Shown piece after piece: positions 1-64,000 of a stretch of 64,000 nucleotides of DNA. Origin of the DNA: Epilithonimonas hominis. Lineage in GTDB: Bacteria > Bacteroidota > Bacteroidia > Flavobacteriales > Weeksellaceae. Positions within the stretch are counted from its first letter, which is position 1. Every line of letters begins with the position of its first letter. The notes under the pieces are model-generated. The model saw only the letters and a program-made list of their open reading frames with translations, did not search any database and was not told where the DNA came from. The stretch covers positions 1 through 64,000 of the forward strand of contig NZ_RJTU01000053.1 in assembly GCF_003730015.1 (NCBI RefSeq). The letters run 5' to 3'. A program made the translations under genes and the position numbers.

Positions 1-671
1 GTTTAACATTTACCAAAGTTATCATTTTTATTTTCCTCCCCAAGGTTTGAGATTGATCCAATAAAAGTTACCATTCAGTGCCCTAAAAAGATTTGATAAA
101 ATAGGTAAACGAACAATTCGAACTTTCAAAAAGAATTTTTTTAAGATTAGTGACTTAAGAAATAATCTATTTCAGTGACTTACAGAATTTACATCAAAAA
201 GTGCATACTACTAAGTTGAATTCGACAGCGCAGTTTACAATACTTTGTTGAGAACATACAAAATATGCTTATGAAATAAATAGGTAAGTAACTATGAGCG
301 GCTACGAACTTTAATCTGTATTTTCAAAGACCATAATGACCGTGAGGAGAAGCTTATTGGAATTGAATTAGCAATAGGTAGATTGAATCAATACAGCCGA
401 GTTTCTTTTACGTGTAGGTTCTTTTCTTTTTCGATGTTGCCATATTTTAATGTAATATATTCTGTCAATAATTACAATACGAGTAGACTTAAGATTTTAT
501 CATTTGTCAATTGACGTCTTTTAATAAAGCTTAAAAATTCATAGTTTCAGTACATAAAATACGAATTTCGGTACATTACGATAGATTGCTATGGCGTAAT
601 ATTTGTACTATTCTCCTCAAAATTATTGTTGATTTACAAAACAATATAAATTATTAATCAAAATCTTAATT
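1..671. other. AT-rich region with no recognisable gene
   Basis: I found no open frame with a protein I recognise on either strand and no RNA gene. Stop codons are dense in all frames. The right end must hold the promoter of the peroxidase operon, but I see no convincing TAnnTTTG box close to its start. A decayed gene here cannot be excluded. Confidence 0.5.
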
Positions 672-1223
672 ATGAGTATTATAGACAAAGTAAAATTGGT
701 TGCCCAGCTAGCAAAGGCGAATTTCAGTGAAGGTATCGATGATGGTTACGACCATTCCACTACATCTGCCGGAAAAAAAGGGTTAAGATCCGGTCGTGTA
801 TCTGAGTTAACTGCGATGGCAAACCTAAAACCCGGAGGTGCAGAAAATCTCAAAACCATAATGGAAATTGCAGGCGGAAATCTGAAAGGTGCAAACAGAG
901 TAGGAACGCTGCATGATCTTCGTATAGTTTTGTTTGATAACGATACCAAGATTCTTTTCTGCACGGCTTACGATGGTGATTGGGATTCTTATATTGATGA
1001 TTTCGCTACAAAAATTCCGCAGCTGATGGACATCATTTTTGGGAATATAGAAGGATGGCCAGGCATAAAAGACCCGAGTGTAAAACAGTTCATTCTAGAC
1101 CATCAGATTACCGCGACAGGTTGGTATGTAGGTGTTCCGCATCTTACGGTGAATGATACAAGGAGATATGATAAAATCATTAAAGGACTGAATAAGGCAA
1201 TTGACGAAGCAAATACAATCTAA
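672..1223 (+). CDS. DyP-associated alpha/beta-domain protein
   Basis: A 183-residue cytoplasmic protein with no signal peptide or membrane segment. The middle carries GTLHDLRIVLFDN followed by DGDWDSYIDDFATKIP. From memory, this pattern is typical of a ferredoxin-like domain found fused to or next to DyP-type peroxidases and catalase-like proteins in other bacteria. Its stop lies only three bases before the DyP peroxidase start, so it is the first gene of a tight operon. The biochemical role is unknown to me. It may be a degenerate haem-binding or partner domain related to the DyP fold. The family link is moderately secure; any function is inference from context. Confidence 0.7.
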   Translation: MSIIDKVKLVAQLAKANFSEGIDDGYDHSTTSAGKKGLRSGRVSELTAMANLKPGGAENLKTIMEIAGGNLKGANRVGTLHDLRIVLFDNDTKILFCTAYDGDWDSYIDDFATKIPQLMDIIFGNIEGWPGIKDPSVKQFILDHQITATGWYVGVPHLTVNDTRRYDKIIKGLNKAIDEANTI

Positions 1224-1226
1224 TCT

Positions 1227-2585
1227 ATGGCACTGGAATTTTTAAAGCGGATTTTTAATCCAAATAAAGTAGAAATTGAGCTGAATGAAATACAGGCCTT
1301 AATTCTCAGAAGCCGACCTATACCATATTTCGGAACAGTGGCTATTATTGAAATCAAAGATGCCGTGGCAGCCAGACAAATGCTCCAAAAACTTTTGCCG
1401 ATTGTGAGTTCTGCGGAAGACTGGCATAAGAATGAAGGCGCATCGCTTACTTTGACATTCACTTATAAAGGTCTAGAAAAAATCGGTGTCCCTCAAGAGT
1501 CGCTTGAGACTTTCCCCGAATCCTTCAAGGAGGGAATGGCAGAACGTTCCCGGTTTCTGTATGACATTGGAGTCAATGACCCTAAAAACTGGGAAAAGGT
1601 TTTTAAAAGATCACATATTCACATCGCAGCGGCAGTTATCGCCAACAATGAAGAGGCGTGGAAAAGCAAGCTGGAGGAATTTCGTTCTGAATTGGCGAAT
1701 AACAGCGGCGTAGAAGTAATAATGAGCCACGATTTCGCAGTATCTGAAGAGGTTAAAAATGTATTCGGATTCAGGGATGGCATCAGTAATCCGGAGATTG
1801 AAGGCAGTGGGATAGATGTGCCGCCCGGATTTGATCGTCCAATTAAAGCAGGCGAATTTATAATGGGCTATCCTGGAGAAGCAGGCTTCATAAAGCCATT
1901 TCCACAACCTGAAGTTTTAGGAAAGAACGGTTCTTTTATGGTTTTCAGAAAGTACCAGAGCCAAGTGGCAGAATTTAATCAATTCGTTAAAGAAAATTCT
2001 TCTTCGCCGGAAGAGGGAGAGCTCTTGGCTGCTAAAATGGTAGGTCGCTGGCGAAGTGGTGCACCTTTGGTTTTAGCTCCCGAAAAGGATGATAAATCGC
2101 TAGGAGATGATATGCAAAAAAACAATGATTTTTCTTTCAAGAATGATGAGTACGGTAAAAAGTGTCCGTTCAGTTCGCATATCCGCAGGATGTACCCAAG
2201 AGATTCCAAATCTTTTGTTTTGGAGGATGAACGTTTGCACAGGATCATCAGAAAAAGTGTAACTTTTGGCGACATTGTTCCGCCGGAGGTAACCAAAAAT
2301 GACGGTAAGGAACGTGGACAGTATTTTATTGGCATTAGTGCCGATGCAATGCGAACACTGGAATTTCTTCAAAAACAATGGGCAAACGATGGTAACGCCC
2401 AAAATCTGGGAACAGAAAAAGATCCTTTGATCGGTGTACAGGACGAAGACGCACTGTTTTCTGTACCTGGAGAACCCCTCATCAAAAGATACCGTGGTTT
2501 GCAGACCTACAACATCGTGAAAGGCGGCGAATATTGTTTTATCCCAAGCATTTCTGCTTTAAAATGGATTAGCGAATTAAAATAA
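1227..2585 (+). CDS. DyP-type haem peroxidase
   Basis: A 452-residue dye-decolourising-type peroxidase. The family oxidises substrates with H2O2 using haem b. The hallmark GxxDG motif is present as GFRDG at residues 181-185, which holds the distal Asp. The proximal haem ligand is most likely His318, in SSHIRRMYPRD, a form typical of the family. There is no Tat or Sec signal, so it should be cytoplasmic, unlike EfeB. It starts three bases after the upstream gene and is followed eleven bases later by a catalase-like gene, which indicates one transcript. The natural substrate is not visible from sequence; the nearby fatty-acid genes suggest lipid-derived peroxides, but this is inference. Confidence 0.9.
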   Translation: MALEFLKRIFNPNKVEIELNEIQALILRSRPIPYFGTVAIIEIKDAVAARQMLQKLLPIVSSAEDWHKNEGASLTLTFTYKGLEKIGVPQESLETFPESFKEGMAERSRFLYDIGVNDPKNWEKVFKRSHIHIAAAVIANNEEAWKSKLEEFRSELANNSGVEVIMSHDFAVSEEVKNVFGFRDGISNPEIEGSGIDVPPGFDRPIKAGEFIMGYPGEAGFIKPFPQPEVLGKNGSFMVFRKYQSQVAEFNQFVKENSSSPEEGELLAAKMVGRWRSGAPLVLAPEKDDKSLGDDMQKNNDFSFKNDEYGKKCPFSSHIRRMYPRDSKSFVLEDERLHRIIRKSVTFGDIVPPEVTKNDGKERGQYFIGISADAMRTLEFLQKQWANDGNAQNLGTEKDPLIGVQDEDALFSVPGEPLIKRYRGLQTYNIVKGGEYCFIPSISALKWISELK

Positions 2586-2596
2586 AAAAAAGCACT

Positions 2597-3733
2597 ATGG
2601 AAGAATACATCAAGTACAGTTACGAAGTGGAAGAAATTCCAGAAAATTTCGATGAGTATATTACCACCATTAATAACGATATCCGCGAATACATCAAAAA
2701 TACGCCAAACCTAAGCAGGGCGACCCATCATACAAGAGATGCGCACGCCAATGGCTATGCAGTGCTGAAAGCAGAGGTTGAAATATTGGATAATCTGCCC
2801 GAAGAACTGGCGCAGGGCATTTATGCGAAACCCGGAAAACACCAGGCAGCAGTTCGCTTTTCCAATGGTTCGTCCAGAGTTTTGCCCGATAAACTAAGCG
2901 GTAATGCACAAGGATTTGCTTTAAAGATTTTTGGGATAGATGGCAAAAAATTATCTCCCGGAGAGGAAGATTCTCCCAATGTTGATTTTAACCTGATTAA
3001 TAATCCGGTGTTTTTCTGTAACTCGGCAGAACATTATGTTTTCATTTCAAAGCTTTTTTTAAAGCTAAATGATTTCTTTGAAAAGGGAGCCTTGGGAAAA
3101 TTGGAATTTGCCACACTTTGGGTCACCGAAAATAAAAAAGCATTTCCAAATTTTGAGGCTTTGAAGGAATTGGGCGCTCTTAAAACTTTTAAAAAAATCC
3201 CTTCAATCAACAGTTTTCTTTATGAATTTTACAGTATGGGAGCGGTACGCCACGGTGATTATATCGCCAAAGTAAGAGTGATCCCAACTGAGCAGACCAC
3301 GAACGCCATCACGGAAAAAGATATTGATCTAGACAGCGCAGAATGGCCGTACAGAAAAGGAATTATCAAAGAAATAGCTCAAAAAAACCTTACGTTTGAG
3401 TTGCAAATACAACTTTGCAAAGACCTGAAAGAAATGCCTGTGAATGACCTTACAAAAGAATGGTCGCAGGAATTATCACCATTCCGTACGGTGGCAAAAA
3501 TCACAATACCAAAACAAACGGTTCCTGAGGATGGTAATTTTGAAATTATGGAAAATCTGTCGTTTACACCGTTCAGAACTATAGAAGAGAATTCACCGAT
3601 TGGAAATTTACAGCGTTCACGACAGTCAGCGTATGTAACATCTTCAACCTCAAGACACGAGCTAAACCACAAAAAACGTAAAGAACCAAAGAATTTGGAG
3701 GAAGCATTCAGTCCGGAGTTTTATCAATTATAA
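2597..3733 (+). CDS. catalase-related haem protein
   Basis: A 378-residue protein of the catalase-like haem-binding superfamily, shorter than a true catalase at about 480 residues or more. Near the N-terminus RDAHANGYAVLKAE carries the likely catalytic His50, and AVRFSNGSSRV then GNAQGFALKIFG match the catalase core. FYSMGAVRHGDYIAKVRV resembles the later core segment. Known relatives include small bacterial catalase-like proteins and catalase-related enzymes that act on fatty-acid hydroperoxides rather than H2O2. It lacks a signal peptide and follows the DyP gene by 11 bases. Which peroxide it uses cannot be told from sequence. Confidence 0.82.
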   Translation: MEEYIKYSYEVEEIPENFDEYITTINNDIREYIKNTPNLSRATHHTRDAHANGYAVLKAEVEILDNLPEELAQGIYAKPGKHQAAVRFSNGSSRVLPDKLSGNAQGFALKIFGIDGKKLSPGEEDSPNVDFNLINNPVFFCNSAEHYVFISKLFLKLNDFFEKGALGKLEFATLWVTENKKAFPNFEALKELGALKTFKKIPSINSFLYEFYSMGAVRHGDYIAKVRVIPTEQTTNAITEKDIDLDSAEWPYRKGIIKEIAQKNLTFELQIQLCKDLKEMPVNDLTKEWSQELSPFRTVAKITIPKQTVPEDGNFEIMENLSFTPFRTIEENSPIGNLQRSRQSAYVTSSTSRHELNHKKRKEPKNLEEAFSPEFYQL

Positions 3734-3795
3734 TTGAAAATGAAGATTCTGAGTCCTAGTTCCGTAAAGTTTATTACCAAAAATCAACCAAAATT

Positions 3796-5601
3796 ATGAG
3801 CAAAATAAAAAATGTAACGGTAGCTGGAAGTGGTGTTTTAGGATTCCAAATTGCTTTTCAAACAGCAATTCACGGATTTGAAACCACGGTTTACGATATC
3901 AGCGATGAAGTGTTGGAAAAGGCGAAAGCAAAGTTCGAGGGCTTGGCCGAAAGTCATAAAAAGGATCTTGGCGCCACCGAAGAACAAATTGCAAAAGCCA
4001 GGGAAAGACTGCACTATTCATCCGATTTGGCATTTGCTGTGAAAGATGCCGATCTTTTGATAGAAGCAGTGCCAGAAGATATTAAAATAAAAACGGAATT
4101 TTATAAGCAACTCTCCGCAATTGCACCGGAGAAAACCATTTTTGTAAGTAATTCATCCACCTTGTTGCCAAGTCAGTTTGCTGAGGTGACAGGAAGACCG
4201 GCTCAATACCTTAACCTGCATTTTGCCAATCAAATATGGTTGCGAAATACGGCGGAAATTATGCCACATCCAGGAACCGACGAAAAAATAACTGAGGAAA
4301 TAGTCGATTTTTCCAAGGCGATAGGGATGGTGCCTGTTTTGGTAAAAAAAGAAGTTCCAGGTTATGTGCTCAATTCTTTATTAAATCCATTTCTGAATGC
4401 CGGAATGCAGCTTTGGATTGGCGATTATGCTACGCCAGAAACCATAGACAAAACCTGGATGCTGGGAACTGGTTCGCCTTACGGACCAATGGCTTTGTAT
4501 GATATTATCGGATTGACGACACCCTACAACATTTACAAACTGCAAGTAGACAAGGGCAAAACAGATGATAAGATTGTGCTAGATAAACTTAAATCAACCT
4601 TCATAGACCAAAATAAACTGGGAATTTCTACTGGCGAAGGCTTTTACAAATATCCAAATCCTTCGTGGCAAAGTCCAGATTTTTTGAAAGTGCCGGAAGC
4701 CGATTTATCTAAAATCAGTATTAAAAATGTTGTGGTGGCTGGAAGTGGCGTTCTCGGTTTTCAGATTGCGGTGCAGTGCGCTTATTTCGGCTATAAAGTC
4801 ACGGTTTATGATGTTAATGATGAAGCTTTAAATAAGGCAAAAAACCGTTTTGATGTCTTGGCTGAAGAATATAAAAACTACCTGAAAGCTGATGAAGAAA
4901 AAATCGAAAATACCAAAAATAATCTCACTTATTCTACAGATTTGAATGCTTCTTTACAGGATGCTGATTTATTGATAGAAGCCGTACCGGAAAGCATCGA
5001 TATCAAAAAAGATTTCTGGGAAAAAGCTTCTGAGCACGCGCCGGAAAAAACCACATTTGCGAGTAACTCATCCACACTTTTGCCGAGCAGATTAAGCACA
5101 TTTACCGATCGTCCGGAAAAATTCATCCATCTACATTTTGCCAATCATATAATGGTTCGCAATACAGCAGAAATAATGGGTTCTGATCAAACCGACCCAA
5201 TAGTTTATAACGAGATTGTAGAGTTTGCAAAATCCATTGCTATGCTACCCGTGGAACTGAGGAAGGAAAAATCAGCCTACGTTCTGGATTCTTTGTTGAT
5301 TCCGCTTTTGGTGGCTGGCCTTGCACTGTGGGCGAATGACGTTGCCGATCCTGCAACAATCGATAAAACCTGGAGAATAGCAACAGGTGCTCCTTTTGGA
5401 CCAATGGCTATTTTAGATTTGAATGGGATGAACACCAATTACAACATCTTAAAAGAAATCCCGGGAGAACTAACACAGAAAATAGCAGAAAAGCTAAAAA
5501 CCGAACTTATCGACAAAGGAAAACTTGGTCAGCAATCCGGCGAAGGTTTTTACAAATATCCTGAACCGGAATGGCAAAGCAAGGATTTTTTGAAAGCTTA
5601 A
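3796..5601 (+). CDS. tandem-duplicated 3-hydroxyacyl-CoA dehydrogenase
   Basis: A 601-residue fusion of two complete 3-hydroxyacyl-CoA dehydrogenase units (about 1-305 and 310-601). Each starts with a Rossmann NAD site, AGSGVLGFQIA, and each contains NSSTLLPS and LHFAN. The catalytic His-Glu pair is kept in both halves with the family's 12-residue spacing: His142/Glu154 and His447/Glu459. Each half ends in GEGFYKYP. There is no enoyl-CoA hydratase domain, so this is not a FadB/FadJ enzyme. The family oxidises 3-hydroxyacyl-CoA or related hydroxy acids with NAD+. It follows the catalase-like gene by 62 bases and converges on oleate hydratase 1. A role in oxidising hydroxylated fatty acids is inference. 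Confidence 0.88.
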   Translation: MSKIKNVTVAGSGVLGFQIAFQTAIHGFETTVYDISDEVLEKAKAKFEGLAESHKKDLGATEEQIAKARERLHYSSDLAFAVKDADLLIEAVPEDIKIKTEFYKQLSAIAPEKTIFVSNSSTLLPSQFAEVTGRPAQYLNLHFANQIWLRNTAEIMPHPGTDEKITEEIVDFSKAIGMVPVLVKKEVPGYVLNSLLNPFLNAGMQLWIGDYATPETIDKTWMLGTGSPYGPMALYDIIGLTTPYNIYKLQVDKGKTDDKIVLDKLKSTFIDQNKLGISTGEGFYKYPNPSWQSPDFLKVPEADLSKISIKNVVVAGSGVLGFQIAVQCAYFGYKVTVYDVNDEALNKAKNRFDVLAEEYKNYLKADEEKIENTKNNLTYSTDLNASLQDADLLIEAVPESIDIKKDFWEKASEHAPEKTTFASNSSTLLPSRLSTFTDRPEKFIHLHFANHIMVRNTAEIMGSDQTDPIVYNEIVEFAKSIAMLPVELRKEKSAYVLDSLLIPLLVAGLALWANDVADPATIDKTWRIATGAPFGPMAILDLNGMNTNYNILKEIPGELTQKIAEKLKTELIDKGKLGQQSGEGFYKYPEPEWQSKDFLKA

Positions 5602-5657
5602 AGTATCCTGAATTCTCATCGAAAACAGTGAAAGAAGCCATAAGTATAAATACCATA

Positions 5658-5690
5658 AAAAACTCAGGATTTTTAAAATCCTGAGTTTTT
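5658..5690. terminator. bidirectional intrinsic terminator
   Basis: A perfect hairpin (ACTCAGGAT paired with ATCCTGAGT) is flanked by A-runs on the left and T-runs on the right. It lies between the convergent dehydrogenase and oleate hydratase genes and can serve both. Confidence 0.85.
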
Positions 5691-5708
5691 CAAGTATAAA
5701 ACAACCTC

Positions 5709-7478
5709 TTATAACAACTTAGCTTCTTTTAAAATCTCTTCAACATAAGTACCTTCTATTTTCTTGATACCATATTTCTCAAGGATTGAAATCAACCAAG
5801 GAAATTCAATTTCATTGAGGTTTTTGTTGTCATTAAGGTGATAGATGGATTTCAGCAGTACCCTGATGTCATATGAAGAAGCAAAAACTTCCGGGACACC
5901 TCTGTCTACATCCAAAAGGGTGTAAACTGCTTCCATTGCTGTACGCACGGAATATTCGGTTGTGAATACGGTGTCTTTTCCAGTTTCGGCAAAATTACCG
6001 ATAAAAGCCAGGTTTACAGAACCCTCTGGAACCACCAATGGGCGGTCTCCCAATGCACGAGGCATAAAGTAAGATGTGATATAAGGCATACGGCAAGGGA
6101 TGCTGTTGGCAGCTTGTGCAATTTCTGCTATTTCATTTTCAGGAACACCAATATGGTATAAAAATTCTTTGCAAAGCTCTATCCCCGTGGCTTCCGTAAT
6201 TTTCTTTTGGATATAATTTCCTGGTTTATGAGAATACAACCCATAAACCCAAACAATTATTTCATTTTTTTTCTGAGCCTTGAAGTGGGGCTGTCTGCTG
6301 ATGGAAAAGCCATACCACCAGTTAGAATCGTTTATTGTGACAGGTCCGCTAGTCACTATTGAACCGCTTCTTGGGTCTTTTTTTGTTATTTTTTCTATAT
6401 ACGGAATCACTTTTTCGTCGAAGAAGGTAATGCTTCCGGAGATTACCCAGTTGGCTTCGGGAATGTTTTTGTAGAACTTTTCGGGTTTTCCAAAGGCATC
6501 ATCCTGGTCTGCCAGATTCTGCCAAAGCTGCCAACTTCCGCCAATGCCGTCTGCAACAGGAGCAGGGTTATGATTGTCACCGTATGTACTGCTTTCGGTA
6601 ATGGAGCCGTTGGTAACAAACACCAGGTCGTTTTCGGTCAGGCTGATGCTTTCTGCATTGCCATCCTTAATATATTCGATTTTCTTCGCTACTTTTTTGC
6701 CGTTTTCATTTTCTACAAGTATGTTCTGAACCTGGCTATCATACTGGAAGGTAACACCGTGGGACTCAAGGTAGCTTACCAACGGACGAATCAGTGATTC
6801 ATATTGGTTGTATTTCGTGAAGCGTAATGAGGACATATCTGCTACGCTGCCAACGTGATGGATGAAACGAAGAACATATCGGCGCATTTCCATCGCACTT
6901 GCCCAAGGTTCGAATGCGAACATCGTAGCCCAGTATGTCCAAAAGTTGGATTGGAAAAATTCTTCTGTAAATACCTGGTCTATCTGTACATCCTGTAGTT
7001 TTTCTTCAGGAAGAAGAACCAGCGCTATAAGTTCGTGGATGGCTTTCTGGGACAGGGTAAGCTTACCATCCGTGGGCAGTCTTTCTCCACGGTTTTCGAT
7101 AACACGGGCGTGGGAAAAGCTAGGGTCTTCTTTATTGAGCCAATAATATTCGTCCAGTACGGAAACGCCTTCCGCTTCTAATGAGGGTATCGAGCGGAAC
7201 AAATCCCAAAGGGTTTCGAAATGTGTTTCCATTTCCCGTCCGCCTCGTATGATGTAGCCTTTCTGCTCATTCCAGATACCGTCCATACTGCCACCGGGTA
7301 AAGCTAATTCTTCCAGAATACGGATTTTGTTTCCTTCCATTTGCGCATCGCGTATCAAAAAAGCTGCGGCGGCCAATGAAGCTAATCCCGAACCGATAAT
7401 TACGGCAGATTTCTGTTCAATATTTGCCGGTTTTTTCGGGCGGGCAAATGCTTCGTAATTCCCATTACTGTAATACAT
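5709..7478 (-). CDS. ohyA: oleate hydratase 1
   Basis: A 589-residue FAD-dependent oleate hydratase (the former myosin-cross-reactive antigen family), about the length of the Staphylococcus aureus enzyme. It adds water across the cis-9 double bond of unsaturated fatty acids to give 10-hydroxy acids. The FAD site is [13 protein letters not shown] near residues 27-39. The catalytic loop RGGREM is intact, with Glu82, and Tyr201 is present; both numbers coincide with the catalytic residues reported for the S. aureus enzyme. It has no signal peptide. It lies 126 bases downstream of mlaD and has its own candidate promoter element, so it may be transcribed both with the Mla genes and alone. Confidence 0.95.
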
Positions 7479-7501
7479 AATTAGAATTTTTTAGTTTATA
7501 A

Positions 7502-7512
7502 TATATGATAAA
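7502..7512 (-). promoter_or_regulatory. shared ohyA upstream element, copy 1
   Basis: On the minus strand the 11-mer TTTATCATATA ends 23 bases before the oleate hydratase 1 start codon. The same 11-mer stands at exactly the same distance before oleate hydratase 2. The downstream leader is also alike (AACTAAAAAA against AACCTAAAAAA). Promoter core or operator role is inferred. Confidence 0.5.
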
Positions 7513-7604
7513 ATAACCTTGTTTTTGTTTAATAAAGTTATACATATTGCTTTCACTTTATATATCCCAAAATTCTAATTGTATGTGCTGATATTCCAAT
7601 GATG

Positions 7605-8603
7605 TTATCTTTGGAGATTCTGTTTTTCGGCTTCCTTTTTCTTTTTTTCCTGTTTGCGGAAGTAACCTCTGAAGAGAAAATTATGCTTCAGAGCCTCCAT
7701 ATTCTGGTTGAAGCCTTCGGTTCCCTTTTCGATATTGTAAAGGCTGTTATTGATGTTTTTTGTAAGAACGGTATCAGTGATAAGGGCATTTATCGGTCCT
7801 TTTCCATTTTCTATATTTTTACTGAATGCCTGCAGGTTTTTACCAACTATGATAAGTTCATTGCTTACTGTATTAAGATTATTGCTGGCGGCATTGACGT
7901 TATTGAAAGTCTGCTTAAGCTGGGACTCAAAATCTTTGTTGGCAAGGAGAAGTCCCGTTGCTCCTTTTCCCTGGCGTGTAGACGTAATGATGGCTTCTGC
8001 AGTACTGCTCAGGTTTTCTATATTTTCCGTGCTTTGGCGTATTTTCAGGATGGATAATTTTAAGTTTTCGGCAAACGACTTGTCATTAATTAATTTTAAA
8101 ATCTGGCTGCTGTCAATTTTATGCACAGTGTTTTTAAGAGATTTGGATATATCCTGTATATTGTTGTTGCTTGCCGATAGCGTGTTGAGTATTTCATCCA
8201 CACCTGGTTTGGTATCTGCCGTGAGATATTCTTTTTCCTGCACTGGTCTGCCCGGCTTACCGTAAGGCAAAATATTGACCACCGCATTGCCGATAATGCC
8301 TTCTGTTCCAATCGAGGCTTTGGCATTATTGTCTATATGCTTTGCAATATCTTTGTCTATAAGCATAATGACCTCTATATCATCCCTTCCGGACAATTTT
8401 ACTGACTTTACAGAACCTGCCTGCATCCCTGAAAATAGCACATTGCTTCCTTCTCTGAGTCCATTGGAGTTTTTGAATCTTGCCCTGAGCTCAAATTTGC
8501 TGGTAAAAATGCCTGAACCGCTGCCGATGTAAAAGAAAACAGCCATCATAAGTATAAACCCCGAAATTACAAATAAGCCGAGCTTGATATTATTTTTATT
8601 CAT
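7605..8603 (-). CDS. mlaD: MlaD-type MCE-domain protein
   Basis: A 332-residue protein with one N-terminal membrane anchor (about residues 8-27). It is followed by an MCE domain (about 36-115, containing NSNGLREGSNVLFSGMQAG) and a long, mostly helical C-terminal part. MCE proteins form hexameric rings or tubes that carry lipids between inner and outer membrane together with a MlaFE ABC transporter. It is longer than E. coli MlaD (183 residues) because of the helical tail, which is common in Bacteroidota. It starts three bases after the mlaF stop, so the two are co-translated. No MlaA, MlaB or MlaC homologue is seen nearby. Confidence 0.9.
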   Translation of the reverse strand: MNKNNIKLGLFVISGFILMMAVFFYIGSGSGIFTSKFELRARFKNSNGLREGSNVLFSGMQAGSVKSVKLSGRDDIEVIMLIDKDIAKHIDNNAKASIGTEGIIGNAVVNILPYGKPGRPVQEKEYLTADTKPGVDEILNTLSASNNNIQDISKSLKNTVHKIDSSQILKLINDKSFAENLKLSILKIRQSTENIENLSSTAEAIITSTRQGKGATGLLLANKDFESQLKQTFNNVNAASNNLNTVSNELIIVGKNLQAFSKNIENGKGPINALITDTVLTKNINNSLYNIEKGTEGFNQNMEALKHNFLFRGYFRKQEKKKKEAEKQNLQR

Positions 8604-8606
8604 ATT

Positions 8607-9374
8607 TTAATCAAAAAATTGTTTAATATTTTCGTCATCAGAACTTTCAAATTCCTGATAAGTACCTTGTGCGTAGCATTTTCCGTCAAGCAGCAAGACT
8701 ACTTTGTCAGCCGTATTTTTCACACAGTTCATATCGTGTGAGATAATTATAGATGATGTTTTGTATTTGTTATGTATATCCATTATGAGGCTGTCAATTT
8801 CTTTTGCTGTTACCGTATCAAGTCCGGTGGTAGGTTCATCATAAAGGATGATTTCCGGCTTAAGGATGACAGTACGTGCCAGAGCTATTCTTTTCAGCAT
8901 CCCTCCCGACAATTCGGATGGCATAAGGTCTACGGTATGTTTAAGCCCCACACTATCGAGTGCTTCTTCAACCCGTGCGTCAATTTCATCCTGCTTCAGC
9001 CGGAACCACCGTCTTCTTAAAGGGAATTCCAGATTTTCGCGGATGGTCATAGAATCATAGATGGCATTTCCCTGAAAAAGAAAACCTATTTTTGAGCGTG
9101 CCTTATCCAGCTCTTGATTTTCCAGTTGGACAATATCCTGCCCGGAAATCATTATCCTACCGCTATCAGGTGTTAAAAGCCGGACGATACATTTGATAAG
9201 CACAGATTTTCCCGTGCCTGATTTTCCGAGAACTACAACATTTTCGTTCTTATCGACCGTTAGGTTAAAACCGTTAAGCACTTTTTTTTCACCAAAGCTT
9301 TTATAAATATCTTCAATGACGATGGCCGGTCCATTGTCATTATTGCCGTTTGCTGTTGTTTTTGTTTCCGCCAT
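8607..9374 (-). CDS. mlaF: MlaF-type lipid ABC transporter ATPase
   Basis: A 255-residue ABC ATPase. All nucleotide-binding elements are present: Walker A GKSGTGKS (50-57), signature LSGGM (155-159), Walker B IILYDE (175-180) and the switch His213. LSGGMLKRIALAR is typical of the MlaF/Ttg2A group. It should power the MlaE permease and load or unload lipid through the MlaD ring at the inner membrane. It lies nine bases after mlaE and three before mlaD. The substrate of this copy is unknown; the flanking oleate hydratases and lipase point to fatty acids or hydroxylated phospholipids. Confidence 0.92.
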   Translation of the reverse strand: MAETKTTANGNNDNGPAIVIEDIYKSFGEKKVLNGFNLTVDKNENVVVLGKSGTGKSVLIKCIVRLLTPDSGRIMISGQDIVQLENQELDKARSKIGFLFQGNAIYDSMTIRENLEFPLRRRWFRLKQDEIDARVEEALDSVGLKHTVDLMPSELSGGMLKRIALARTVILKPEIILYDEPTTGLDTVTAKEIDSLIMDIHNKYKTSSIIISHDMNCVKNTADKVVLLLDGKCYAQGTYQEFESSDDENIKQFFD

Positions 9375-9383
9375 AATGATGAT

Positions 9384-10151
9384 TTAATTATATCCGAGAA
9401 TGCCGGTTATCTGTACCGCAATCAGGTCCAAAACGAAGATAAGGATAGAGGAGAGCACGACCGCTGAATTGGCGGCGTTCCCCACGCCCCGTGTTCCTTT
9501 TACTGCATTATAGCCTTTATAGGCACCCACGATTCCCACTGCAAAACCGAAAAAAAAGCTTTTGATAAAAGCTGGTATGATGTCACTGAAATCCAAGGAG
9601 TCAAAAACCTGTGAATAGAAAAGTGACAGGCTAGTTGTACCGCCAATGTTAACACCTATCCAGGCACCATATAGTGAAATGGCATCCGCCAGTATGATAA
9701 GTACGGGAAGCATAAATGTTGTAGCCAGGACACGTGTGGCAACAAGGTATTTAAAAGGATGTGTACCGCTTACTTCCATTGCGTCTATCTGTTCGGTAAC
9801 CCGCATCGAGCCCAGCTCTGCCCCGATGCTACTGGCAATTTTACCTGCAAAGATGAGAGCGGCGATTACGGGTGCTATTTCACGGATGATGGCAATGCCT
9901 ACCATTACAGGCAGCTGGGATTCCACACCATAGCGTACGAGGCTTGGCCGCAGCTGCATCGTAAGAACCAAGCCGATGATAAAGCCTGTCATGGCAATAA
10001 GCCCCAAAGATTTGTAACCTATGAGATAGCATTGTGCGAGCAGTTCCTTTATTTCATATGGTGGACGGAAACCTAATAGAAAGTAATTTTTGGTAAACTG
10101 TGTGATATTGCCTGTTTCCTGTAAAAAACTACGTATTTTAATCATTAACAA
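9384..10151 (-). CDS. mlaE: MlaE-type lipid ABC transporter permease
   Basis: A 255-residue integral membrane protein with about five to six hydrophobic segments and the conserved MlaE/YrbE region GAELGSMRVTEQIDAMEVSG. It forms the inner-membrane channel of the Mla lipid transporter. It starts 30 bases after the alpha/beta hydrolase stop and is the first of three closely packed mla genes. Length and motifs fit the family well. The order permease-ATPase-MCE is the usual one. Confidence 0.92.
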   Translation of the reverse strand: MLMIKIRSFLQETGNITQFTKNYFLLGFRPPYEIKELLAQCYLIGYKSLGLIAMTGFIIGLVLTMQLRPSLVRYGVESQLPVMVGIAIIREIAPVIAALIFAGKIASSIGAELGSMRVTEQIDAMEVSGTHPFKYLVATRVLATTFMLPVLIILADAISLYGAWIGVNIGGTTSLSLFYSQVFDSLDFSDIIPAFIKSFFFGFAVGIVGAYKGYNAVKGTRGVGNAANSAVVLSSILIFVLDLIAVQITGILGYN

Positions 10152-10181
10152 ATTATTTTTTTAAATTAAAATATTTTTAGT

Positions 10182-11141
10182 CTACTTTTCCAATTGCTGT
10201 ATTTTTTTATTGAGCCAATCCCTTATATCTTCATATACATATTCTTTAATATCCTCATTAAGTATTTCGTGCCGCATAGCAGGATAAATTTTAGTTTTAA
10301 CATCTGTAAAACCATCTTTTTGCATTTGTGTTACCGTTTTTTCAATACCTTTTCCGAAGTCTCCTATCGGATCATCAGCTCCGCTTACAAAAAGAAAAGG
10401 AAATTCCTTTGGTAATTTTTCTGCCCATTTTCTTTCCGTTGCCTGTTGGTTTAGAGAAACTAATGCGTAAAAACCATTATTGGTAAAAGGTACTCCGCAT
10501 AGGCTGTCCCGGCAAAATGATTCCCGGTTGGATTTGCTGAGGCTCAGCCAACTGGTAAGGTCGCCATCTTTCTCGCCTTTAAAATGTTGATTATTAATTT
10601 TTGAAAAAGTTTGGTTGATGAATTTGCTCCGGTGTTTTGGAGCAATAATATTGTTGATGGACAGGAAAAATTTAGCCAAACCGATTCCGTTGATTTTTCC
10701 TCCCGTTCCCACGATGACAGCGCCTTTAAAATCAGCTTCCTGATTCTGAAGTAAGCATCTTGCAATGAAAGACCCCATAGAATGCCCCAGTAAAAAATGA
10801 GAAATGTTAGGATAGTTGTTTTCTAAATATGCTGCCATCGTTGCGGCATCGTCTATCAGTTGCTGCTTGGGATTTTCTTCTTGAAAATAACCTAGTTCTT
10901 CCTGGTTTTCCGCCGTTTTTCCGTGTCCGAGATGGTCATATAATAGAACTGCAAAACCTTTGGTCGCCAGATATTCCGCAAAATCTTTATAACGACCGCT
11001 ATGCTCCTGCATCCCGTGTAGTATAAGGACAGTAGCCTTTGGAGGTTCATTTATTGGTTCGAATAATTCATAAAAAAGATTGTGCGTACCTGAGTTGGCA
11101 ATTTTCTTCCTCTTTATATATCCTGATGTGTGTTTTGCCAT
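10182..11141 (-). CDS. alpha/beta hydrolase, monoacylglycerol lipase-like
   Basis: A 319-residue alpha/beta hydrolase of the serine aminopeptidase S33/monoglyceride lipase type. LHGMQEHSGRY is the oxyanion-hole motif characteristic of monoacylglycerol lipases and lysophospholipases. The nucleophile is Ser121 in GHSMGS; the likely partners are Asp257 (in GADDP) and His291. There is no signal peptide, so it is probably cytoplasmic. It would release free fatty acids from monoglycerides or lysolipids. It lies between oleate hydratase 2 and mlaE, 30 bases from the latter, so it may supply or recycle the fatty acids handled by its neighbours. The exact substrate is inferred. Confidence 0.85.
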   Translation of the reverse strand: MAKHTSGYIKRKKIANSGTHNLFYELFEPINEPPKATVLILHGMQEHSGRYKDFAEYLATKGFAVLLYDHLGHGKTAENQEELGYFQEENPKQQLIDDAATMAAYLENNYPNISHFLLGHSMGSFIARCLLQNQEADFKGAVIVGTGGKINGIGLAKFFLSINNIIAPKHRSKFINQTFSKINNQHFKGEKDGDLTSWLSLSKSNRESFCRDSLCGVPFTNNGFYALVSLNQQATERKWAEKLPKEFPFLFVSGADDPIGDFGKGIEKTVTQMQKDGFTDVKTKIYPAMRHEILNEDIKEYVYEDIRDWLNKKIQQLEK

Positions 11142-11168
11142 AGTCGGTTGGTTTTGTACAAAAATAAA

Positions 11169-11201
11169 TATTCTGCCCTTGACAAAAGCAAGAGCAGAAT
11201 A
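11169..11201 (-). terminator. hairpin between ohyA2 and the hydrolase
   Basis: Arms of about 13 bases (TATTCTGCCCTTG and CAAGAGCAGAATA) pair with one mismatch. On the minus strand the hairpin is followed by a T-rich stretch broken by A. It is likely a weak terminator or processing site between two parts of the operon. Confidence 0.45.
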
Positions 11202-11309
11202 AAGTTAGATAAATTGGTTATTATAGACAATTTCTTTTATAGATTAAAGAGAGATACGCCTTTAGCAAGAAAGAACTTGGACAAAGTTAAAAGCAACACT
11301 TTTTTATTT

Positions 11310-12899
11310 TTAATTTCTGTACGCGGTATGAATGGCTTTTGCCAACACGTCTGGTTTTTTCCAGTGTTCTGTTACTGGTGTTACTTTTTTATCGAGACCG
11401 AGTAGGGTATATACCGCGATGCGTGCTGCACGAACCGAATATTCTTCTGTGAATACCATATCTTCCGGTATTTCTACAAACTGACTAATCATTGCTAGGT
11501 TGGTGCTGCCTTCAGGAACAACTGCAGGGCGGTCTGCTTTAGCTCTTGGCTGAAACAAAGCATCGATGTAAGGCATCATACACGGAATAACATTGATAAC
11601 GCTGTCTTTTATTTCCTGTTCGTGTTTTTCAAAATGCAAATGATGAATCAACTCCGTCAAAATTTCTTCGCCCGTGCAATCAATCATCGGCTTTTTCACA
11701 TAATCTCCCACTGCATCTGGATATAATCCGTAGCCCCAAAGAATAGTAGTATCATCGCCTTGCGCTTTGAAATGCGGTTGTGCAGCCACCACAATTGACA
11801 TCCGCCACGATGAATCTTTAAATGTCATCAAAGCTCCGCTACCGGGTTTGTTTCCAGTGTATTCTTCAATAAGTTTCAGAAATTTATTTCCTTTGAATGT
11901 TGGTGTGAAAGAATACCATTTTGTTTCGTCAGGTTTGGTAAAGAACGGGTCGGGATTACCCAACTTGCCGGGTTTCTTGTTGGCAATTTTACGCCATAAT
12001 GCAAAACTTGGCGGATTTGACGGCAAGTATTTTGCAGGCGTGTTATAATCGCCGTTATTAGAATTGTCTGTAATACATCCGTTGGTAAAGAATACCAAAT
12101 CGCCTTCATTCACGGTTATTTTCTCTGTGTTTCCTTCTGCATTGATGCATTCTATTTCCGTTACGGTAATGCCATCATTATCGGCAAAATCCAAATCGGT
12201 AACGGTTTTTCTTAATGAAAAGTCCACTTTGTGCTGATCCAGAAATGCCTTCAACGGTAAGATAACGGATTCATATTGGTTGTATGGTGTTCTGGTAACG
12301 CCTTCTAATGTTTCAATACGTGAAAATTCCAACAGCATACGTTTCATATAGCGTTGAAATTCAAAAATACTGCTCCATTCCTGCCAGGCGAAAGTGGTTT
12401 GCCACATATACCAGAAGTTGGTTGTAAAAAAATGGTCGTCAAACCAATCACGAATGGTAATGTTGTCTAAATCATTTTCATCGGCAAAAAACAATTTCAC
12501 AAATTTCATCCTGTCCTGAGTGTTGAAACCCATATCCGTTACGGGTAAAATGTTTCCGTTCTTGTCAATCAACCGCGCTTTTGCATTTGTCGGATTTGCG
12601 TGGTCAAATGCCAGAATTTCGTCTTTTACTGAAATGTTCGGGACATCCAGAGAAGGGATACGGGATGTTAATTCCCAAAAATTTTCATAGGTTTCTTCGT
12701 TGAGCATACGCCCGCCACGACAGATGAAACCTTTTTCTTTAGATCCTGCACCATCGTTGCTACCTCCCAAAATCGGCAGGGCTTCAATGATGTGTATGTT
12801 TTCGCCTTTAAATCCAGCATCTTCCAAAAGATAAACTGCTGCGGCAAGACTTGCCAATCCGCCTCCGATGAAATACGCATGTTTGTTCGAATTGCTCAT
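11310..12899 (-). CDS. oleate hydratase 2 (variant catalytic loop)
   Basis: A 529-residue paralogue of oleate hydratase 1, about 60 residues shorter. The FAD site [12 protein letters not shown] is at 10-21 and the active-site Tyr is kept (Tyr184, in FQRYMKRM). In the catalytic loop, however, RGGREM is replaced by RGGRML, so the acidic residue equivalent to Glu82 is missing at that position. Some characterised hydratases, I believe including the Rhodococcus monomeric type, have Met there too, so this is a subtype rather than proof of inactivity. It probably has a different chain length or double-bond preference. It follows the AraC gene by 98 bases and carries the same upstream 11-mer as oleate hydratase 1. 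Confidence 0.9.
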   Translation of the reverse strand: MSNSNKHAYFIGGGLASLAAAVYLLEDAGFKGENIHIIEALPILGGSNDGAGSKEKGFICRGGRMLNEETYENFWELTSRIPSLDVPNISVKDEILAFDHANPTNAKARLIDKNGNILPVTDMGFNTQDRMKFVKLFFADENDLDNITIRDWFDDHFFTTNFWYMWQTTFAWQEWSSIFEFQRYMKRMLLEFSRIETLEGVTRTPYNQYESVILPLKAFLDQHKVDFSLRKTVTDLDFADNDGITVTEIECINAEGNTEKITVNEGDLVFFTNGCITDNSNNGDYNTPAKYLPSNPPSFALWRKIANKKPGKLGNPDPFFTKPDETKWYSFTPTFKGNKFLKLIEEYTGNKPGSGALMTFKDSSWRMSIVVAAQPHFKAQGDDTTILWGYGLYPDAVGDYVKKPMIDCTGEEILTELIHHLHFEKHEQEIKDSVINVIPCMMPYIDALFQPRAKADRPAVVPEGSTNLAMISQFVEIPEDMVFTEEYSVRAARIAVYTLLGLDKKVTPVTEHWKKPDVLAKAIHTAYRN

Positions 12900-12922
12900 A
12901 TGATATTTTTTTAGGTTATTTT

Positions 12923-12949
12923 TATATGATAAAGGTATTGATATACCTT
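12923..12949 (-). promoter_or_regulatory. shared ohyA element (copy 2) plus inverted repeat
   Basis: TTTATCATATA (12923-12933, minus strand) ends 23 bases before the start codon, as in oleate hydratase 1. Overlapping it is a perfect 7-base inverted repeat with a 4-base spacer (AAGGTAT and ATACCTT, 12932-12949). It is a candidate operator for the adjacent AraC regulator. Confidence 0.5.
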
Positions 12950-12997
12950 AATTCCTTGGTATCCCTAAATTCGAAAATCATATACGGAATTTCTTTT

Positions 12998-13873
12998 TTA
13001 AAAATGCTGTTGTCTTCGGTACTTTTGGGGCGATATTGACGCATGCTTTTTAAAGAAACGGCCGAATGCAGAGGTAGAATTAAAGCCTGTTTCAAATGCA
13101 ATCTGAGAAATATTTTTTTCTGGATAGCCGAGCAGAACGCATACTTCTTTTAATAAGGCCTCATCAATAATCTGATGTGGCGTTTTGCCGGTCGCTTTTT
13201 TTACAATCAGAATAAGATATTTGTTGGTAATGAATAGCTTGTCAGCATAGTATTGTACGTCCTTATGCTGCAAAATATTTTCTTTTACCAATTCATTGAA
13301 TTTAAAAAAAATATGATTGTTATCCTGTGGAGTAGGATATGCGTTGTCTTTTCTGTCTTCATCAGTTAGGACTGCAACTTCCAATAAAATATTAATAATA
13401 ATAGTACGAACAATATCTTCTGTAAAACGACCATTCCTCGTGGTCTGCTGTTGAAGATAATCCAATAAATTGATTAAGTGCGTGCTACTTGATTCGTCGG
13501 AAATTACTACGTTAAAGCTATTTTTATTGAATAGAGACAGATTCTCGATAAAAAATGGATTAGAAATGTTCCTGAGCAGGAAATTCTTTTCAAAGAATAG
13601 AACCTTCATACGGAAATCTTTGCTGGTATTTACAAATTTTATAATTGTTGATGGAGCAGATATCAGGAATCCGTTTTGGGATATCTTGTAATGCTGATTA
13701 TCAATTTCTAAATCTATACTACCAGAAACACAGATGCAGAATGCATAAAAATCCATTCGGAAGAGTCTTTTTGGGAATTCAAAAATGAGTTTTCCTGACG
13801 ATATAAAGTAAGGTTCCTCACAATGTACGTGATAAAAAGATAATATTTCTTTAATACTTTCGTAAGCTTTCAT
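12998..13873 (-). CDS. AraC-family transcriptional regulator
   Basis: A 291-residue regulator. The N-terminal half looks like a cupin-type ligand-binding domain; the last hundred residues form the double helix-turn-helix of the AraC/XylS family, ending in FGRFFKKHASISPQKYRRQ. It lies directly upstream of oleate hydratase 2 on the same strand and downstream of the ABC efflux operon, 59 bases after the permease stop. Sensing fatty acids or their products and controlling the hydratase/Mla genes is the natural guess but is not shown. It may be read through from the MarR-controlled operon, because I see no clear promoter box of its own. Confidence 0.88.
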   Translation of the reverse strand: MKAYESIKEILSFYHVHCEEPYFISSGKLIFEFPKRLFRMDFYAFCICVSGSIDLEIDNQHYKISQNGFLISAPSTIIKFVNTSKDFRMKVLFFEKNFLLRNISNPFFIENLSLFNKNSFNVVISDESSSTHLINLLDYLQQQTTRNGRFTEDIVRTIIINILLEVAVLTDEDRKDNAYPTPQDNNHIFFKFNELVKENILQHKDVQYYADKLFITNKYLILIVKKATGKTPHQIIDEALLKEVCVLLGYPEKNISQIAFETGFNSTSAFGRFFKKHASISPQKYRRQQHF

Positions 13874-13932
13874 AGCATCTTATTTAATAGATTTATGCAG
13901 GCCGATATAATTTTTGGCTTATATTTATCTCG

Positions 13933-15093
13933 CTACATTTCCTCTCTTTTAATCTTTCGGACTTTGTAAAATAAAACACTATAACTGGCAATGGCGTTTA
14001 CTGTTCCTATGATTATCATTTTTATAACATAGGGATAGGTGAGGTCTACAGCGCCTTTTTCTATGATAAGTATTCTAAATGCAGGCAGGAAATGTGTAAG
14101 CGGGATGATATTTGCAATGTACTGAACCCAAGCCGGCATTTGGCTGAGCGGCCAGGTAAATCCTGACAGGATAAAGCTGGGTGTGGCAATAACCATAAGG
14201 ATTTCCGTAGCTTTCAGCTGGTTCGGAACAAGGATACTTACCAAAATTCCTATAAAGCAGACCGAGATTACAAAAACGCCCGCTATAAGGGTAAGCGGAA
14301 AAATGTTTTCATAAAAAGGAATTCTGAACCACTTGGTAAAACCCCAGTACATCAGCCATATCCCGAAGCTCATTATGAGATAAGGCACGATTTTAACCAG
14401 CATCAGCATAAATGCAGAACGGCTTTTATGTACCAGATATTTGAAAGTGCCGTTTTCAAACTCGGAAGCAAAAGAAAGAGCAAGCCCCAATAACAATACC
14501 TGCTGAAGCACAGTAGCCAAAACACCTGGCCACAAAAAATACATATAGTTGGTGCTTCTATTGTTCTTTTTTATAAACGTAGTTTTAAATGGCTCATACT
14601 GGCTCATTAGCAAATTTTCCGGAACTCCTTGTTTACGTAAGGTTTCGACCTGTGTTCCTGCTTTGAGGGTTCCTAATACCAGCTGAAGGGCTGATGAAGA
14701 ATAATTTGCCGTCAATACATTTGCGGTATTGATGATGGTAGTAACTTCAGGATATCGTTTTGTCAGCACATCTTTCTCAAAATCTTTTGGGATAATAACG
14801 ACGCAGGTTGCATCTTTCTCAATCATCAAACGATTGAGATTTGTCTCGTCAAACTGCAGCCTTGCAACAGACAAAACTTCGTTGTCATTCATCATTTCTA
14901 TGGCTTTCCGGCTGAGTGCGCTTTGGTCATAATCTACCACTATGATTGGTAAATCTGTCACTTTCCCTTTGCTATACACATATCCCAACAAAACACCGTA
15001 CATCAAAGGAGCCCCAATAAACAAAATTCTGAGAACTTTGTTGCTCCAGAATAAGCCGAACTCCCGTTTGATCAGATTGAGAAATATTTTCAT
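13933..15093 (-). CDS. ABC-2 type transporter permease
   Basis: A 386-residue ABC-2 membrane protein of the YbhR/YhhJ type. It has one N-terminal transmembrane segment (about 20-42), a large extracytoplasmic domain (about 45-185) and five further segments up to the C-terminus. It should export drugs or other small molecules together with the HlyD protein and TolC channel encoded just upstream (stop-to-start spacing of two bases). No ATP-binding subunit gene lies in this operon, so the ATPase must come from elsewhere or the system works differently. The stop lies 59 bases before the AraC gene. Confidence 0.88.
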   Translation of the reverse strand: MKIFLNLIKREFGLFWSNKVLRILFIGAPLMYGVLLGYVYSKGKVTDLPIIVVDYDQSALSRKAIEMMNDNEVLSVARLQFDETNLNRLMIEKDATCVVIIPKDFEKDVLTKRYPEVTTIINTANVLTANYSSSALQLVLGTLKAGTQVETLRKQGVPENLLMSQYEPFKTTFIKKNNRSTNYMYFLWPGVLATVLQQVLLLGLALSFASEFENGTFKYLVHKSRSAFMLMLVKIVPYLIMSFGIWLMYWGFTKWFRIPFYENIFPLTLIAGVFVISVCFIGILVSILVPNQLKATEILMVIATPSFILSGFTWPLSQMPAWVQYIANIIPLTHFLPAFRILIIEKGAVDLTYPYVIKMIIIGTVNAIASYSVLFYKVRKIKREEM

Positions 15094-15095
15094 TA

Positions 15096-16052
15096 TTAAG
15101 GTTTTAGCGTTACTGTTGTTTTGCTTAGGATATCGTTTGCTTGTTGGATGTTAATAGGGTCTATCAATATTTCATACAAAGCGTCCTGCACTTCATAATC
15201 AGGATATGCTGTAGCAATATTAGCATAGGCACCTATTTGTTTTATATTTCTGATTTTCCCTTTGATATCCCGATTCTTGTAAGGTATATGCACATTGATT
15301 TCTTTTCCTTGTGCATAATTTGCCAATTGGCTTTCAGGAATAGTAAAGCGGAAATAAATGGAATTATTAAGAGAACCTTTGAAAAGCGTATATCCTGGTA
15401 GTGCCAGTTCCCCCAGCTTCAATGTGATCGATTCTATTTTCATATCCTGTGGTGCAATGATATACCTTTCTTTCTCGGCAACCTGTACTTCTTCCAAAGC
15501 TCCTTGAGCAAGGTCTTTTTGTCCCAACGCCATTGTTTGCTGTTCTATGCGGACCCCGTTTTTAACATCGGCAATTTCTGCATCTACGGCTATCATTTGT
15601 GATTTGGCTCCCTGATACTTTGCGAATACTTCATCATATTGCTGTTGCGGAACCAATGAATCCTTTACCATTGCGTTCATTCTTGCCAGGGATTTTTTTG
15701 CAAACTCATATTGCTCTACCAAAGCGGATTTCTTGGCATAGAGCTGTGCCAACTGATTGGCAGTAGCACCATGTACACTCATCTCATATTGTGCCTGAGC
15801 AGATTTTACCGCACCTTGTGCCTGTGATTTTTTTGCGTCTACTTCCGGGATTTCCAATATCGCCAATGTATCTCCCTTTTTTACAAGAGCTCCCTCGCTG
15901 ATCAGAATTTTATCTATCCTGCCTGCTATTTTGCCTACTACTGCAATCTCTTCCCGCTCGGTCTTTCCCTGGATGGTTTGTGATACTTTCGGTTTATTCT
16001 CACAAGAAGCTAAAATGCCTGCAATGCTTAGTATGTAAATAATTTTTTTCAT
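15096..16052 (-). CDS. HlyD-family periplasmic adaptor lipoprotein
   Basis: A 318-residue membrane-fusion protein of the HlyD/YbhG type. The N-terminus is a lipoprotein signal (lipobox LASC near residue 17), so it is probably anchored in a membrane facing the periplasm. A biotinyl-lipoyl-like segment (GRIDKILISEGALVKKGDTL) flanks a long coiled coil and is followed by a beta-barrel part. It would link the ABC-2 permease to the TolC-like channel. It lies five bases after the TolC gene and two before the permease gene. Confidence 0.9.
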   Translation of the reverse strand: MKKIIYILSIAGILASCENKPKVSQTIQGKTEREEIAVVGKIAGRIDKILISEGALVKKGDTLAILEIPEVDAKKSQAQGAVKSAQAQYEMSVHGATANQLAQLYAKKSALVEQYEFAKKSLARMNAMVKDSLVPQQQYDEVFAKYQGAKSQMIAVDAEIADVKNGVRIEQQTMALGQKDLAQGALEEVQVAEKERYIIAPQDMKIESITLKLGELALPGYTLFKGSLNNSIYFRFTIPESQLANYAQGKEINVHIPYKNRDIKGKIRNIKQIGAYANIATAYPDYEVQDALYEILIDPINIQQANDILSKTTVTLKP

Positions 16053-16057
16053 TTTGC

Positions 16058-17440
16058 TTAGTTTTGGATTTTAATAAAGTTTGATAATTTTCCCGATGCA
16101 CGGTAAACTTCAATAGCAGCATTACGCTGTTCAATCACGGTTTCTACTTTGTTTAAGGATTCTTTGTATATATCGTTTTCCGCCCCCAGGCGTTCAGTGA
16201 CGTTAATAAGCCCTAATCTGTATTGTTTTGATGCTATCTCATTATTATTTTGTGCTATTTTTTCCCTTTGGATCGCAATATCTACCGTATGTAACGTGGT
16301 ATTGTATTCTACCTTGTTTTTTTCCAATTCCAGGTCTACTTTTTCTTTGGTGTCTGCCAGTTTATTTTCAACCTGGGCGAGTCCTATTTTGGCTTCGTCT
16401 ATTTTATGTTTACGTTCAAATCCGCTGAAGAGTTCCCATTTCACGGCCACGCCCAACATCCAGTTAGGATGTAGTGTCAATTCATTTAGTTTCAAATTGG
16501 CGGTCGTATTTAATTGTTCAATCGGCACTTTTGTATTGGCATTATATAATGATGCATAGCTATATCCCGCAAAAGCCCCAACTGTGGGAAGAAGGCTTCC
16601 TTTTTCTTTTTTAACGGCATATTCGGAAGCTTTTTTGAAATATTCCAGTGCTTTTACCTCATTTCGTTCGGCTGTGCTCAGGCTGTCCAAAATAATGATG
16701 GGCTCCAACTGATGATTGGTTTTAAGAATTTCTTCTTCTGAAAGATTGGTGGACTGTTTTATCTTGAGTATCAGAAGTTTTCTTTTATTTTGAACATCTG
16801 CACGTTTGGAAGCCAATTCCAGAGTGGAGAGTTTGATTTTATCGCGGTCATAAGGAATTGCCAACCCTTCGGATATCGCCTTTTCTACTCTTTCTTTTTC
16901 CTTATTCAATCTCTTTTCGCTGTTATCGATCAGTGTTTCGGCGGTTTCCAGAAGTTTGAGACGGTCAAAGCTCCCTATGATATCTTTTATCACCTCATCT
17001 TTCTGATTTTCCATCATAAAAGCTGTTCCTGTATTTTTTTCTTTGAGAGCTTTGGCTCCATTTAGGATTTGTCCGCCACTGAACAGTACAGCTTTTGCGG
17101 TAAGACCTCCATAAAGGATATTCGCATTTGTGCTGAAATCGGAAGATCCCCCAAAAATAGGATATCCTGTGATGGGTAAATTCTGGGTTGCTAGATCTAA
17201 TTTTGCATCACTGCTGATGTAAGAGTATAAACCTGAAGCCTCGACCTTCGGGATATATTTGGCCAATATGCTTTTGCGTTCTAATTCTAATTTTTGTAAT
17301 TCAAGATCTTGATTCCTTATTTCAGTGTTTTTTTGCAATGCCTTTCCGATAGCATAATCCAAATCCTTACTTATAAGAATCTGTGCATTGGTGATAGTGC
17401 CGAATAGGATCAATGTAATGGCTAAGTTTATTTTTTTCAT
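16058..17440 (-). CDS. TolC-family outer membrane efflux protein
   Basis: A 460-residue outer-membrane efflux channel with a signal peptide (first 19 residues, ending in TNAQ) and two repeated long helical regions typical of TolC (for example NEVKALEYFKKASEYAVKKE). It is the exit duct of the HlyD/ABC-2 system. Its start codon overlaps the MarR stop by four bases (ATGA type), so translation is coupled with the regulator. Confidence 0.9.
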   Translation of the reverse strand: MKKINLAITLILFGTITNAQILISKDLDYAIGKALQKNTEIRNQDLELQKLELERKSILAKYIPKVEASGLYSYISSDAKLDLATQNLPITGYPIFGGSSDFSTNANILYGGLTAKAVLFSGGQILNGAKALKEKNTGTAFMMENQKDEVIKDIIGSFDRLKLLETAETLIDNSEKRLNKEKERVEKAISEGLAIPYDRDKIKLSTLELASKRADVQNKRKLLILKIKQSTNLSEEEILKTNHQLEPIIILDSLSTAERNEVKALEYFKKASEYAVKKEKGSLLPTVGAFAGYSYASLYNANTKVPIEQLNTTANLKLNELTLHPNWMLGVAVKWELFSGFERKHKIDEAKIGLAQVENKLADTKEKVDLELEKNKVEYNTTLHTVDIAIQREKIAQNNNEIASKQYRLGLINVTERLGAENDIYKESLNKVETVIEQRNAAIEVYRASGKLSNFIKIQN

Positions 17441-17892
17441 ACCATTTCGTTTTGAATGTTGTTTTGAATATGCTGAAAGAAGTTTTTTATCTCCATAATT
17501 TGATTTTCTGAAAGTCCTCTGGTTGCTCTTTCGGTGACATTGTTCACAATATACATTACTTTTTCCTCTATCTCCTTTCCTTTATTTGTTAAATATATTA
17601 GATTTTGCCTTCTGTCAGTAGGGTGGGACCTTCTTTCTACGTAACCTTCTTTTTCCAATTGATCAATAAGTCTAGTTATGCTGGGTTTATCCCTGTGGGT
17701 AAAATCTGCTATTGCCTGCTGTGAACATCCCTGTTGTTTCCATAAAGGTACTAGCACCGACCATTGTTCCAGGGTCAGGTTAATATTATTCAATTTGAAT
17801 TGCTGACCCAAAAAACGGTTGAACAGTAGAGGTACATTGCCGGTAAGCAGATTGTATCGATCTTGTTCAGTTAATATTTTTTCAGCTTTCAT
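17437..17892 (-). CDS. MarR-family transcriptional regulator
   Basis: A 151-residue winged-helix repressor. The DNA-binding part contains QQAIADFTHRDKPSITRLID and the wing RRSHPTDRRQNLIYLT, which match MarR. I chose the ATG at MKAEKILTEQ rather than an upstream TTG, because that TTG is inside the TAACTTTG promoter box. It is the first gene of the efflux operon and overlaps tolC by four bases. A perfect palindrome over the promoter suggests that it represses itself and the pump, with release by a phenolic or lipophilic ligand as in other MarR proteins; the ligand is unknown. Confidence 0.9.
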   Translation of the reverse strand: MKAEKILTEQDRYNLLTGNVPLLFNRFLGQQFKLNNINLTLEQWSVLVPLWKQQGCSQQAIADFTHRDKPSITRLIDQLEKEGYVERRSHPTDRRQNLIYLTNKGKEIEEKVMYIVNNVTERATRGLSENQIMEIKNFFQHIQNNIQNEMV

Positions 17893-17910
17893 ATAAAATT
17901 TATTATTGAA

Positions 17911-17947
17911 CAAAGTTAATCAAACAATAGTTGTACCAACAACTATT
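17911..17947 (-). promoter_or_regulatory. MarR operon promoter and operator
   Basis: On the minus strand TAACTTTG (17918-17911) fits the Bacteroidetes -7 box TAnnTTTG. A perfect 9-base inverted repeat, AATAGTTGT and ACAACTATT with a 4-base spacer (17926-17947), covers the -33 position. That is the expected geometry for repression by a MarR dimer. The predicted leader is about 14 bases. Confidence 0.78.
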
Positions 17948-18127
17948 TATGTTAAATTTTTTTTAATCTTAATATCATTGAGATGACATAAGCTTTTGAT
18001 TTAATTATTGTTAAGATAATTTGTGATTAGTCAAAATGAACTATGGCTAAAAAAAAGCTGTTCATAATTTCGATAGATATCTACGGAAGATGATTGCATT
18101 AGTAGGACTAGACATCATATTTATAAA
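17948..18127. other. intergenic region, nothing recognised
   Basis: This stretch lies between the MarR operator and the terminator of the antiporter gene. I see no open frame or structured RNA in it. Confidence 0.5.
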
Positions 18128-18160
18128 CAAAAACACTTCCAAAAATGGAAGAGTTTTTTT
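18128..18160 (-). terminator. intrinsic terminator of the antiporter gene
   Basis: The minus strand reads CTCTTCCA, loop, TGGAAGTG, then a T-run. It overlaps the stop codon of the antiporter frame. Confidence 0.75.
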
Positions 18161-19766
18161 AGTGGAAATTCGGGTTAATTTTTAGATCGTTGAGATCCAA
18201 TTGGAGTTCTGCTTTTCTGATTTCTTTATCATCATAATATTTTTCGCGCCTCATTTGGAATATAGCAAGTCTTTGCTTCTGATAGATTTCTTTCAAAATA
18301 GTTTCAAATCTTTCCATTTCTTGACTTGTACAAGTGTTACATTCAAAAATATCAAGCTGATTTTCAGTATTCTCCGTTTCGGTCAGGATTTGAGAATAGT
18401 AATTTTTTAAAAGATTACTCCTTTCAATCATCTCATAGTAATTAGTATTTATATGATTGAGAGCCAGACGGTTTAGGCTTATTTTAATCTGAGCTTCCTG
18501 TTGTTCTTGAGGTAAGACATAATCTATAGCTGGAATTTTTAGCTTTTTCACCAGAAGAGGCAATGTAAGGCCCTGTATCACCAGTGTTATGAATATGACA
18601 ATAAAAGTGATGAGCAGGATAAGATTTCTATGTGGGAAAGGCGAGCCATTATCCAAAGCAAAGGGAATCGATAGTGCGGTGGCGAGAGACACAACTCCTC
18701 TCATCCCTGTCCAGCCAATAACTAAAGGAACTTTCCAGCCGGGTGACTGCTCTTTTCGAACAGATTTGAAAAGCCATCTTGGGATAAAGGTCGTTGGATA
18801 TACCCACAGAAATCTTATCAGGATGATCACGAGACTGATGATAACACCGTATTTTATACCTTGAATTAAGGAGGACTCTTCCAAGCCATTGATAATAGAG
18901 GGAAGGGATAGTCCAATTAGTACGAAAACCATCGCATTCATCACAAAAATAACTGTGGTCTATACGCCGAGCATATTCAACCGTGTATTTCCGTTTTTGA
19001 AAATCTCGTGAGATCTGTAGGATATGAAAAGTCCGCCCGTAACCACAGCCATTACACCCGAAAAATGAAATTGCTCTGCACCAAGATATAACAGATAAGG
19101 AGTCATTAATGTAAGTGCAGCATCTATGGCTGAAGTGGTAGGCAAAAACCGGTGAATCAAATACATAATTGTGGCACCAATCAATCCGACTACAATTCCC
19201 ATTCCTGCGACTAAAAAAAACTGACCCACAGCCTGATGTATAGAAAAAGTTCCTGTAAGGATTGCAGCCAATGCAAAACGAAAAACGATAAGCGATGAGG
19301 CGTCATTCACCAGACTTTCGCCTTCTAAGATGCTTAAGATTCTTTTAGGTACAGGTAAGCCTTTTAGAACAGTAGTTGCCGCTACAGCATCTGGTGGAGA
19401 AACGATTCCGCCCAAAAGAAAGCCTAAAGCTAATGTAAATCCAGGAATCAGAGCTTGTGATAGATAAGCAACGATTAAAGATGTGGCAAATACTAACCCA
19501 AATGCTAATAATGATATAGGACGTTTCCACCTCCAGAAATCATTCCAGGATGTGTACCAGGCGGCTTCATAGAGCAAGGGCGGCAGGAATATCAGAAACA
19601 CAAGATCTGGATCCAGTTCCACATCCGGTATACCAGGTAATAGGCTGATGACCAATCCCGCTAAAACCAAAAATATAGGATAAGCGATCTTCATTTTTTG
19701 GGCGGCCATTACCATCATAAATACGGAAAATAGTAAAGCCAATATCAGTAATAAATTATGATGCAT
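18159..19766 (-). pseudogene. CPA1 Na+/H+ antiporter interrupted by an amber codon
   Basis: Two open frames of 268 and about 266 codons lie in the same reading frame, separated only by a TAG at 18960-18962. Joined, they make a normal 535-residue cation:proton antiporter of the CPA1 (NhaP/YjcE) family: about twelve membrane segments and then a roughly 120-residue hydrophilic tail. Conserved parts lie on both sides, such as GGIVSPPDAVAATTVLKG and EGESLVNDASSLI before, and TGMRGVVSLATALSIPFAL after. The interrupted spot reads NMLGV-stop-TTVIFVMNAMVF, where relatives usually have Trp, so one TGG to TAG change explains it. It could be a recent nonsense mutation, suppressed, or a sequencing error. 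A residual protein would lack half the membrane domain. Confidence 0.85.
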
Positions 19767-20015
19767 TTTATAACTTTAAAATATTTTTGAGTAAAAATAT
19801 AATTATACAGTCTAAATTCCTAAAGATCTGAATAATTATATGATAAACGAATGGTTAAAAGTATTGCGTAGTAGGTAAATGTTTAATTTTTAGAAGATTA
19901 TAAATATAGATCACTATCACAATATTATTTTTTTTATTTCGTAAAATTTTTATAGCTATTTGTAACTTTTAAATAAGGTTTTATACCAATTAATTTAAAT
20001 ATCAGAATCTAACAA
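19767..20015. other. divergent intergenic region
   Basis: This AT-rich region lies between the divergent antiporter and M13 peptidase genes and must hold both promoters. TAACTTTT near 19970 is one mismatch from the -7 box for the peptidase. No other feature is seen. Confidence 0.4.
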
Positions 20016-22040
20016 ATGAAAAAGATCTCTCTTAGTGCTTTGATGCTTGCTTCTTTTTTCAGAATGACATCGGCACAAACAAAACAAGCTGCATTAGATC
20101 TCAACTACATGGACACATCTGTGCGTCCGCAAGATGACTTCTACAGCTATGTGAACGGCACATGGATGAAAACGGCTAAAATTCCTGCAGATAAACCTAG
20201 CTGGGGTTCATTCAATCAACTTAGGGAAACGACCGATAACAACTCACTTCTTCTTTTGGATAACATCCTGAAAGAAAAATTTGAGAATGGATCGGAAGGT
20301 CAAAAAATCCAAGCGCTGTATGAAACTTATATGGACATGAACAAGCGTAATGCGGACGGATTGAACCCTATTAAAGCAGATCTTGCAAAAATTGATGCCA
20401 TTAAAAACCTTTCCGACCTGCAGAAATATCTGACTGAAGCCACAAGAAGAGGTGAGAATGCATTCTACGGATGGGGTGTAGACGGAGATCTCAAAAATTC
20501 TAAAATGAATGCTGTTTATCTGGGCGATGCGTCTTTAGGGCTTGGAAGAGACTATTATCAGAAAGAATCTCCTAAGAATGCAGAAACTATTGCGGAATAC
20601 AAAAAATATGTAGCAAAGGTTCTTACAGAGATCGGATATAAAAATGCTGATGCTGTAGCGAGTCAAATAGTAGACTTTGAAAAGAAAATGGCGAAAACAT
20701 TGCTGACTAATGAGCAGATCCGTGATGCCAACCTACAGTACAATCCGAAAACATTACCAGAACTGAAAACGCTGGTAAAAAATGTAAATCTTGCAAAATA
20801 CCTTACTGATGCTGGCGTTAATACGGATAAAGTAATTATCGGAGAACTGAATTACTATAAAAATCTAGACACGTTTCTTACAGAAAAAAATATCCCGCTG
20901 ATCAAGGATTATCTTAAATTCCATCTGACTTCCGGTAGCGCAAGTTATCTTAACCAGAAAATGGATGATATTAAGTTTGATTTCTACAGCAAATATCTAC
21001 AAGGTCAAAAGGAACAAAGAGCACTCAACAAAAGAGCATTATCATTGATAAATGGTGTCGTAGGTGAGGCTTTCGGAAAGGTGTATGTAGAAAAGTATTT
21101 TACACCGGAAGCTAAAGCTCAGATGATGACTTACGTTGATTATCTGAAGAAAAGCTTTGCAATGCATATCAATAATCTTGCTTGGATGTCATCAGTAACT
21201 AAGCAGAAAGCGATGGATAAGCTGAATAAGTTCACGGTTAAAATTGCTTACCCGGACAAATGGAAAGATTATTCTAAATTACAACTTAAATCTGAGAAAG
21301 ATGGAGGAACATTGTATTCTAACCTTCAAAATGTAGAAAGCTGGAGTTATAATAAAGAATTAGAAAAAATTGGCAAACCTGTAGATAAATCCGAATGGGG
21401 AATGTCTCCGCAAACGGTAAATGCTTATTATAATCCTGTAAATAATGAGATCGTATTCCCTGCTGCTATTCTTCAGCCTCCTTTCTTCAATCCAAATGCA
21501 GATGCTGCGGTTAATTTCGGGGCAATCGGTGGTGTAATTGGTCACGAAATGACGCACGGTTTTGATGACAGTGGTGCGCAATTCGATGGTGACGGTAATC
21601 TTACAGACTGGTGGACTGCAGAAGATAAAACCAATTTTGAAAAAGCAACAAAGAGCTTAGCTTCTCAATATGACAAATATGAGCCAGTGAAAGATGTTCA
21701 CGTAAATGGTACGTTTACCAATGGTGAAAATATTGCAGATCTTGGTGGTGTTAATATCGCTTTTGATGCTTTGCAAATGTATCTTAAAGATAAAGGAAAT
21801 CCTGGCAAAATTGACGGGTATACTCCTGAACAGAGATTTTTCCTAAGCTGGGCAACTGTTTGGAGAACGTTATCTACGGACAAGTATATGAGCAATCAGG
21901 TGAAGACAGATCCGCATTCTCCAGGTTTCTTCAGAAGCTTTGGACCGTTGGTTAACACAGATGCTTTTTATAAGGCATTTGATCTTAAGGAAGGCGATAA
22001 ACTTTATAAAAAGCCGGAAGAAAGAATTAAGATTTGGTAA
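20016..22040 (+). CDS. M13 family zinc metallopeptidase (PepO/neprilysin-like)
   Basis: A 674-residue exported endopeptidase. The signal peptide ends at TSAQ (about residue 21). The zinc motif HEMTH is at 510-514 and the third ligand is Glu571 in ENIADLGG; NAYYNP and FPAAILQPPFF are the family's substrate-binding elements. The length equals typical M13 enzymes. It lacks a T9SS tail and a lipobox, so it is probably periplasmic. It is transcribed alone and followed by a good terminator. The family cleaves oligopeptides. Confidence 0.95.
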   Translation: MKKISLSALMLASFFRMTSAQTKQAALDLNYMDTSVRPQDDFYSYVNGTWMKTAKIPADKPSWGSFNQLRETTDNNSLLLLDNILKEKFENGSEGQKIQALYETYMDMNKRNADGLNPIKADLAKIDAIKNLSDLQKYLTEATRRGENAFYGWGVDGDLKNSKMNAVYLGDASLGLGRDYYQKESPKNAETIAEYKKYVAKVLTEIGYKNADAVASQIVDFEKKMAKTLLTNEQIRDANLQYNPKTLPELKTLVKNVNLAKYLTDAGVNTDKVIIGELNYYKNLDTFLTEKNIPLIKDYLKFHLTSGSASYLNQKMDDIKFDFYSKYLQGQKEQRALNKRALSLINGVVGEAFGKVYVEKYFTPEAKAQMMTYVDYLKKSFAMHINNLAWMSSVTKQKAMDKLNKFTVKIAYPDKWKDYSKLQLKSEKDGGTLYSNLQNVESWSYNKELEKIGKPVDKSEWGMSPQTVNAYYNPVNNEIVFPAAILQPPFFNPNADAAVNFGAIGGVIGHEMTHGFDDSGAQFDGDGNLTDWWTAEDKTNFEKATKSLASQYDKYEPVKDVHVNGTFTNGENIADLGGVNIAFDALQMYLKDKGNPGKIDGYTPEQRFFLSWATVWRTLSTDKYMSNQVKTDPHSPGFFRSFGPLVNTDAFYKAFDLKEGDKLYKKPEERIKIW

Positions 22041-22069
22041 AATACTCATCAAATTTATAATAGTACAAC

Positions 22070-22100
22070 ATCCTGTGGAGCAATTCACAGGATTTTTTTT
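22070..22100 (+). terminator. intrinsic terminator after M13 peptidase
   Basis: ATCCTGTG and CACAGGAT form an 8-base stem with an 8-base loop, followed by a run of T. Confidence 0.88.
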
Positions 22101-22232
22101 GTAAAGAAGCTGATTGCTACCTACAGAAGATGTATTTAATATCCATTACGATTAGTAATATAAAAATGACTGTATTTTAAATCGGTCAAAAATCAGCAAT
22201 ACAATTATAAGCTATAAAGATCTGTTTTTAAA

Positions 22233-22262
22233 ACAAAAACCCGCTTCTAGAAGCGGGTTAAA
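22233..22262 (-). terminator. intrinsic terminator of the T9SS protein gene
   Basis: A perfect 11-base-arm palindrome (arm AACCCGCTTCT) is followed on the minus strand by a T-rich tail. It lies downstream of the frameshifted secreted-protein gene. Confidence 0.85.
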
Positions 22263-22280
22263 AATTATATCTGTAGAAGA

Positions 22281-23346
22281 TTATTTTTTGATGAATTTTT
22301 GTGTAGCAGTACCTTTATCCGTCGTTATTTTAATAAGATAAACTCCATTTTGAAGGTTTCTTACATCTAATTGATCATTTAAAAGTTGTGTAGGCACAGA
22401 TTTCCCAGATGCATCGTAGACTTGTACTGCGCTTACCTTATAGTTATTATCAAATTTTAAATAATCTGTAGTTGGATTTGGAAATACCGAAATTGAAACT
22501 GATTTATTATTAGTAATATCGTTTACCGCTAATAGATCTACTGTATTAGTCGCTTTTAACTTAATATTGTCAAATAAAATATTTGCAGCTACGGTGTTAC
22601 TTGTTACAGTAGTGTTTGGCACAGCTAATACTTGAATGTTTGCGAGATTTGGAGTTGCTCCGGCTGCTGAACCTTGGAAAAACTCATCTAAAACAACAAC
22701 ATTAGTAGCTTCATTTATAATTTTATAAGATATTTCGCCAGATACAGAATCCCACGCAATTCCCACTTTGTACCAGGTGTCCGCAGCTAAAGCTGTATTA
22801 TATGTATAACCCCAGTTTCCTACTGTTTGTCCAGTTGTTCCATTGATATTAGCAGGATCCGAATATGCTATAAGTGTATGTTGTTTGGTTGCCATGTTTA
22901 ATGCAAATCCAATGACACATTGATTAGCAGAAGATCCATCCCATAAATAAACCCGTGCAGTATTTTGTGAAGTGGTCGCAGCGCCGCTGTACACATCAAA
23001 TTCATACTGAAGAATGTTGTTTCCTGGTGTTCTGGTTCCCCAGACAGACGTTAGCTTGTTGTTCTGGTTAATCTGCTTAGTTCCTGTAGTACTCGCAGAT
23101 CCCAAAATAGACAAGACTTTGCCGTGAACAGTAGTGTTATTGGTTACTTGAAAATTAGTTACAGCAGAATTGGCAGCAGTAGTTGCCGCTGTAGTGTACC
23201 AGCCGCCTTGGCCCGCAGTAGTTCCCGTGATATCAGTACCAAGGTTTCCTAGGGTCAAAGCTTCAAAATTTTCATTAAAAATAGATTGTGCGTAAAAAGA
23301 GATGGATGTGCTCGCCAAGAGGCAAGAAAGTAGAATTTTTTTTCAT
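22281..23346 (-). CDS. T9SS-sorted secreted protein with a frameshift in the signal peptide
   Basis: The open frame encodes about 345 residues: a jelly-roll/laminin-G-like domain (with LAADTWYKVGIAWDS) and a C-terminal T9SS type A sorting domain that begins near VFPNPTTDYLKF and ends in KFIKK. No ATG opens this frame. An ATG at 23344-23346 is followed by eight A and runs into the wrong frame. With seven A the same ATG gives a textbook signal peptide starting MKKILLSCLLAS and continuing into YAQ. The gene is therefore disrupted by +1 in a homopolymer, or read through by slippage, or the base is an error. The function of the secreted domain is unknown; it may bind glycans. Confidence 0.75.
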
Positions 23347-23441
23347 AATATTATAAATTTATCAAATTTAATACGAATATAAAGTTTTTTTTAAATTATT
23401 AAAAGGAAATTAACATCAAAATTTAAATAGTATTAGTGAAA

Positions 23442-23471
23442 CAAAAAAGCCACTCCTGTGCAAGAAGTGGC
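23442..23471 (-). terminator. intrinsic terminator of the GEVED/T9SS gene
   Basis: AGCCACT and AGTGGCT pair around an 11-base loop, with six T on the minus strand after the stem. Confidence 0.85.
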
Positions 23472-23495
23472 TGTATAATTTAATTAAGTTTCAAA

Positions 23496-25082
23496 TTATT
23501 TTTTAATCGCTTTGAAAGTTTTCACGCTTCCGTCTTCCATCTTAAGGTTTACGATATATAATCCTTCTTTAAGATTAGATAAGTTGATTTCTGCAGCTGG
23601 CTCCAGAGATTTAACCGCTCTTCCAGACATATCATTTACAGTAATTGACTTAACGCCTTTTACATCAGATATTTTCAAGATGTCTTTGAATGGATTAGGA
23701 TATACAGAAATATCAGCTTTATTAAGGTCAGATACCGCTAGGAATGATTTATAATTAATAGTGTAGTCTTCAACTTGTCCATTAGTTAAATCCGTACAAG
23801 CTGTCGTTAATGGTGAGTTAATAGTAGCACCAGTATAATTGTATTTAACTCTCAGTCTTTTTGGACCTAATTTAGCTCCAGTAGGTATTGCTAGGTTGCC
23901 AGAAAGAGTTGCTTTTCCATTGGTCACAGTCGTTGTTCTTAAAATGGTGGCTGTAGTATTAAAATAGGATTCGCCTGCATCTAGGAAGTCTCCATCCTCG
24001 TTCCAGTCGATAAATACAGCAGCACCCCAACCATTATTTGCAACTCCAATTCCTGTTACACTAAAAGGTATTGTGGTCATATTATTTTTCACTTCAATTG
24101 CAGTACTTGTGAAACTTTGATTTGTAGCAAATGATCCAACCGTAGTAGCTGTAGCGTCTGAACTATTAGTTACTCCATTCAAAGTGAAAGAGGTAATTGG
24201 AGCTATTGAGGTTGGAACACTAGATGTAAATGGACCGCAATAAGGGGCGTACGGGTTTGCTCCTGTTGTAAAGCTTGTTTCAGTACATCCTGTAGCGTCG
24301 CCAATGTCATTAGTAGCAACAATTTTTAAGTAATAAGTTGTGTTGGCTAGTAATGGAGGATTGTTTGTAAGGGTTGCTCCTGATGCTGCAACTGCTCCAT
24401 TAATAACATCTGTTGCTCCCGGTGCTGTTCCTAGATATAATTTGTATCCAGAAGCTCCCGCAGCATCTGCCCAAGTGAAAGTAGTTCTTACGTTAACATC
24501 TGTAGCTCCATTAGCTGGGCTTGTTGCGGTTGTACAAGAAGGTACAGTAGTTGGTGTAGTGTCGTTAACAACACTGTCAAACATTAAGTACCACTGGTCT
24601 GTATCTACAGCGTGAAAACCAACATAAACCGTTTGTCCCACATAAGGCGTGAGGTCTAAAGTGACTTTTGTCCAAGCACCAGGTGCTTTTGAAGTAGCTT
24701 TTAGGGTAGTAGTAAACGCAGCTGCTGTAGGAGTGGTAGTTGATAGCATTACGTTATAATTTTCCGTAAATGTGGAGCTATAACTTGCAACATAAAATGA
24801 TAACCTGTCATTTACACCAGCTTGAACAGTAATGGCTGGTGTTACTAAATAGTCATCATGCGCTGCAGCGTCATACTGAATTCTGGCAACGTTGGATCCG
24901 GATTGTGCAGCTGTTACTGATCCGCCACCAGGAACTGTTCCAAATACAAAGCCATTGACGTCTCCGCCATTGATAACAGTCCACCCAGCTGGTATTGTAA
25001 TGCCTGCGTCAAAATTTTGTACAAACTGAGCATTGGCAAAGATTCCCAAAGCTATAAAGCTTGAAAGTAAAAGTTTCTTCAT
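23496..25082 (-). CDS. secreted multidomain T9SS protein (choice-of-anchor J, Fn3, GEVED)
   Basis: A 528-residue secreted protein starting at MKKLLLSSFIALGIFANAQ, a clear Sec signal; an upstream in-frame ATG is unlikely. After the signal comes a cleaved-adhesin/choice-of-anchor-J domain (about 20-175, with DDYLVTPAI), a fibronectin-III-like domain (about 185-275, with GYKLYLGTAPG and TTYYLKIVATND) and a GEVED domain (FIDWNEDGDFLDAGE, then GQVEDYTI). The C-terminus is a T9SS type A sorting domain (SVYPNPFKDILKI to TFKAIKK). It should be exported to the cell surface or medium. Such proteins are usually adhesins or accessory parts of hydrolases; no catalytic domain is visible. Confidence 0.88.
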   Translation of the reverse strand: MKKLLLSSFIALGIFANAQFVQNFDAGITIPAGWTVINGGDVNGFVFGTVPGGGSVTAAQSGSNVARIQYDAAAHDDYLVTPAITVQAGVNDRLSFYVASYSSTFTENYNVMLSTTTPTAAAFTTTLKATSKAPGAWTKVTLDLTPYVGQTVYVGFHAVDTDQWYLMFDSVVNDTTPTTVPSCTTATSPANGATDVNVRTTFTWADAAGASGYKLYLGTAPGATDVINGAVAASGATLTNNPPLLANTTYYLKIVATNDIGDATGCTETSFTTGANPYAPYCGPFTSSVPTSIAPITSFTLNGVTNSSDATATTVGSFATNQSFTSTAIEVKNNMTTIPFSVTGIGVANNGWGAAVFIDWNEDGDFLDAGESYFNTTATILRTTTVTNGKATLSGNLAIPTGAKLGPKRLRVKYNYTGATINSPLTTACTDLTNGQVEDYTINYKSFLAVSDLNKADISVYPNPFKDILKISDVKGVKSITVNDMSGRAVKSLEPAAEINLSNLKEGLYIVNLKMEDGSVKTFKAIKK

Positions 25083-25213
25083 AATTATTTTAATTTTAAA
25101 ATTCGTCCAAATATAATAAGTACTTTTCAATTAAACAATTAAAATTTTGAATAATTTTCAATTAATATTTTATTTTAATTTGAGGATATTTTATTGCTAA
25201 ATTAATTTATAAT

Positions 25214-25250
25214 AAAAAATCCAACTAAATTTAAAACTTAATTGGATTTG
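25214..25250 (-). terminator. intrinsic terminator of dnaE
   Basis: An imperfect hairpin (AATCCAA pairing with TTGGATT, longer with mismatches) is followed on the minus strand by a T-run. Confidence 0.65.
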
Positions 25251-25277
25251 TAAAGCTAGAATAGATTATTTATTTGG

Positions 25278-28200
25278 TTAATTCAAAAAAACCTCGTAAT
25301 TATTAATTTGATGAATCACTTCCAAAAGATTTTCATTGATGTTAATCTTATGCTGCATAGAAACCACTTCTAAAACAGATTCGTCTTCCGGATTTTTGAT
25401 AAAGAAATTAAGTTTTTGCTCGCCTTGATTTTGTATGATGTTTTCTTTGAAAAACTCAATATCAGATTGCCGTAATGAATTTAGCGGAACTACAACGGAT
25501 AAACTTTTAGCAAATTTTTCGAATGCTTCTTTCAGCTCCAGAACTTCATTCACATTTACAAATACACGTCCGTCTTTTCCTTGAGAATATTTGATTTTCA
25601 TAATCACGAATCGTTGAACTTCCAATTTATCTTTCAATCGCATATAATCTCTATCGCCCAATCGGAAAGAATAAGAACCTGTGTAGTCTTCTAACATTAC
25701 AAAAGCTACTTTTTCCCCACTTCGGAAACCATCTGTCACACGATATTCAGTAATTAGACCCGCAACAGTATATTCTTTAGTATTGTCTTTCTCATTCATT
25801 TTGTCTTTCCAGCTTTTCTTTTCCTCAAACAATTCTGCTGTTTTTGGTGGGAAAGCCAAGTCTTTGAAAGCCTCCACTTCTTCCAAATTCAGGAAGTTAA
25901 AGTTTCCTTTTGGCTCTGCCTTTTTTGTAGATTCTTCGATGATTTCGTCTTCCAATCCAGGATCATCAGAAACTAAAATGTCAGGAACTTCGTCATCGGG
26001 AGAACTATCTTTTTCTAAAATGGGAACCACTTCTTCCAAAACAATTTCTTCTTTCTTCTCTTCCAAAACGGCTTTTTTAGAAAGTACGCCTTGCAAAAAT
26101 TGAAATTGATATTTGAACTCGTCTAGCGGATGAGCAGAGAGATAAAACCCGATGATTTCTTTTTCCTTATTCAGTTTGTGCATATTAGGCCATTCTGCGC
26201 AAGGCAATAACTTGGGCTGTTCTATTTTTACCTCTTCTGCAAAATCTGCAAAAAGCGAATTTTCCATTTCGTTTTTACTCTCCTGGAAACTTTGCCCGTA
26301 GCGCAGTAGTCTTTCCAGATTGGTTCTTCCTGCTGTGTCAATATCAAAATATTGTCCGCGGTGATAAGAATCCAATTCATCAAATGCACCAGCAATAACC
26401 AAACTTTCCGCCACTCTTTTATTGACTTGAGAAGAAGGAACACGCTCAAAAAACTCATAAATCGTTTTGAATCTTCCGTTTTGTCTCTCTTTGGTGATAG
26501 CCTCACTTGGACCTTCGCCAATTCCTTTGATGGCGCCCAAACCAAAACGAATCTGACCTTTGTCATTTACAGAGAATTTATATTGAGACTCATTCACATC
26601 GGGACCCAAAACATCTACACCTATCGCTTTACAATCTTCCATAAACATCGTGATAGAAGCGGTATTGTTGATGTTATTGCTCATCACACTTGCCATATAT
26701 TCAGCCGGATAATTGGCTTTTAGGTAGGCAGTCTGGTAGGCAATCCACGCATAACAAGTAGAGTGGGATTTGTTAAAAGCATATTCCGCAAAGGCTTTCC
26801 AGTCATTCCAGATTTTTTCTAATCTATCCTCGTCCAGATTGTTTTTTCGTCCACCTTCTATAAACTTCGGATACATTTTGTTGAGGACGTCAATCTGCTT
26901 TTTACCCATCGCTTTTCTCAGCGTATCGGCCTCACCTTTGGTAAAGTTGGCGAGTTTCTGAGACAAGAGCATTACCTGCTCCTGATACACTGTGATGCCA
27001 TAAGTTTCTTCCAGATATTCTTGCGTTTCCGGTAAATCATAAATGATTTCTTCTGTTCCGTGTTTCCTGTTGATGAAATTCGGAATGTATTTAATTGGAC
27101 CAGGTCTGTACAGCGCATTCATTGCAATAAGATCTGCAAAAACAGTTGGTTTCAGCTCTCGCATATATTTTTGCATTCCCGGACTTTCATATTGGAAAAT
27201 CCCGATAGTTCGCCCTTCTTTGAATAACTGATACGTTTTAGCATCATCCAGCGGAATAGCATCCGGGTCAATATCAACACCGTGACGTTCTTTAACCAGT
27301 TTTACGGCATCTTTAATAATCGTTAAAGTTCTCAGACCTAGAAAGTCCATTTTCAGCAGACCTGCGCTTTCCGCAACAGAGTTGTCGAATTGGGAAACCA
27401 AAATATCGGCATCTTTCGCAGCAATGGTAATCGGAACAAGGTTGCTAACAGGTTCTGGCGTGATGATTACACCACAAGCGTGGATTCCTGTATTACGGAT
27501 GCAGCCTTCCATTTTTTTGGCACTTTCCAAAACGGAAAATCTAGAATCGTTTTCGTTGTTCAGGATGGCCTTCATTTCATCTACCAGTTGTTGCTCTTCC
27601 GGTTTCAGTTTATCATATTTTGATAATGCTTTGGCGATATTCATCCCAGGTGTAGATGGGATTAATTTGGCAATCATATTGGTTTCCGGAATAGAAAGAT
27701 CCAAAACTCTTCCTGCATCTTTTATAGCAGATTTGCCTCCTAAAACAGAATAAGTGATGATTTGCGCCACTTGATCCTGTCCATATTTGTCCACCACCCA
27801 TTTGATGATTTTATCTCGTCCTTCATCATCAAAATCGATATCGATGTCGGGCATCGAAACCCTTTCCGGATTCAGGAATCTCTCGAAAAGTAAATCGTAT
27901 TTAATCGGGTCCACATTGGTAATTCCAATACAATAAGCAACTGCAGATCCCGCCGCAGATCCACGGCCGGGACCAACCCAAACGCCCATATTTCGGGCCT
28001 CATTACAGAAATCCTGAACAATCAAAAAGTAGCCTGGATAACCGGTGTTGGCAATTACATCCAGCTCAAAATCAAGGCGTTCTTTTATTTCTGGCGTGAT
28101 GCCTGTTTCTGTGTAACGTTTTTTTGCACCTTCATATGTAAGGAAAGTAAGATACGCCATTTCGCCGCGCTTTCCACCGTCTAAATCATCTTCCGGATGG

Positions 28201-29936
28201 ATGAATTCTTGAGGAATATCGAATTTCGGAAGCAACACATCACGTTTCAAAGTGTATGGAGTGAATTTTGCAAAAAACTCTTCATAAGCTTCGAATGCAT
28301 CGGGATAAGCAAGGAAAGTTTCTTTTAACTCGTCTGCATTTTTGATGTAATATTCATCCGTTGTTAAGCCTTTTCTTTTTCCAAAGCCTTTTCCAATTGG
28401 AGTTGATTGTTTTTCGCCATCTTTGATGCAACTCAAAATATCCTGAATGTTAGCATCGCTTTTATTGGTGTAAAATGTTTCGTTTTGAGCAAGGATTTTT
28501 ACATTATACTTATCTGCAAATTGCAGTAACACTTCATTCAAATGCTCTTCTTCCGGTAGTTTATGATTCTGGATCTGAACATAGAAATCGTCTCCAAATG
28601 TATTTTTCCACCACTGGAACAATTCTTCACCACGCTGTTCACCAATGTTTAGAATGGTGCTGGGAATATCTCCAAAAATCCCAGAAGTGAGGGCTATTAG
28701 ACCTTCTTTATATTGCGCAATCAGTTCTCGGCTGATCCTTGGAACGCCAAAATAAAAACCTTTTTGGAAGCCAATACTTGATAGTTTTACAAGATTTTTA
28801 TAACCGTTAAAATCCTTCGCCAAAAGCACAACTTGTGTTCTTCTGTCCGGATCATCTTTTGTAAATTGTTTCTGCTCGTAGCGGTCAGAAATATAAAATT
28901 CGCAACCAACAATTGGAATCAGCGGATTGGCATTGGGTTCTTCCTCATTGAATACCTCGCCTTTTTCCTCCGCTTCCTGCTTTTTAGCAAGATAATCTTT
29001 ATGTTTTTTACTGATCTCGGAATTGGCGCTTTCTACTGCAGATACAAATTTGAATGCGCCCATCATATTGCCTAGATCTACCATTCCTACAGCAGGGAAA
29101 TTATCCTGTTTGGCTTTGTTGATGAGGTCATTGATATTGGTAGTGGCGGTGAGTGTAGAGAAAACACTGTGGTTGTCGAAATGGAAATATTTTCCCAGAT
29201 CAATTTCGTCCACACTGCCAAAGTCATTTTGCTTTTTCTTATTGTTGAAGCTGGCAACCTGTCTTCTGATGACAATTCCGAACGGTTTTATAGGATTTGG
29301 ATTGGCAGCCTGATATTCTTTTAACTTGTCATCAGTGATTTTCAGGACATCTGCAGGAATCACACCAATCCTCATCATCTCGAAAAAAACTTGCGCAGTT
29401 GCATTTACGTCGGCGGCGGCATTGTGCGCTTCGTCGAATTTGTGACCGTATAGTTTTTCGTAGAGCTCTTCCAGTTTTGGAGATTTATATCTTCCGCCAC
29501 GTCCACCTTCCAATTTACAATAATCTGTTCCCAAAATCATCGTATCGGCTTTCGGTTTTTGCTGTAAATTATCGGTGATGTTTTTCCGAAGAAATTCGGC
29601 ACCAACAATATTATAATCAAATTCTACGTTATGACCGGAAACTACGGTGACTTTTTCCAGAACCTGAGCAAATTCTTCCAAAACTTCTTGCAGATCCCGG
29701 CCTTCTTCTTGGGCTATTTTTGTCGTGATTCCATGGATTCTGGCAGCGTTGAAAGGAATATCATAACCTTCTGGCTTTATGATATAGTCCTGGTTTTCTA
29801 TAAGATTTCCATCTTCATCGTGTAACTGCCACGCAATCTGAACCATTCTGGGCCAGTTGTCGGAATCGGAAAGCGGTGCGTTGAAATTTTTGGGTAAACC
29901 TGTGGTTTCGGTATCGAAAACTAAATACATCTGCAT
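25278..29936 (-). CDS. dnaE: DNA polymerase III alpha subunit with fused proofreading exonuclease
   Basis: About 1,552 residues, the replicative polymerase. The N-terminus is a DEDDh 3'-5' exonuclease (about 1-190: FDTETTG, GHNVEFDYNI, HNAAADVNA), so proofreading is on the same chain rather than in a separate DnaQ. A PHP domain follows (about 260-460) but reads VDLGNM where active PHP domains have a DHGN-type metal site. The catalytic Asp triad is in PDIDIDFDDEG (about 695-705), preceded by GRGSAAGSAVAYC. An acidic, low-complexity insert of roughly 100 residues precedes the C-terminal OB fold. I chose ATG of MQMYLVFDTE; the ATG two codons later is equally possible. Confidence 0.95.
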   Translation of the reverse strand: MQMYLVFDTETTGLPKNFNAPLSDSDNWPRMVQIAWQLHDEDGNLIENQDYIIKPEGYDIPFNAARIHGITTKIAQEEGRDLQEVLEEFAQVLEKVTVVSGHNVEFDYNIVGAEFLRKNITDNLQQKPKADTMILGTDYCKLEGGRGGRYKSPKLEELYEKLYGHKFDEAHNAAADVNATAQVFFEMMRIGVIPADVLKITDDKLKEYQAANPNPIKPFGIVIRRQVASFNNKKKQNDFGSVDEIDLGKYFHFDNHSVFSTLTATTNINDLINKAKQDNFPAVGMVDLGNMMGAFKFVSAVESANSEISKKHKDYLAKKQEAEEKGEVFNEEEPNANPLIPIVGCEFYISDRYEQKQFTKDDPDRRTQVVLLAKDFNGYKNLVKLSSIGFQKGFYFGVPRISRELIAQYKEGLIALTSGIFGDIPSTILNIGEQRGEELFQWWKNTFGDDFYVQIQNHKLPEEEHLNEVLLQFADKYNVKILAQNETFYTNKSDANIQDILSCIKDGEKQSTPIGKGFGKRKGLTTDEYYIKNADELKETFLAYPDAFEAYEEFFAKFTPYTLKRDVLLPKFDIPQEFIHPEDDLDGGKRGEMAYLTFLTYEGAKKRYTETGITPEIKERLDFELDVIANTGYPGYFLIVQDFCNEARNMGVWVGPGRGSAAGSAVAYCIGITNVDPIKYDLLFERFLNPERVSMPDIDIDFDDEGRDKIIKWVVDKYGQDQVAQIITYSVLGGKSAIKDAGRVLDLSIPETNMIAKLIPSTPGMNIAKALSKYDKLKPEEQQLVDEMKAILNNENDSRFSVLESAKKMEGCIRNTGIHACGVIITPEPVSNLVPITIAAKDADILVSQFDNSVAESAGLLKMDFLGLRTLTIIKDAVKLVKERHGVDIDPDAIPLDDAKTYQLFKEGRTIGIFQYESPGMQKYMRELKPTVFADLIAMNALYRPGPIKYIPNFINRKHGTEEIIYDLPETQEYLEETYGITVYQEQVMLLSQKLANFTKGEADTLRKAMGKKQIDVLNKMYPKFIEGGRKNNLDEDRLEKIWNDWKAFAEYAFNKSHSTCYAWIAYQTAYLKANYPAEYMASVMSNNINNTASITMFMEDCKAIGVDVLGPDVNESQYKFSVNDKGQIRFGLGAIKGIGEGPSEAITKERQNGRFKTIYEFFERVPSSQVNKRVAESLVIAGAFDELDSYHRGQYFDIDTAGRTNLERLLRYGQSFQESKNEMENSLFADFAEEVKIEQPKLLPCAEWPNMHKLNKEKEIIGFYLSAHPLDEFKYQFQFLQGVLSKKAVLEEKKEEIVLEEVVPILEKDSSPDDEVPDILVSDDPGLEDEIIEESTKKAEPKGNFNFLNLEEVEAFKDLAFPPKTAELFEEKKSWKDKMNEKDNTKEYTVAGLITEYRVTDGFRSGEKVAFVMLEDYTGSYSFRLGDRDYMRLKDKLEVQRFVIMKIKYSQGKDGRVFVNVNEVLELKEAFEKFAKSLSVVVPLNSLRQSDIEFFKENIIQNQGEQKLNFFIKNPEDESVLEVVSMQHKININENLLEVIHQINNYEVFLN

Positions 29937-30040
29937 TAGAAATTTGTGTAAAGTTACAGTTTTGAAAGACAAAAAAAAAGTCTATAAATATTAATGAGAT
30001 TAATAGTGTTAAAAAGATTATAAGTTGCTGAATGATTGAT

Positions 30041-30048
30041 TATCTTTG
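30041..30048 (+). promoter_or_regulatory. -7 promoter box of the S8 protease gene
   Basis: TATCTTTG matches TAnnTTTG perfectly and lies 15 bases before the ATG. The -33 element is not clear. Confidence 0.6.
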
Positions 30049-30063
30049 CAAAAAATAGCTCCG

Positions 30064-32151
30064 ATGACAAAAGTTTTATTCAGTGTAAGTTTTTTATTTT
30101 CATTGTATTACATCAATGGTCAGGATCGTAAACTGAAAAATGAGTTTGCCTTACAGCGTGTTGAAAATGAAAAAAAATTAGATCAATTCCTTCCTAAAAC
30201 TGCCAAGCATTATTCTGATAAATCAGCTGAGGATCTTAAGAAAAATCTGGCCGGTTTTGCAGGTGATGTTCCACTTTTTTATTCCATTGAAGAGACCAGT
30301 GCCAATGCCACTGCGAATATAGATGAACTTCAATCGGGGACTGTTCCTGGGATTACCTCTCCTGTAAATGGTAATGGAATCAAACTGACTGTTTTTGATG
30401 CTGGACGTATTCAAGATACCCACGAGCAATTTGCAACTAACAGAGCGGTAAACAAAGAGGCTTCAACGGAAGCAAAACATTATCACGGAACTAATGTAAA
30501 TAGTCTTTTAATTGGAAATGGATTGGCAACGGGTAATTTTACTCAAAGCAGTGTTTCCTATCCCAAAGCCAATGCAAAAGGGATACTTCCGCAAGCTGTG
30601 ACAGATAATTATATGTTTGGAGCAACTACCATCAACGGTACTGTTCAGAATAATTATGAAAAGCTGGCGAGTTTGCCAGATCTTAATATCTCGAACCACT
30701 CTTATGGAATCAATTCCGGATGGAATAAGCCGGGAACAGCTAATACTTACTATTGGTACGGCAATTATGATCTTAATCACCAGGATACTTATGCCGGAGC
30801 TTATGGCGTGCAGGATTATAATTTTGATAAAATTGTTTATTCTCAGCCTCAACAGATCATTGTAAAATCTACAGGGAATTACTATGGCGTAGGACCTAAC
30901 GCAAGCTCTGTAAAATACAGATATAATACAACTACAAATGCTTGGGTTCTCTTTGACGCTAATGATGAAGTGCCTCCGGCGAATTGCAGCCAAGGTAATA
31001 ATTGTATCTATTTCGGTTCTTTAGCAAAAAATATTATAACAGTGGGTGCAGTTAATCAGCTGACTACGCCAGATCTAAAATATACACAGGCTTCTGATGT
31101 GGTAAAAGGAAGCTTCAGTAGTGCCGGTCCTAGAAAAGATGGTGCAGTGAAACCTGATCTCACAGCTGTTGGTGTAGATATGATCATGGCAAACTACATA
31201 ACATCCAATCCTAGTGCTACTAATCTGTATGTAGTAAATTATGGGACATCTTACGCCGCACCAATCGTAACCGGAATTGCAGGTGCATTGACCCAAATTC
31301 AAAGAAATATATCCGGAAACAATTCCTTTATTTTTAAAGCAGATGAGATGAAGGCTTTATTAACGCATACGGCTAATGAGGCTGGAAGACCTGGTCCAGA
31401 TGTCTGGTATGGCTGGGGCTTGGTAGACGCCAAAAAGGCGGCTCAGGTTTTAGTCAATAGGCTGAATGAAGATGCTTATCTGGAAAAAAATAATCTCCAA
31501 TCTGGTATTAAATTTACAAAACAGGTCAAAGCTTCCGGAAGTGAACCTCTCAAAGTCAGCGTTTCTTGGGTTGATCCCGCAATTGCATATTTTACTAATG
31601 ATACAGATCTTCAGCAAAATAATAGTTCCAGATTGGTTAATGACTTGGATGTGAGAGTAATTGATGAAGCTAACGGTAGCGTTTATTTTCCGTGGAAACT
31701 TGATATTTCGAATCCTAATGCCAATGCCACAAAAGGCGATAACTCGGTAGATAATGTAGAACAGATTGTGATTGATAATCCAACTGCAAACGGATTGTAC
31801 AGAATTGAGGTTACTAATAAGAATCCGCTTGTAAATCAGGACGGAAATGCTGCAACACAGGACTTTGCTTTGGTTGCCACCGGAACTAAGAAAATAACAA
31901 TGGCTTCTGCTGACATCACAAAAGATGAAGTAAAAGTTTTCCCTACAAAAACGAAGGATATTATAAATGTAAATCTTCAGAATAATCCGGAAAGAATTGC
32001 GCTGTTTGATATGAATGGTAAAATGATTTTCGAAAGTTTGATTAATTCCAGAACTCAGACGTTAAGTCTTGCTCAATATCCAAAAGGTCTTTATATAGTG
32101 ACGGTTAAAACAAAATCCGGAATTGTAGCTAAGAAAGTTATCAAGGAATAA
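30064..32151 (+). CDS. secreted S8 (subtilisin-like) serine protease with T9SS tail
   Basis: A 695-residue protease. I start at MTKVLFSVSFLFSLYYINGQ, a signal peptide; the in-frame TTG further up lies in the promoter box. The catalytic triad is Asp112 (FDAGRIQDTH), His141 (HGTNVNSLL) and Ser396 (YGTSYAAP). A beta-sandwich domain follows the catalytic domain, and the C-terminus is a T9SS sorting domain (VFPTKTKDIINVNLQ to KKVIKE). The residues after the signal may form a short propeptide. It should act outside the cell in protein degradation. The gene is monocistronic, between its own promoter and a strong terminator. Confidence 0.92.
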   Translation: MTKVLFSVSFLFSLYYINGQDRKLKNEFALQRVENEKKLDQFLPKTAKHYSDKSAEDLKKNLAGFAGDVPLFYSIEETSANATANIDELQSGTVPGITSPVNGNGIKLTVFDAGRIQDTHEQFATNRAVNKEASTEAKHYHGTNVNSLLIGNGLATGNFTQSSVSYPKANAKGILPQAVTDNYMFGATTINGTVQNNYEKLASLPDLNISNHSYGINSGWNKPGTANTYYWYGNYDLNHQDTYAGAYGVQDYNFDKIVYSQPQQIIVKSTGNYYGVGPNASSVKYRYNTTTNAWVLFDANDEVPPANCSQGNNCIYFGSLAKNIITVGAVNQLTTPDLKYTQASDVVKGSFSSAGPRKDGAVKPDLTAVGVDMIMANYITSNPSATNLYVVNYGTSYAAPIVTGIAGALTQIQRNISGNNSFIFKADEMKALLTHTANEAGRPGPDVWYGWGLVDAKKAAQVLVNRLNEDAYLEKNNLQSGIKFTKQVKASGSEPLKVSVSWVDPAIAYFTNDTDLQQNNSSRLVNDLDVRVIDEANGSVYFPWKLDISNPNANATKGDNSVDNVEQIVIDNPTANGLYRIEVTNKNPLVNQDGNAATQDFALVATGTKKITMASADITKDEVKVFPTKTKDIINVNLQNNPERIALFDMNGKMIFESLINSRTQTLSLAQYPKGLYIVTVKTKSGIVAKKVIKE

Positions 32152-32166
32152 TCCAGCCGGATTTTA

Positions 32167-32214
32167 TAAAAAACAAGAGCCTCGAAAAATATTTTTCAAG
32201 GCTCTTGTTTTTTT
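32167..32214. terminator. bidirectional terminator between S8 protease and argS
   Basis: A long hairpin (ACAAGAGCCT pairing with AGGCTCTTGT plus inner A/T pairs) is flanked by A-run and T-run, so it can serve both convergent genes. Confidence 0.9.
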
Positions 32215-32227
32215 ATGAATAATAGGT

Positions 32228-33991
32228 TTACATTCTGTTCACAGTATCAATTCCAAGTAATGATAATCCTTTTTTAATGGTTCTTCCTGTTAAGTCGGAC
32301 AACTGAAGACGGAATTGTTTCGCCGTTTCATTATCCTGATTCAGGATCGGATTATTTTGGTAGAAAGAATTATAGCCTTTCACCAATTCATAAACATAGT
32401 TGGCAACCAGAGCAGGACTAAGTGATGCTGCAGCTTTATTTACAACATCTTTGAATTCGGATAAAAGCATAATCAGATCCTTTTCACTGTCGTTTGGAAG
32501 ATAAGAATCAGTTAATTCTTTTGTTTCAAAGCCGGCTTTATCCAATAGCGACTGGATTCTGGCATAAGTATATTGAATAAAAGGTCCCGTATTTCCATTA
32601 AAATCAATACTTTCCGCTGGATTGAAAAGCATTTTCTTTTTTGGGTCAACTTTCAAAATGAAATATTTCAATGCGCCTAATCCAACAGTTTCGTAAGATT
32701 TTTCTTTGTCTTCGTCAGAAAGCGTTTCTAACTTGCCTAATTCTTGAGATTTTTCCTTCGCAGTTTTGTACATTTCTTCCACCAAATCATCCGCGTCAAC
32801 CACAGTTCCTTCGCGGGATTTCATTTTTCCTTCTGGCAATTCTACCATTCCGTAAGACAAATGGAAGAGTTGATCTGCCCATTCATAACCCAATTTTTTC
32901 AGGATTTTGAAAAGTACTTGGAAGTGATAATCTTGCTCATTTCCAACAGTGTAAATCAACTTTTGAATATCATTCTTTTTGAAACGCTCCACAGCAGTTC
33001 CCAAATCTTGAGTCATATAAACCGAAGTTCCGTCCGAACGCAACAATAGTTTTTGATCAAGACCTTCATCCTTCAGATCACACCAAACAGAACCGTCATC
33101 TTTTTTGCAAAGAATACCGTCTTCCAAACCTTTCTGAATCAAATCTTTTCCAAGAATATAAGTATTGCTCTCATACTGAACCTGGTCAAAATTTACACCC
33201 AATCTGGAGTAAGTTTGGTTGAATCCTGCATAAACCCATTCGTTCATCATCTCCCAAAGTTTACGAACTTCAGGGTCATTTTGTTCCCATTTCAAAAGCA
33301 TTTCCTGTGCTTCGATAATCGATGGCGCCTGCTTTTTCGCAGTTTCCTCATCTATTCCGTCAGCAACCATTGCTTTGATTTCGGATTTATATAATTTATC
33401 AAATTCTACATAATAGTTTCCGACCAATTTATCGCCTTTCAAACCTGTAGATTCTGGAGTTGCCCCATTCCCAAATTTTTCCCATGCCAACATAGATTTG
33501 CAGATGTGGATTCCACGGTCGTTGATAATTTGAGATTTGATAACATTGTAACCGTCCGCTTTCAAGATTTCAGCAACAGAAAAACCGAGAAGATTATTTC
33601 TGATGTGTCCCAAATGGAGCGGTTTGTTGGTGTTTGGCGAAGAATATTCCACCATTACCGTTTCGTTTTTGGAAGGTGTGGAGTCGAAGTTTTGTTCCGT
33701 TTCAGAAAACTCTTGTAAGAAAGCCGAATCTTTAACTTTCAAGTTCAAGAAACCTTTCACGATTCCGAAGTTTTCTATGAATTCGATTTGGTTTTTGATT
33801 TCTTCGCCAAGTTCATTTCCAAGAACATCAGGACTTTTTTTTGCCAATTTTACCAGCGGAAAAATCACGATTGTGAAATCGCCTTCAAACTCCGTTTTGT
33901 TCTTCTGGACTTCCAGCGTTACGCCTTCTATTCCGTAGAGCTGAGCGATGATTTCGGTTATTTTTGACTGTATATTTTGTTTAATATTCAT
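32228..33991 (-). CDS. argS: arginyl-tRNA synthetase
   Basis: A 587-residue class I synthetase that charges tRNA-Arg. The HIGH signature is LHLGHIRNN and the KMSKS region reads KMKSREGTVVD. The order is an N-terminal Add-1 domain, the catalytic core and a DALR anticodon-binding domain at the C-terminus (ending GLSLLGIDTVNRM). Length is normal. It has its own promoter box and shares a bidirectional terminator with the convergent protease gene. Confidence 0.97.
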   Translation of the reverse strand: MNIKQNIQSKITEIIAQLYGIEGVTLEVQKNKTEFEGDFTIVIFPLVKLAKKSPDVLGNELGEEIKNQIEFIENFGIVKGFLNLKVKDSAFLQEFSETEQNFDSTPSKNETVMVEYSSPNTNKPLHLGHIRNNLLGFSVAEILKADGYNVIKSQIINDRGIHICKSMLAWEKFGNGATPESTGLKGDKLVGNYYVEFDKLYKSEIKAMVADGIDEETAKKQAPSIIEAQEMLLKWEQNDPEVRKLWEMMNEWVYAGFNQTYSRLGVNFDQVQYESNTYILGKDLIQKGLEDGILCKKDDGSVWCDLKDEGLDQKLLLRSDGTSVYMTQDLGTAVERFKKNDIQKLIYTVGNEQDYHFQVLFKILKKLGYEWADQLFHLSYGMVELPEGKMKSREGTVVDADDLVEEMYKTAKEKSQELGKLETLSDEDKEKSYETVGLGALKYFILKVDPKKKMLFNPAESIDFNGNTGPFIQYTYARIQSLLDKAGFETKELTDSYLPNDSEKDLIMLLSEFKDVVNKAAASLSPALVANYVYELVKGYNSFYQNNPILNQDNETAKQFRLQLSDLTGRTIKKGLSLLGIDTVNRM

Positions 33992-34008
33992 TTCGAAATT
34001 TTGTGTTG

Positions 34009-34016
34009 CAAATTTA
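34009..34016 (-). promoter_or_regulatory. -7 promoter box of argS
   Basis: The minus strand TAAATTTG fits TAnnTTTG and ends 17 bases before the ATG. Confidence 0.5.
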
Positions 34017-34046
34017 AAGATTTAAAATAGGTTTTGAAATAATTTA

Positions 34047-34144
34047 TTAACCACATAGACACATAGTTTTTTTAAAATTCTTTTAAGTTTAAATAGAATT
34101 CTATTTTAATCTTTTAATGATTTTCCTATTGTGCCTATGTGGTT
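34047..34144. repeat. intergenic inverted-repeat element, copy 1
   Basis: Left arm TTAACCACATAGACACATAG (34047-34066) pairs with CTATTGTGCCTATGTGGTT (34126-34144) with a few mismatches. A perfect 16-base palindrome sits inside (34091-34106). It is related in sequence and layout to the element at 59765-59917. No gene lies in it. Confidence 0.75.
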
Positions 34145-34164
34145 GTATTAGCGTTTGAGTATAA

Positions 34165-35523
34165 TTAATTAGCCAAAGCTTTCCTCTTGCTCAACCTCAA
34201 AAATCTTATTACTAAAAGAATCGCTGAAATCGTCAAACCGATTCCCAACGCAATCCACATCCCAAAAGCACCCATTTTCAAAGTGACACAAAGAAAATAA
34301 CCCATTGGAATTGTGAAAACCCAATACGCAACAAAAGTAATAATACTAGGAATCTTCACATCTTGAATTCCTCTCAGGCAACCTAAAGCCGTCACTTGGA
34401 TTCCGTCTGATAACTGGAAAAGCGCCGCAATAATCATTAATTTCGAAGCTAAATTGATAACTAAAACATCACTTTCTTTCGTGAAAAAATGTGGTAGAAC
34501 ATTTCTGAAAAGAATGAACATCAATCCACAGAATCCCATATAAATCAGAGTCAGTTTAAAGTTATTAATTCCGATTTTTCTCAAACCTGCATAATCTCCA
34601 ACACCCATTTTGTTTCCAATCATCACCGTAGAAGCCACACTGAAACCAATACAAAGGTTGAAAGTAAATGAGGCCATAGAGAGCGCAATCTGATGTGAAG
34701 CAATATCAGTAGAACTGATTAATCCACAGATAAAAGCTGCTGCAGCAAAAGCTGTAACTTCAAAAAACATTTGTAGTGCAGTTGGTAAACCAAGTTTGAA
34801 CATTTTATTGAACATCTCTTTTGTGAACAGACTGATTTTCAAAGAAAATTCTTTGATGTAACGTCTTGTTTTTGGTTCTTTTACCAAGACAAAGTAAAGG
34901 AATACCACCATAAAAATTCTCGCAATCAAAGTTGCTAAAGCAGAACCCTGAACGCCCATTGCTGGTAATCCGAAAAGTCCTTTGATAAAAACATAATTTA
35001 AAAAGATATTAATCACGTTCGCAATAATAGTTGCTTTCGTTACTCCAATTGTAAACGACAATCCTTCAGAAACTTCTCTCAAGGTCTGGAACATCATAAA
35101 AGGAATCATTGTAAACGCCATTATGCTTAGGAAACTAATTGTATTTGGGATAATTTCTTTAGGCTGATCCATATGATAAATCAAAGGTAGAGCCGCCAAC
35201 AAAATAATCATCAGCAATGTTCCGATTCCCAGATTAATCACAAATCCGTGTCTGAAAACTGAGTTAATCACGTCGTGTTTCTTCTGAGAATTTGCTTCTG
35301 AAACCAATGGTGGAATCGCAAAAGAAAAGCCTAAAGCCAATACGAAAATTGAGAAAAATAAAGCGTTACCAAGCGAAACCGAAGCCAAAGCCTGCGCTCC
35401 CAGAAGTTTTCCAACGATAATGTTATCGAACAGATTGACAGAAACTTGCCCCACTTGTGTCAGCATTACAGGAAGCGCTAACTTCAGTCCTTCTTGAGTA
35501 TATTGTTTGTTTAAAAAGTTCAT
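34165..35523 (-). CDS. MATE-family multidrug efflux transporter
   Basis: A 452-residue membrane protein with about twelve hydrophobic segments in two halves of the MATE fold. Near the N-terminus LALPVMLTQVGQVSVNLFDNIIVG is the family's typical first helix. It should export cationic drugs or metabolites in exchange for Na+ or H+. The preceding gene on this strand is separated by a strong terminator, so it is transcribed alone. Confidence 0.92.
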   Translation of the reverse strand: MNFLNKQYTQEGLKLALPVMLTQVGQVSVNLFDNIIVGKLLGAQALASVSLGNALFFSIFVLALGFSFAIPPLVSEANSQKKHDVINSVFRHGFVINLGIGTLLMIILLAALPLIYHMDQPKEIIPNTISFLSIMAFTMIPFMMFQTLREVSEGLSFTIGVTKATIIANVINIFLNYVFIKGLFGLPAMGVQGSALATLIARIFMVVFLYFVLVKEPKTRRYIKEFSLKISLFTKEMFNKMFKLGLPTALQMFFEVTAFAAAAFICGLISSTDIASHQIALSMASFTFNLCIGFSVASTVMIGNKMGVGDYAGLRKIGINNFKLTLIYMGFCGLMFILFRNVLPHFFTKESDVLVINLASKLMIIAALFQLSDGIQVTALGCLRGIQDVKIPSIITFVAYWVFTIPMGYFLCVTLKMGAFGMWIALGIGLTISAILLVIRFLRLSKRKALAN

Positions 35524-35587
35524 TTTATTTCATATAATTTTATTAAAAGAAAAGTCATAATGGCAAACTCTTCATTTTTATTCAAAA

Positions 35588-35622
35588 AAAAACCGTCTCG
35601 CACCAAAGAACGAGACGGTTAA
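35588..35622 (-). terminator. intrinsic terminator of the response regulator gene
   Basis: AACCGTCTCG and CGAGACGGTT form a 10-base stem with a 10-base loop, followed on the minus strand by nine T. Confidence 0.92.
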
Positions 35623-35642
35623 ATATTTTTATTTATTTAATC

Positions 35643-36827
35643 TCATTTCTTAACAAAATTAGCTACGTCATCAGCAGTTACAGGATCTGCACCTAAGATG
35701 ATTAGTCTTTCCACTACGTTTCTAAGTTCTCTGATGTTTCCAGTCCAGTCAAATTGCTGCAAAGCTTTGATAGATTTTTCATCAAACTTTTTAGGAGAAC
35801 TGCCGGTTTCATTAGCAATTACTTGCGTAAAATATTCTACTAACAAAGGGATATCTTCTCTTCTGTCATTAAGTGACGGCACATTGATCTCAATCACAGA
35901 AAGCCTGTGGAACAAGTCTTCACGGAATTTTCCATCTTCTATTTCCTTTGTCAGATTTTTATTCGTCGCTGCAATCACACGGACATCCACTTTGATTTCC
36001 TTATCACTTCCAACTGGGGAAACTTTGCTTTCCTGCAGTGCTCTTAGAACTTTTGCTTGGGCAACTAAACTCATATCTCCAATTTCATCCAAGAAAATAG
36101 TTCCGCCGTTGGCTTGTTCGAATTTACCTGACTTGTCTTTTATAGCGCCTGTAAATGAACCTTTTACGTGGCCGAACAATTCGCTTTCAATCAATTCAGA
36201 AGGAATGGCCGCACAGTTTACCTCTACCATTGGTCCTCGGGAACGTTCGCTTTGCGAATGAATGGCGTGTGCTACCAATTCTTTTCCGGCTCCGTTTGGT
36301 CCTGTAATCATAACTCTTGCATCCGATGGAGCGACTTTATCAATGATTTCCTGGATTCTTTTCAGTGCCGCAGAATTACCAATCATTTGGTATTTCTTGT
36401 TCACCTTTTTCTTAAGCTGATTGTTTTCCTGCTTCAGGTGCTTATTGTCCTTCTGAAGATTACCTTTGTCTAAGGCATTTTTCACACTTGTAATCAGCCT
36501 GTTGATGTCTATTGGCTTCGATATGAAATCATAGGCGCCTTCTTTCAGACATCTCACAGCTGTATCAATGTCAGCGTGACCGGAAATCATTAAAAATGTG
36601 GTGTCAGGCTTAACTTGCAAAGTTTGTTTCAGCAGTTCTGTTCCGGAAAGTTTAGGCATTTTGATATCGGAAATTACCAAAGCAAAATCTTCTTTTTCGA
36701 TATATTTATAACCTTCCAGACCGTCTTCCGCAATCTCGAAATGGTAATCTGGTAACTCGTCTGATAAAATACTGTGTAGAACTCCCGATATTGCTTTTTC
36801 GTCTTCTACGATTAAGATTTTCTGCAT
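35643..36827 (-). CDS. NtrC-type response regulator without DNA-binding domain
   Basis: A 394-residue sigma-54 activator. A receiver domain (1-120) has the phospho-acceptor Asp54, then a coiled linker (about 122-145) leads to an AAA+ domain (about 147-370). Walker A is GPNGAGKE (176-183; more often GESGTGKE) and the sigma-54 contact loop is GSFTGA (223-228). The protein ends about 25 residues after the AAA+ domain, with no Fis-type helix-turn-helix, so it would activate from solution or through a partner. I start at MQKILIVEDEK; the upstream TTG lies in the promoter box. No histidine kinase gene is adjacent. Confidence 0.93.
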   Translation of the reverse strand: MQKILIVEDEKAISGVLHSILSDELPDYHFEIAEDGLEGYKYIEKEDFALVISDIKMPKLSGTELLKQTLQVKPDTTFLMISGHADIDTAVRCLKEGAYDFISKPIDINRLITSVKNALDKGNLQKDNKHLKQENNQLKKKVNKKYQMIGNSAALKRIQEIIDKVAPSDARVMITGPNGAGKELVAHAIHSQSERSRGPMVEVNCAAIPSELIESELFGHVKGSFTGAIKDKSGKFEQANGGTIFLDEIGDMSLVAQAKVLRALQESKVSPVGSDKEIKVDVRVIAATNKNLTKEIEDGKFREDLFHRLSVIEINVPSLNDRREDIPLLVEYFTQVIANETGSSPKKFDEKSIKALQQFDWTGNIRELRNVVERLIILGADPVTADDVANFVKK

Positions 36828-36833
36828 AGGTTG

Positions 36834-36841
36834 CAAAGATA
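36834..36841 (-). promoter_or_regulatory. -7 box of the response regulator gene
   Basis: The minus strand TATCTTTG fits TAnnTTTG and ends only six bases before the ATG. Transcription would start at or next to the start codon, suggesting a leaderless message. Confidence 0.55.
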
Positions 36842-36940
36842 AGAATTTTTGTTTTCGTAAAACTGTATTATTACAATTGTTTTATTTTCAAAATGAAAGT
36901 AGTCTTCTTGCGAAACCAAAATTAAGTGGGTAATCTGTAA

Positions 36941-37060
36941 CGCAATAGTGATAGTAGCGGTTATCCTTTTTTTGCTTGGACAAAAGCTTTGGCAAAAAAG
37001 ATATGAGCGGATAGCGCCACCCGAGTGGAGGGAAAAGAGAAGGCGAGGGGATTGCCCTAA
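36941..37060. repeat. GC-richer structured intergenic element
   Basis: A stem of TCCTTTTTTTGC (36964-36975) and GCAAAAAAGATA (36992-37003) is flanked by AGCGGTTATCC and AGCGGATAGCG, then by a G-rich purine stretch. The composition differs from the AT-rich surroundings. From memory, similar sequences recur after genes in many flavobacterial genomes, but I cannot check that here. It lies just downstream of the M28 peptidase. Confidence 0.5.
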
Positions 37061-37082
37061 TTTATTTTTAAAAGAGAAAAGA

Positions 37083-38252
37083 TTATTCTATGATGATTTT
37101 TTTGCTGATTTGCTGATCTTCTACATAGAAAGTTCCCAGATAACTACCTTTTGGAAGACCGGAAATATCAACTCTGGTCTGATTTTCTGTTTTGCTGAGA
37201 ACTCTGCCTTCAAAATCAGTAATTACAAAGCTGAAGCGTTGGGTTTTACTGTTTAGGAATTCGAGCTGGATAAAATCTTTTGCTGGATTTGGGTAGAATT
37301 TGAAACTTCCGGTAATTTGTTTCGGCGTGCAAGCGTCCAGATCTTGATTACCAGATGCAACGGCAAAGTGCTGTACCGCTCCTGCGGTTCCTTTTGCTAT
37401 ATTGTAGATGTACACAGGATCCAGATTGGCATACTTATCATTTGCTGTATGGGCGTACGGTGTTTCGTTATATTCGAAAAGGCCGGTGATGATTTCTCCA
37501 TTGGACTGAAAAGGCATATAATCCGAAGCGTATGCATAGCTCAGATTGGTTTTGAGAGGAGAATATAATTTGATGCAATTAATCAACTGTTGTGTGAAGG
37601 TGTTGGAAGCGGCATTGTTAGCACTTGGGGAATTGGATTCATCTCTTTCGCAGGTTACAGTATCATTTGTCTGACCTTTTATACCGCCTACTTCATCAAT
37701 ATTAAGAACCAGTCGGATGTTCATCTTAGGGCTGGTAGCGTTTACCACACTGCTCATATAGTGAGCGGAGCCCAAAAGCCCTTGTTCTTCACCGGAAAAA
37801 TTGATAAATTTGATAGAATATTCTGTGGGTATATTTTTAAGAAGCCTTGCTGTTTCCAGAATGACGGATACACCGCTGCCATTATCATTGGTTCCGGTTC
37901 CTACAATGGTATCGTAATGACCACACACTATGATATAGATATTAGGATATTTTGTACCTTGTTTGGTGACGATGATGTTGGAAGTGGATTGTCCGTTGTA
38001 TGTGAAATTATCTTTACTAATGTCATTTTCTGTATAGCCAAAAGACAGGTACTTATTTTTAAGCCACGTGTACGCATTGTTATTAGCCGTAGATCCGGTA
38101 GTCTTAACACCAAGTGCTTCAAATTCTTGGAGGTAAGTATTGATGTTGCTTTGTGAAACAAGATTGCTCACATTCGCATATTTCTGATTGAATGTTTGGG
38201 AATTTGCTAAAAAACTGAGTAGAAATAAACGGAACACAAAACGTTTTCTCAT
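37083..38252 (-). CDS. secreted M28 zinc aminopeptidase with T9SS tail
   Basis: A 389-residue exported peptidase. It has a signal peptide (about 1-18, ending NSQ). Zinc-site motifs of family M28 are GHYDTIVGTGTNDNGSG (His112, Asp123) and NFSGEEQGLLGS (Glu155/Glu156), with later ligands in NIDEVGG and the YHTA-like PYAHTANDK. The C-terminal 70 residues are a T9SS sorting domain (FYPNPAKDFIQL to SKKIIIE). It probably removes N-terminal residues from peptides outside the cell, complementing the S8 and M13 proteases in this window. It is a single-gene unit. Confidence 0.92.
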   Translation of the reverse strand: MRKRFVFRLFLLSFLANSQTFNQKYANVSNLVSQSNINTYLQEFEALGVKTTGSTANNNAYTWLKNKYLSFGYTENDISKDNFTYNGQSTSNIIVTKQGTKYPNIYIIVCGHYDTIVGTGTNDNGSGVSVILETARLLKNIPTEYSIKFINFSGEEQGLLGSAHYMSSVVNATSPKMNIRLVLNIDEVGGIKGQTNDTVTCERDESNSPSANNAASNTFTQQLINCIKLYSPLKTNLSYAYASDYMPFQSNGEIITGLFEYNETPYAHTANDKYANLDPVYIYNIAKGTAGAVQHFAVASGNQDLDACTPKQITGSFKFYPNPAKDFIQLEFLNSKTQRFSFVITDFEGRVLSKTENQTRVDISGLPKGSYLGTFYVEDQQISKKIIIE

Positions 38253-38283
38253 TGCTTAATAAATAATCAGCAAATATAAAATA

Positions 38284-38317
38284 AAAAGGAGAAGACTTAT
38301 AAAAATCTTCTCCTTTC
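38284..38317 (-). terminator. intrinsic terminator of the LEA-like gene
   Basis: AAAGGAGAAGA pairs with TCTTCTCCTTT around an AT-rich loop and is followed on the minus strand by a T-rich tail. Confidence 0.85.
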
Positions 38318-38346
38318 GTTATGAAAAACTATTACTAACTTAAAAA

Positions 38347-38685
38347 CTAATTGGTTGCTTTTCTAACTTCTGCTTTTACATCTTCTGCTGCATCTTTTGT
38401 TTTTTCCCAAGCATCGTTAGCTGTGTCTTTTGTGCTTTCCCATGCTTTATCAGCAAAATCTTTGGTGTCTTCCCATGCATCAGCGAGGTTAGATTTTAGA
38501 TTATCAAAAAATCCTTCTCTTGTTGGCTCCTCGTTCTTTCTTTTTTGCTCTTCAATATAATTTCTCGCTTTGGCAGCATATTCATTGACTTTGTCTTTTG
38601 CGGTATCAGCTGCATTTTCTAATGAATTTTCTGTTCTGTCCACAGCTCTTTCAGCATCATTGTAATTTTCATTTGGCGTACTCAT
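38347..38685 (-). CDS. LEA-like hydrophilic repeat protein
   Basis: A 112-residue, highly charged protein without signal or membrane segment. Its second half repeats an 11-residue pattern, DAWEDTKDFAD, KAWESTKDTAN, DAWEKTKDAAE, typical of group 3 late-embryogenesis-abundant or apolipoprotein-like helices. The first half has a similar Ala/Asp/Glu/Lys-rich composition. Such proteins are predicted to be amphipathic or disordered and are linked to desiccation and envelope stress in other bacteria. The function here is not shown. It is flanked by terminators on both sides, so it is a single-gene unit. Confidence 0.75.
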   Translation of the reverse strand: MSTPNENYNDAERAVDRTENSLENAADTAKDKVNEYAAKARNYIEEQKRKNEEPTREGFFDNLKSNLADAWEDTKDFADKAWESTKDTANDAWEKTKDAAEDVKAEVRKATN

Positions 38686-38800
38686 AATATTTTGATTTTT
38701 GGGTTAATATTGAAAAATTTGATTTGATGCTTATCATTTATCCAATAAGGATGCCGTAAAGTCTTAACGAACGTTAATAAAACTATAAAAATTTACAAAC

Positions 38801-38831
38801 AAAAAAGCAACCTCCAAATGAAAGTTGCTTA
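38801..38831 (-). terminator. intrinsic terminator of the nucleoside phosphorylase gene
   Basis: AGCAAC and GTTGCT pair around a loop and are followed on the minus strand by a T-run. Confidence 0.8.
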
Positions 38832-38852
38832 TTAAAACTAATTTTATAATTT

Positions 38853-39707
38853 TTATTGGATAACTCTGTCAAGCACCCATTCAATCATCATTTTTTCTGA
38901 TGCGTGGTGGTCACTTGCAAATTCGCCTCGTCTTCTGTTGGCGATTACACAGTTTACCGTAATGGCTTTGTGACCCAATAATTTTGACAAGCCATATATA
39001 GCAGATGTTTCCATTTCAAAGTTGGAAACACCAAGATCATTAAGCGTTTCCAGGAACTGGTCATCCAAAGCTTTCAACCTCAGCTGGCGACCTTGTGGTG
39101 CATAGAAGCCAGGGAAAGTTGCAGTGTTCCCTTTGTATTTTGCATCGGAGTATAATGCGCTAAGTTCTTCCGCCCAGTCTGCAAAGTAGAGCATCGGCTT
39201 GATTCTTTCGTAAGGAAACTTCTCGAGGAAATTTTTGCTGAATTCATTCTCAAACTGATAATCCTGATAGAAATGCAACAATCCATCTAAGCCTACCACA
39301 TTCTGAGTAACCAACATAGTATTGACCTCGATATCAGGATTCACGCTGCCACAGGTTCCCATTCGGAATAGCTGTAAAGCTTTATGATCCTTTTTAAATT
39401 CTTTTTCTTTCAGGTCGATATTAACAAGCGCGTCGAGCTCATTCATCACAATATCAATATTTTCTGTTCCGATTCCCGTAGACATTACCGTGATTCTTTC
39501 ACCACGCAACGTTCCCGTGTGCGTATAGAATTCTCTCTTATTCTTTTTGATTTCGACGGTATCGAAGAATTTAGAAACTTTCGGAACTCTGTCTGGGTCG
39601 CCCACCAGAAGTACTTTGTCTGCAATGTCTTCTGGAAGCAGATTAAGGTGATAAACACTTCCGTCGTCGTTTAGAACCAATTCGGAAGCTGCTAGTTTGT
39701 TAATCAT
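38853..39707 (-). CDS. nucleoside phosphorylase (uridine phosphorylase-like)
   Basis: A 284-residue cytosolic enzyme of the PNP/UDP phosphorylase family. VLLVGDPDRVPKV is the phosphate-binding N-terminal motif, VMSTGIGTENIDI the next conserved loop, and SNFEMETSAIYGL the ribose-binding MET motif. It splits nucleosides with phosphate in nucleotide salvage; the base specificity (uridine against purine) is not certain. The upstream region contains a heptanucleotide array that could affect its expression. Confidence 0.9.
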   Translation of the reverse strand: MINKLAASELVLNDDGSVYHLNLLPEDIADKVLLVGDPDRVPKVSKFFDTVEIKKNKREFYTHTGTLRGERITVMSTGIGTENIDIVMNELDALVNIDLKEKEFKKDHKALQLFRMGTCGSVNPDIEVNTMLVTQNVVGLDGLLHFYQDYQFENEFSKNFLEKFPYERIKPMLYFADWAEELSALYSDAKYKGNTATFPGFYAPQGRQLRLKALDDQFLETLNDLGVSNFEMETSAIYGLSKLLGHKAITVNCVIANRRRGEFASDHHASEKMMIEWVLDRVIQ

Positions 39708-39737
39708 ATATATTATTTTAAGATTTTAAATTTTAAG

Positions 39738-39786
39738 TATCAATTATCAATTATCAATTATCAATTATCAATTATCAATTATCATT
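39738..39786. repeat. heptanucleotide tandem array (TATCAAT)
   Basis: Six perfect TATCAAT units and a seventh, TATCATT, stand head to tail with no spacers. The array lies 31 bases upstream of the nucleoside phosphorylase start and just after the SUI1 gene stop. It is a simple-sequence repeat, not a CRISPR. Confidence 0.95.
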
Positions 39787-39790
39787 GATG

Positions 39791-40123
39791 TTATCCTCCT
39801 ACACGTTTTGTTTTGTAGCCCATTTCTTTCAGGATATTCATGATTTTATCCCGATTGTCACCCTGTATAATGATAACGCCGTCTTTTTCTGAGCCGCCAA
39901 TGCCAAGTGTAGTTTTAATTTTTTTCGATATGTCTTTCAGACCTTCATCGTCGCCTTCCCAACCTTCGATTAGAGTTACCGGTTTTCCATTTCGGCCTTT
40001 CTTCTCGAATTTGCAGACCAAAGGTTCTTTCTGTTTGAAATTTTCTTTCGCTTCATCCGGCATTTGAAAATCCTGTTCTTCGTGTTCGGGGAAAAGGTTT
40101 TTTAGTTGGTCTCTTAAGTCCAT
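39791..40123 (-). CDS. SUI1/eIF1-family translation factor (YciH-like)
   Basis: A 110-residue protein whose C-terminal 75 residues form an eIF1/SUI1 domain (GKPVTLIEGWEGDDEGLKDI, TTLGIGGSEKDGVIIIQGD). Bacterial YciH relatives influence start-site selection on the ribosome. The N-terminal segment is charged and without recognisable domain. Length fits bacterial members. The nucleoside phosphorylase follows on the same strand, separated by the repeat array. Confidence 0.9.
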   Translation of the reverse strand: MDLRDQLKNLFPEHEEQDFQMPDEAKENFKQKEPLVCKFEKKGRNGKPVTLIEGWEGDDEGLKDISKKIKTTLGIGGSEKDGVIIIQGDNRDKIMNILKEMGYKTKRVGG

Positions 40124-40494
40124 TTTATTTTTTTAAAAAAGGGTCTTAAAGGTAAGAATATTTGTCGATTGGCAAAACACCCCGGAAATTATTGTTCGCC
40201 TGCTTTTTTTCTCGATTTAGAAAGAAGAGATTTACGTATATTACTATATGCTTGGTAGATCATTTCTTTCGTATTAAATGCGTAGTAACAATAATATAGA
40301 TCCGATGTAACACTGATATTATATCGGAGTTGTATCGGACATATGCCCAAGGAAGTGAGGGATGCTAGAGAATAAATTTTTATAGGACTTAAATATAAAT
40401 GATGGAATATATGTCAATTATTAAAAAATAAGTTCTGGAATTCTGTCAATGCTTTTCCATTTCGTAAATTTGTGATAACAAAACAAAATCAACA
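40124..40494. other. intergenic region upstream of gpmI
   Basis: No convincing gene. The minus strand is open for about 74 codons (40411 to the stop at 40189) without an ATG start and could be a remnant, but I recognise nothing in it. TAAATTTG at 40465-40472 fits the -7 box and lies 22 bases before the gpmI ATG. Confidence 0.45.
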
Positions 40495-42021
40495 ATGTCA
40501 AAAAAAGCAATTCTCGCTATATTGGACGGCTGGGGAATCGGGCCAGATCCCGCTGTTTCCGCCATTGCTCAGGCCAACACACCTTTTATGGATTATGCCT
40601 TAAAAACATTCCCAAATACCACACTTGAAGCTAGTGGACTAGCGGTTGGACTACCAGCAGGACAAATGGGAAACTCGGAAGTAGGACATATGAATCTGGG
40701 TGCGGGTAGAGTGGTTTATCAAAACCTTGTAAAACTGAATATGGCGGTAGAAAACGGTAGCCTTGGAAAGGAACCGGTCATTCAGCACGCTTTCGAATAT
40801 GCCAAAGCTAATAACAAGAAAGTTCATTTCATTGGTTTGGTTTCAGATGGAGGTGTGCATTCGCATATCAATCACCTGAAAGGTCTTCTTACGGCAGCTC
40901 ACGAATTTGGATTTACAGAAAATGTTTTCGTCCATGCTTTTACAGATGGCCGTGACTGCGATCCCAAATCGGGAAAAGGTTTTATTGAAGATTTGCTGAA
41001 TCATATGAAATCCACAACAGGAAAACTGGCATCGGTCATTGGGCGTTACTATGCAATGGACAGAGATAAACGTTGGGAGCGTGTGAAGCTGGCGTATGAT
41101 GTGATGGTAAATGGGGTAGGAAAAGAAACCAAAGATTTCGTTCAGGCAATTCAGGATTCTTATAATCAGGATGTGACCGATGAGTTTATCAAACCGATTG
41201 TAGGTGTTCAGAATCATTTTCCGATTGCCAAAATCGAAGACCACGATGTGGTCATTTGTTTCAATTTCCGTACAGACAGGGGTCGTGAAATTACCGAAGT
41301 GCTTTCTCAACAAGACTTTCCAGAATATGGAATGAAAAAGCTGGACTTGTATTATGTGACTTTGACGAATTATGATAAAACGTTCCAGAATGTAAAAGTT
41401 GTTTTTGATGAGAATGTTCTTCAGAAAACAATGGGTGAGGTTTTGGAAAGTGCGGGGAAATCCCAAATCAGAATTGCGGAAACAGAGAAATATCCGCACG
41501 TGACATTCTTCTTCTCTGGTGGTCGCGAAGCTGAATTTAATGGTGAAAGACGACTTCTTTGTCCAAGCCCGAAAGATGTTCCGACTTACGATTTGAAACC
41601 GGAAATGTCTGCTTATGATATTACCAACGCCATCGTTCCGGAATTGGAAAAAGAATCTGCAGATTTTGTAGTTCTTAACTTTGCGAATACAGATATGGTT
41701 GGGCATACAGGTGTTTTCTCAGCAGCGGTAAAAGCAGCGGAAGTGGTGGATGAATGTATCCAGAAAGTAGCAACTGCAGCGTATGAGCACGGCTACGCTG
41801 TTTTTATTTTGGCAGACCACGGTAATTCTGACGTGATGATCAATCCAGACGGGAGCCCGAATACACAACATTCCACAAATCTGGTTCCGTTTATTGTAAT
41901 GGATAAAGAACAATCTTGGGATCTTCAGCCTGGTAAACTGGGCGATGTTGCGCCAACAATCCTTAAAGTGATGGGCGTAGATATTCCTGAGGAAATGACA
42001 GGGAATATTCTTGTAAGTTAA
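40495..42021 (+). CDS. gpmI: 2,3-bisphosphoglycerate-independent phosphoglycerate mutase
   Basis: A 508-residue metal-dependent enzyme that interconverts 3- and 2-phosphoglycerate in glycolysis and gluconeogenesis. It belongs to the alkaline-phosphatase superfamily. The first metal-binding Asp is in AILDGWG, the phospho-serine is Ser61 in QMGNSEVGHMN, and the later metal site is FANTDMVGHTG and ILADHGNSD. The length is typical. The gene stands alone, with its own promoter box and a strong terminator. Confidence 0.97.
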   Translation: MSKKAILAILDGWGIGPDPAVSAIAQANTPFMDYALKTFPNTTLEASGLAVGLPAGQMGNSEVGHMNLGAGRVVYQNLVKLNMAVENGSLGKEPVIQHAFEYAKANNKKVHFIGLVSDGGVHSHINHLKGLLTAAHEFGFTENVFVHAFTDGRDCDPKSGKGFIEDLLNHMKSTTGKLASVIGRYYAMDRDKRWERVKLAYDVMVNGVGKETKDFVQAIQDSYNQDVTDEFIKPIVGVQNHFPIAKIEDHDVVICFNFRTDRGREITEVLSQQDFPEYGMKKLDLYYVTLTNYDKTFQNVKVVFDENVLQKTMGEVLESAGKSQIRIAETEKYPHVTFFFSGGREAEFNGERRLLCPSPKDVPTYDLKPEMSAYDITNAIVPELEKESADFVVLNFANTDMVGHTGVFSAAVKAAEVVDECIQKVATAAYEHGYAVFILADHGNSDVMINPDGSPNTQHSTNLVPFIVMDKEQSWDLQPGKLGDVAPTILKVMGVDIPEEMTGNILVS

Positions 42022-42048
42022 AAAATCAATTAAATCAATTAAAAATAC

Positions 42049-42076
42049 AAAAGCCGATTATTAGAATCGGCTTTTG
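42049..42076 (+). terminator. intrinsic terminator of gpmI
   Basis: AAAAGCCGATT and AATCGGCTTTT form an 11-base stem with a 5-base loop. Confidence 0.9.
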
Positions 42077-42171
42077 TATGTTAAGCCTTGAGATTATGTT
42101 AAATCTTGGTTCATTATGCGTTGAATAATATTTTTATTGTACATTTACTGACTTAAATTATTATTTTTTTG

Positions 42172-43149
42172 ATGCAAGAGAAAGAGTTACAATTAGAAGT
42201 TATGAGAACATTGGAGCAAAATATGGACGAGTTCATCAGTTCATATCTTACCCCAATAGAAAAAATATGGCAACCTTCGGATTTTCTACCAGACAGTTCA
42301 GGTGAGAATTTCAAAGAAGAAATCGAAGAACTTCAGACATTTGCCAGAGAGATGCCGTATGATCTTTTTGTAACACTGATAGGTGATTGCATTACTGAAG
42401 AGGCGTTGCCTACCTATGAATCTTGGCTGATGGGATTAGAAGGAGTAAATCAGGAAAATAAAACTGGTTGGACACAATGGGTGAGAGCTTGGACAGCGGA
42501 AGAGAACCGCCACGGTGATCTTTTAGGAAAATATCTGTACCTCTGCGGACGAGTGAATATGCGTGAGATGGAAATCACAACGCATCATTTGATCAATGAT
42601 GGCTTTGACATTGGTACCAGCTCAGATCCATATAAAAATTTCGTCTATACTAGTTTTCAGGAAACAGCAACGAATATTTCCCACAGAAGAGTGGGAACAT
42701 TGGCAAAACAATCGGGTAATAAAAAGCTGGCGCAGATGTGTGGAGTCATTGCTGCCGATGAAGCCAGACACGCCAAAGCTTATAAAGATTTTTCTGCAAG
42801 AATTTTTGAAATGGATGCCAGCGGAATGATGCTTGCGTTTGAAGATATGATGAGAAGGAAAATTGTAATGCCGGCGCATCTTCTGAGAGAATCGGGACAG
42901 AAAGCAGGCGAGCTTTGGGAGCATTTTTCTGATGCGGCTCAACGTGCTATGGTGTACACAGGACAAGATTATATCAATATTCTGAAAGATCTTTTGGAAG
43001 AGTGGAAAATTGAAGGTATGAAAAACCTGAATGACAAAGCAGAACGCGCAAGAGATTATCTGATGAAATTGCCGGACAGATTACAAAGAATATCCGACAG
43101 GATACCTGCACCACAGCTACCTTACAGTTTCAAATGGGTTAAGAACTAA
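42172..43149 (+). CDS. acyl-ACP desaturase (fatty acid desaturase type 2)
   Basis: A 325-residue soluble di-iron desaturase of the stearoyl-ACP 9-desaturase family. The two iron-binding motifs are EENRH and DEARH. It introduces a cis double bond into acyl-ACP using O2 and ferredoxin, so it makes the monounsaturated acyl chains that oleate hydratases use. I start at the ATG of MQEKELQ, one codon after an in-frame TTG. The gene is monocistronic between two terminators. The substrate chain length cannot be read from sequence. Confidence 0.93.
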   Translation: MQEKELQLEVMRTLEQNMDEFISSYLTPIEKIWQPSDFLPDSSGENFKEEIEELQTFAREMPYDLFVTLIGDCITEEALPTYESWLMGLEGVNQENKTGWTQWVRAWTAEENRHGDLLGKYLYLCGRVNMREMEITTHHLINDGFDIGTSSDPYKNFVYTSFQETATNISHRRVGTLAKQSGNKKLAQMCGVIAADEARHAKAYKDFSARIFEMDASGMMLAFEDMMRRKIVMPAHLLRESGQKAGELWEHFSDAAQRAMVYTGQDYINILKDLLEEWKIEGMKNLNDKAERARDYLMKLPDRLQRISDRIPAPQLPYSFKWVKN

Positions 43150-43156
43150 ATTAATT

Positions 43157-43182
43157 AAGTGCACCAATGGGTGCACTTTTTT
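43157..43182 (+). terminator. intrinsic terminator of the desaturase gene
   Basis: AAGTGCACC and GGTGCACTT form a 9-base stem with a 4-base loop, followed by a T-run. Confidence 0.92.
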
Positions 43183-43220
43183 ATTGCAGAATATTCTGTA
43201 TCTCACTTTTTATTATTTCG

Positions 43221-43228
43221 TATATTTG
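43221..43228 (+). promoter_or_regulatory. -7 promoter box of the HAD hydrolase gene
   Basis: TATATTTG fits TAnnTTTG and lies 28 bases before the ATG. Confidence 0.45.
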
Positions 43229-43256
43229 TACGTTTTAATGTTTATTTACAAACCAA

Positions 43257-43691
43257 ATGATAAAAAGCAACAAAAAACTGGCAATCGATTTTGACGGAAC
43301 CATCGTAGAAGATGCTTATCCGGGAATTGGAAAAGCCAAAACATTTGCATTTGAAACTTTAAAAAAACTTCAGAGCGAGGGTTACCGATTAATTCTGTGG
43401 ACATACCGTCACGGAAAATCTCTAGAAGACGCTGTAGAATTTTGCCGAAAAAACGGATTAGAATTCTATGCAGTTAATTCTAGTTTTGAAGGCGAAGTTT
43501 TTGATTCGGAAACACAATCAAGAAAGATTGATGCAGATCTTTTTATTGATGACAGAAATCTTGGAGGATTCCCTGGCTGGGGCGAAATCTACCAAATCAT
43601 CAATGAAAAAATAGAGTTCCAAGTGGCCGGTGGAGAAGTTCACGCTTACTCCAAAATGAAAAAAGAAAAGAAGAAAGGACTTTTTTGGTGA
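43257..43691 (+). CDS. BT0820-type HAD hydrolase
   Basis: A 144-residue small HAD-superfamily phosphatase. The nucleophile motif is IDFDGTIVED (Asp11 with Asp13 as acid/base); LILWTYRHG is motif II and DLFIDDRNLGG the metal-binding motif. It has no cap domain, which fits the compact BT0820 family of Bacteroidota. The physiological substrate is unknown. The four-helix-bundle gene starts 48 bases downstream. Confidence 0.87.
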   Translation: MIKSNKKLAIDFDGTIVEDAYPGIGKAKTFAFETLKKLQSEGYRLILWTYRHGKSLEDAVEFCRKNGLEFYAVNSSFEGEVFDSETQSRKIDADLFIDDRNLGGFPGWGEIYQIINEKIEFQVAGGEVHAYSKMKKEKKKGLFW

Positions 43692-43739
43692 TTTAGAAGA
43701 AACAAGAATAAAGGCAAAAGATTCAAGTATTACACTCGT

Positions 43740-44090
43740 ATGAAAGAAAATGATTTACTTAACAGAACTTTTGTTTTTGGAGTCAATTGTTTGAAGTTTC
43801 TTAAGACATTGCCAAACTCTTATGAAATTAATGTTGTTAAAGTACAGCTTTCAAAATCTTCAACTTCTATAGGTGCTAATTATGAAGAGTCGCAAGCAGG
43901 TTCATCAAGAGCAGATTTTAGAAATAAAATTAGAATTGCTTTGAGAGAAGCTAGAGAAACCAATTACTGGCTTAGAATAATCAAAGAATTAGAAGTATCA
44001 GATAATGATAAGCTTTCTGGGCTTTTGCAAGAAAGTCTTGAAATTAAAAATATTCTTGGTGCTATTTTAAATAAAACAAAAGAAGATTGA
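43740..44090 (+). CDS. four-helix-bundle protein (23S rRNA intervening-sequence family)
   Basis: A 116-residue, helical protein of the family first described in 23S rRNA intervening sequences of spirochaetes. Hallmarks are VKVQLSKSSTSIGANYEES and REARETNYWLRIIKE. Here it is not in an rRNA gene but stands between a HAD phosphatase and map. The molecular function of the family is unknown. The local base composition is more AT-rich than that of the neighbours, and such genes appear scattered in Bacteroidota, so it may be a mobile or freely shuffled gene. Confidence 0.9.
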   Translation: MKENDLLNRTFVFGVNCLKFLKTLPNSYEINVVKVQLSKSSTSIGANYEESQAGSSRADFRNKIRIALREARETNYWLRIIKELEVSDNDKLSGLLQESLEIKNILGAILNKTKED

Positions 44091-44137
44091 TTTAAAATTT
44101 ATTCTTTTAACTTTAATCTTGATTCTTACATAAAGAT

Positions 44138-44947
44138 ATGATTCAACTTAAAAATATAGACGAGCTTCGCCTGATGAAGCAAAGTGCAAGATTGGTTTCC
44201 CAGACATTGGGAATGTTGGCTAAGGAAATAAAGCCTGGTGTTACAACACTTTATCTTGACAAATTGGCTTACGATTTTATAAAAGACCACGGTGCAGAAC
44301 CGGCATTCCTTGGCTATGGTGGTTTTCCGGCTTCACTATGTATTTCTCCAAACGAACAGGTTGTCCACGGTATCCCAAACTCAGAACCGATAAAAGAAGG
44401 AACGATTCTTTCCGTAGATTGTGGTGTTTTCTGGAACGGATTTGTCGGTGACCATGCTTACACTTTTGAAGTTGGAGAAGTATCCGATGAGGTTAAAAAA
44501 CTATTGAGAGTTACCAAAGAATCATTGTATAAAGGAATTGAACAGTGTGTAAGAGGAAAACGTGTAGGCGATATTTCTCACGCTATCCAAAGACATTGTG
44601 AGAAAGAAGGTTATGGCGTTGTTAGAGAATTGGTTGGTCACGGTGTCGGAAGACAAATGCACGAAGATCCACAAGTTCCAAACTACGGAAAACCAGGAAG
44701 CGGGAAAGTGCTGAAAGATGGCATTTGCCTGGCTATAGAACCTATGATTAACCTTGGAACAGAAAAAGTGAAGTTTCATAATGATGGGTGGACGGTTACA
44801 ACATTGGACAACCAGCCTTCTGCGCATTTTGAACATGATGTTTGTGTTTACAATGGTAAACCGGTTTTGCTGTCGACGTACGATTATATTTACGAAGCTC
44901 TAGGCATTAAATCTGATGAGGAGAAAGCTTTTCAGGTTGATTTTTAA
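44138..44947 (+). CDS. map: methionine aminopeptidase, type I
   Basis: A 269-residue enzyme that removes the initiator Met from nascent proteins. The five metal ligands of the family are in place: Asp in SVDCGVFWNG, Asp in FVGDHAYTF, His in GHGVGRQMHEDP, Glu in AIEPMIN and Glu in HFEHDVCV. The length is that of a simple type I enzyme. It lies 47 bases after the four-helix-bundle gene and 24 before a methyltransferase, probably in one transcript with the latter. Confidence 0.95.
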   Translation: MIQLKNIDELRLMKQSARLVSQTLGMLAKEIKPGVTTLYLDKLAYDFIKDHGAEPAFLGYGGFPASLCISPNEQVVHGIPNSEPIKEGTILSVDCGVFWNGFVGDHAYTFEVGEVSDEVKKLLRVTKESLYKGIEQCVRGKRVGDISHAIQRHCEKEGYGVVRELVGHGVGRQMHEDPQVPNYGKPGSGKVLKDGICLAIEPMINLGTEKVKFHNDGWTVTTLDNQPSAHFEHDVCVYNGKPVLLSTYDYIYEALGIKSDEEKAFQVDF

Positions 44948-44971
44948 TTAAGCTAATCTCAATTTCCGATT

Positions 44972-45739
44972 TTGAAAAAAATTGCCAAATTCCTACTGAA
45001 CGCGATTCCAAGACCAATGCTTATTAACCTGAGCATTTTTTTGCGTCCAGTAATTGTTTTGTTTTTCAAAGGAAGCAATTTCACCGACCCAATTGATGGG
45101 AAATCTTATCGCAAGTTTCTGCCTTACGGTTATGGGAAGCAACGTCCGAATGCGTTGTCTCCCGGGACTTTATCCTTAGAAAGACACCGCCAGATGTGGC
45201 TTTACCTCCAAAACGAAACCAATATTTTTACCCATAAATTAAAAGTTCTTCATATCGCACCAGAACAGGAATTTCTCAGAAAATTCAAAAAAATGAAGAA
45301 TTTGGAGTACACCTCTGCTGATTTATTTTCGCCAATTGTGGATGTAAAAGCAGATATTGTGGATTTACCATTTGAAGATAATAGTTTTGATGTCATTATT
45401 TGTAATCACGTTTTGGAACATATTGTAGATGACAGAAAAGCGATGTCCGAACTTTACCGAGTGATGAAATCTGGAGGTTGGGGAATTGTTCAAGTTCCAA
45501 TGAGAAACTCTCTGGAAAAAACTTACGAAGATTTTACAATAACAGATCCTAAAGAACGTCAAAAGCATTTTGGACAGTACGACCATGTTCGCTGGTACGG
45601 AATGGATTATTTTGACCGTCTGAAAAGTGTAGGTTTTGACGCGGATATCAATTTCTATTCTCAAAAATTCTCTGAGGCTGATATCAAAAGATTCGGTCTA
45701 AATAAGAATGAAATTCTTCCTGTGGTAAGGAAACTCTAA
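44972..45739 (+). CDS. class I SAM-dependent methyltransferase
   Basis: A 255-residue protein. The start is most likely TTG (first residues MKKIAKFLLN), since no ATG lies near the map stop and this start is only 24 bases downstream. The SAM fold is seen in KVLHIAPEQEF (a divergent motif I), VDLPFEDNSFDVIICNHVLEH (motif II region) and a later GWGIVQVPM strand. The N-terminal 40 residues are basic and hydrophobic and may touch a membrane. The substrate is unknown. Confidence 0.85.
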   Translation: MKKIAKFLLNAIPRPMLINLSIFLRPVIVLFFKGSNFTDPIDGKSYRKFLPYGYGKQRPNALSPGTLSLERHRQMWLYLQNETNIFTHKLKVLHIAPEQEFLRKFKKMKNLEYTSADLFSPIVDVKADIVDLPFEDNSFDVIICNHVLEHIVDDRKAMSELYRVMKSGGWGIVQVPMRNSLEKTYEDFTITDPKERQKHFGQYDHVRWYGMDYFDRLKSVGFDADINFYSQKFSEADIKRFGLNKNEILPVVRKL

Positions 45740-45767
45740 TTGCTATTACTTAAAATCAGATAATCAA

Positions 45768-45934
45768 TTCAAACAAATGTTTGATTAGTAAGTGTTAAAT
45801 ATTCTCTAAAATTATTTTATAAAAGATTGAATATCAGCAAAAATAGTTTTTGTTGATTATCTTTGATAGATTTTATTATTATTTACATAACGTATAAATT
45901 GCAGATAATTTATAAATTTGAACGTTTGTTTGAA
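45768..45934 (+). promoter_or_regulatory. RND operon control region
   Basis: TTCAAACAAATGTTTGA (45768-45784) contains a perfect 7-base inverted repeat. A related site occurs as TTGAACGTTTGTTTGAA (45918-45934), sharing TTCAAACAAA on the opposite strand. TATCTTTG (45858-45865) and TAAATTTG (45913-45920) both fit the -7 box, and the second overlaps the second site. A repressor such as TetR is likely, but no tetR gene is adjacent. Confidence 0.5.
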
Positions 45935-45957
45935 AATAGATCTAAAAATAAGTATTT

Positions 45958-47106
45958 ATGAGGAATATTGCGTTATGCATTTTTGTTGTTTTAGGTATTT
46001 TGACGGCTTGTTCAAAGGCTGAGAAAAAAGATGACAAAAAAGAACTGCCACCACAACCGTATCAGTATATCGTTGCGAAAACTGGTCCAGCCGAAAATCT
46101 TTCTCAATATCCTGCAAGATTGGAAGGCATACAAAATGTTGAGATTCGTCCAAAAATTGATGGTTTTGTAGAAAAGATTTTTGTGGACGAGGGCAGCCAG
46201 GTGAATAAAGGGCAGCTGCTCTTCCTGATTAGAAATCCACAGTACGAGCAATCTGTGCTAGCCGCACAAGCAACGGTAAATAGTGCAAGAGCGCAAGTGG
46301 CAACCGCCCAGATGCAGGTGACAAAAACCAAGCCGTTGGTAGATAAAAAGATTATCTCGGCTTATGAACTTCAAGCAGCAGAACTAGCACTCAGATCAGC
46401 AAAAGCAGCTTTGGCCGAAACTCAGGCTCAGCTAAGTAATGCACAGGTAAACCAGGGTTATACTAAGATTTTCAGTCCAGTAAGTGGTGTTGTAGGAACT
46501 TTACCTTACAAAGCAGGAAGTTACATCAGCAGTGCTACATCACAACCTCTAACTACAGTTTCAAACGTTTCAAAAATATTCGCTTATTTTTCAATTAATG
46601 AAAAGCAACAGCTGGAATTCTTCAAACATTCCAAAGGTGCTACGATTCATGATAAAATCAAAAATTCTCCTTTAGTAAATCTTATTTTGTCGGACGGAAG
46701 CCAATATGATCATAAAGGAAAAATAGAATCAATCAGTGGTTTGGTAGATCCTAGCACGGGATCCTTCTCAATGCGTGCGACTTTCCCTAATCCAAACGGA
46801 TTACTCAGAAGCGGCTACAGCGCAACAATACAGTTTCCAAACAACCTGGAAAATGTTATCATTATACCTCAGTCAGCAACTTACGAATTGCAGGGAAAAG
46901 TGTTTGCTTATGTAATCGGGACTGATAATAAAGTCAAATCTGTAGAGATCAAAATCGAAGAACTTCCGGATGGGCTTGCTTATGCTGTAACCTCCGGCCT
47001 AAAACAAGGTGACAAAGTGGTGGTGGAAGGTATTGGTCTTCTGAAAGATGACACTCAGGTAGTGCCGAAAGAAGTGAGCTTGCAAAGCGCCATCAACAAA
47101 AAGTAG
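45958..47106 (+). CDS. RND efflux periplasmic adaptor (AcrA-like lipoprotein)
   Basis: A 382-residue membrane-fusion protein of the AcrA/MexA type. The signal is a lipoprotein signal with lipobox LTAC near residue 18. RPKIDGFVEKIFVDEGSQVNKG is the lipoyl half-motif, a helical hairpin follows (about 85-150), then beta-barrel and membrane-proximal domains. It couples the inner-membrane RND pump to the outer-membrane channel encoded downstream. It lies 77 bases before the pump gene and is first in the operon. Confidence 0.94.
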   Translation: MRNIALCIFVVLGILTACSKAEKKDDKKELPPQPYQYIVAKTGPAENLSQYPARLEGIQNVEIRPKIDGFVEKIFVDEGSQVNKGQLLFLIRNPQYEQSVLAAQATVNSARAQVATAQMQVTKTKPLVDKKIISAYELQAAELALRSAKAALAETQAQLSNAQVNQGYTKIFSPVSGVVGTLPYKAGSYISSATSQPLTTVSNVSKIFAYFSINEKQQLEFFKHSKGATIHDKIKNSPLVNLILSDGSQYDHKGKIESISGLVDPSTGSFSMRATFPNPNGLLRSGYSATIQFPNNLENVIIIPQSATYELQGKVFAYVIGTDNKVKSVEIKIEELPDGLAYAVTSGLKQGDKVVVEGIGLLKDDTQVVPKEVSLQSAINKK

Positions 47107-47183
47107 TCGTAGTTTAATCAGAAAGATAGATGTTGTGATTTTTAATCTTCTTCATATATCTACTTCCTTCTAGTCTAAAAAAT

Positions 47184-50100
47184 ATGTTTAAAAAATTTAT
47201 AGAACGTCCGGTTTTATCTACAGTAATTTCCATCATCATTGTTATTCTTGGTGTTTTGGGTATTGTTTCGCTTCCGGTCTCACAATACCCCGATATTGCA
47301 CCGCCCACAGTAGTTGTGAGTGCAAGTTATCAAGGTGCCAATGCAGATGTTATTCTGAAAAGTGTCATTGTTCCGCTAGAAGAGCAGATCAATGGTGTGG
47401 AAGGGATGACATATATGACCTCTTCTGCAACCAATGATGGTTCCGGTTCCGTTACGGTTTATTTCAAACAGGGCGTTGATCCTGATATTGCTGCTGTCAA
47501 TGTACAGAACAGGGTTTCCAGAGCCACACCTTTGCTACCTGCAGAAGTAACGAGAGCCGGAGTTACAACCACCAAAAGACAAAGCTCCAACGTTTTGATT
47601 TTCTCTCTATACAGTGAAAATCCGGCGTATGATATGACTTTCCTTCAGAATTATGCAAGCATCAATATTACACCGCAGATCAAAAGGGTAACCGGTGTGG
47701 GGGATGTAACGGTTTTTGGTAATAAGGATTATTCCGTCAGAATCTGGCTCGATCCTAATAAAATGGCGGCGTATGGACTGGTTCCGTCCGATATTAATAC
47801 GGTTCTTGCTGAGCAGAATATTGAGGCAGCACCAGGAAGTTTGGGTGATGAAAGTGACCAAAGCTTTCGCTATACGCTTAAGTATAAAGGTAGATTGACA
47901 GAAATTCCGGAATTTGATAACATCATTATCAAAGCCACTGAGAACGGTCAGATCCTAAAGCTGAAAGATGTTGCAAAAATTGAGCTAGGTGCTCAGGATT
48001 ACACTGGAAGTAGCGTTACGGACGGTCATCCGGCTATTGGTATGGCAGTGGCGCAGACTGCGGGTTCCAATGCTCAGGATGTTATTAATCAATCGATAGC
48101 GGTTTTAGATAAAGCCCAAGAATCATTTCCGAAAGGAGTGAAATATGTGGCCTTAGTGAATGCCAATGACTTTTTGGATGCTTCTATTGAAAAAGTAATT
48201 CATACATTGTTTGAAGCGTTTATCCTTGTATTTATCGTTGTATTCTTGTTTCTTCAGGATTGGCGTTCAACATTGATTCCGGCTATTTCGGTTCCGGTAG
48301 CTATTGTGGGAACGTTTTTCTTTCTCGATATTTTTGGATTTACCATCAATTTGTTAACCCTTTTCGCATTGATATTAGCAGTAGGAATCGTGGTGGATGA
48401 TGCCATTGTGGTGGTAGAAGCAGTTCACAGTAAGCTAGAACAGGGTGAAAAATCTCCGCTGAAAGCTTCTGTCGATGCTATGAATGAGATCAGTGGAGCG
48501 ATTATAAGTATAACATTGGTAATGGCAGCGGTATTTATCCCGGTCAGTTTCATTACAGGTTCTGCAGGTGTTTTTTATAAACAATTTGGATTAACATTGG
48601 CAATTTCAATTGTTCTTTCTGCAGTAAATGCCTTGACATTAAGCCCGGCACTTTGTGCTATATTTTTAAAACCTCATTCCGACGAAGAGAAGAAGCGGAA
48701 CTTTATACAACGGTTTTTTACCAATTTCAATATCATTTTTGATGCTTTTGTAAAGCGGTATTCTAGAGGTGTTTTGCTTCTTCTTAGAAAAAAATGGATG
48801 GCTTTTGCAGGATTAGTTGTTTTTGCAGGAATTTTTGCGTGGCTGATGAATACCACTCCAAAATCTTTTGTTCCAAGTGAAGATATGGGCGGTGTTTTTA
48901 TGGATATTTCATTACCAATCGGTTCCAATGAAAACCGAACGAAAGAAGTGATGGCAAAGGTTGAAAAAATTGTGGAAAAACAACCAGAAGTGCTGCATAT
49001 ATTCAAAGTTTCGGGAAGAGGGATGATTAGCGGTAGCGGATCCAATAACGGAATGCTGATTGTAAAGCTGAAGGATTGGAAAGACAGAACGGCAAAAGGA
49101 TCGGATATCCAGTCATTTATAGCAAAATTATATAAGGAAACAGCAGGTATTAAAGATGCGAAATTGACTTTCTTCGGAAGACCTACGCTTCAAGGGTTTG
49201 GTAATGCCGCCGGTTTTGAATTGCAGATCCAGGATCAAAAAGGCGGAAGCATCAGCGACCTTACCAAAGTGACCAATGATTTTATTGACAAGATGAACCA
49301 GCGCCCGGAGATCCAAAGGACTTTTACCTCTTTTAACCCGAACTATCCGCAGTATATGATCGATATAGATGTGGCTGCTACTAAAGCTGCTGGGTTTACA
49401 GTATCTGATTTATTGGGAACCATGCAAGGTTACTATGGCGGTGTTTACTCTTCCAATGTCAATTTATTCGGTAAGCAATACAGAGTGATTTATCAGGCGC
49501 CGTTTGAAAGTCGCGAAAATGTCGAAAGTTTTAATCAGATTCAGGTCAGAAATAAAAATGGTGAAATGGCACCGCTTAGCAGATTCATTACGGCTAAAAG
49601 AGTGTACGGACCTCAGGCGATCGGACGATTCAATTTGTTTACGGCAATTTCAATAAACGGAACACCGAATCCTGGATTCTCTTCGGGTGATGCCATCAAC
49701 GCTGTGGAAGAAGTAGCTAAGCAGACTTTACCTCAAGGCTACGGTTTCGAATATTCCGGACTAACCAGGGAAGAGGTCAATTCCAGCAGCCAGACGATTT
49801 ATATCTTTATTTTATGTTGCGTTTTCGTCTATTTTTTATTGGCGGCGCAGTACGAGAGTTATCTGCTTCCATTTGCAGTAATGTTATCGTTACCTGTAGG
49901 TTTGGCTGGGGTAATGATGTTCAGTGCCTGGATTGGTGGTTCCAATAACATTTATACGCAGATTTCATTGATTATGTTGATTGGTCTCTTGGCGAAGAAT
50001 GCAATTCTGATCGTAGAATTTGCTTTGGACGCCAGGAAAAAAGGTTATACCATCGGTCACGCCGCTATAAGTGGAGCAAAGCAAAGAATCCGACCGATTC

Positions 50101-50330
50101 TGATGACATCATTTGCCTTTATCTTTGGGTTGATTCCATTAGCCGTATCAACAGGAGCCGGTGCTGTCGGTAACCAGTCTATTGGCATCGGTGCTATTGG
50201 AGGAATGTTGTTCGGAACTATTTTCGGAGTGTTCTTTATCCCGATCTTATTTGCTGTTTTTATGTACCTTCAGGAAAAAGTCAGCGGTAAAAAAGACCTT
50301 GAAAAATACGATGGACAATTAAGCGAGTAA
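47184..50330 (+). CDS. RND multidrug efflux permease (AcrB/HAE1-like)
   Basis: A 1,048-residue proton-driven inner-membrane pump with twelve membrane segments and two large periplasmic loops. The N-terminus FIERPVLSTVISIIIVILG and the TM4 motif VGIVVDDAIVVVEA, whose adjacent Asp residues relay protons, are typical of HAE1 pumps. GLLAKNAILIVEFA is the matching element in the second half. It should export lipophilic drugs, detergents and possibly fatty acids. It is encoded between adaptor and outer-membrane channel in a canonical order. Confidence 0.96.
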   Translation: MFKKFIERPVLSTVISIIIVILGVLGIVSLPVSQYPDIAPPTVVVSASYQGANADVILKSVIVPLEEQINGVEGMTYMTSSATNDGSGSVTVYFKQGVDPDIAAVNVQNRVSRATPLLPAEVTRAGVTTTKRQSSNVLIFSLYSENPAYDMTFLQNYASINITPQIKRVTGVGDVTVFGNKDYSVRIWLDPNKMAAYGLVPSDINTVLAEQNIEAAPGSLGDESDQSFRYTLKYKGRLTEIPEFDNIIIKATENGQILKLKDVAKIELGAQDYTGSSVTDGHPAIGMAVAQTAGSNAQDVINQSIAVLDKAQESFPKGVKYVALVNANDFLDASIEKVIHTLFEAFILVFIVVFLFLQDWRSTLIPAISVPVAIVGTFFFLDIFGFTINLLTLFALILAVGIVVDDAIVVVEAVHSKLEQGEKSPLKASVDAMNEISGAIISITLVMAAVFIPVSFITGSAGVFYKQFGLTLAISIVLSAVNALTLSPALCAIFLKPHSDEEKKRNFIQRFFTNFNIIFDAFVKRYSRGVLLLLRKKWMAFAGLVVFAGIFAWLMNTTPKSFVPSEDMGGVFMDISLPIGSNENRTKEVMAKVEKIVEKQPEVLHIFKVSGRGMISGSGSNNGMLIVKLKDWKDRTAKGSDIQSFIAKLYKETAGIKDAKLTFFGRPTLQGFGNAAGFELQIQDQKGGSISDLTKVTNDFIDKMNQRPEIQRTFTSFNPNYPQYMIDIDVAATKAAGFTVSDLLGTMQGYYGGVYSSNVNLFGKQYRVIYQAPFESRENVESFNQIQVRNKNGEMAPLSRFITAKRVYGPQAIGRFNLFTAISINGTPNPGFSSGDAINAVEEVAKQTLPQGYGFEYSGLTREEVNSSSQTIYIFILCCVFVYFLLAAQYESYLLPFAVMLSLPVGLAGVMMFSAWIGGSNNIYTQISLIMLIGLLAKNAILIVEFALDARKKGYTIGHAAISGAKQRIRPILMTSFAFIFGLIPLAVSTGAGAVGNQSIGIGAIGGMLFGTIFGVFFIPILFAVFMYLQEKVSGKKDLEKYDGQLSE

Positions 50331-50349
50331 TTTAAATCAACCTAAAGCA

Positions 50350-51753
50350 ATGAAAATTAAAATCATAAATTTAGTTCTGTTGGCCGGTATTGCGGGTTTC
50401 TTTTACTCTTGTAAAGTAACGGATACCTATCAGGATCCGCAGATAGAAAAAAGCAGGCAGGATAATCTTTTTCGACAGAAAACCGGTAATGACAGTATTT
50501 CTACAGCTAATGTTGCATGGAATCAGATTTTTACCGATTCTAAACTTCAGACTATAATTAAAAAAACCATTGAGAATAATCTTGATCTGAAAGTTGCTGT
50601 TGCCAGGATTCAGGAAGCCGATGCGGTTTTCAAACAATCGAAATTGCAGAATCTTCCCAGTTTAGACGCTACAGCTTCTGTTACCGAAACTAAAAACAGT
50701 GCGGCGGCGCAAGGCGGCAATTTTATAATGCCGGATTTATTGGTTTACAGATTAGGAATTTCCACCGGTTGGGAGGTTGATATCTGGGGAAGAATCAAAT
50801 CTCTGAAAAAATCAGCTTATGCAGGATTTCTTCAGACAGATGCAGCGAAAAGAGCAATTCAAACTCAAATGGTTGCGCAAGCTGCAACTTTATATTACCA
50901 GTTGATTTCTTTGGATAAGCAATTAGAAATCACAAAACAGACAATAGAACTTCGTAAGAAAGATGTAGAATCTGTTCAGTTGTTGATGGATGCGGCTTAT
51001 TTAACGGGTGCAGATGTCGAACAAAGCAAAGCAAACCTTTATTCGGCGCAATTGTCGGTTCCGGATTTGGAATTACAGATTCAGCAGGCGGAAAATTCTT
51101 TGAATATTTTAATGAATGATAATCCTCAAACGATTGAAAGAAATTCTATCGATTCTCAGGTTATTTACAGCGATTTGAAAACCGGAGTTCCTGCTTCCTT
51201 ACTGAAAAATCGTCCGGATGTTCAGGCGGCTGAATTGACGTTCCGTCAAGCTTTCGAAAACAAAAATATGGCGATGGCGCAGGTTTATCCTACAATTAGT
51301 ATCACAGGAACTTTGGGATTATCTACAAGATTACTGGAAAATTTCTTTACTAATTCTTTGTTTTATACGCTTGGTGGAACTGTAACGCAGAATATCTTCC
51401 AAATGGGAAATAGAAAAGCGCAGGTCAAAATAATGGAAGCTCGTAAAATGCAGGCTTATTATACATTCGAAAAGACTTTGCTCACAGCAGGTTCCGAAGT
51501 TTCTAATTCATTATTGTCTTATCAAAAAGCTAAAGAAAAGGAAATGACAAGACAACTTCAAATCCAATCTTTGGAAAAGGCTGTTGAATTTAATAAAGAG
51601 TTGTTAACTTATTCGTCTAATGTTAATTATGTGAATGTGTTAACGTCAGAACAATCATTATTAGCCGCAAAATTAGCTGGAGTGAATGATAAACTTCAAC
51701 AGTTACAAGCCGTTACCGAATTCTACAGAGCACTTGGAGGCGGACAATTTTAG
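50350..51753 (+). CDS. RND outer membrane channel lipoprotein (OprM/NodT-like)
   Basis: A 467-residue outer-membrane factor with a lipoprotein signal (lipobox FYSC near residue 21). It carries the NodT-family repeats: NLDLKVAVARIQEADAVF, GWEVDIWGRIKS and LLKNRPDVQAAELTFRQAF. It completes the AcrAB-OprM-type tripartite pump. It starts 19 bases after the pump gene stop. A weak hairpin with T-run follows and probably ends the transcript. Confidence 0.95.
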   Translation: MKIKIINLVLLAGIAGFFYSCKVTDTYQDPQIEKSRQDNLFRQKTGNDSISTANVAWNQIFTDSKLQTIIKKTIENNLDLKVAVARIQEADAVFKQSKLQNLPSLDATASVTETKNSAAAQGGNFIMPDLLVYRLGISTGWEVDIWGRIKSLKKSAYAGFLQTDAAKRAIQTQMVAQAATLYYQLISLDKQLEITKQTIELRKKDVESVQLLMDAAYLTGADVEQSKANLYSAQLSVPDLELQIQQAENSLNILMNDNPQTIERNSIDSQVIYSDLKTGVPASLLKNRPDVQAAELTFRQAFENKNMAMAQVYPTISITGTLGLSTRLLENFFTNSLFYTLGGTVTQNIFQMGNRKAQVKIMEARKMQAYYTFEKTLLTAGSEVSNSLLSYQKAKEKEMTRQLQIQSLEKAVEFNKELLTYSSNVNYVNVLTSEQSLLAAKLAGVNDKLQQLQAVTEFYRALGGGQF

Positions 51754-51778
51754 ACACTAAATTTTTTTACGATACTTG

Positions 51779-51806
51779 AAAACCTGGCAATTTTGTTGGG
51801 TTTTTG
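51779..51806 (+). terminator. probable terminator of the RND operon
   Basis: AAAACC and GGTTTT pair with several G-U pairs inside, followed by T. The fold is weaker than the other terminators in the window. Confidence 0.45.
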
Positions 51807-51850
51807 TTATTGTCTAAAATTATAAATTCATAAAACATTAAATTTGTGGG

Positions 51851-52696
51851 ATGACAGCTTTAGAACAATTCGGAGTTGAGATTTTTACTCAGGAAACTAT
51901 TAACCAAAGAATCGCGACAGACAAACCTTTTCGCCCCGATAATCCTGCGTTTTTATTTATCAAAAGCGGAACAATAAAACTTCGCCAACATCTTAGTGAT
52001 CTGGAATTGACCGCCAATACTTTTATAGTAACAGACCCGCAAACAGTATATGAGTTGATTTCCATCAGCGATAATTTCCAGTCGAGGATGGTTTCTTATA
52101 AGCGCGAATTTATTTCTACATTGTCGTTGAAATTTAACAGGTTAATTACCTACCGGTATTTCCGTCAGCAGATGAATGTCGGTGTTCCGTTTTCTCCGGA
52201 TGATCTGGAAGTGGTTTGGAAAAGCGTCAATTTTTTAAAATATATTCTCGATTCTGACACTGAAATGATCTATAAGAAAGAGATTGTGGAACATCTTTTC
52301 TCGGTTTTCTGTTATCAGATTGCAGGAATTATTGCCAATGAAGACAACAGCTCTATGAATCAGATGTCGAGACAGGAAGAGATTGTTTTTTTATTCCTTA
52401 ATGATTTGTCAAATCATCATTTGAATAACCGCAATGTTGAGTTCTATGCGGAGCAACAATCCATTACAACCAGACATCTTTCGTCGGTGGTAAAGTCCAT
52501 TACGGGAAGGTCTGCAAGTCAGATTATAGCTTCCATTGTAATCAATGAAGCAAAAGTATATCTTAATTCTTCTAAAATGCCTATATCTGAGATTTCTGCA
52601 GTATTGGGGTTTAGTGATCAGTACTCTTTTTCTCATTTTTTCAAAAAGCATATGGAGATTAGTCCTAATCAATACCGCGCGCAGTTTGTAAAGTAA
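51851..52696 (+). CDS. AraC-family regulator of the Emr-type operon
   Basis: A 281-residue regulator. The N-terminal half is a cupin-like sensor without recognisable motif; the C-terminal hundred residues are the AraC double helix-turn-helix (VEFYAEQQSITTRHLSSVVK, PISEISAVLGFSDQYSFSHF). It is followed 88 bases later by a TolC gene with its own -7 box, so it probably controls the EmrAB-type pump downstream. A box fitting TAnnTTTG (51839-51846) ends just four bases before the ATG, so that promoter, if real, would start inside the gene; the true start or promoter may differ. Confidence 0.88.
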   Translation: MTALEQFGVEIFTQETINQRIATDKPFRPDNPAFLFIKSGTIKLRQHLSDLELTANTFIVTDPQTVYELISISDNFQSRMVSYKREFISTLSLKFNRLITYRYFRQQMNVGVPFSPDDLEVVWKSVNFLKYILDSDTEMIYKKEIVEHLFSVFCYQIAGIIANEDNSSMNQMSRQEEIVFLFLNDLSNHHLNNRNVEFYAEQQSITTRHLSSVVKSITGRSASQIIASIVINEAKVYLNSSKMPISEISAVLGFSDQYSFSHFFKKHMEISPNQYRAQFVK

Positions 52697-52757
52697 AATC
52701 TTACATTTGAACATCTTTTTCCAAGTCTCAAGCATTTATTTCCATTTACGATTATCA

Positions 52758-52765
52758 TAATTTTG
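52758..52765 (+). promoter_or_regulatory. -7 promoter box of the Emr-type operon
   Basis: TAATTTTG fits TAnnTTTG and lies 19 bases before the ATG of the TolC gene, the expected distance for a short leader. Confidence 0.5.
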
Positions 52766-52784
52766 TACCCGAAAAACAAGTATA

Positions 52785-54092
52785 ATGATAAAGTGTACAA
52801 AGGCTATACTATCTATATGGTTAGCAATTTGCCCTGCGCTGTTTTTCTCGCAGGACAGACAGATGACAGCGAGGGAAGTAGCTGATATGGCAATTGTGAA
52901 CCATCAGCAACTCAAGGTGGCTGCTCAAAATATTGACATTGCAAAGCAGAATGTGGAAATAGCAAAAGAGCACAAATTACCTTCTATTAAGGCTTCTACC
53001 AGCCAGTTCTATCTTGGTAATGCATTCGTTTTAGAAAAAGATCTCACAGATTTTCAAAATGTGACGATGCCGCATTATGGCAGTACCTATGGTATTGAGG
53101 CATCTGAACTCATCTTTAAAGGTGGTCTCGTGAAAAAAAATATAGAATTAGCAGGACTTCGGGAGCAATTGGCTTTATTGGATTTTGATAAAAATAAACA
53201 AGATATAAAACTGTTGGTGATTTCCAATTATTTGGATGTCTATAAAATCATAAACCAACAAATCGTTTATGAAAATAATAAAAAACTAGCGCTTGAACGT
53301 CTGAAAAATATTCAAAAATTTTATCAGCAAGGGATGCTCACGAGAAACGAAGTTATCCGTGCAGAACTTGCGATAAAAAATCTTGATCAAGGAATTTTAA
53401 CATTATCAAATAATAGGAAAATCCTTAATTATAATCTTGATATCGCTTTGGGATTATCTGATGAGACTCAAATAGTGCCAATAGAAGATCTGAGTAGTAA
53501 AGAAGCTGGATTGGGTTTAGAATATTATAAAAACTTAGCACATGAAAATAATCCTCAGTTAAAATCTGCAAAGACCAATATTGATGTAGCGGATAAAAAT
53601 ATTGAGATCATAAAAACGGATAAAATGCCAACCTTAGCTGCTTTTGGAGGATATTCCGTTCAAAGACCTTTTACGAATGTAATGCCTGCGATGGATATTT
53701 ATCTAAACGTTTGGCAAACAGGTGTACAACTTAGTTATAATATTGATAGCCTTTTCAAAAGCAAAGGAAAGATAGAGCTGGGAGAGATGCAGAAACATCA
53801 GGCACAAGATGCCTTGACTCTTGTGAAACAGAATATCGATATGTCTGTGAATGCAGCGTATATAAAGTATGAAGAATCTATCCAGCAGGTAGATATTCTG
53901 GATGAAGCTAAAAAGCTAGCGGAAGAGAATTATAAAATTACAGAAGCAAAATATTTGAATCAATTAGCTGTCCAGACAGAAATGATCGATGCACAAAATC
54001 AAAAATTACAATCGGAATTGGATTATACAAATGGCGAGATCAATGTTTTATACCAATATTATAATCTTTTAAAAACTACAGGCTCGTTATAA
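52785..54092 (+). CDS. TolC-family outer membrane protein
   Basis: A 435-residue outer-membrane efflux channel with a signal peptide (first 22 residues, ending FFSQ). TolC-type helical repeats are seen as AAQNIDIAKQNVEIAKEHKLP and KSAKTNIDVADKNIEIIKT. It is first in an operon with an EmrA-like adaptor 21 bases downstream and an EmrB-like pump. Confidence 0.92.
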   Translation: MIKCTKAILSIWLAICPALFFSQDRQMTAREVADMAIVNHQQLKVAAQNIDIAKQNVEIAKEHKLPSIKASTSQFYLGNAFVLEKDLTDFQNVTMPHYGSTYGIEASELIFKGGLVKKNIELAGLREQLALLDFDKNKQDIKLLVISNYLDVYKIINQQIVYENNKKLALERLKNIQKFYQQGMLTRNEVIRAELAIKNLDQGILTLSNNRKILNYNLDIALGLSDETQIVPIEDLSSKEAGLGLEYYKNLAHENNPQLKSAKTNIDVADKNIEIIKTDKMPTLAAFGGYSVQRPFTNVMPAMDIYLNVWQTGVQLSYNIDSLFKSKGKIELGEMQKHQAQDALTLVKQNIDMSVNAAYIKYEESIQQVDILDEAKKLAEENYKITEAKYLNQLAVQTEMIDAQNQKLQSELDYTNGEINVLYQYYNLLKTTGSL

Positions 54093-54113
54093 TTATTTAC
54101 TCAAAACAAAACA

Positions 54114-55235
54114 ATGGAAAACAAGAAACAAAATACTCCAGAAACAAAATCTGCGCCTGTACAGTCTGCGGTTGCACTCAAGAAAAAAGAAAATAAAAAA
54201 AATAAAGTTAGAGCCATTATTTCTAACATTATCGTGTTTATCGTTATAGGAGTGGGTTTATTTTATCTGATTCGCGAGTATTACCACCTAGGTGATAAAA
54301 CTTATACAGAAGCTGCTCAGGTAGAAGAATTTATTAACCCGATTAATACCAGAGTGTCGGCTTATATCAAGGAAATCAAATTTATAGAACATCAGCAGGT
54401 TAAAAAAGGAGATACACTCTTGGTGTTGGACAACCGGGAGATTCTTACACAATTGGGACAGGCAGAAGCGGCGTATCAAAATGCAATAGCTCAAAAAATG
54501 ACTGCAGGTTCTTCCGTAGTTACAGTCTCTAATAATACCAATGTGGTACAGTCTAATATTGCAGGTTCAAAAGCTAGATTATGGAATGCTGAACAAAACC
54601 TCAACCGTTATAAAAATCTTCTTGCAGCAGAAGCAGTAACGCAACAGCAATATGATCAGGTGAAAACGGAATATGATGCGCAAAAAGCGGCGTACGAAAC
54701 ATTACTTAATCAAAAGAATACGGCCAATCTTTCTACTATCGAAGCCAAAAATAGATTGGGGATTAACGATGCTGAGATCAAAAGAACAAAATCAGCTCTG
54801 GATATGGCGAGAATCAACCTTTCTTATACCGTGATCACAGCACCTTATGATGGAGTAATGGGAAGAAGAACAATATCAGAAGGTCAATTGATACAGCCAG
54901 GTCAACAGGTTGCAACCATTGTTCTGAATGGTCAAAAATGGGTTACTGCCAATTTTTTGGAAAGTCAGATGCCTAATATCAAAATTGGACAAAAGATGAT
55001 AATGGCAGCAGATGCTTTGGGCGGACAAAAATTTGAAGGCAAAGTGACTGCGATTTCTGCGGCTACAGGAGCAAAATATTCTAGTGTTCCTACAGATAAC
55101 TCGACAGGTAATTTTATAAAAGTTCAACAAAGGATTCCGGTAAGGATAGAGTTTACTTCCAATAACAAAAAAGAAGATATCGATAAACTGAGTGCCGGCA
55201 TGAATATGAATATCAAGCTAGAATCTAATAAATAA
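54114..55235 (+). CDS. EmrA-like membrane fusion protein (HlyD family)
   Basis: A 373-residue adaptor with a basic cytoplasmic N-terminus and one membrane anchor (about 38-58), unlike the lipid-anchored adaptors of the other two pumps. The lipoyl half-motif reads YIKEIKFIEHQQVKKGDTL, a long coiled coil follows (about 110-230), then the beta-barrel part with YTVITAPYDGVMGRRTISEGQ. It is typical of EmrA, which works with an MFS pump and TolC. It ends two bases before the emrB-like gene. Confidence 0.93.
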   Translation: MENKKQNTPETKSAPVQSAVALKKKENKKNKVRAIISNIIVFIVIGVGLFYLIREYYHLGDKTYTEAAQVEEFINPINTRVSAYIKEIKFIEHQQVKKGDTLLVLDNREILTQLGQAEAAYQNAIAQKMTAGSSVVTVSNNTNVVQSNIAGSKARLWNAEQNLNRYKNLLAAEAVTQQQYDQVKTEYDAQKAAYETLLNQKNTANLSTIEAKNRLGINDAEIKRTKSALDMARINLSYTVITAPYDGVMGRRTISEGQLIQPGQQVATIVLNGQKWVTANFLESQMPNIKIGQKMIMAADALGGQKFEGKVTAISAATGAKYSSVPTDNSTGNFIKVQQRIPVRIEFTSNNKKEDIDKLSAGMNMNIKLESNK

Positions 55236-55237
55236 TA

Positions 55238-56830
55238 ATGTACAACAAAGGTCTATATAACGATTGGGTTCCCAAGCCATTGCAGTTGCTATTGATAGTG
55301 TTGATGCTTGCATTGCTTATGCCGCTTAGTGGCGTTTACACAGGGAATATTACCAGTTTATCCAGCGGACTAGGTACGCAATCCGAATACTTTTTGTGGG
55401 CCAATTATGCCAATACAATTGGAATGGGAGCTTGTATGCCTATTGTTGTAAGACTGAAACAACGATTTAAAGTCAGAGATAAGATTATTTTCATTCTGAT
55501 TGCTTTGGCGATTCTTTGTTTTATTAATGCAACAGCAACCTCCCCAATGATTTTTGTGTTCACAGCACTTTTGATAGGTTTTTTGAAGATGATAGCATCT
55601 CTGGAATTTTTCTTACCATTGATGGTAATGATGGGGAATAGAGGATTTTTCTATGGTGCCTTTTATACCTTCGTGCTGGTTCTTCAACAATTGGCATCAT
55701 ATTATGCAACAGAAGTATCCTTAGTATATAATTGGCAGCAGTTTTACATTTTAGCTGCTATAGCTTGTTTATTGATGGCCTTTTTACATTGGTTTTTTAT
55801 GCATGATAAATATTTTGCCATCAAAATGCCTTTGCATTATATCGATTGGATGAGTATTGTGTTGTTTTTTTCAACCTTTATGTTTTCGGCTTATGTTTAT
55901 GCATTTGGTAAACAACAGGATTGGTGGAACTCCCGCAAGATTATTCATGCAAGTGTAGTTGCTTTTGTAAGTTTTGGGATGCTTTGTGTAAGACAATTAA
56001 CTCTTAAAAGACCTTACCTTTCTTTTAATATTTTTAAAAAAAGCAATGTTGTCAATGGTTTGATCATGTTATTCTTTCTGGGGATGTATCTTGGAACTGC
56101 TTCTATTCAGAACACTTTTTCAATGGGCGTGTTGGGCTATGATCAACTTACAAATGCAAAACTAAGTACATTGATGATTCCAGGGATTATTGTTTCCGGT
56201 ATATTGGCGATGTTTTGGTTCAAAAAAGAATTACCGGTTAAGATGTTTGTCTTTTCTGGTTTCTCTGCGATGCTGGGCTATGCTATCATAATGTACTTTT
56301 CTATGGTTTTAGAGTTCAGCTATAATGATTGGTATTTGCCCATGTTTCTCAAAGGCTACGGGATGGGCGCCTTGTTTATATCTGTTTGGTACTATACGTT
56401 GGACAAATTAGAACTTAATGATATGATTGCAGCTATTGGACTGGTTCTGGTTTGGAGAACGTTTTTGGCTGTTGGGATTTTTTCTACATTATATTCGTGG
56501 TTTCAGTACAGATTTCAGATAGAGAGTATTGGCAATGCTGCTGTTTATTTGGATGGGATGACAATTACCCCGCAAACACTTTCCAAAAACATCAGGCTAT
56601 TGCAGCTGAATGCCATTATAGTGGCAACTAAAAGAATATTTGGTTACATCATCATCACAGGCTCAGGCGTTCTGGTTTATGTTCTTTTTCATCATTTTGG
56701 AAGAGAAAGGTTTGAACAGCTGAAGTTTATGAAAGCTTTAGCAGGAAAAACAGTTATTACCAGAAGAAGGTTAAAAGAACGGAAAAAATTTACAGAAGGC
56801 GTGAAGGATGCTGCAGGATCTGTTATATAG
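55238..56830 (+). CDS. EmrB-like MFS efflux transporter (14 TM)
   Basis: A 530-residue major-facilitator protein of the DHA2 (EmrB/QacA) type with about fourteen hydrophobic segments and a basic C-terminal tail. It starts two bases after the adaptor stop, so translation is coupled. Together with the adaptor and TolC it should form a tripartite drug exporter; substrates are unknown. Family motifs are diverged, but length, topology and context fit well. It ends before a strong bidirectional terminator. Confidence 0.9.
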   Translation: MYNKGLYNDWVPKPLQLLLIVLMLALLMPLSGVYTGNITSLSSGLGTQSEYFLWANYANTIGMGACMPIVVRLKQRFKVRDKIIFILIALAILCFINATATSPMIFVFTALLIGFLKMIASLEFFLPLMVMMGNRGFFYGAFYTFVLVLQQLASYYATEVSLVYNWQQFYILAAIACLLMAFLHWFFMHDKYFAIKMPLHYIDWMSIVLFFSTFMFSAYVYAFGKQQDWWNSRKIIHASVVAFVSFGMLCVRQLTLKRPYLSFNIFKKSNVVNGLIMLFFLGMYLGTASIQNTFSMGVLGYDQLTNAKLSTLMIPGIIVSGILAMFWFKKELPVKMFVFSGFSAMLGYAIIMYFSMVLEFSYNDWYLPMFLKGYGMGALFISVWYYTLDKLELNDMIAAIGLVLVWRTFLAVGIFSTLYSWFQYRFQIESIGNAAVYLDGMTITPQTLSKNIRLLQLNAIIVATKRIFGYIIITGSGVLVYVLFHHFGRERFEQLKFMKALAGKTVITRRRLKERKKFTEGVKDAAGSVI

Positions 56831-56934
56831 GAATAATTGTTTTTCGTGAGCTAGGCACTGTTTCTTAGGAGATTGGGCTTTGCTTTTTTTAGAAACTATA
56901 GTTTATCCTAAGTATGTAGATGGGGCTATAAATA

Positions 56935-56964
56935 AAAACCTCGGAGAAATTTCTCCGAGGTTTT
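56935..56964. terminator. bidirectional terminator between pump and MoxR genes
   Basis: A perfect palindrome with 15-base arms (core CCTCGGAG and CTCCGAGG), with A-run left and T-run right, lies between two convergent genes. Confidence 0.92.
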
Positions 56965-56988
56965 GTATTTTGAAATTTATTGTAAAAC

Positions 56989-58443
56989 TTATTTTCTAAA
57001 AAACTGCCCAATTCCCGCCGATTCAAAGTTGAAATTAGAAGCATTCTCCGATTTATCCAATTTTTTACTGATGGTCAAAGCCCAAAGCACCAACTCTTTG
57101 CAGAAGTTTTTATCATTGTCATTCATTTCAGGAACATTTTCTTCAATCAAAGTGGTTAGAGGTTTTACGCTGTCCAATTTGTTATAGAATTCTTTATCCG
57201 TATCAGAATAATTAAGCTCCAGATGATTGTTGTTGAACCATTGGATGATATCAGTGTAAGGTGTTTTCAAACCTTCTTTTTCTAGTTTTGGAACTCTCGG
57301 GAAAAGACTTTCGAATTGTGTCATCACAGCGTCGTCGATTAATATTTTGGCTACGAAATCTGCGCCTTCCTGTTCGCCTTCATATACCAATTCAATCTTT
57401 CCTGTAATGGATGGAATAATTGACATAAAATCCAACAAACGAACTTGTGTCTTATCCGAATCAGATTCCAAAAGTCTCAATTTGGCAGCTGCAATTAGGT
57501 TTTCCATCGCACTGATTGTTAGACGTGCACTCACGCCACTTTTCGCATCTACATATTCACTTTCTCTGGCTGCAAAAGCGACTTCTTCCAAAAGATTTCT
57601 TGCCAAATCTGGAACTTGGATTTTTGCTTTATCATCCTCGGAAATTAAGGCTTCCTGTTCGGTAATATGTCTTGCTAATGCTATGGTTTTTGGATAATGT
57701 GTGAAAATCTGAGAACCAATTCTGTCTTTCAAAGGTGTAACAATACTTCCTCTGTTGGTATAATCTTCAGGATTTGCGGTAAACACAAACTGAATATCCA
57801 AAGGCATTCTCAACTGGAAACCTCGGATCTGGACATCGCCTTCCTGCAAAATATTAAACAAAGAAACTTGGATTCTCGCTTGCAAATCTGGCAATTCATT
57901 CAAAACAAAAATCGAACGGTTCGCCCTCGGAATCATTCCATAATGTAAAACACGTTCGTCCGAATAAGGTAGCTTCAAAGTCGCGGCTTTAATTGGGTCG
58001 ATATCGCCAATTAAATCTGCTACGTTTACGTCGGGTGTTGCTAGTTTTTCAAAGAATCTTTCTGAACGATGAACCCAAGAAATTGGTGTTTCATCTCCCA
58101 ACTCAGCAATTAAATCTCTTGCGAATTTCGATATCGGCTGAAATGGACTGTCATTGATTTCCGAGCCTTTCACAATCGGCATATATTCGTCCAAAAGATT
58201 AACCATACTTCTGGCAATTCTGGTTTTTGCCTGTCCACGCAATCCTAAAAGATTAATGTGATGTCCAGCCAAAATTGCTTTTTTTAATTGTGGAATCACG
58301 GTGTCTTCGTAACCCCAAAGTCCTTCGAAAACTGGTTCTTTAGCTTTGATTTTTGCAATCAGATTGGCTTGGATTTCCTGATTGATGGTTTTATCTGTAT
58401 ATCCCGATTTTTTTAGTTCTTTGAGTGTTGTATCGTTTTTCAT
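56989..58443 (-). CDS. MoxR/ChlI-type AAA+ ATPase
   Basis: A 484-residue AAA+ ATPase of the MoxR/magnesium-chelatase I type. Walker A is GLRGQAKTR (67-75), the helix-2 insert region includes DLIGDIDPIKAA, Walker B is SIFVLNELPDL, and the sensor I region has FVFTANPEDY. The C-terminal 150 residues lack a known domain. It follows a VWA-domain gene on the same strand. MoxR-VWA pairs act as chaperone-like assemblies that activate or load cofactors into other proteins; the client here is unknown. Confidence 0.88.
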   Translation of the reverse strand: MKNDTTLKELKKSGYTDKTINQEIQANLIAKIKAKEPVFEGLWGYEDTVIPQLKKAILAGHHINLLGLRGQAKTRIARSMVNLLDEYMPIVKGSEINDSPFQPISKFARDLIAELGDETPISWVHRSERFFEKLATPDVNVADLIGDIDPIKAATLKLPYSDERVLHYGMIPRANRSIFVLNELPDLQARIQVSLFNILQEGDVQIRGFQLRMPLDIQFVFTANPEDYTNRGSIVTPLKDRIGSQIFTHYPKTIALARHITEQEALISEDDKAKIQVPDLARNLLEEVAFAARESEYVDAKSGVSARLTISAMENLIAAAKLRLLESDSDKTQVRLLDFMSIIPSITGKIELVYEGEQEGADFVAKILIDDAVMTQFESLFPRVPKLEKEGLKTPYTDIIQWFNNNHLELNYSDTDKEFYNKLDSVKPLTTLIEENVPEMNDNDKNFCKELVLWALTISKKLDKSENASNFNFESAGIGQFFRK

Positions 58444-58460
58444 TTTTAATATTTATTTGT

Positions 58461-58518
58461 ATGGATGTTGGAAGATGGATGCTGGGAGTCTTCCAACCTC
58501 TGACATCCAGCTTCCCGC
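58461..58518. repeat. low-complexity inverted repeat between VWA and MoxR genes
   Basis: GTTGGAAG (58467-58474) pairs perfectly with CTTCCAAC (58490-58497). The surroundings repeat GGATG, TGGAAG and CATCC words in both orientations, and the stretch is much richer in G and C than the flanks. Confidence 0.5.
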
Positions 58519-58524
58519 TTTAAT

Positions 58525-59667
58525 TTAAATTCTTTTAATTCTATTTTTTTCGTAATCTTCAAATATCATTTGTCCCAAACCAGAGAGTCCGGTTAAGAAA
58601 GCTTTTCCTTTGTTTTGAGCTGTGAAGGCTTTCACAAATTGTCTCAGATATGGGTCTTGTGCAATCATAAAAGTGGTAATAGGGATTTTCAGTTTTCTGG
58701 CCTGTGCGGCTCTGTTGAGACATTCCGAAACAATTTTTTCGTCCAATCCCACACTGTTCATATAATATTCGCCGGTCGGAAGTTTTAGACAACTTGGTTT
58801 CCCGTCGGTAATCATAAAGATTTGCTTGTTCGTATTTCTTTTTCTTCGGAGGATGTCCATTGCCAATTCTAATCCAGCAACGGTATTGGTGTGATAAGGT
58901 CCAACTTGCAGATAAGGCAAATCCTTAATCTGAATTGGCCACGCATCATTCCCGAAAACAATGATGTCAATGGAATCTTTCGGATATTTTCTTTTGATCA
59001 GTTCCACCAAAGCCATCGCAACTTTTTTAGCAGGCGTGATTCGGTCTTCGCCATACAAAATCATCGAGTGGCTGATGTCAATCATCAAAACCGTACTCAT
59101 CTGCGCTTTATGTTTGGTTTCTTCAACAATCAGGTCGTTTTCCGTTAACCTCAAGTCCGAAATTCCGTTGTTGATTTGTGCATTCTTGATACTTTCAGTC
59201 AGATTAACCATTGCGAGGTCATCGCCAAATTGGAAATTTCGGTTTTCTCCATCTTTCTCGTCACCAACACCACTTTTGTTAGTTCTGTGATTACCAACGC
59301 CGCTTTTTCTCAGTTTTCCAAATATTTGGTCGAGGGCATAATCTCTTAAAGCTGCTTCCAGTTTAGCTGTCAGAATATTTTTGCCTTCTCCAGAACCTGT
59401 ATTACCATCTTCAGTTTTAATTTCTTCTTTGATGTAACCTCGTTTTTTAAGGTCTTCGATGAAGTCATCCAAGCCATATTCTTCATTAAAAATGTCGTAC
59501 TCTTTATCGAGCATATCTAGCCAGTCAAAAGCCTCGTCCAAATCTCCGGAAGTGTGGATGAGCAAGTCTTTGAAGACGCCAAATACCCTGTCAAAATGCG
59601 AAACCTCTTCCGGAATATGCTTGCTGAAAGTGAATCCCGTCTGGAAGTTTTTATTTTTATCTGTCAT
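58525..59667 (-). CDS. VWA-domain protein, partner of MoxR ATPase
   Basis: A 380-residue cytoplasmic protein. The C-terminal half is a von Willebrand factor A domain with the metal-binding MIDAS motif DISHS (Asp197, Ser199, Ser201). A glycine- and charge-rich linker (about 85-150) separates it from an N-terminal helical part. It is first in a two-gene unit with the MoxR ATPase 81 bases downstream. By analogy with other MoxR-VWA pairs (CoxD/CoxE, RavA/ViaA) it should link the ATPase to its target protein. Confidence 0.88.
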   Translation of the reverse strand: MTDKNKNFQTGFTFSKHIPEEVSHFDRVFGVFKDLLIHTSGDLDEAFDWLDMLDKEYDIFNEEYGLDDFIEDLKKRGYIKEEIKTEDGNTGSGEGKNILTAKLEAALRDYALDQIFGKLRKSGVGNHRTNKSGVGDEKDGENRNFQFGDDLAMVNLTESIKNAQINNGISDLRLTENDLIVEETKHKAQMSTVLMIDISHSMILYGEDRITPAKKVAMALVELIKRKYPKDSIDIIVFGNDAWPIQIKDLPYLQVGPYHTNTVAGLELAMDILRRKRNTNKQIFMITDGKPSCLKLPTGEYYMNSVGLDEKIVSECLNRAAQARKLKIPITTFMIAQDPYLRQFVKAFTAQNKGKAFLTGLSGLGQMIFEDYEKNRIKRI

Positions 59668-59764
59668 AGATTGATTTCAAATTTGAGATACAATTTAGGC
59701 ATAATTAGCAAAATCTGAACCGTAAGAAAATAGAAAAAAGTAATGACAATGATAAACTTATACA

Positions 59765-59917
59765 TTAAACACAAAGACACAAGGTTTTAATTTTTATTCA
59801 ATAATTCTTTGCAGGCACAAAAGTTTTCAACTTTAAGAAAGATGAAATATTGTTGTGAAAATATCTTTGTGCCTTAAAAACGAATCGAAAAAAAATATTT
59901 TGTGTCTTTGTGTTTAA
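59765..59917. repeat. intergenic inverted-repeat element, copy 2
   Basis: TTAAACACAAAGACACAA (59765-59782) pairs over 18 of 18 bases with the sequence at 59900-59917. A second perfect stem lies inside (AGGCACAAA 59813-59821 with TTTGTGCCT 59866-59874). It resembles the element at 34047-34144 in arm sequence and nested layout. Confidence 0.8.
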
Positions 59918-59940
59918 CTTAAACTACGAAACTAAAATTC

Positions 59941-59948
59941 TATCTTTG
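59941..59948 (+). promoter_or_regulatory. -7 promoter box of the methyltransferase gene
   Basis: TATCTTTG fits TAnnTTTG and ends 16 bases before the ATG. Confidence 0.6.
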
Positions 59949-59964
59949 CAAAAGATTTATCGCT

Positions 59965-60669
59965 ATGAAAGACTTAATGGGACGCGCAATCTGGGATTAT
60001 TATCACAACGATAATCCTGAAGATTTAGAAACCGAAACTTCGATTTCTGAACTGGATGAACTTCCCGTGGATTATCTTTTCCGAGATTTTGATGCGATGA
60101 ATAAAATCGAACAAAAAGCTTTAAAATTGGCGAGCGGAAAAGTTTTGGATATCGGAGCTGGAGCTGGTTCGCATTCGCTTTATCTTCAGAATGAAAGACA
60201 TCTTGAAGTTACAGCATTAGATATTTCTCCAAAATCGATTGAGGTTTGTAAATTGAGAGGCGTGAAGAGTGCTGTTGCAGAGAATATGTTGCAGTTTTCA
60301 GAAGGTAATTTCGATACGATTCTTTTGTTGATGAACGGAACAGGAATTTTCCAAAGCCTGAATGTTATTGATATTTATCTCAAAAAACTTTATTCTTTAT
60401 TAAGCGCAAAAGGTCAGATTCTGGTTGACAGCACCGATATTCTCTATATGTTTGATGAGGATGAAGATGGTGGGATTTTAATTCCTGCCGATGGATATTA
60501 TGGGGAGCTGGATTACATTGTTCACTATAAAGGCGAGTCGGAAGACCCGATTAAATGGCTTTACCTGGACTACAATACCTTGAAAAACGCTGCAGAAAAT
60601 AATGGTTTTAAAATCGAAAAAGTTTTGCAGGAAGAAGATTCTTATTTGGCGAAACTGACTAAGAAATAA
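59965..60669 (+). CDS. class I SAM-dependent methyltransferase
   Basis: A 234-residue soluble protein. Motif I is KVLDIGAGAGSHSLYL, the acidic loop EVTALDISPKSIEVCK, and NFDTILLLMNGTGIFQ lies at the motif IV position. The C-terminal part is a substrate region without features I recognise. It is a single-gene unit with its own -7 box and a terminator shared with the convergent metG gene. The substrate is unknown. Confidence 0.88.
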   Translation: MKDLMGRAIWDYYHNDNPEDLETETSISELDELPVDYLFRDFDAMNKIEQKALKLASGKVLDIGAGAGSHSLYLQNERHLEVTALDISPKSIEVCKLRGVKSAVAENMLQFSEGNFDTILLLMNGTGIFQSLNVIDIYLKKLYSLLSAKGQILVDSTDILYMFDEDEDGGILIPADGYYGELDYIVHYKGESEDPIKWLYLDYNTLKNAAENNGFKIEKVLQEEDSYLAKLTKK

Positions 60670-60704
60670 AAAAGAGGCTATCCTTTTGAGACAGCCTCTT
60701 TTTG
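60668..60704. terminator. bidirectional terminator between methyltransferase and metG
   Basis: AAAAGAGGCT and AGCCTCTTTT pair around a short loop with A-run and T-run on either side, between convergent genes. It overlaps the methyltransferase stop codon. Confidence 0.88.
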
Positions 60705-60722
60705 TTTATGTAATTTTTAATA

Positions 60723-62756
60723 TTACCCAATCTCAATCCCATTCTCAACGGTTTCATCAGGTGTTACGAAAGATAATTTTCCGTCTGGTTTTGTTGTCAA
60801 TAAAAACATTCCTTGAGACTCAATTCCGCGGATTTTTCTTGGCGCAAGATTTAATAAAATCATTACTTGCTTACCAATCAATTCTTCTGGAGAAAAGCTC
60901 TCCGCAACACCAGAAACAACAGTTCTGATATCGACACCAGTATCCACTTTGAACTTCAATAATTTGTCCGCTTTCTCTACTTTTTCAGCTTCAAGAATAG
61001 TAGCAGTTCTCAAATCGATTTTAGCAAAATCATCAAATTGTATTTCCTCCTTCATAGGATTGGCGTTAGGGTTGGTTTTTTTATTGTTTTGTTTGGTGTT
61101 TTCTAATTTTTGGATTTGAGCTTCAATAACATCATCTTCGATTTTCGAGAAAAGAAGAGATGCTTCATTGATTTTATGACCTGTTTCAATTAAAACAGAT
61201 TTATTTTCAACATCACTCCAATCAGATTTTTGAACGTTGAAAATATTCAACAATTTCTCAGAACTGAAAGGCATAAACGGTTCACACAATTGTGCCAAAG
61301 CAACTGCAATCTGAGCGCCTACAAATAAAGAATGTGCCGCTTTTTCAGGATTATCTTTAATTGTTTTCCAAGGTTCTTCTGTCTGAAGATATTGATTTCC
61401 AAAACGTGCTAAATTCATCAAAGCTGTTAAGGAATTTCTAAATTCATAGTTTTCTAAGAAACCTGAAATCTCTTTTGCTGATTTATTGATTTCAGCTAAT
61501 TCAGTAGCGTTTACATCACCTTGAGGAACGATTCCATCATAATATTTATGTATCAAAACCGCCACTCTGTTGATAAAGTTTCCGAAAATCCCAACCAATT
61601 CAGAATTGTTTTTGGTTTGGAAATCTTTCCAAGTGAAGTTGTTATCCTTAGTTTCTGGAGCTGATGAAAGCAACGCATATCTCAAAACATCCTGTTGTCC
61701 AGGGAAGTCTTCCACATATTCGTGTGCCCAAACTGCCCAGTTTCTTGAAGTGGAGATTTTTTCATTTTCAAGATTCAAAAATTCAAAAGCAGGAACGTTT
61801 TTCGGCATATTGAAATCGCCGTGAGCCTTCATCATCGCAGGGAAAATAATACAGTGGAAAACAATATTATCCTTTCCAATAAAATGAATCAAATCAGAAT
61901 TTTCATTTTGCCAATAATCTTTCCAATCTTTTCCATTTTTCTCTGCCCATTCCTGAGTGAAAGAGATGTAACCGATTGGCGCATCAAACCAAACGTAAAG
62001 CACTTTTCCTTCTGCACCAGGAAGAGGAACCGGAACGCCCCAATTCAAATCTCTTGTCATTGCACGAGGCTTCAAACCATCATTCAACCAAGATTTTACT
62101 TGTCCGTAAACGTTGGTTTTCCAGTCGTCTTTGTGACCTTCGATAATCCATTCGTTTAGGAAATCTTCATATTCGTTCAGAGGAAGATACCAATTTTTGG
62201 TTTCCTTAAGAACAGGAACATTGCCGCTCAACATCGATTTTGGATTGATTAACTCCGATGGAGAAAGAGTAGAACCACATTTCTCACATTGGTCTCCATA
62301 AGCGTTTTCGTTGCCACAATTCGGACAAGTACCCACAATATATCGGTCTGCTAAAAACTCTCCAGCCTGTTCGTCAAAATACTGCTCAGACATTTCTTCC
62401 GTGAATTTCCCTTTTTCATAAAGAACTTTGAAGAAATCCTGACTTGTTTCACGATGGTTTGCTGAGGTCGTTCTTGAATACTCATCAAAAGAAATCCCCA
62501 AATCTGAGAATGATTTTTTGATGATTTCGTGGTATTTATCAACAATATCTTGCGGAGTAACGCCTTCTTTTTTAGCTCTTATGGTAATAGGAATCCCGTG
62601 CTCATCGCTTCCGCAGATAAACGCCACATCTTTTCCTGATCTTCTTTGAAATCTAGCATAAACATCCGCAGGAATATAAACACCCGCCAAATGCCCTATA
62701 TGAACCGGTCCGTTTGCATAAGGCAAAGCCGCCGTAATCATCTTTCTGTTTGACAT
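60723..62756 (-). CDS. metG: methionyl-tRNA synthetase
   Basis: A 677-residue class I synthetase. The HIGH motif lies in NGPVHIGHLAGVYIP, the zinc knuckle in CPNCGNENAYGDQCEKCG, and the KMSKS loop reads KISTSRNWAVW, a form usual in MetG. A Lys/Asn-rich linker leads to a C-terminal tRNA-binding OB domain (about 570-677), as in dimeric E. coli-type enzymes. It charges tRNA-Met for initiation and elongation. Confidence 0.97.
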   Translation of the reverse strand: MSNRKMITAALPYANGPVHIGHLAGVYIPADVYARFQRRSGKDVAFICGSDEHGIPITIRAKKEGVTPQDIVDKYHEIIKKSFSDLGISFDEYSRTTSANHRETSQDFFKVLYEKGKFTEEMSEQYFDEQAGEFLADRYIVGTCPNCGNENAYGDQCEKCGSTLSPSELINPKSMLSGNVPVLKETKNWYLPLNEYEDFLNEWIIEGHKDDWKTNVYGQVKSWLNDGLKPRAMTRDLNWGVPVPLPGAEGKVLYVWFDAPIGYISFTQEWAEKNGKDWKDYWQNENSDLIHFIGKDNIVFHCIIFPAMMKAHGDFNMPKNVPAFEFLNLENEKISTSRNWAVWAHEYVEDFPGQQDVLRYALLSSAPETKDNNFTWKDFQTKNNSELVGIFGNFINRVAVLIHKYYDGIVPQGDVNATELAEINKSAKEISGFLENYEFRNSLTALMNLARFGNQYLQTEEPWKTIKDNPEKAAHSLFVGAQIAVALAQLCEPFMPFSSEKLLNIFNVQKSDWSDVENKSVLIETGHKINEASLLFSKIEDDVIEAQIQKLENTKQNNKKTNPNANPMKEEIQFDDFAKIDLRTATILEAEKVEKADKLLKFKVDTGVDIRTVVSGVAESFSPEELIGKQVMILLNLAPRKIRGIESQGMFLLTTKPDGKLSFVTPDETVENGIEIG

Positions 62757-62779
62757 TTTTTAATTGAAATTTTGAGTTG

Positions 62780-62787
62780 CAAAAATA
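62780..62787 (-). promoter_or_regulatory. -7 promoter box of metG
   Basis: The minus strand TATTTTTG fits TAnnTTTG and ends 23 bases before the ATG. Confidence 0.45.
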
Positions 62788-63450
62788 CGATTTTCATTTT
62801 TAAAATCAGATAAGTGAAAGCAATATTAAAATGGATCAAGAACAATTAAGTTTTTAGTTTAATTGAGATTATAACAAGAGCATTTAACTTATATCCAGTT
62901 TTGAATTGTAATTGCAAAATCAAATTATTAGAAATGAAATTTTTCCACTTGTTTTTGTAGGTCCGTTCTAGATCGTTTGTTCGTCCATTGTTCGTTTTTG
63001 AACGGTTTGTTTGAAATTTAATGTTTTAATGATTTTTGGTTAATTAATTTAATCTAAAAATTAATTAGGTTGAATTTTTTAAGTTTTGTTAAAGTCACGA
63101 ATTTATTGAAGTTTTTAGCAATTGGAAAAATTCTAAAAATTATAATTTGTTTCATTTTTGATTAATATAGGATTAATATTGGTTAATTTAGAAGAAGAAA
63201 AACAAGCTTGAAAACCGAAAAAATTACTAAATATCATTATTTGTTAAAAAAAATAACATTACTTTAAATATTTGATTTTTAGTGCTTTAAATTTAATAGT
63301 AGTGTTTTTTTTGATAAAATGATGTACTAAATTCACTGATTTTAAAAATATTTTAACACGATGTGGTTTTTTTTATAAATTGCAAAACTAGATTAAGTGT
63401 AATTTAGAGACAAATAAGAAAATAATATAAACCTTAAAAATTTATTTTTT
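62788..63450. other. long AT-rich region upstream of the susC-like gene
   Basis: I see no gene in these roughly 660 bases. The part before 63020 holds GTTCGT words and TTGAACGGTTTGTTTGAA (62998-63015), which differs by one inserted G from the site before the RND operon. The rest is extremely AT-rich and probably holds the promoter and a long leader of the porin gene; no clear TAnnTTTG box was found. Confidence 0.5.
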
Positions 63451-64000
63451 GTGAGAAACTATAATGTATTAAAAATTGCTCCAGCTTTTCTATTGCTCGG
63501 ATCAATGCTACATGCACAACAAAATGATTCGGTGAAAAAAGAAACTGAGATCGAACAGGTTGTGCTGATTGGTTATGGTGCTAAGAAAAAAACAGACCTT
63601 ACTGGTTCTATTACTGCTATTTCAGCAAAGGACTTTAACGAAGGGAGTGTTAATTCGCCAGAACAACTGATACAAGGGAAAGCTTCGGGTATACAAATTA
63701 CTACAAACAGTGGAGCGCCTGGTGCTGGTTCAACTATTAGAATTAGAGGAGGAGCTTCCCTTAATGCTAGTAATGATCCATTGATCGTTATTGATGGTGT
63801 GCCTTTGGATAATAATGGTATTAATGGAGCTTCTAATCCATTGGCATTGATAAACCCCAATGATATTGAGTCGTTTAATATCTTGAAGGATGCTTCTGCT
63901 ACTGCTATCTATGGGTCAAGAGCATCTAATGGAGTTATTATTATCACTACGAAAAGAGGGAAAACGGGTAAATTAAAAGCGACTTATACCACCACTACTT
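63451..64000 (+). CDS. SusC/RagA-family TonB-linked outer membrane protein, N-terminal part
   Basis: Only the first 183 codons are in the window; the gene runs off the right edge. It begins with GTG, the only sensible start, giving a signal peptide that ends in SMLHAQ (about residue 22). EIEQVVLIGYGAKKK follows at once, the TonB-box region of SusC proteins, then the plug domain (SPEQLIQGKASGIQI, GAPGAGSTIRIRGGASL, DPLIVIDGVPLD, DASATAIYGSRASNGVIIITTKRG). The carboxypeptidase-regulatory-like domain usual at the N-terminus is absent. The protein would import large nutrients such as glycans or peptides with a SusD partner expected downstream. Substrate unknown. Confidence 0.93.
   Translation, partial: MRNYNVLKIAPAFLLLGSMLHAQQNDSVKKETEIEQVVLIGYGAKKKTDLTGSITAISAKDFNEGSVNSPEQLIQGKASGIQITTNSGAPGAGSTIRIRGGASLNASNDPLIVIDGVPLDNNGINGASNPLALINPNDIESFNILKDASATAIYGSRASNGVIIITTKRGKTGKLKATYTTTT

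Follow-up and report, generated by a model that had tools for sequence, protein, structure and literature searches.

The window, a 64,000-nucleotide stretch of the Epilithonimonas hominis genome, carries a horizontally spread island (approximately positions 458-18072) in which two unlike oleate hydratases are accompanied by an MlaE-MlaF-MlaD transporter, a lipase-like hydrolase, a tandem dehydrogenase and an efflux set. We consider it probable that this modular island provides tolerance of unsaturated fatty acids by their hydration, oxidation and removal. The three transporter genes and one hydratase gene (OHY1) form a single block that is gained or lost as a unit. The features of the island are as follows.

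672-1223, plus strand: HYP183, 183 amino acids, family unknown (open frame); first gene of the DyP/catalase-related operon
1227-2585, plus strand: DyP-type peroxidase (PF21105, PF20628, TIGR01413)
2597-3733, plus strand: catalase-related haem protein, 378 amino acids (PF00199)
3796-5601, plus strand: tandem (two-repeat) 3HCDH-family dehydrogenase, proposed 10-hydroxy-fatty-acid dehydrogenase (PF02737/PF00725 twice)
5656-5692, unstranded: shared terminator of the facing gene groups (17-pair hairpin)
5709-7478, minus strand: oleate hydratase OHY1, S. aureus/Lactobacillus type, full length (PF06100, NF010584)
7605-8603, minus strand: MlaD/MCE-domain protein with a long C-terminal extension (PF02470, residues 38-113 of 332)
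8607-9374, minus strand: MlaF-like ABC ATPase (PF00005)
9384-10151, minus strand: MlaE-like permease (PF02405, 231 bits)
5627-10125, minus strand: mlaE-mlaF-mlaD-OHY1 block, either wholly present or wholly absent (breakpoints versus relatives)
10182-11141, minus strand: monoacylglycerol-lipase-like alpha/beta hydrolase (PF12146, 150 bits)
11169-11201, minus strand: terminator-like hairpin in the OHY2/lipase gap (hairpin search and fold)
11310-12899, minus strand: oleate hydratase OHY2, Rhodococcus (HFam 3) type (PF06100)
12998-13873, minus strand: AraC-family regulator (PF12833)
13933-15093, minus strand: ABC-2 type permease of the efflux set (PF12698, 138 bits)
15096-16052, minus strand: HlyD-type membrane fusion protein (PF16576)
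16058-17440, minus strand: TolC-type outer membrane efflux protein (PF02321)
17437-17913, minus strand: MarR-family regulator (PF01047)

All genes named in the preliminary description of this locus lie within the island as open frames, in the order and orientation given there, and their products exceed Pfam cut-offs. That description ended the module at position 13873, but genes for the ABC2 permease, HlyD, TolC and MarR proteins carry on along the same strand to 17913, and thus an efflux pump beyond its coordinates was missing from its list of parts. The terminator that it placed between the facing gene groups is a genuine stable hairpin (-24.6 kcal/mol, z -7.0). The minus-strand genes are consecutive, as described, but are probably transcribed as more than one unit. 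OHY2 is separated from the lipase by a strong hairpin at 11169-11201 (-18.4 kcal/mol, z -4.2, fold compared with shuffles), which has a T-rich tail, and a single minus-strand operon was therefore rejected. Beyond this hairpin, the lipase and MlaEFD genes form a single run of close-set genes in which mlaE starts 30 nucleotides past the lipase.

The same gene order is repeated in eight other genomes from two genera. In four relatives that were measured gene by gene, island DNA is 89-99.9% identical to that of the window, whereas a 3-kb stretch around the housekeeping mlaEF genes in three of these four is only 74-76% identical. Such recurrence, together with island identity far above that of housekeeping mlaEF, argues that the arrangement exceeds chance. 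The proposed parts thus occur together in related genomes rather than randomly scattered, and mlaEFD accompanies a hydratase in nine of nine genomes. A broader comparison used 148 family genomes, of which 83 matched PF06100; the 29 with a match above 500 bits were counted as oleate-hydratase genomes, and the rest, short matches to the FAD domain that scored about 19-29 bits, were dropped. Close relatives of the lipase (20/29) and the dehydrogenase (17/25) are enriched in oleate-hydratase genomes by Fisher tests that treat genomes as independent, although they are not phylogenetically so. Cut-offs were >300 bits for the dehydrogenase (25 genomes) and >600 bits for the catalase-related protein (9 genomes); at most eight candidates per genome were scored for the dehydrogenase, and at most three in one other search, such that some representatives may have been missed.

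The block formed by mlaEFD and OHY1 is the most sharply defined component of the island. OHY1-type hydratases (98-100% identical) were found in 9 of 320 family genomes, in two genera, by a search that scored at most four candidates per genome and might have missed others, and the same mlaEFD adjoins OHY1 in all nine. Five otherwise matching loci (G068, G115, G017, G602 and G673) carry neither, which identifies the four genes as one 4.5-kb block. Its breakpoints fall at 5626/10126 relative to G068, G115 and G017 (5599 in G017) and at 5626/10124 relative to G602 and G673. Values of dN/dS for mlaE, mlaF, mlaD and OHY1 are 0-0.24 in every comparison made, and the block genes are thus under selection against amino-acid change. 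A hairpin 3ʹ of the lipase is stable where the locus is empty (L040; -13.6 kcal/mol, z -3.0, with 2 of 200 shuffles equally good) and much weaker in the window copy (-7.6 kcal/mol, z -0.4). It consists of A-T pairs, with the T-run towards the dehydrogenase, and we therefore call it only a putative lipase terminator.

The island transporter was also compared with the housekeeping one. All 23 genus genomes hold a housekeeping mlaE that is 28-36% identical to the island gene, and an extra mlaE occurs in exactly the four that carry OHY1. Island MlaE clusters with four Mucilaginibacter MlaE proteins (support 100/94). Given the other mlaE in every genus genome and the separate tree placement, the possibility that island mlaEFD is the housekeeping copy was rejected. 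The MlaE permease, MlaD/MCE-domain protein and ABC ATPase are encoded together as an MCE set, alike by Pfam to MlaFEDB and other MCE transporters. However, all island subunits fall short of the NCBIfam equivalog cut-offs set for E. coli Mla subunits (MlaD, 59.8 of 135; MlaE, 181 of 315; MlaF, 171 of 441), including the best NCBIfam model for the ATPase, MlaF NF008809, and MlaE also falls below the TIGR00056 cut-off (194.7 versus 212 bits). No window protein scanned matched the Pfam or NCBIfam models for MlaA, MlaB or MlaC. An outer membrane beta-barrel is encoded in five island copies (G119, G135, G596, G548 and G549).

The union of this transporter type with a hydratase is confined to the island in the collections searched. 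Among the neighbourhoods of the best 80 mlaE matches, some on short contigs, the only oleate hydratase belonged to this same island. None of six oleate-hydratase loci in other families of the phylum had mlaEFD alongside, and none of the six plasmid records examined of 202, whose gene tables are incomplete, had MCE genes annotated beside an oleate hydratase. The idea of a conserved partner for this mlaEFD type elsewhere gained no support, the top neighbour cluster besides mlaEFD being found in 15 of 79 loci. That neighbour gene is UspA-like by appearance only.

Both hydratases match oleate hydratase profiles over their full length (PF06100: OHY1 705 bits, OHY2 678 bits; NF010584, cut-off 567: 876 and 734 bits), but their sequences indicate different types. 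OHY1 aligns end to end with OhyA chains from S. aureus and related species (830 bits, through the last residue) and keeps the catalytic Glu in the motif RGGREME. OHY2 has Met instead of Glu in the motif RGGRM, shared with its best solved chain (5odo, 484 bits), and ends before the region corresponding to residues 550-591 of S. aureus OhyA, whose C-terminus is reported to bind membrane (PMC10847778). OHY1 is therefore predicted to possess, and OHY2 to lack, a membrane-binding C-terminus. The solved match of OHY2 is the Rhodococcus erythropolis oleate hydratase (HFam 3), described as active with Met replacing the catalytic Glu (PMC8403116); OHY2 differs in being island-borne and beside a second hydratase of another type.

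The tandem dehydrogenase was previously called a duplicated hydroxyacyl-CoA dehydrogenase. Its Pfam domains bear out the tandem 3HCDH architecture, but a free hydroxy-fatty-acid substrate is the reading we prefer. The protein may be a 10-hydroxy-fatty-acid dehydrogenase instead of a CoA enzyme of beta-oxidation, as suggested by its neighbourhood and by distant family members. For example, single-domain relatives lie directly downstream of the oleate hydratase in 11 of 29 family loci, and the Nocardia enzyme that oxidizes 10-hydroxystearate is annotated as 3-hydroxybutyryl-CoA dehydrogenase (PMC7101164). Against this reading, the NCBIfam model NF006143 names the protein as a CoA enzyme, with a score over its cut-off; the cut-offs for FadB, FadJ and PaaH are not reached.

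Neighbouring genes are less uniform. The lipase assignment is broad, with monoglyceride lipase matches of about 60 bits, a match of 122 bits to another alpha/beta hydrolase, 150 bits for Hydrolase_4 and no NCBIfam hydrolase model at cut-off. In 22 of the 29 family genomes with an oleate hydratase, an AraC gene sits immediately upstream of it. The efflux set (ABC2, HlyD, TolC and MarR) is present in the island of seven relatives (G132, G573, G582, G068, G115, G602 and G673) and missing from six (G119, G135, G596, G548, G549 and G017), including five of the nine OHY1 loci; the tandem dehydrogenase is likewise missing from five of the nine. ABC2 permease homologues are spread over 70 of 148 family genomes and mostly lie away from oleate hydratase. 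In F. psychrophilum exposed to fish mucus, oleate hydratases and efflux pumps are reported to rise together (PMC9723704). These patterns do not fit the single dedicated system first proposed; the locus is pieced together from three or more units, each gained and lost separately: efflux/AraC/hydratase, lipase/mlaEFD/hydratase, and DyP/catalase-related/dehydrogenase.

We infer each of the following catalytic and transport steps, as well as which way transport runs and that the island serves tolerance and not feeding. Free unsaturated fatty acids would come from the surroundings or be released by the lipase, and the two hydratases would convert them to 10-hydroxy acids, with OHY1 acting through its membrane-binding tail on membrane-resident acids and OHY2 operating without such a tail. 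The 3HCDH-family enzyme would oxidize the hydroxy acid to a 10-keto acid. MlaEFD could shift substrate or product between membranes, the TolC-HlyD-ABC2 set could carry either out of the cell, and the AraC and MarR proteins might switch the two operons. More tentatively, MlaEFD and OHY1 could be a coupled machine at the envelope, in which the transporter extracts unsaturated acids or returns hydroxylated ones by exchange with membrane-bound OHY1, with the beta-barrel as outer partner in the five copies that encode it. This would amount to an MCE system devoted to modifying fatty acids and spread between genera as a detoxification cassette.

The same genes could instead serve nutrient scavenging, in which host or plant lipids are brought in by the lipase and MlaEFD, and hydration and oxidation feed beta-oxidation, the tandem enzyme being a true 3-hydroxyacyl-CoA dehydrogenase. 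The close-set run of lipase and MlaEFD genes would suit this, as would the dehydrogenase score against NF006143, ‘3-hydroxyacyl-CoA dehydrogenase’ (785 bits across the two repeats, against a cut-off of 312), and the rise of beta-oxidation genes in F. psychrophilum given fish components (PMC9723704). However, no thiolase, acyl-CoA ligase or enoyl-CoA hydratase was found among the listed and profile-scanned ORFs of positions 1 to 20000, the nearest solved relative of the dehydrogenase is diketoreductase (4dyd, 314 bits, twice the approximately 160 bits for mitochondrial HADH), and 8 of the 14 island loci, the window among them, have efflux genes next to the hydratase, all of which makes scavenging unlikely. 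We find it more doubtful still that mlaEFD and the hydratase were joined by chance in one donor and have been passive hitch-hikers since. In favour of passive carriage, the nine joined copies differ so little that they count as one origin, and recombination at the locus is evident from its mosaic dS and from dehydrogenase losses that occurred separately. Against it, the block remains whole in nine of nine genomes while its neighbours vary, dN/dS is low in every block gene, and the junction sets mlaE 30 nucleotides after the lipase.

The chances are about even that the DyP/catalase-related operon has nothing to do with the hydratase genes that it faces and is an independent unit for peroxide stress. 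DyP exceeds the TIGR01413 superfamily cut-off (110.8 versus 100.5 bits) and is nearest to the solved chain 8re3, ‘Peroxidase, putative’ (505 bits); the catalase-related protein scores 31.4 bits for PF00199 (cut-off 25). In 19 homologues of the latter, H50, N135, R342 and Y346 are invariant, positions that we take to be those of the catalase distal His/Asn (H50/N135) and proximal R-x-x-x-Y (R342/Y346). HYP183, which matches no Pfam or NCBIfam model, is always directly upstream of DyP in the examined loci with the peroxidase trio. G017 and G009 have this trio but no oleate hydratase; in G051 it lies 250 kb from the hydratase, and G115 has it as a second, separate copy. Because these genes occur also without a hydratase, their part in the pathway, previously described as removing peroxides, is no more than putative. 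Conversely, the trio adjoins the hydratase in all 13 genomes with OHY2 and the lipase so arranged (window included), and relatives of the tandem dehydrogenase pair with oleate hydratase elsewhere.

Several known systems resemble parts of the tolerance island that we favour. OHY1 is like S. aureus OhyA, an interfacial oleate hydratase, over the whole chain, including the C-terminus, but the neighbours described for OhyA in S. aureus are regulators such as norG (PMC11669549), whereas OHY1 belongs to a Gram-negative bacterium and adjoins an MCE transporter. Nocardia cholesterolicum has two unlike oleate hydratases and a secondary alcohol dehydrogenase, by description the same three kinds of enzyme; its gene numbers are far apart (PMC7101164), whereas here the genes share one island with transporters. 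Flavobacterium/Chryseobacterium strain DS5, from the same bacterial family, is reported to convert oleate to 10-hydroxystearate and 10-ketostearate, the same reaction sequence as proposed here; the section on this conversion names none of its genes, and the strain is stated to have lacked a genome sequence (PMC7471780).

Little is known of what MCE transporters naturally do in Bacteroidota, or oleate hydratases in Gram-negative bacteria. Loci of near relatives with and without mlaEFD-OHY1 offer clean natural pairs for examining the role of an MCE system that accompanies a fatty-acid enzyme. Moreover, the dehydrogenase next to oleate hydratase is a candidate gene for the conversion of 10-hydroxystearate to 10-ketostearate, a step long known in Chryseobacterium strain DS5.

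The window spans 64 kb from the start of a 105-kb contig (genome size 2.92 Mb), and open reading frame analysis combined with profile searches resolves two facing groups of genes near its left end. On the plus strand lie, in order, HYP183 (a 183-aa protein matching no known family in profile searches), a DyP peroxidase, a catalase-related haem protein and a tandem 3HCDH-family dehydrogenase. The minus strand carries, in order, MarR, TolC, HlyD, an ABC2 permease, AraC, the oleate hydratase OHY2, a lipase-like hydrolase (hereafter the lipase), MlaE, MlaF, MlaD and a second oleate hydratase, OHY1. A strong hairpin sits between the two groups, and a second hairpin lies between OHY2 and the lipase. 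The preliminary description had identified the genes that it named correctly, but it ended the module short of the MarR-TolC-HlyD-ABC2 efflux genes.

These genes reside in an island that is mobile. Matches to relatives run between roughly positions 458 and 18072 of the window, and the flanks vary, with three kinds of left flank among seven genomes. Island genes share 89-99.9% DNA identity between the window and G582 (C. indologenes J31), G132, G119 and G135; for the housekeeping mlaEF stretch, identity to the window genome is 74-76% in G119, G135 and G132, and 98.4% in G068. Some oleate hydratase is present in 95 of 320 family genomes, the OHY2 type in 15 and the OHY1 type in nine; of these nine, four belong to the same genus as the window and five, C. 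indologenes J31 among them, to a second one. A genome of a third genus, G017, holds a partial island without either hydratase at 91-98% identity. AraC in G548 (L206) and TolC in G673 (L209) are each broken into two frames, which points either to decay of certain island copies or to errors in the sequence. Just beyond the right edge of the island, the coding sequence of a Na+/H+ exchanger is interrupted, leaving two frames (window 18159-18944 and 18960-19766, minus strand), each matching one end of PF00999.

Judged by their sequences, the two hydratases are unlike in type. Over its whole length, OHY1 aligns with OhyA of the S. aureus type and of Lactobacillus. Its identity is 69% to Pediococcus and about 69% to Lactiplantibacillus plasmid copies; the C-terminus of S. 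aureus OhyA is reported to bind membranes (PMC10847778). The nearest match of OHY2 is the Rhodococcus oleate hydratase, with which it shares an RGGRM motif (PMC8403116), and it lacks the C-terminal membrane-binding tail. The remaining oleate hydratases of the bacterial family form yet another type, whose identity to OHY1 is 42-45%. Five genomes (G573, G582, G596, G548 and G549) carry a hydratase of this usual type besides OHY1 and OHY2.

The mlaEFD genes and OHY1 constitute one block. The co-occurrence of oleate hydratase with mlaEFD that the preliminary description proposed to look for was found within the island, where mlaE, mlaF and mlaD directly precede OHY1 in 9 of 9 OHY1 loci, but not outside it: the pairing appeared in one of the 80 best mlaE matches, which is the J31 island copy, and was absent from 6/6 loci of other families and from 6/6 plasmid regions. 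The nine copies have one origin. In four genomes (G068, G115, G602 and G673), AraC-OHY2-lipase is followed by the dehydrogenase with no gene in between, as is the lipase in G017, and the block breakpoints in the window fall at 5626 (5599 in G017) and 10124-10126. G068 is a very near relative of the window genome, so the two differ at this locus mainly by the block. Its entry (or loss) altered an A-T hairpin at the lipase 3' end, and mlaE starts 30 nt past the lipase where the block is present. In a tree, the island mlaE clusters with four Mucilaginibacter mlaE (support 100/94), far from the housekeeping mlaE. The dN/dS values of the four block genes are 0-0.24 in the comparisons made, and the genes have therefore been kept working. 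A further mlaEFD set, distinct from both the housekeeping and the island sets, occurs at L153 (G119, contig C5), L154 (G054, C1) and L155 (G111, C9), with MlaE 54-59% identical; the G119 copy groups with Flavobacteriaceae in a tree.

Of 148 sampled genomes, 29 carry an oleate hydratase, and the neighbourhoods of the dehydrogenase were counted in these. In 11 of the 29, the gene immediately downstream of the hydratase, in the same orientation, encodes a single-domain relative, and in four the tandem form faces the hydratase. Four genomes of one genus (L047, L144, L145 and L147) have the order AraC-hydratase-dehydrogenase-lipase, so the association of lipase and dehydrogenase with the hydratase takes more than one form. 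Among solved structures, a diketoreductase is closest to the window dehydrogenase (314 bits), and mitochondrial HADH scores about 160. The second repeat (window 4704-5598, plus strand) has YVLDSLL versus YVLNSLL in the first, placing Asp at a position where this family usually conserves Asn. A Nocardia gene for 10-hydroxystearate oxidation carries a 3-hydroxybutyryl-CoA dehydrogenase annotation, and its knock-out is reported to have abolished 10-ketostearate (PMC7101164). Against a role in 10-hydroxy-acid oxidation, the NCBIfam model names the window protein a 3-hydroxyacyl-CoA dehydrogenase, and the gene is missing from the island in G132, G119, G596, G548 and G549.

The island carries the efflux set in the window and in seven relatives, and a more distant TolC-HlyD-ABC2 set lies upstream of hydratase and dehydrogenase in G027. 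A similarly distant TolC-HlyD-ABC2 set also directly precedes a single-domain dehydrogenase in G143 (L173) and G134 (L174), with no oleate hydratase nearby. Since ABC2 permease homologues are common (70 of 148 genomes), the adjacency of efflux and hydratase genes is only suggestive. The five OHY1 loci without the efflux set (in G119, G135, G596, G548 and G549) hold a 210-aa protein between OHY2 and the lipase:

L038:10417-11046, minus strand, outer membrane beta-barrel (OMP_b-brl_2); equivalent place in L039, L205, L206 and L207

The trio of HYP183, DyP peroxidase and catalase-related protein lies beside the hydratase in the 13 island genomes having OHY2 and the lipase. Its proposed membership of a dedicated system was not borne out, as it also occurs alone (G009), as a second copy (G115), in G017, and with the tandem dehydrogenase far from that genome's hydratase (G051). 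We regard the trio as a stress unit that is either a passenger or loosely linked. It may still have a link to the hydratase, given that S. aureus ohyA is reported to respond to a redox-linked regulator (PMC11669549). In G009, whose DyP/catalase-related operon is without an oleate hydratase, a DDE transposase piece directly follows that operon (L163:10186-10812, plus strand).

Each component is already known. In the open-licence literature, no paper was found combining oleate hydratase with MlaD, oleate hydratase with MCE retrieved only papers whose titles are unrelated, and, judged by title, none of the papers pairing it with 3-hydroxyacyl-CoA dehydrogenase or with lipase, efflux and gene cluster deals with the present arrangement. 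Most likely, OHY2 would hydrate unsaturated fatty acids and OHY1 would do likewise at the membrane, the dehydrogenase would turn the hydrated product into a keto acid, and MlaEFD and the efflux set would transport substrate or product. Oleate hydratases and efflux pumps are reported to go up in F. psychrophilum in fish mucus (PMC9723704). The most likely purpose of the island system would be tolerance to unsaturated fatty acids.
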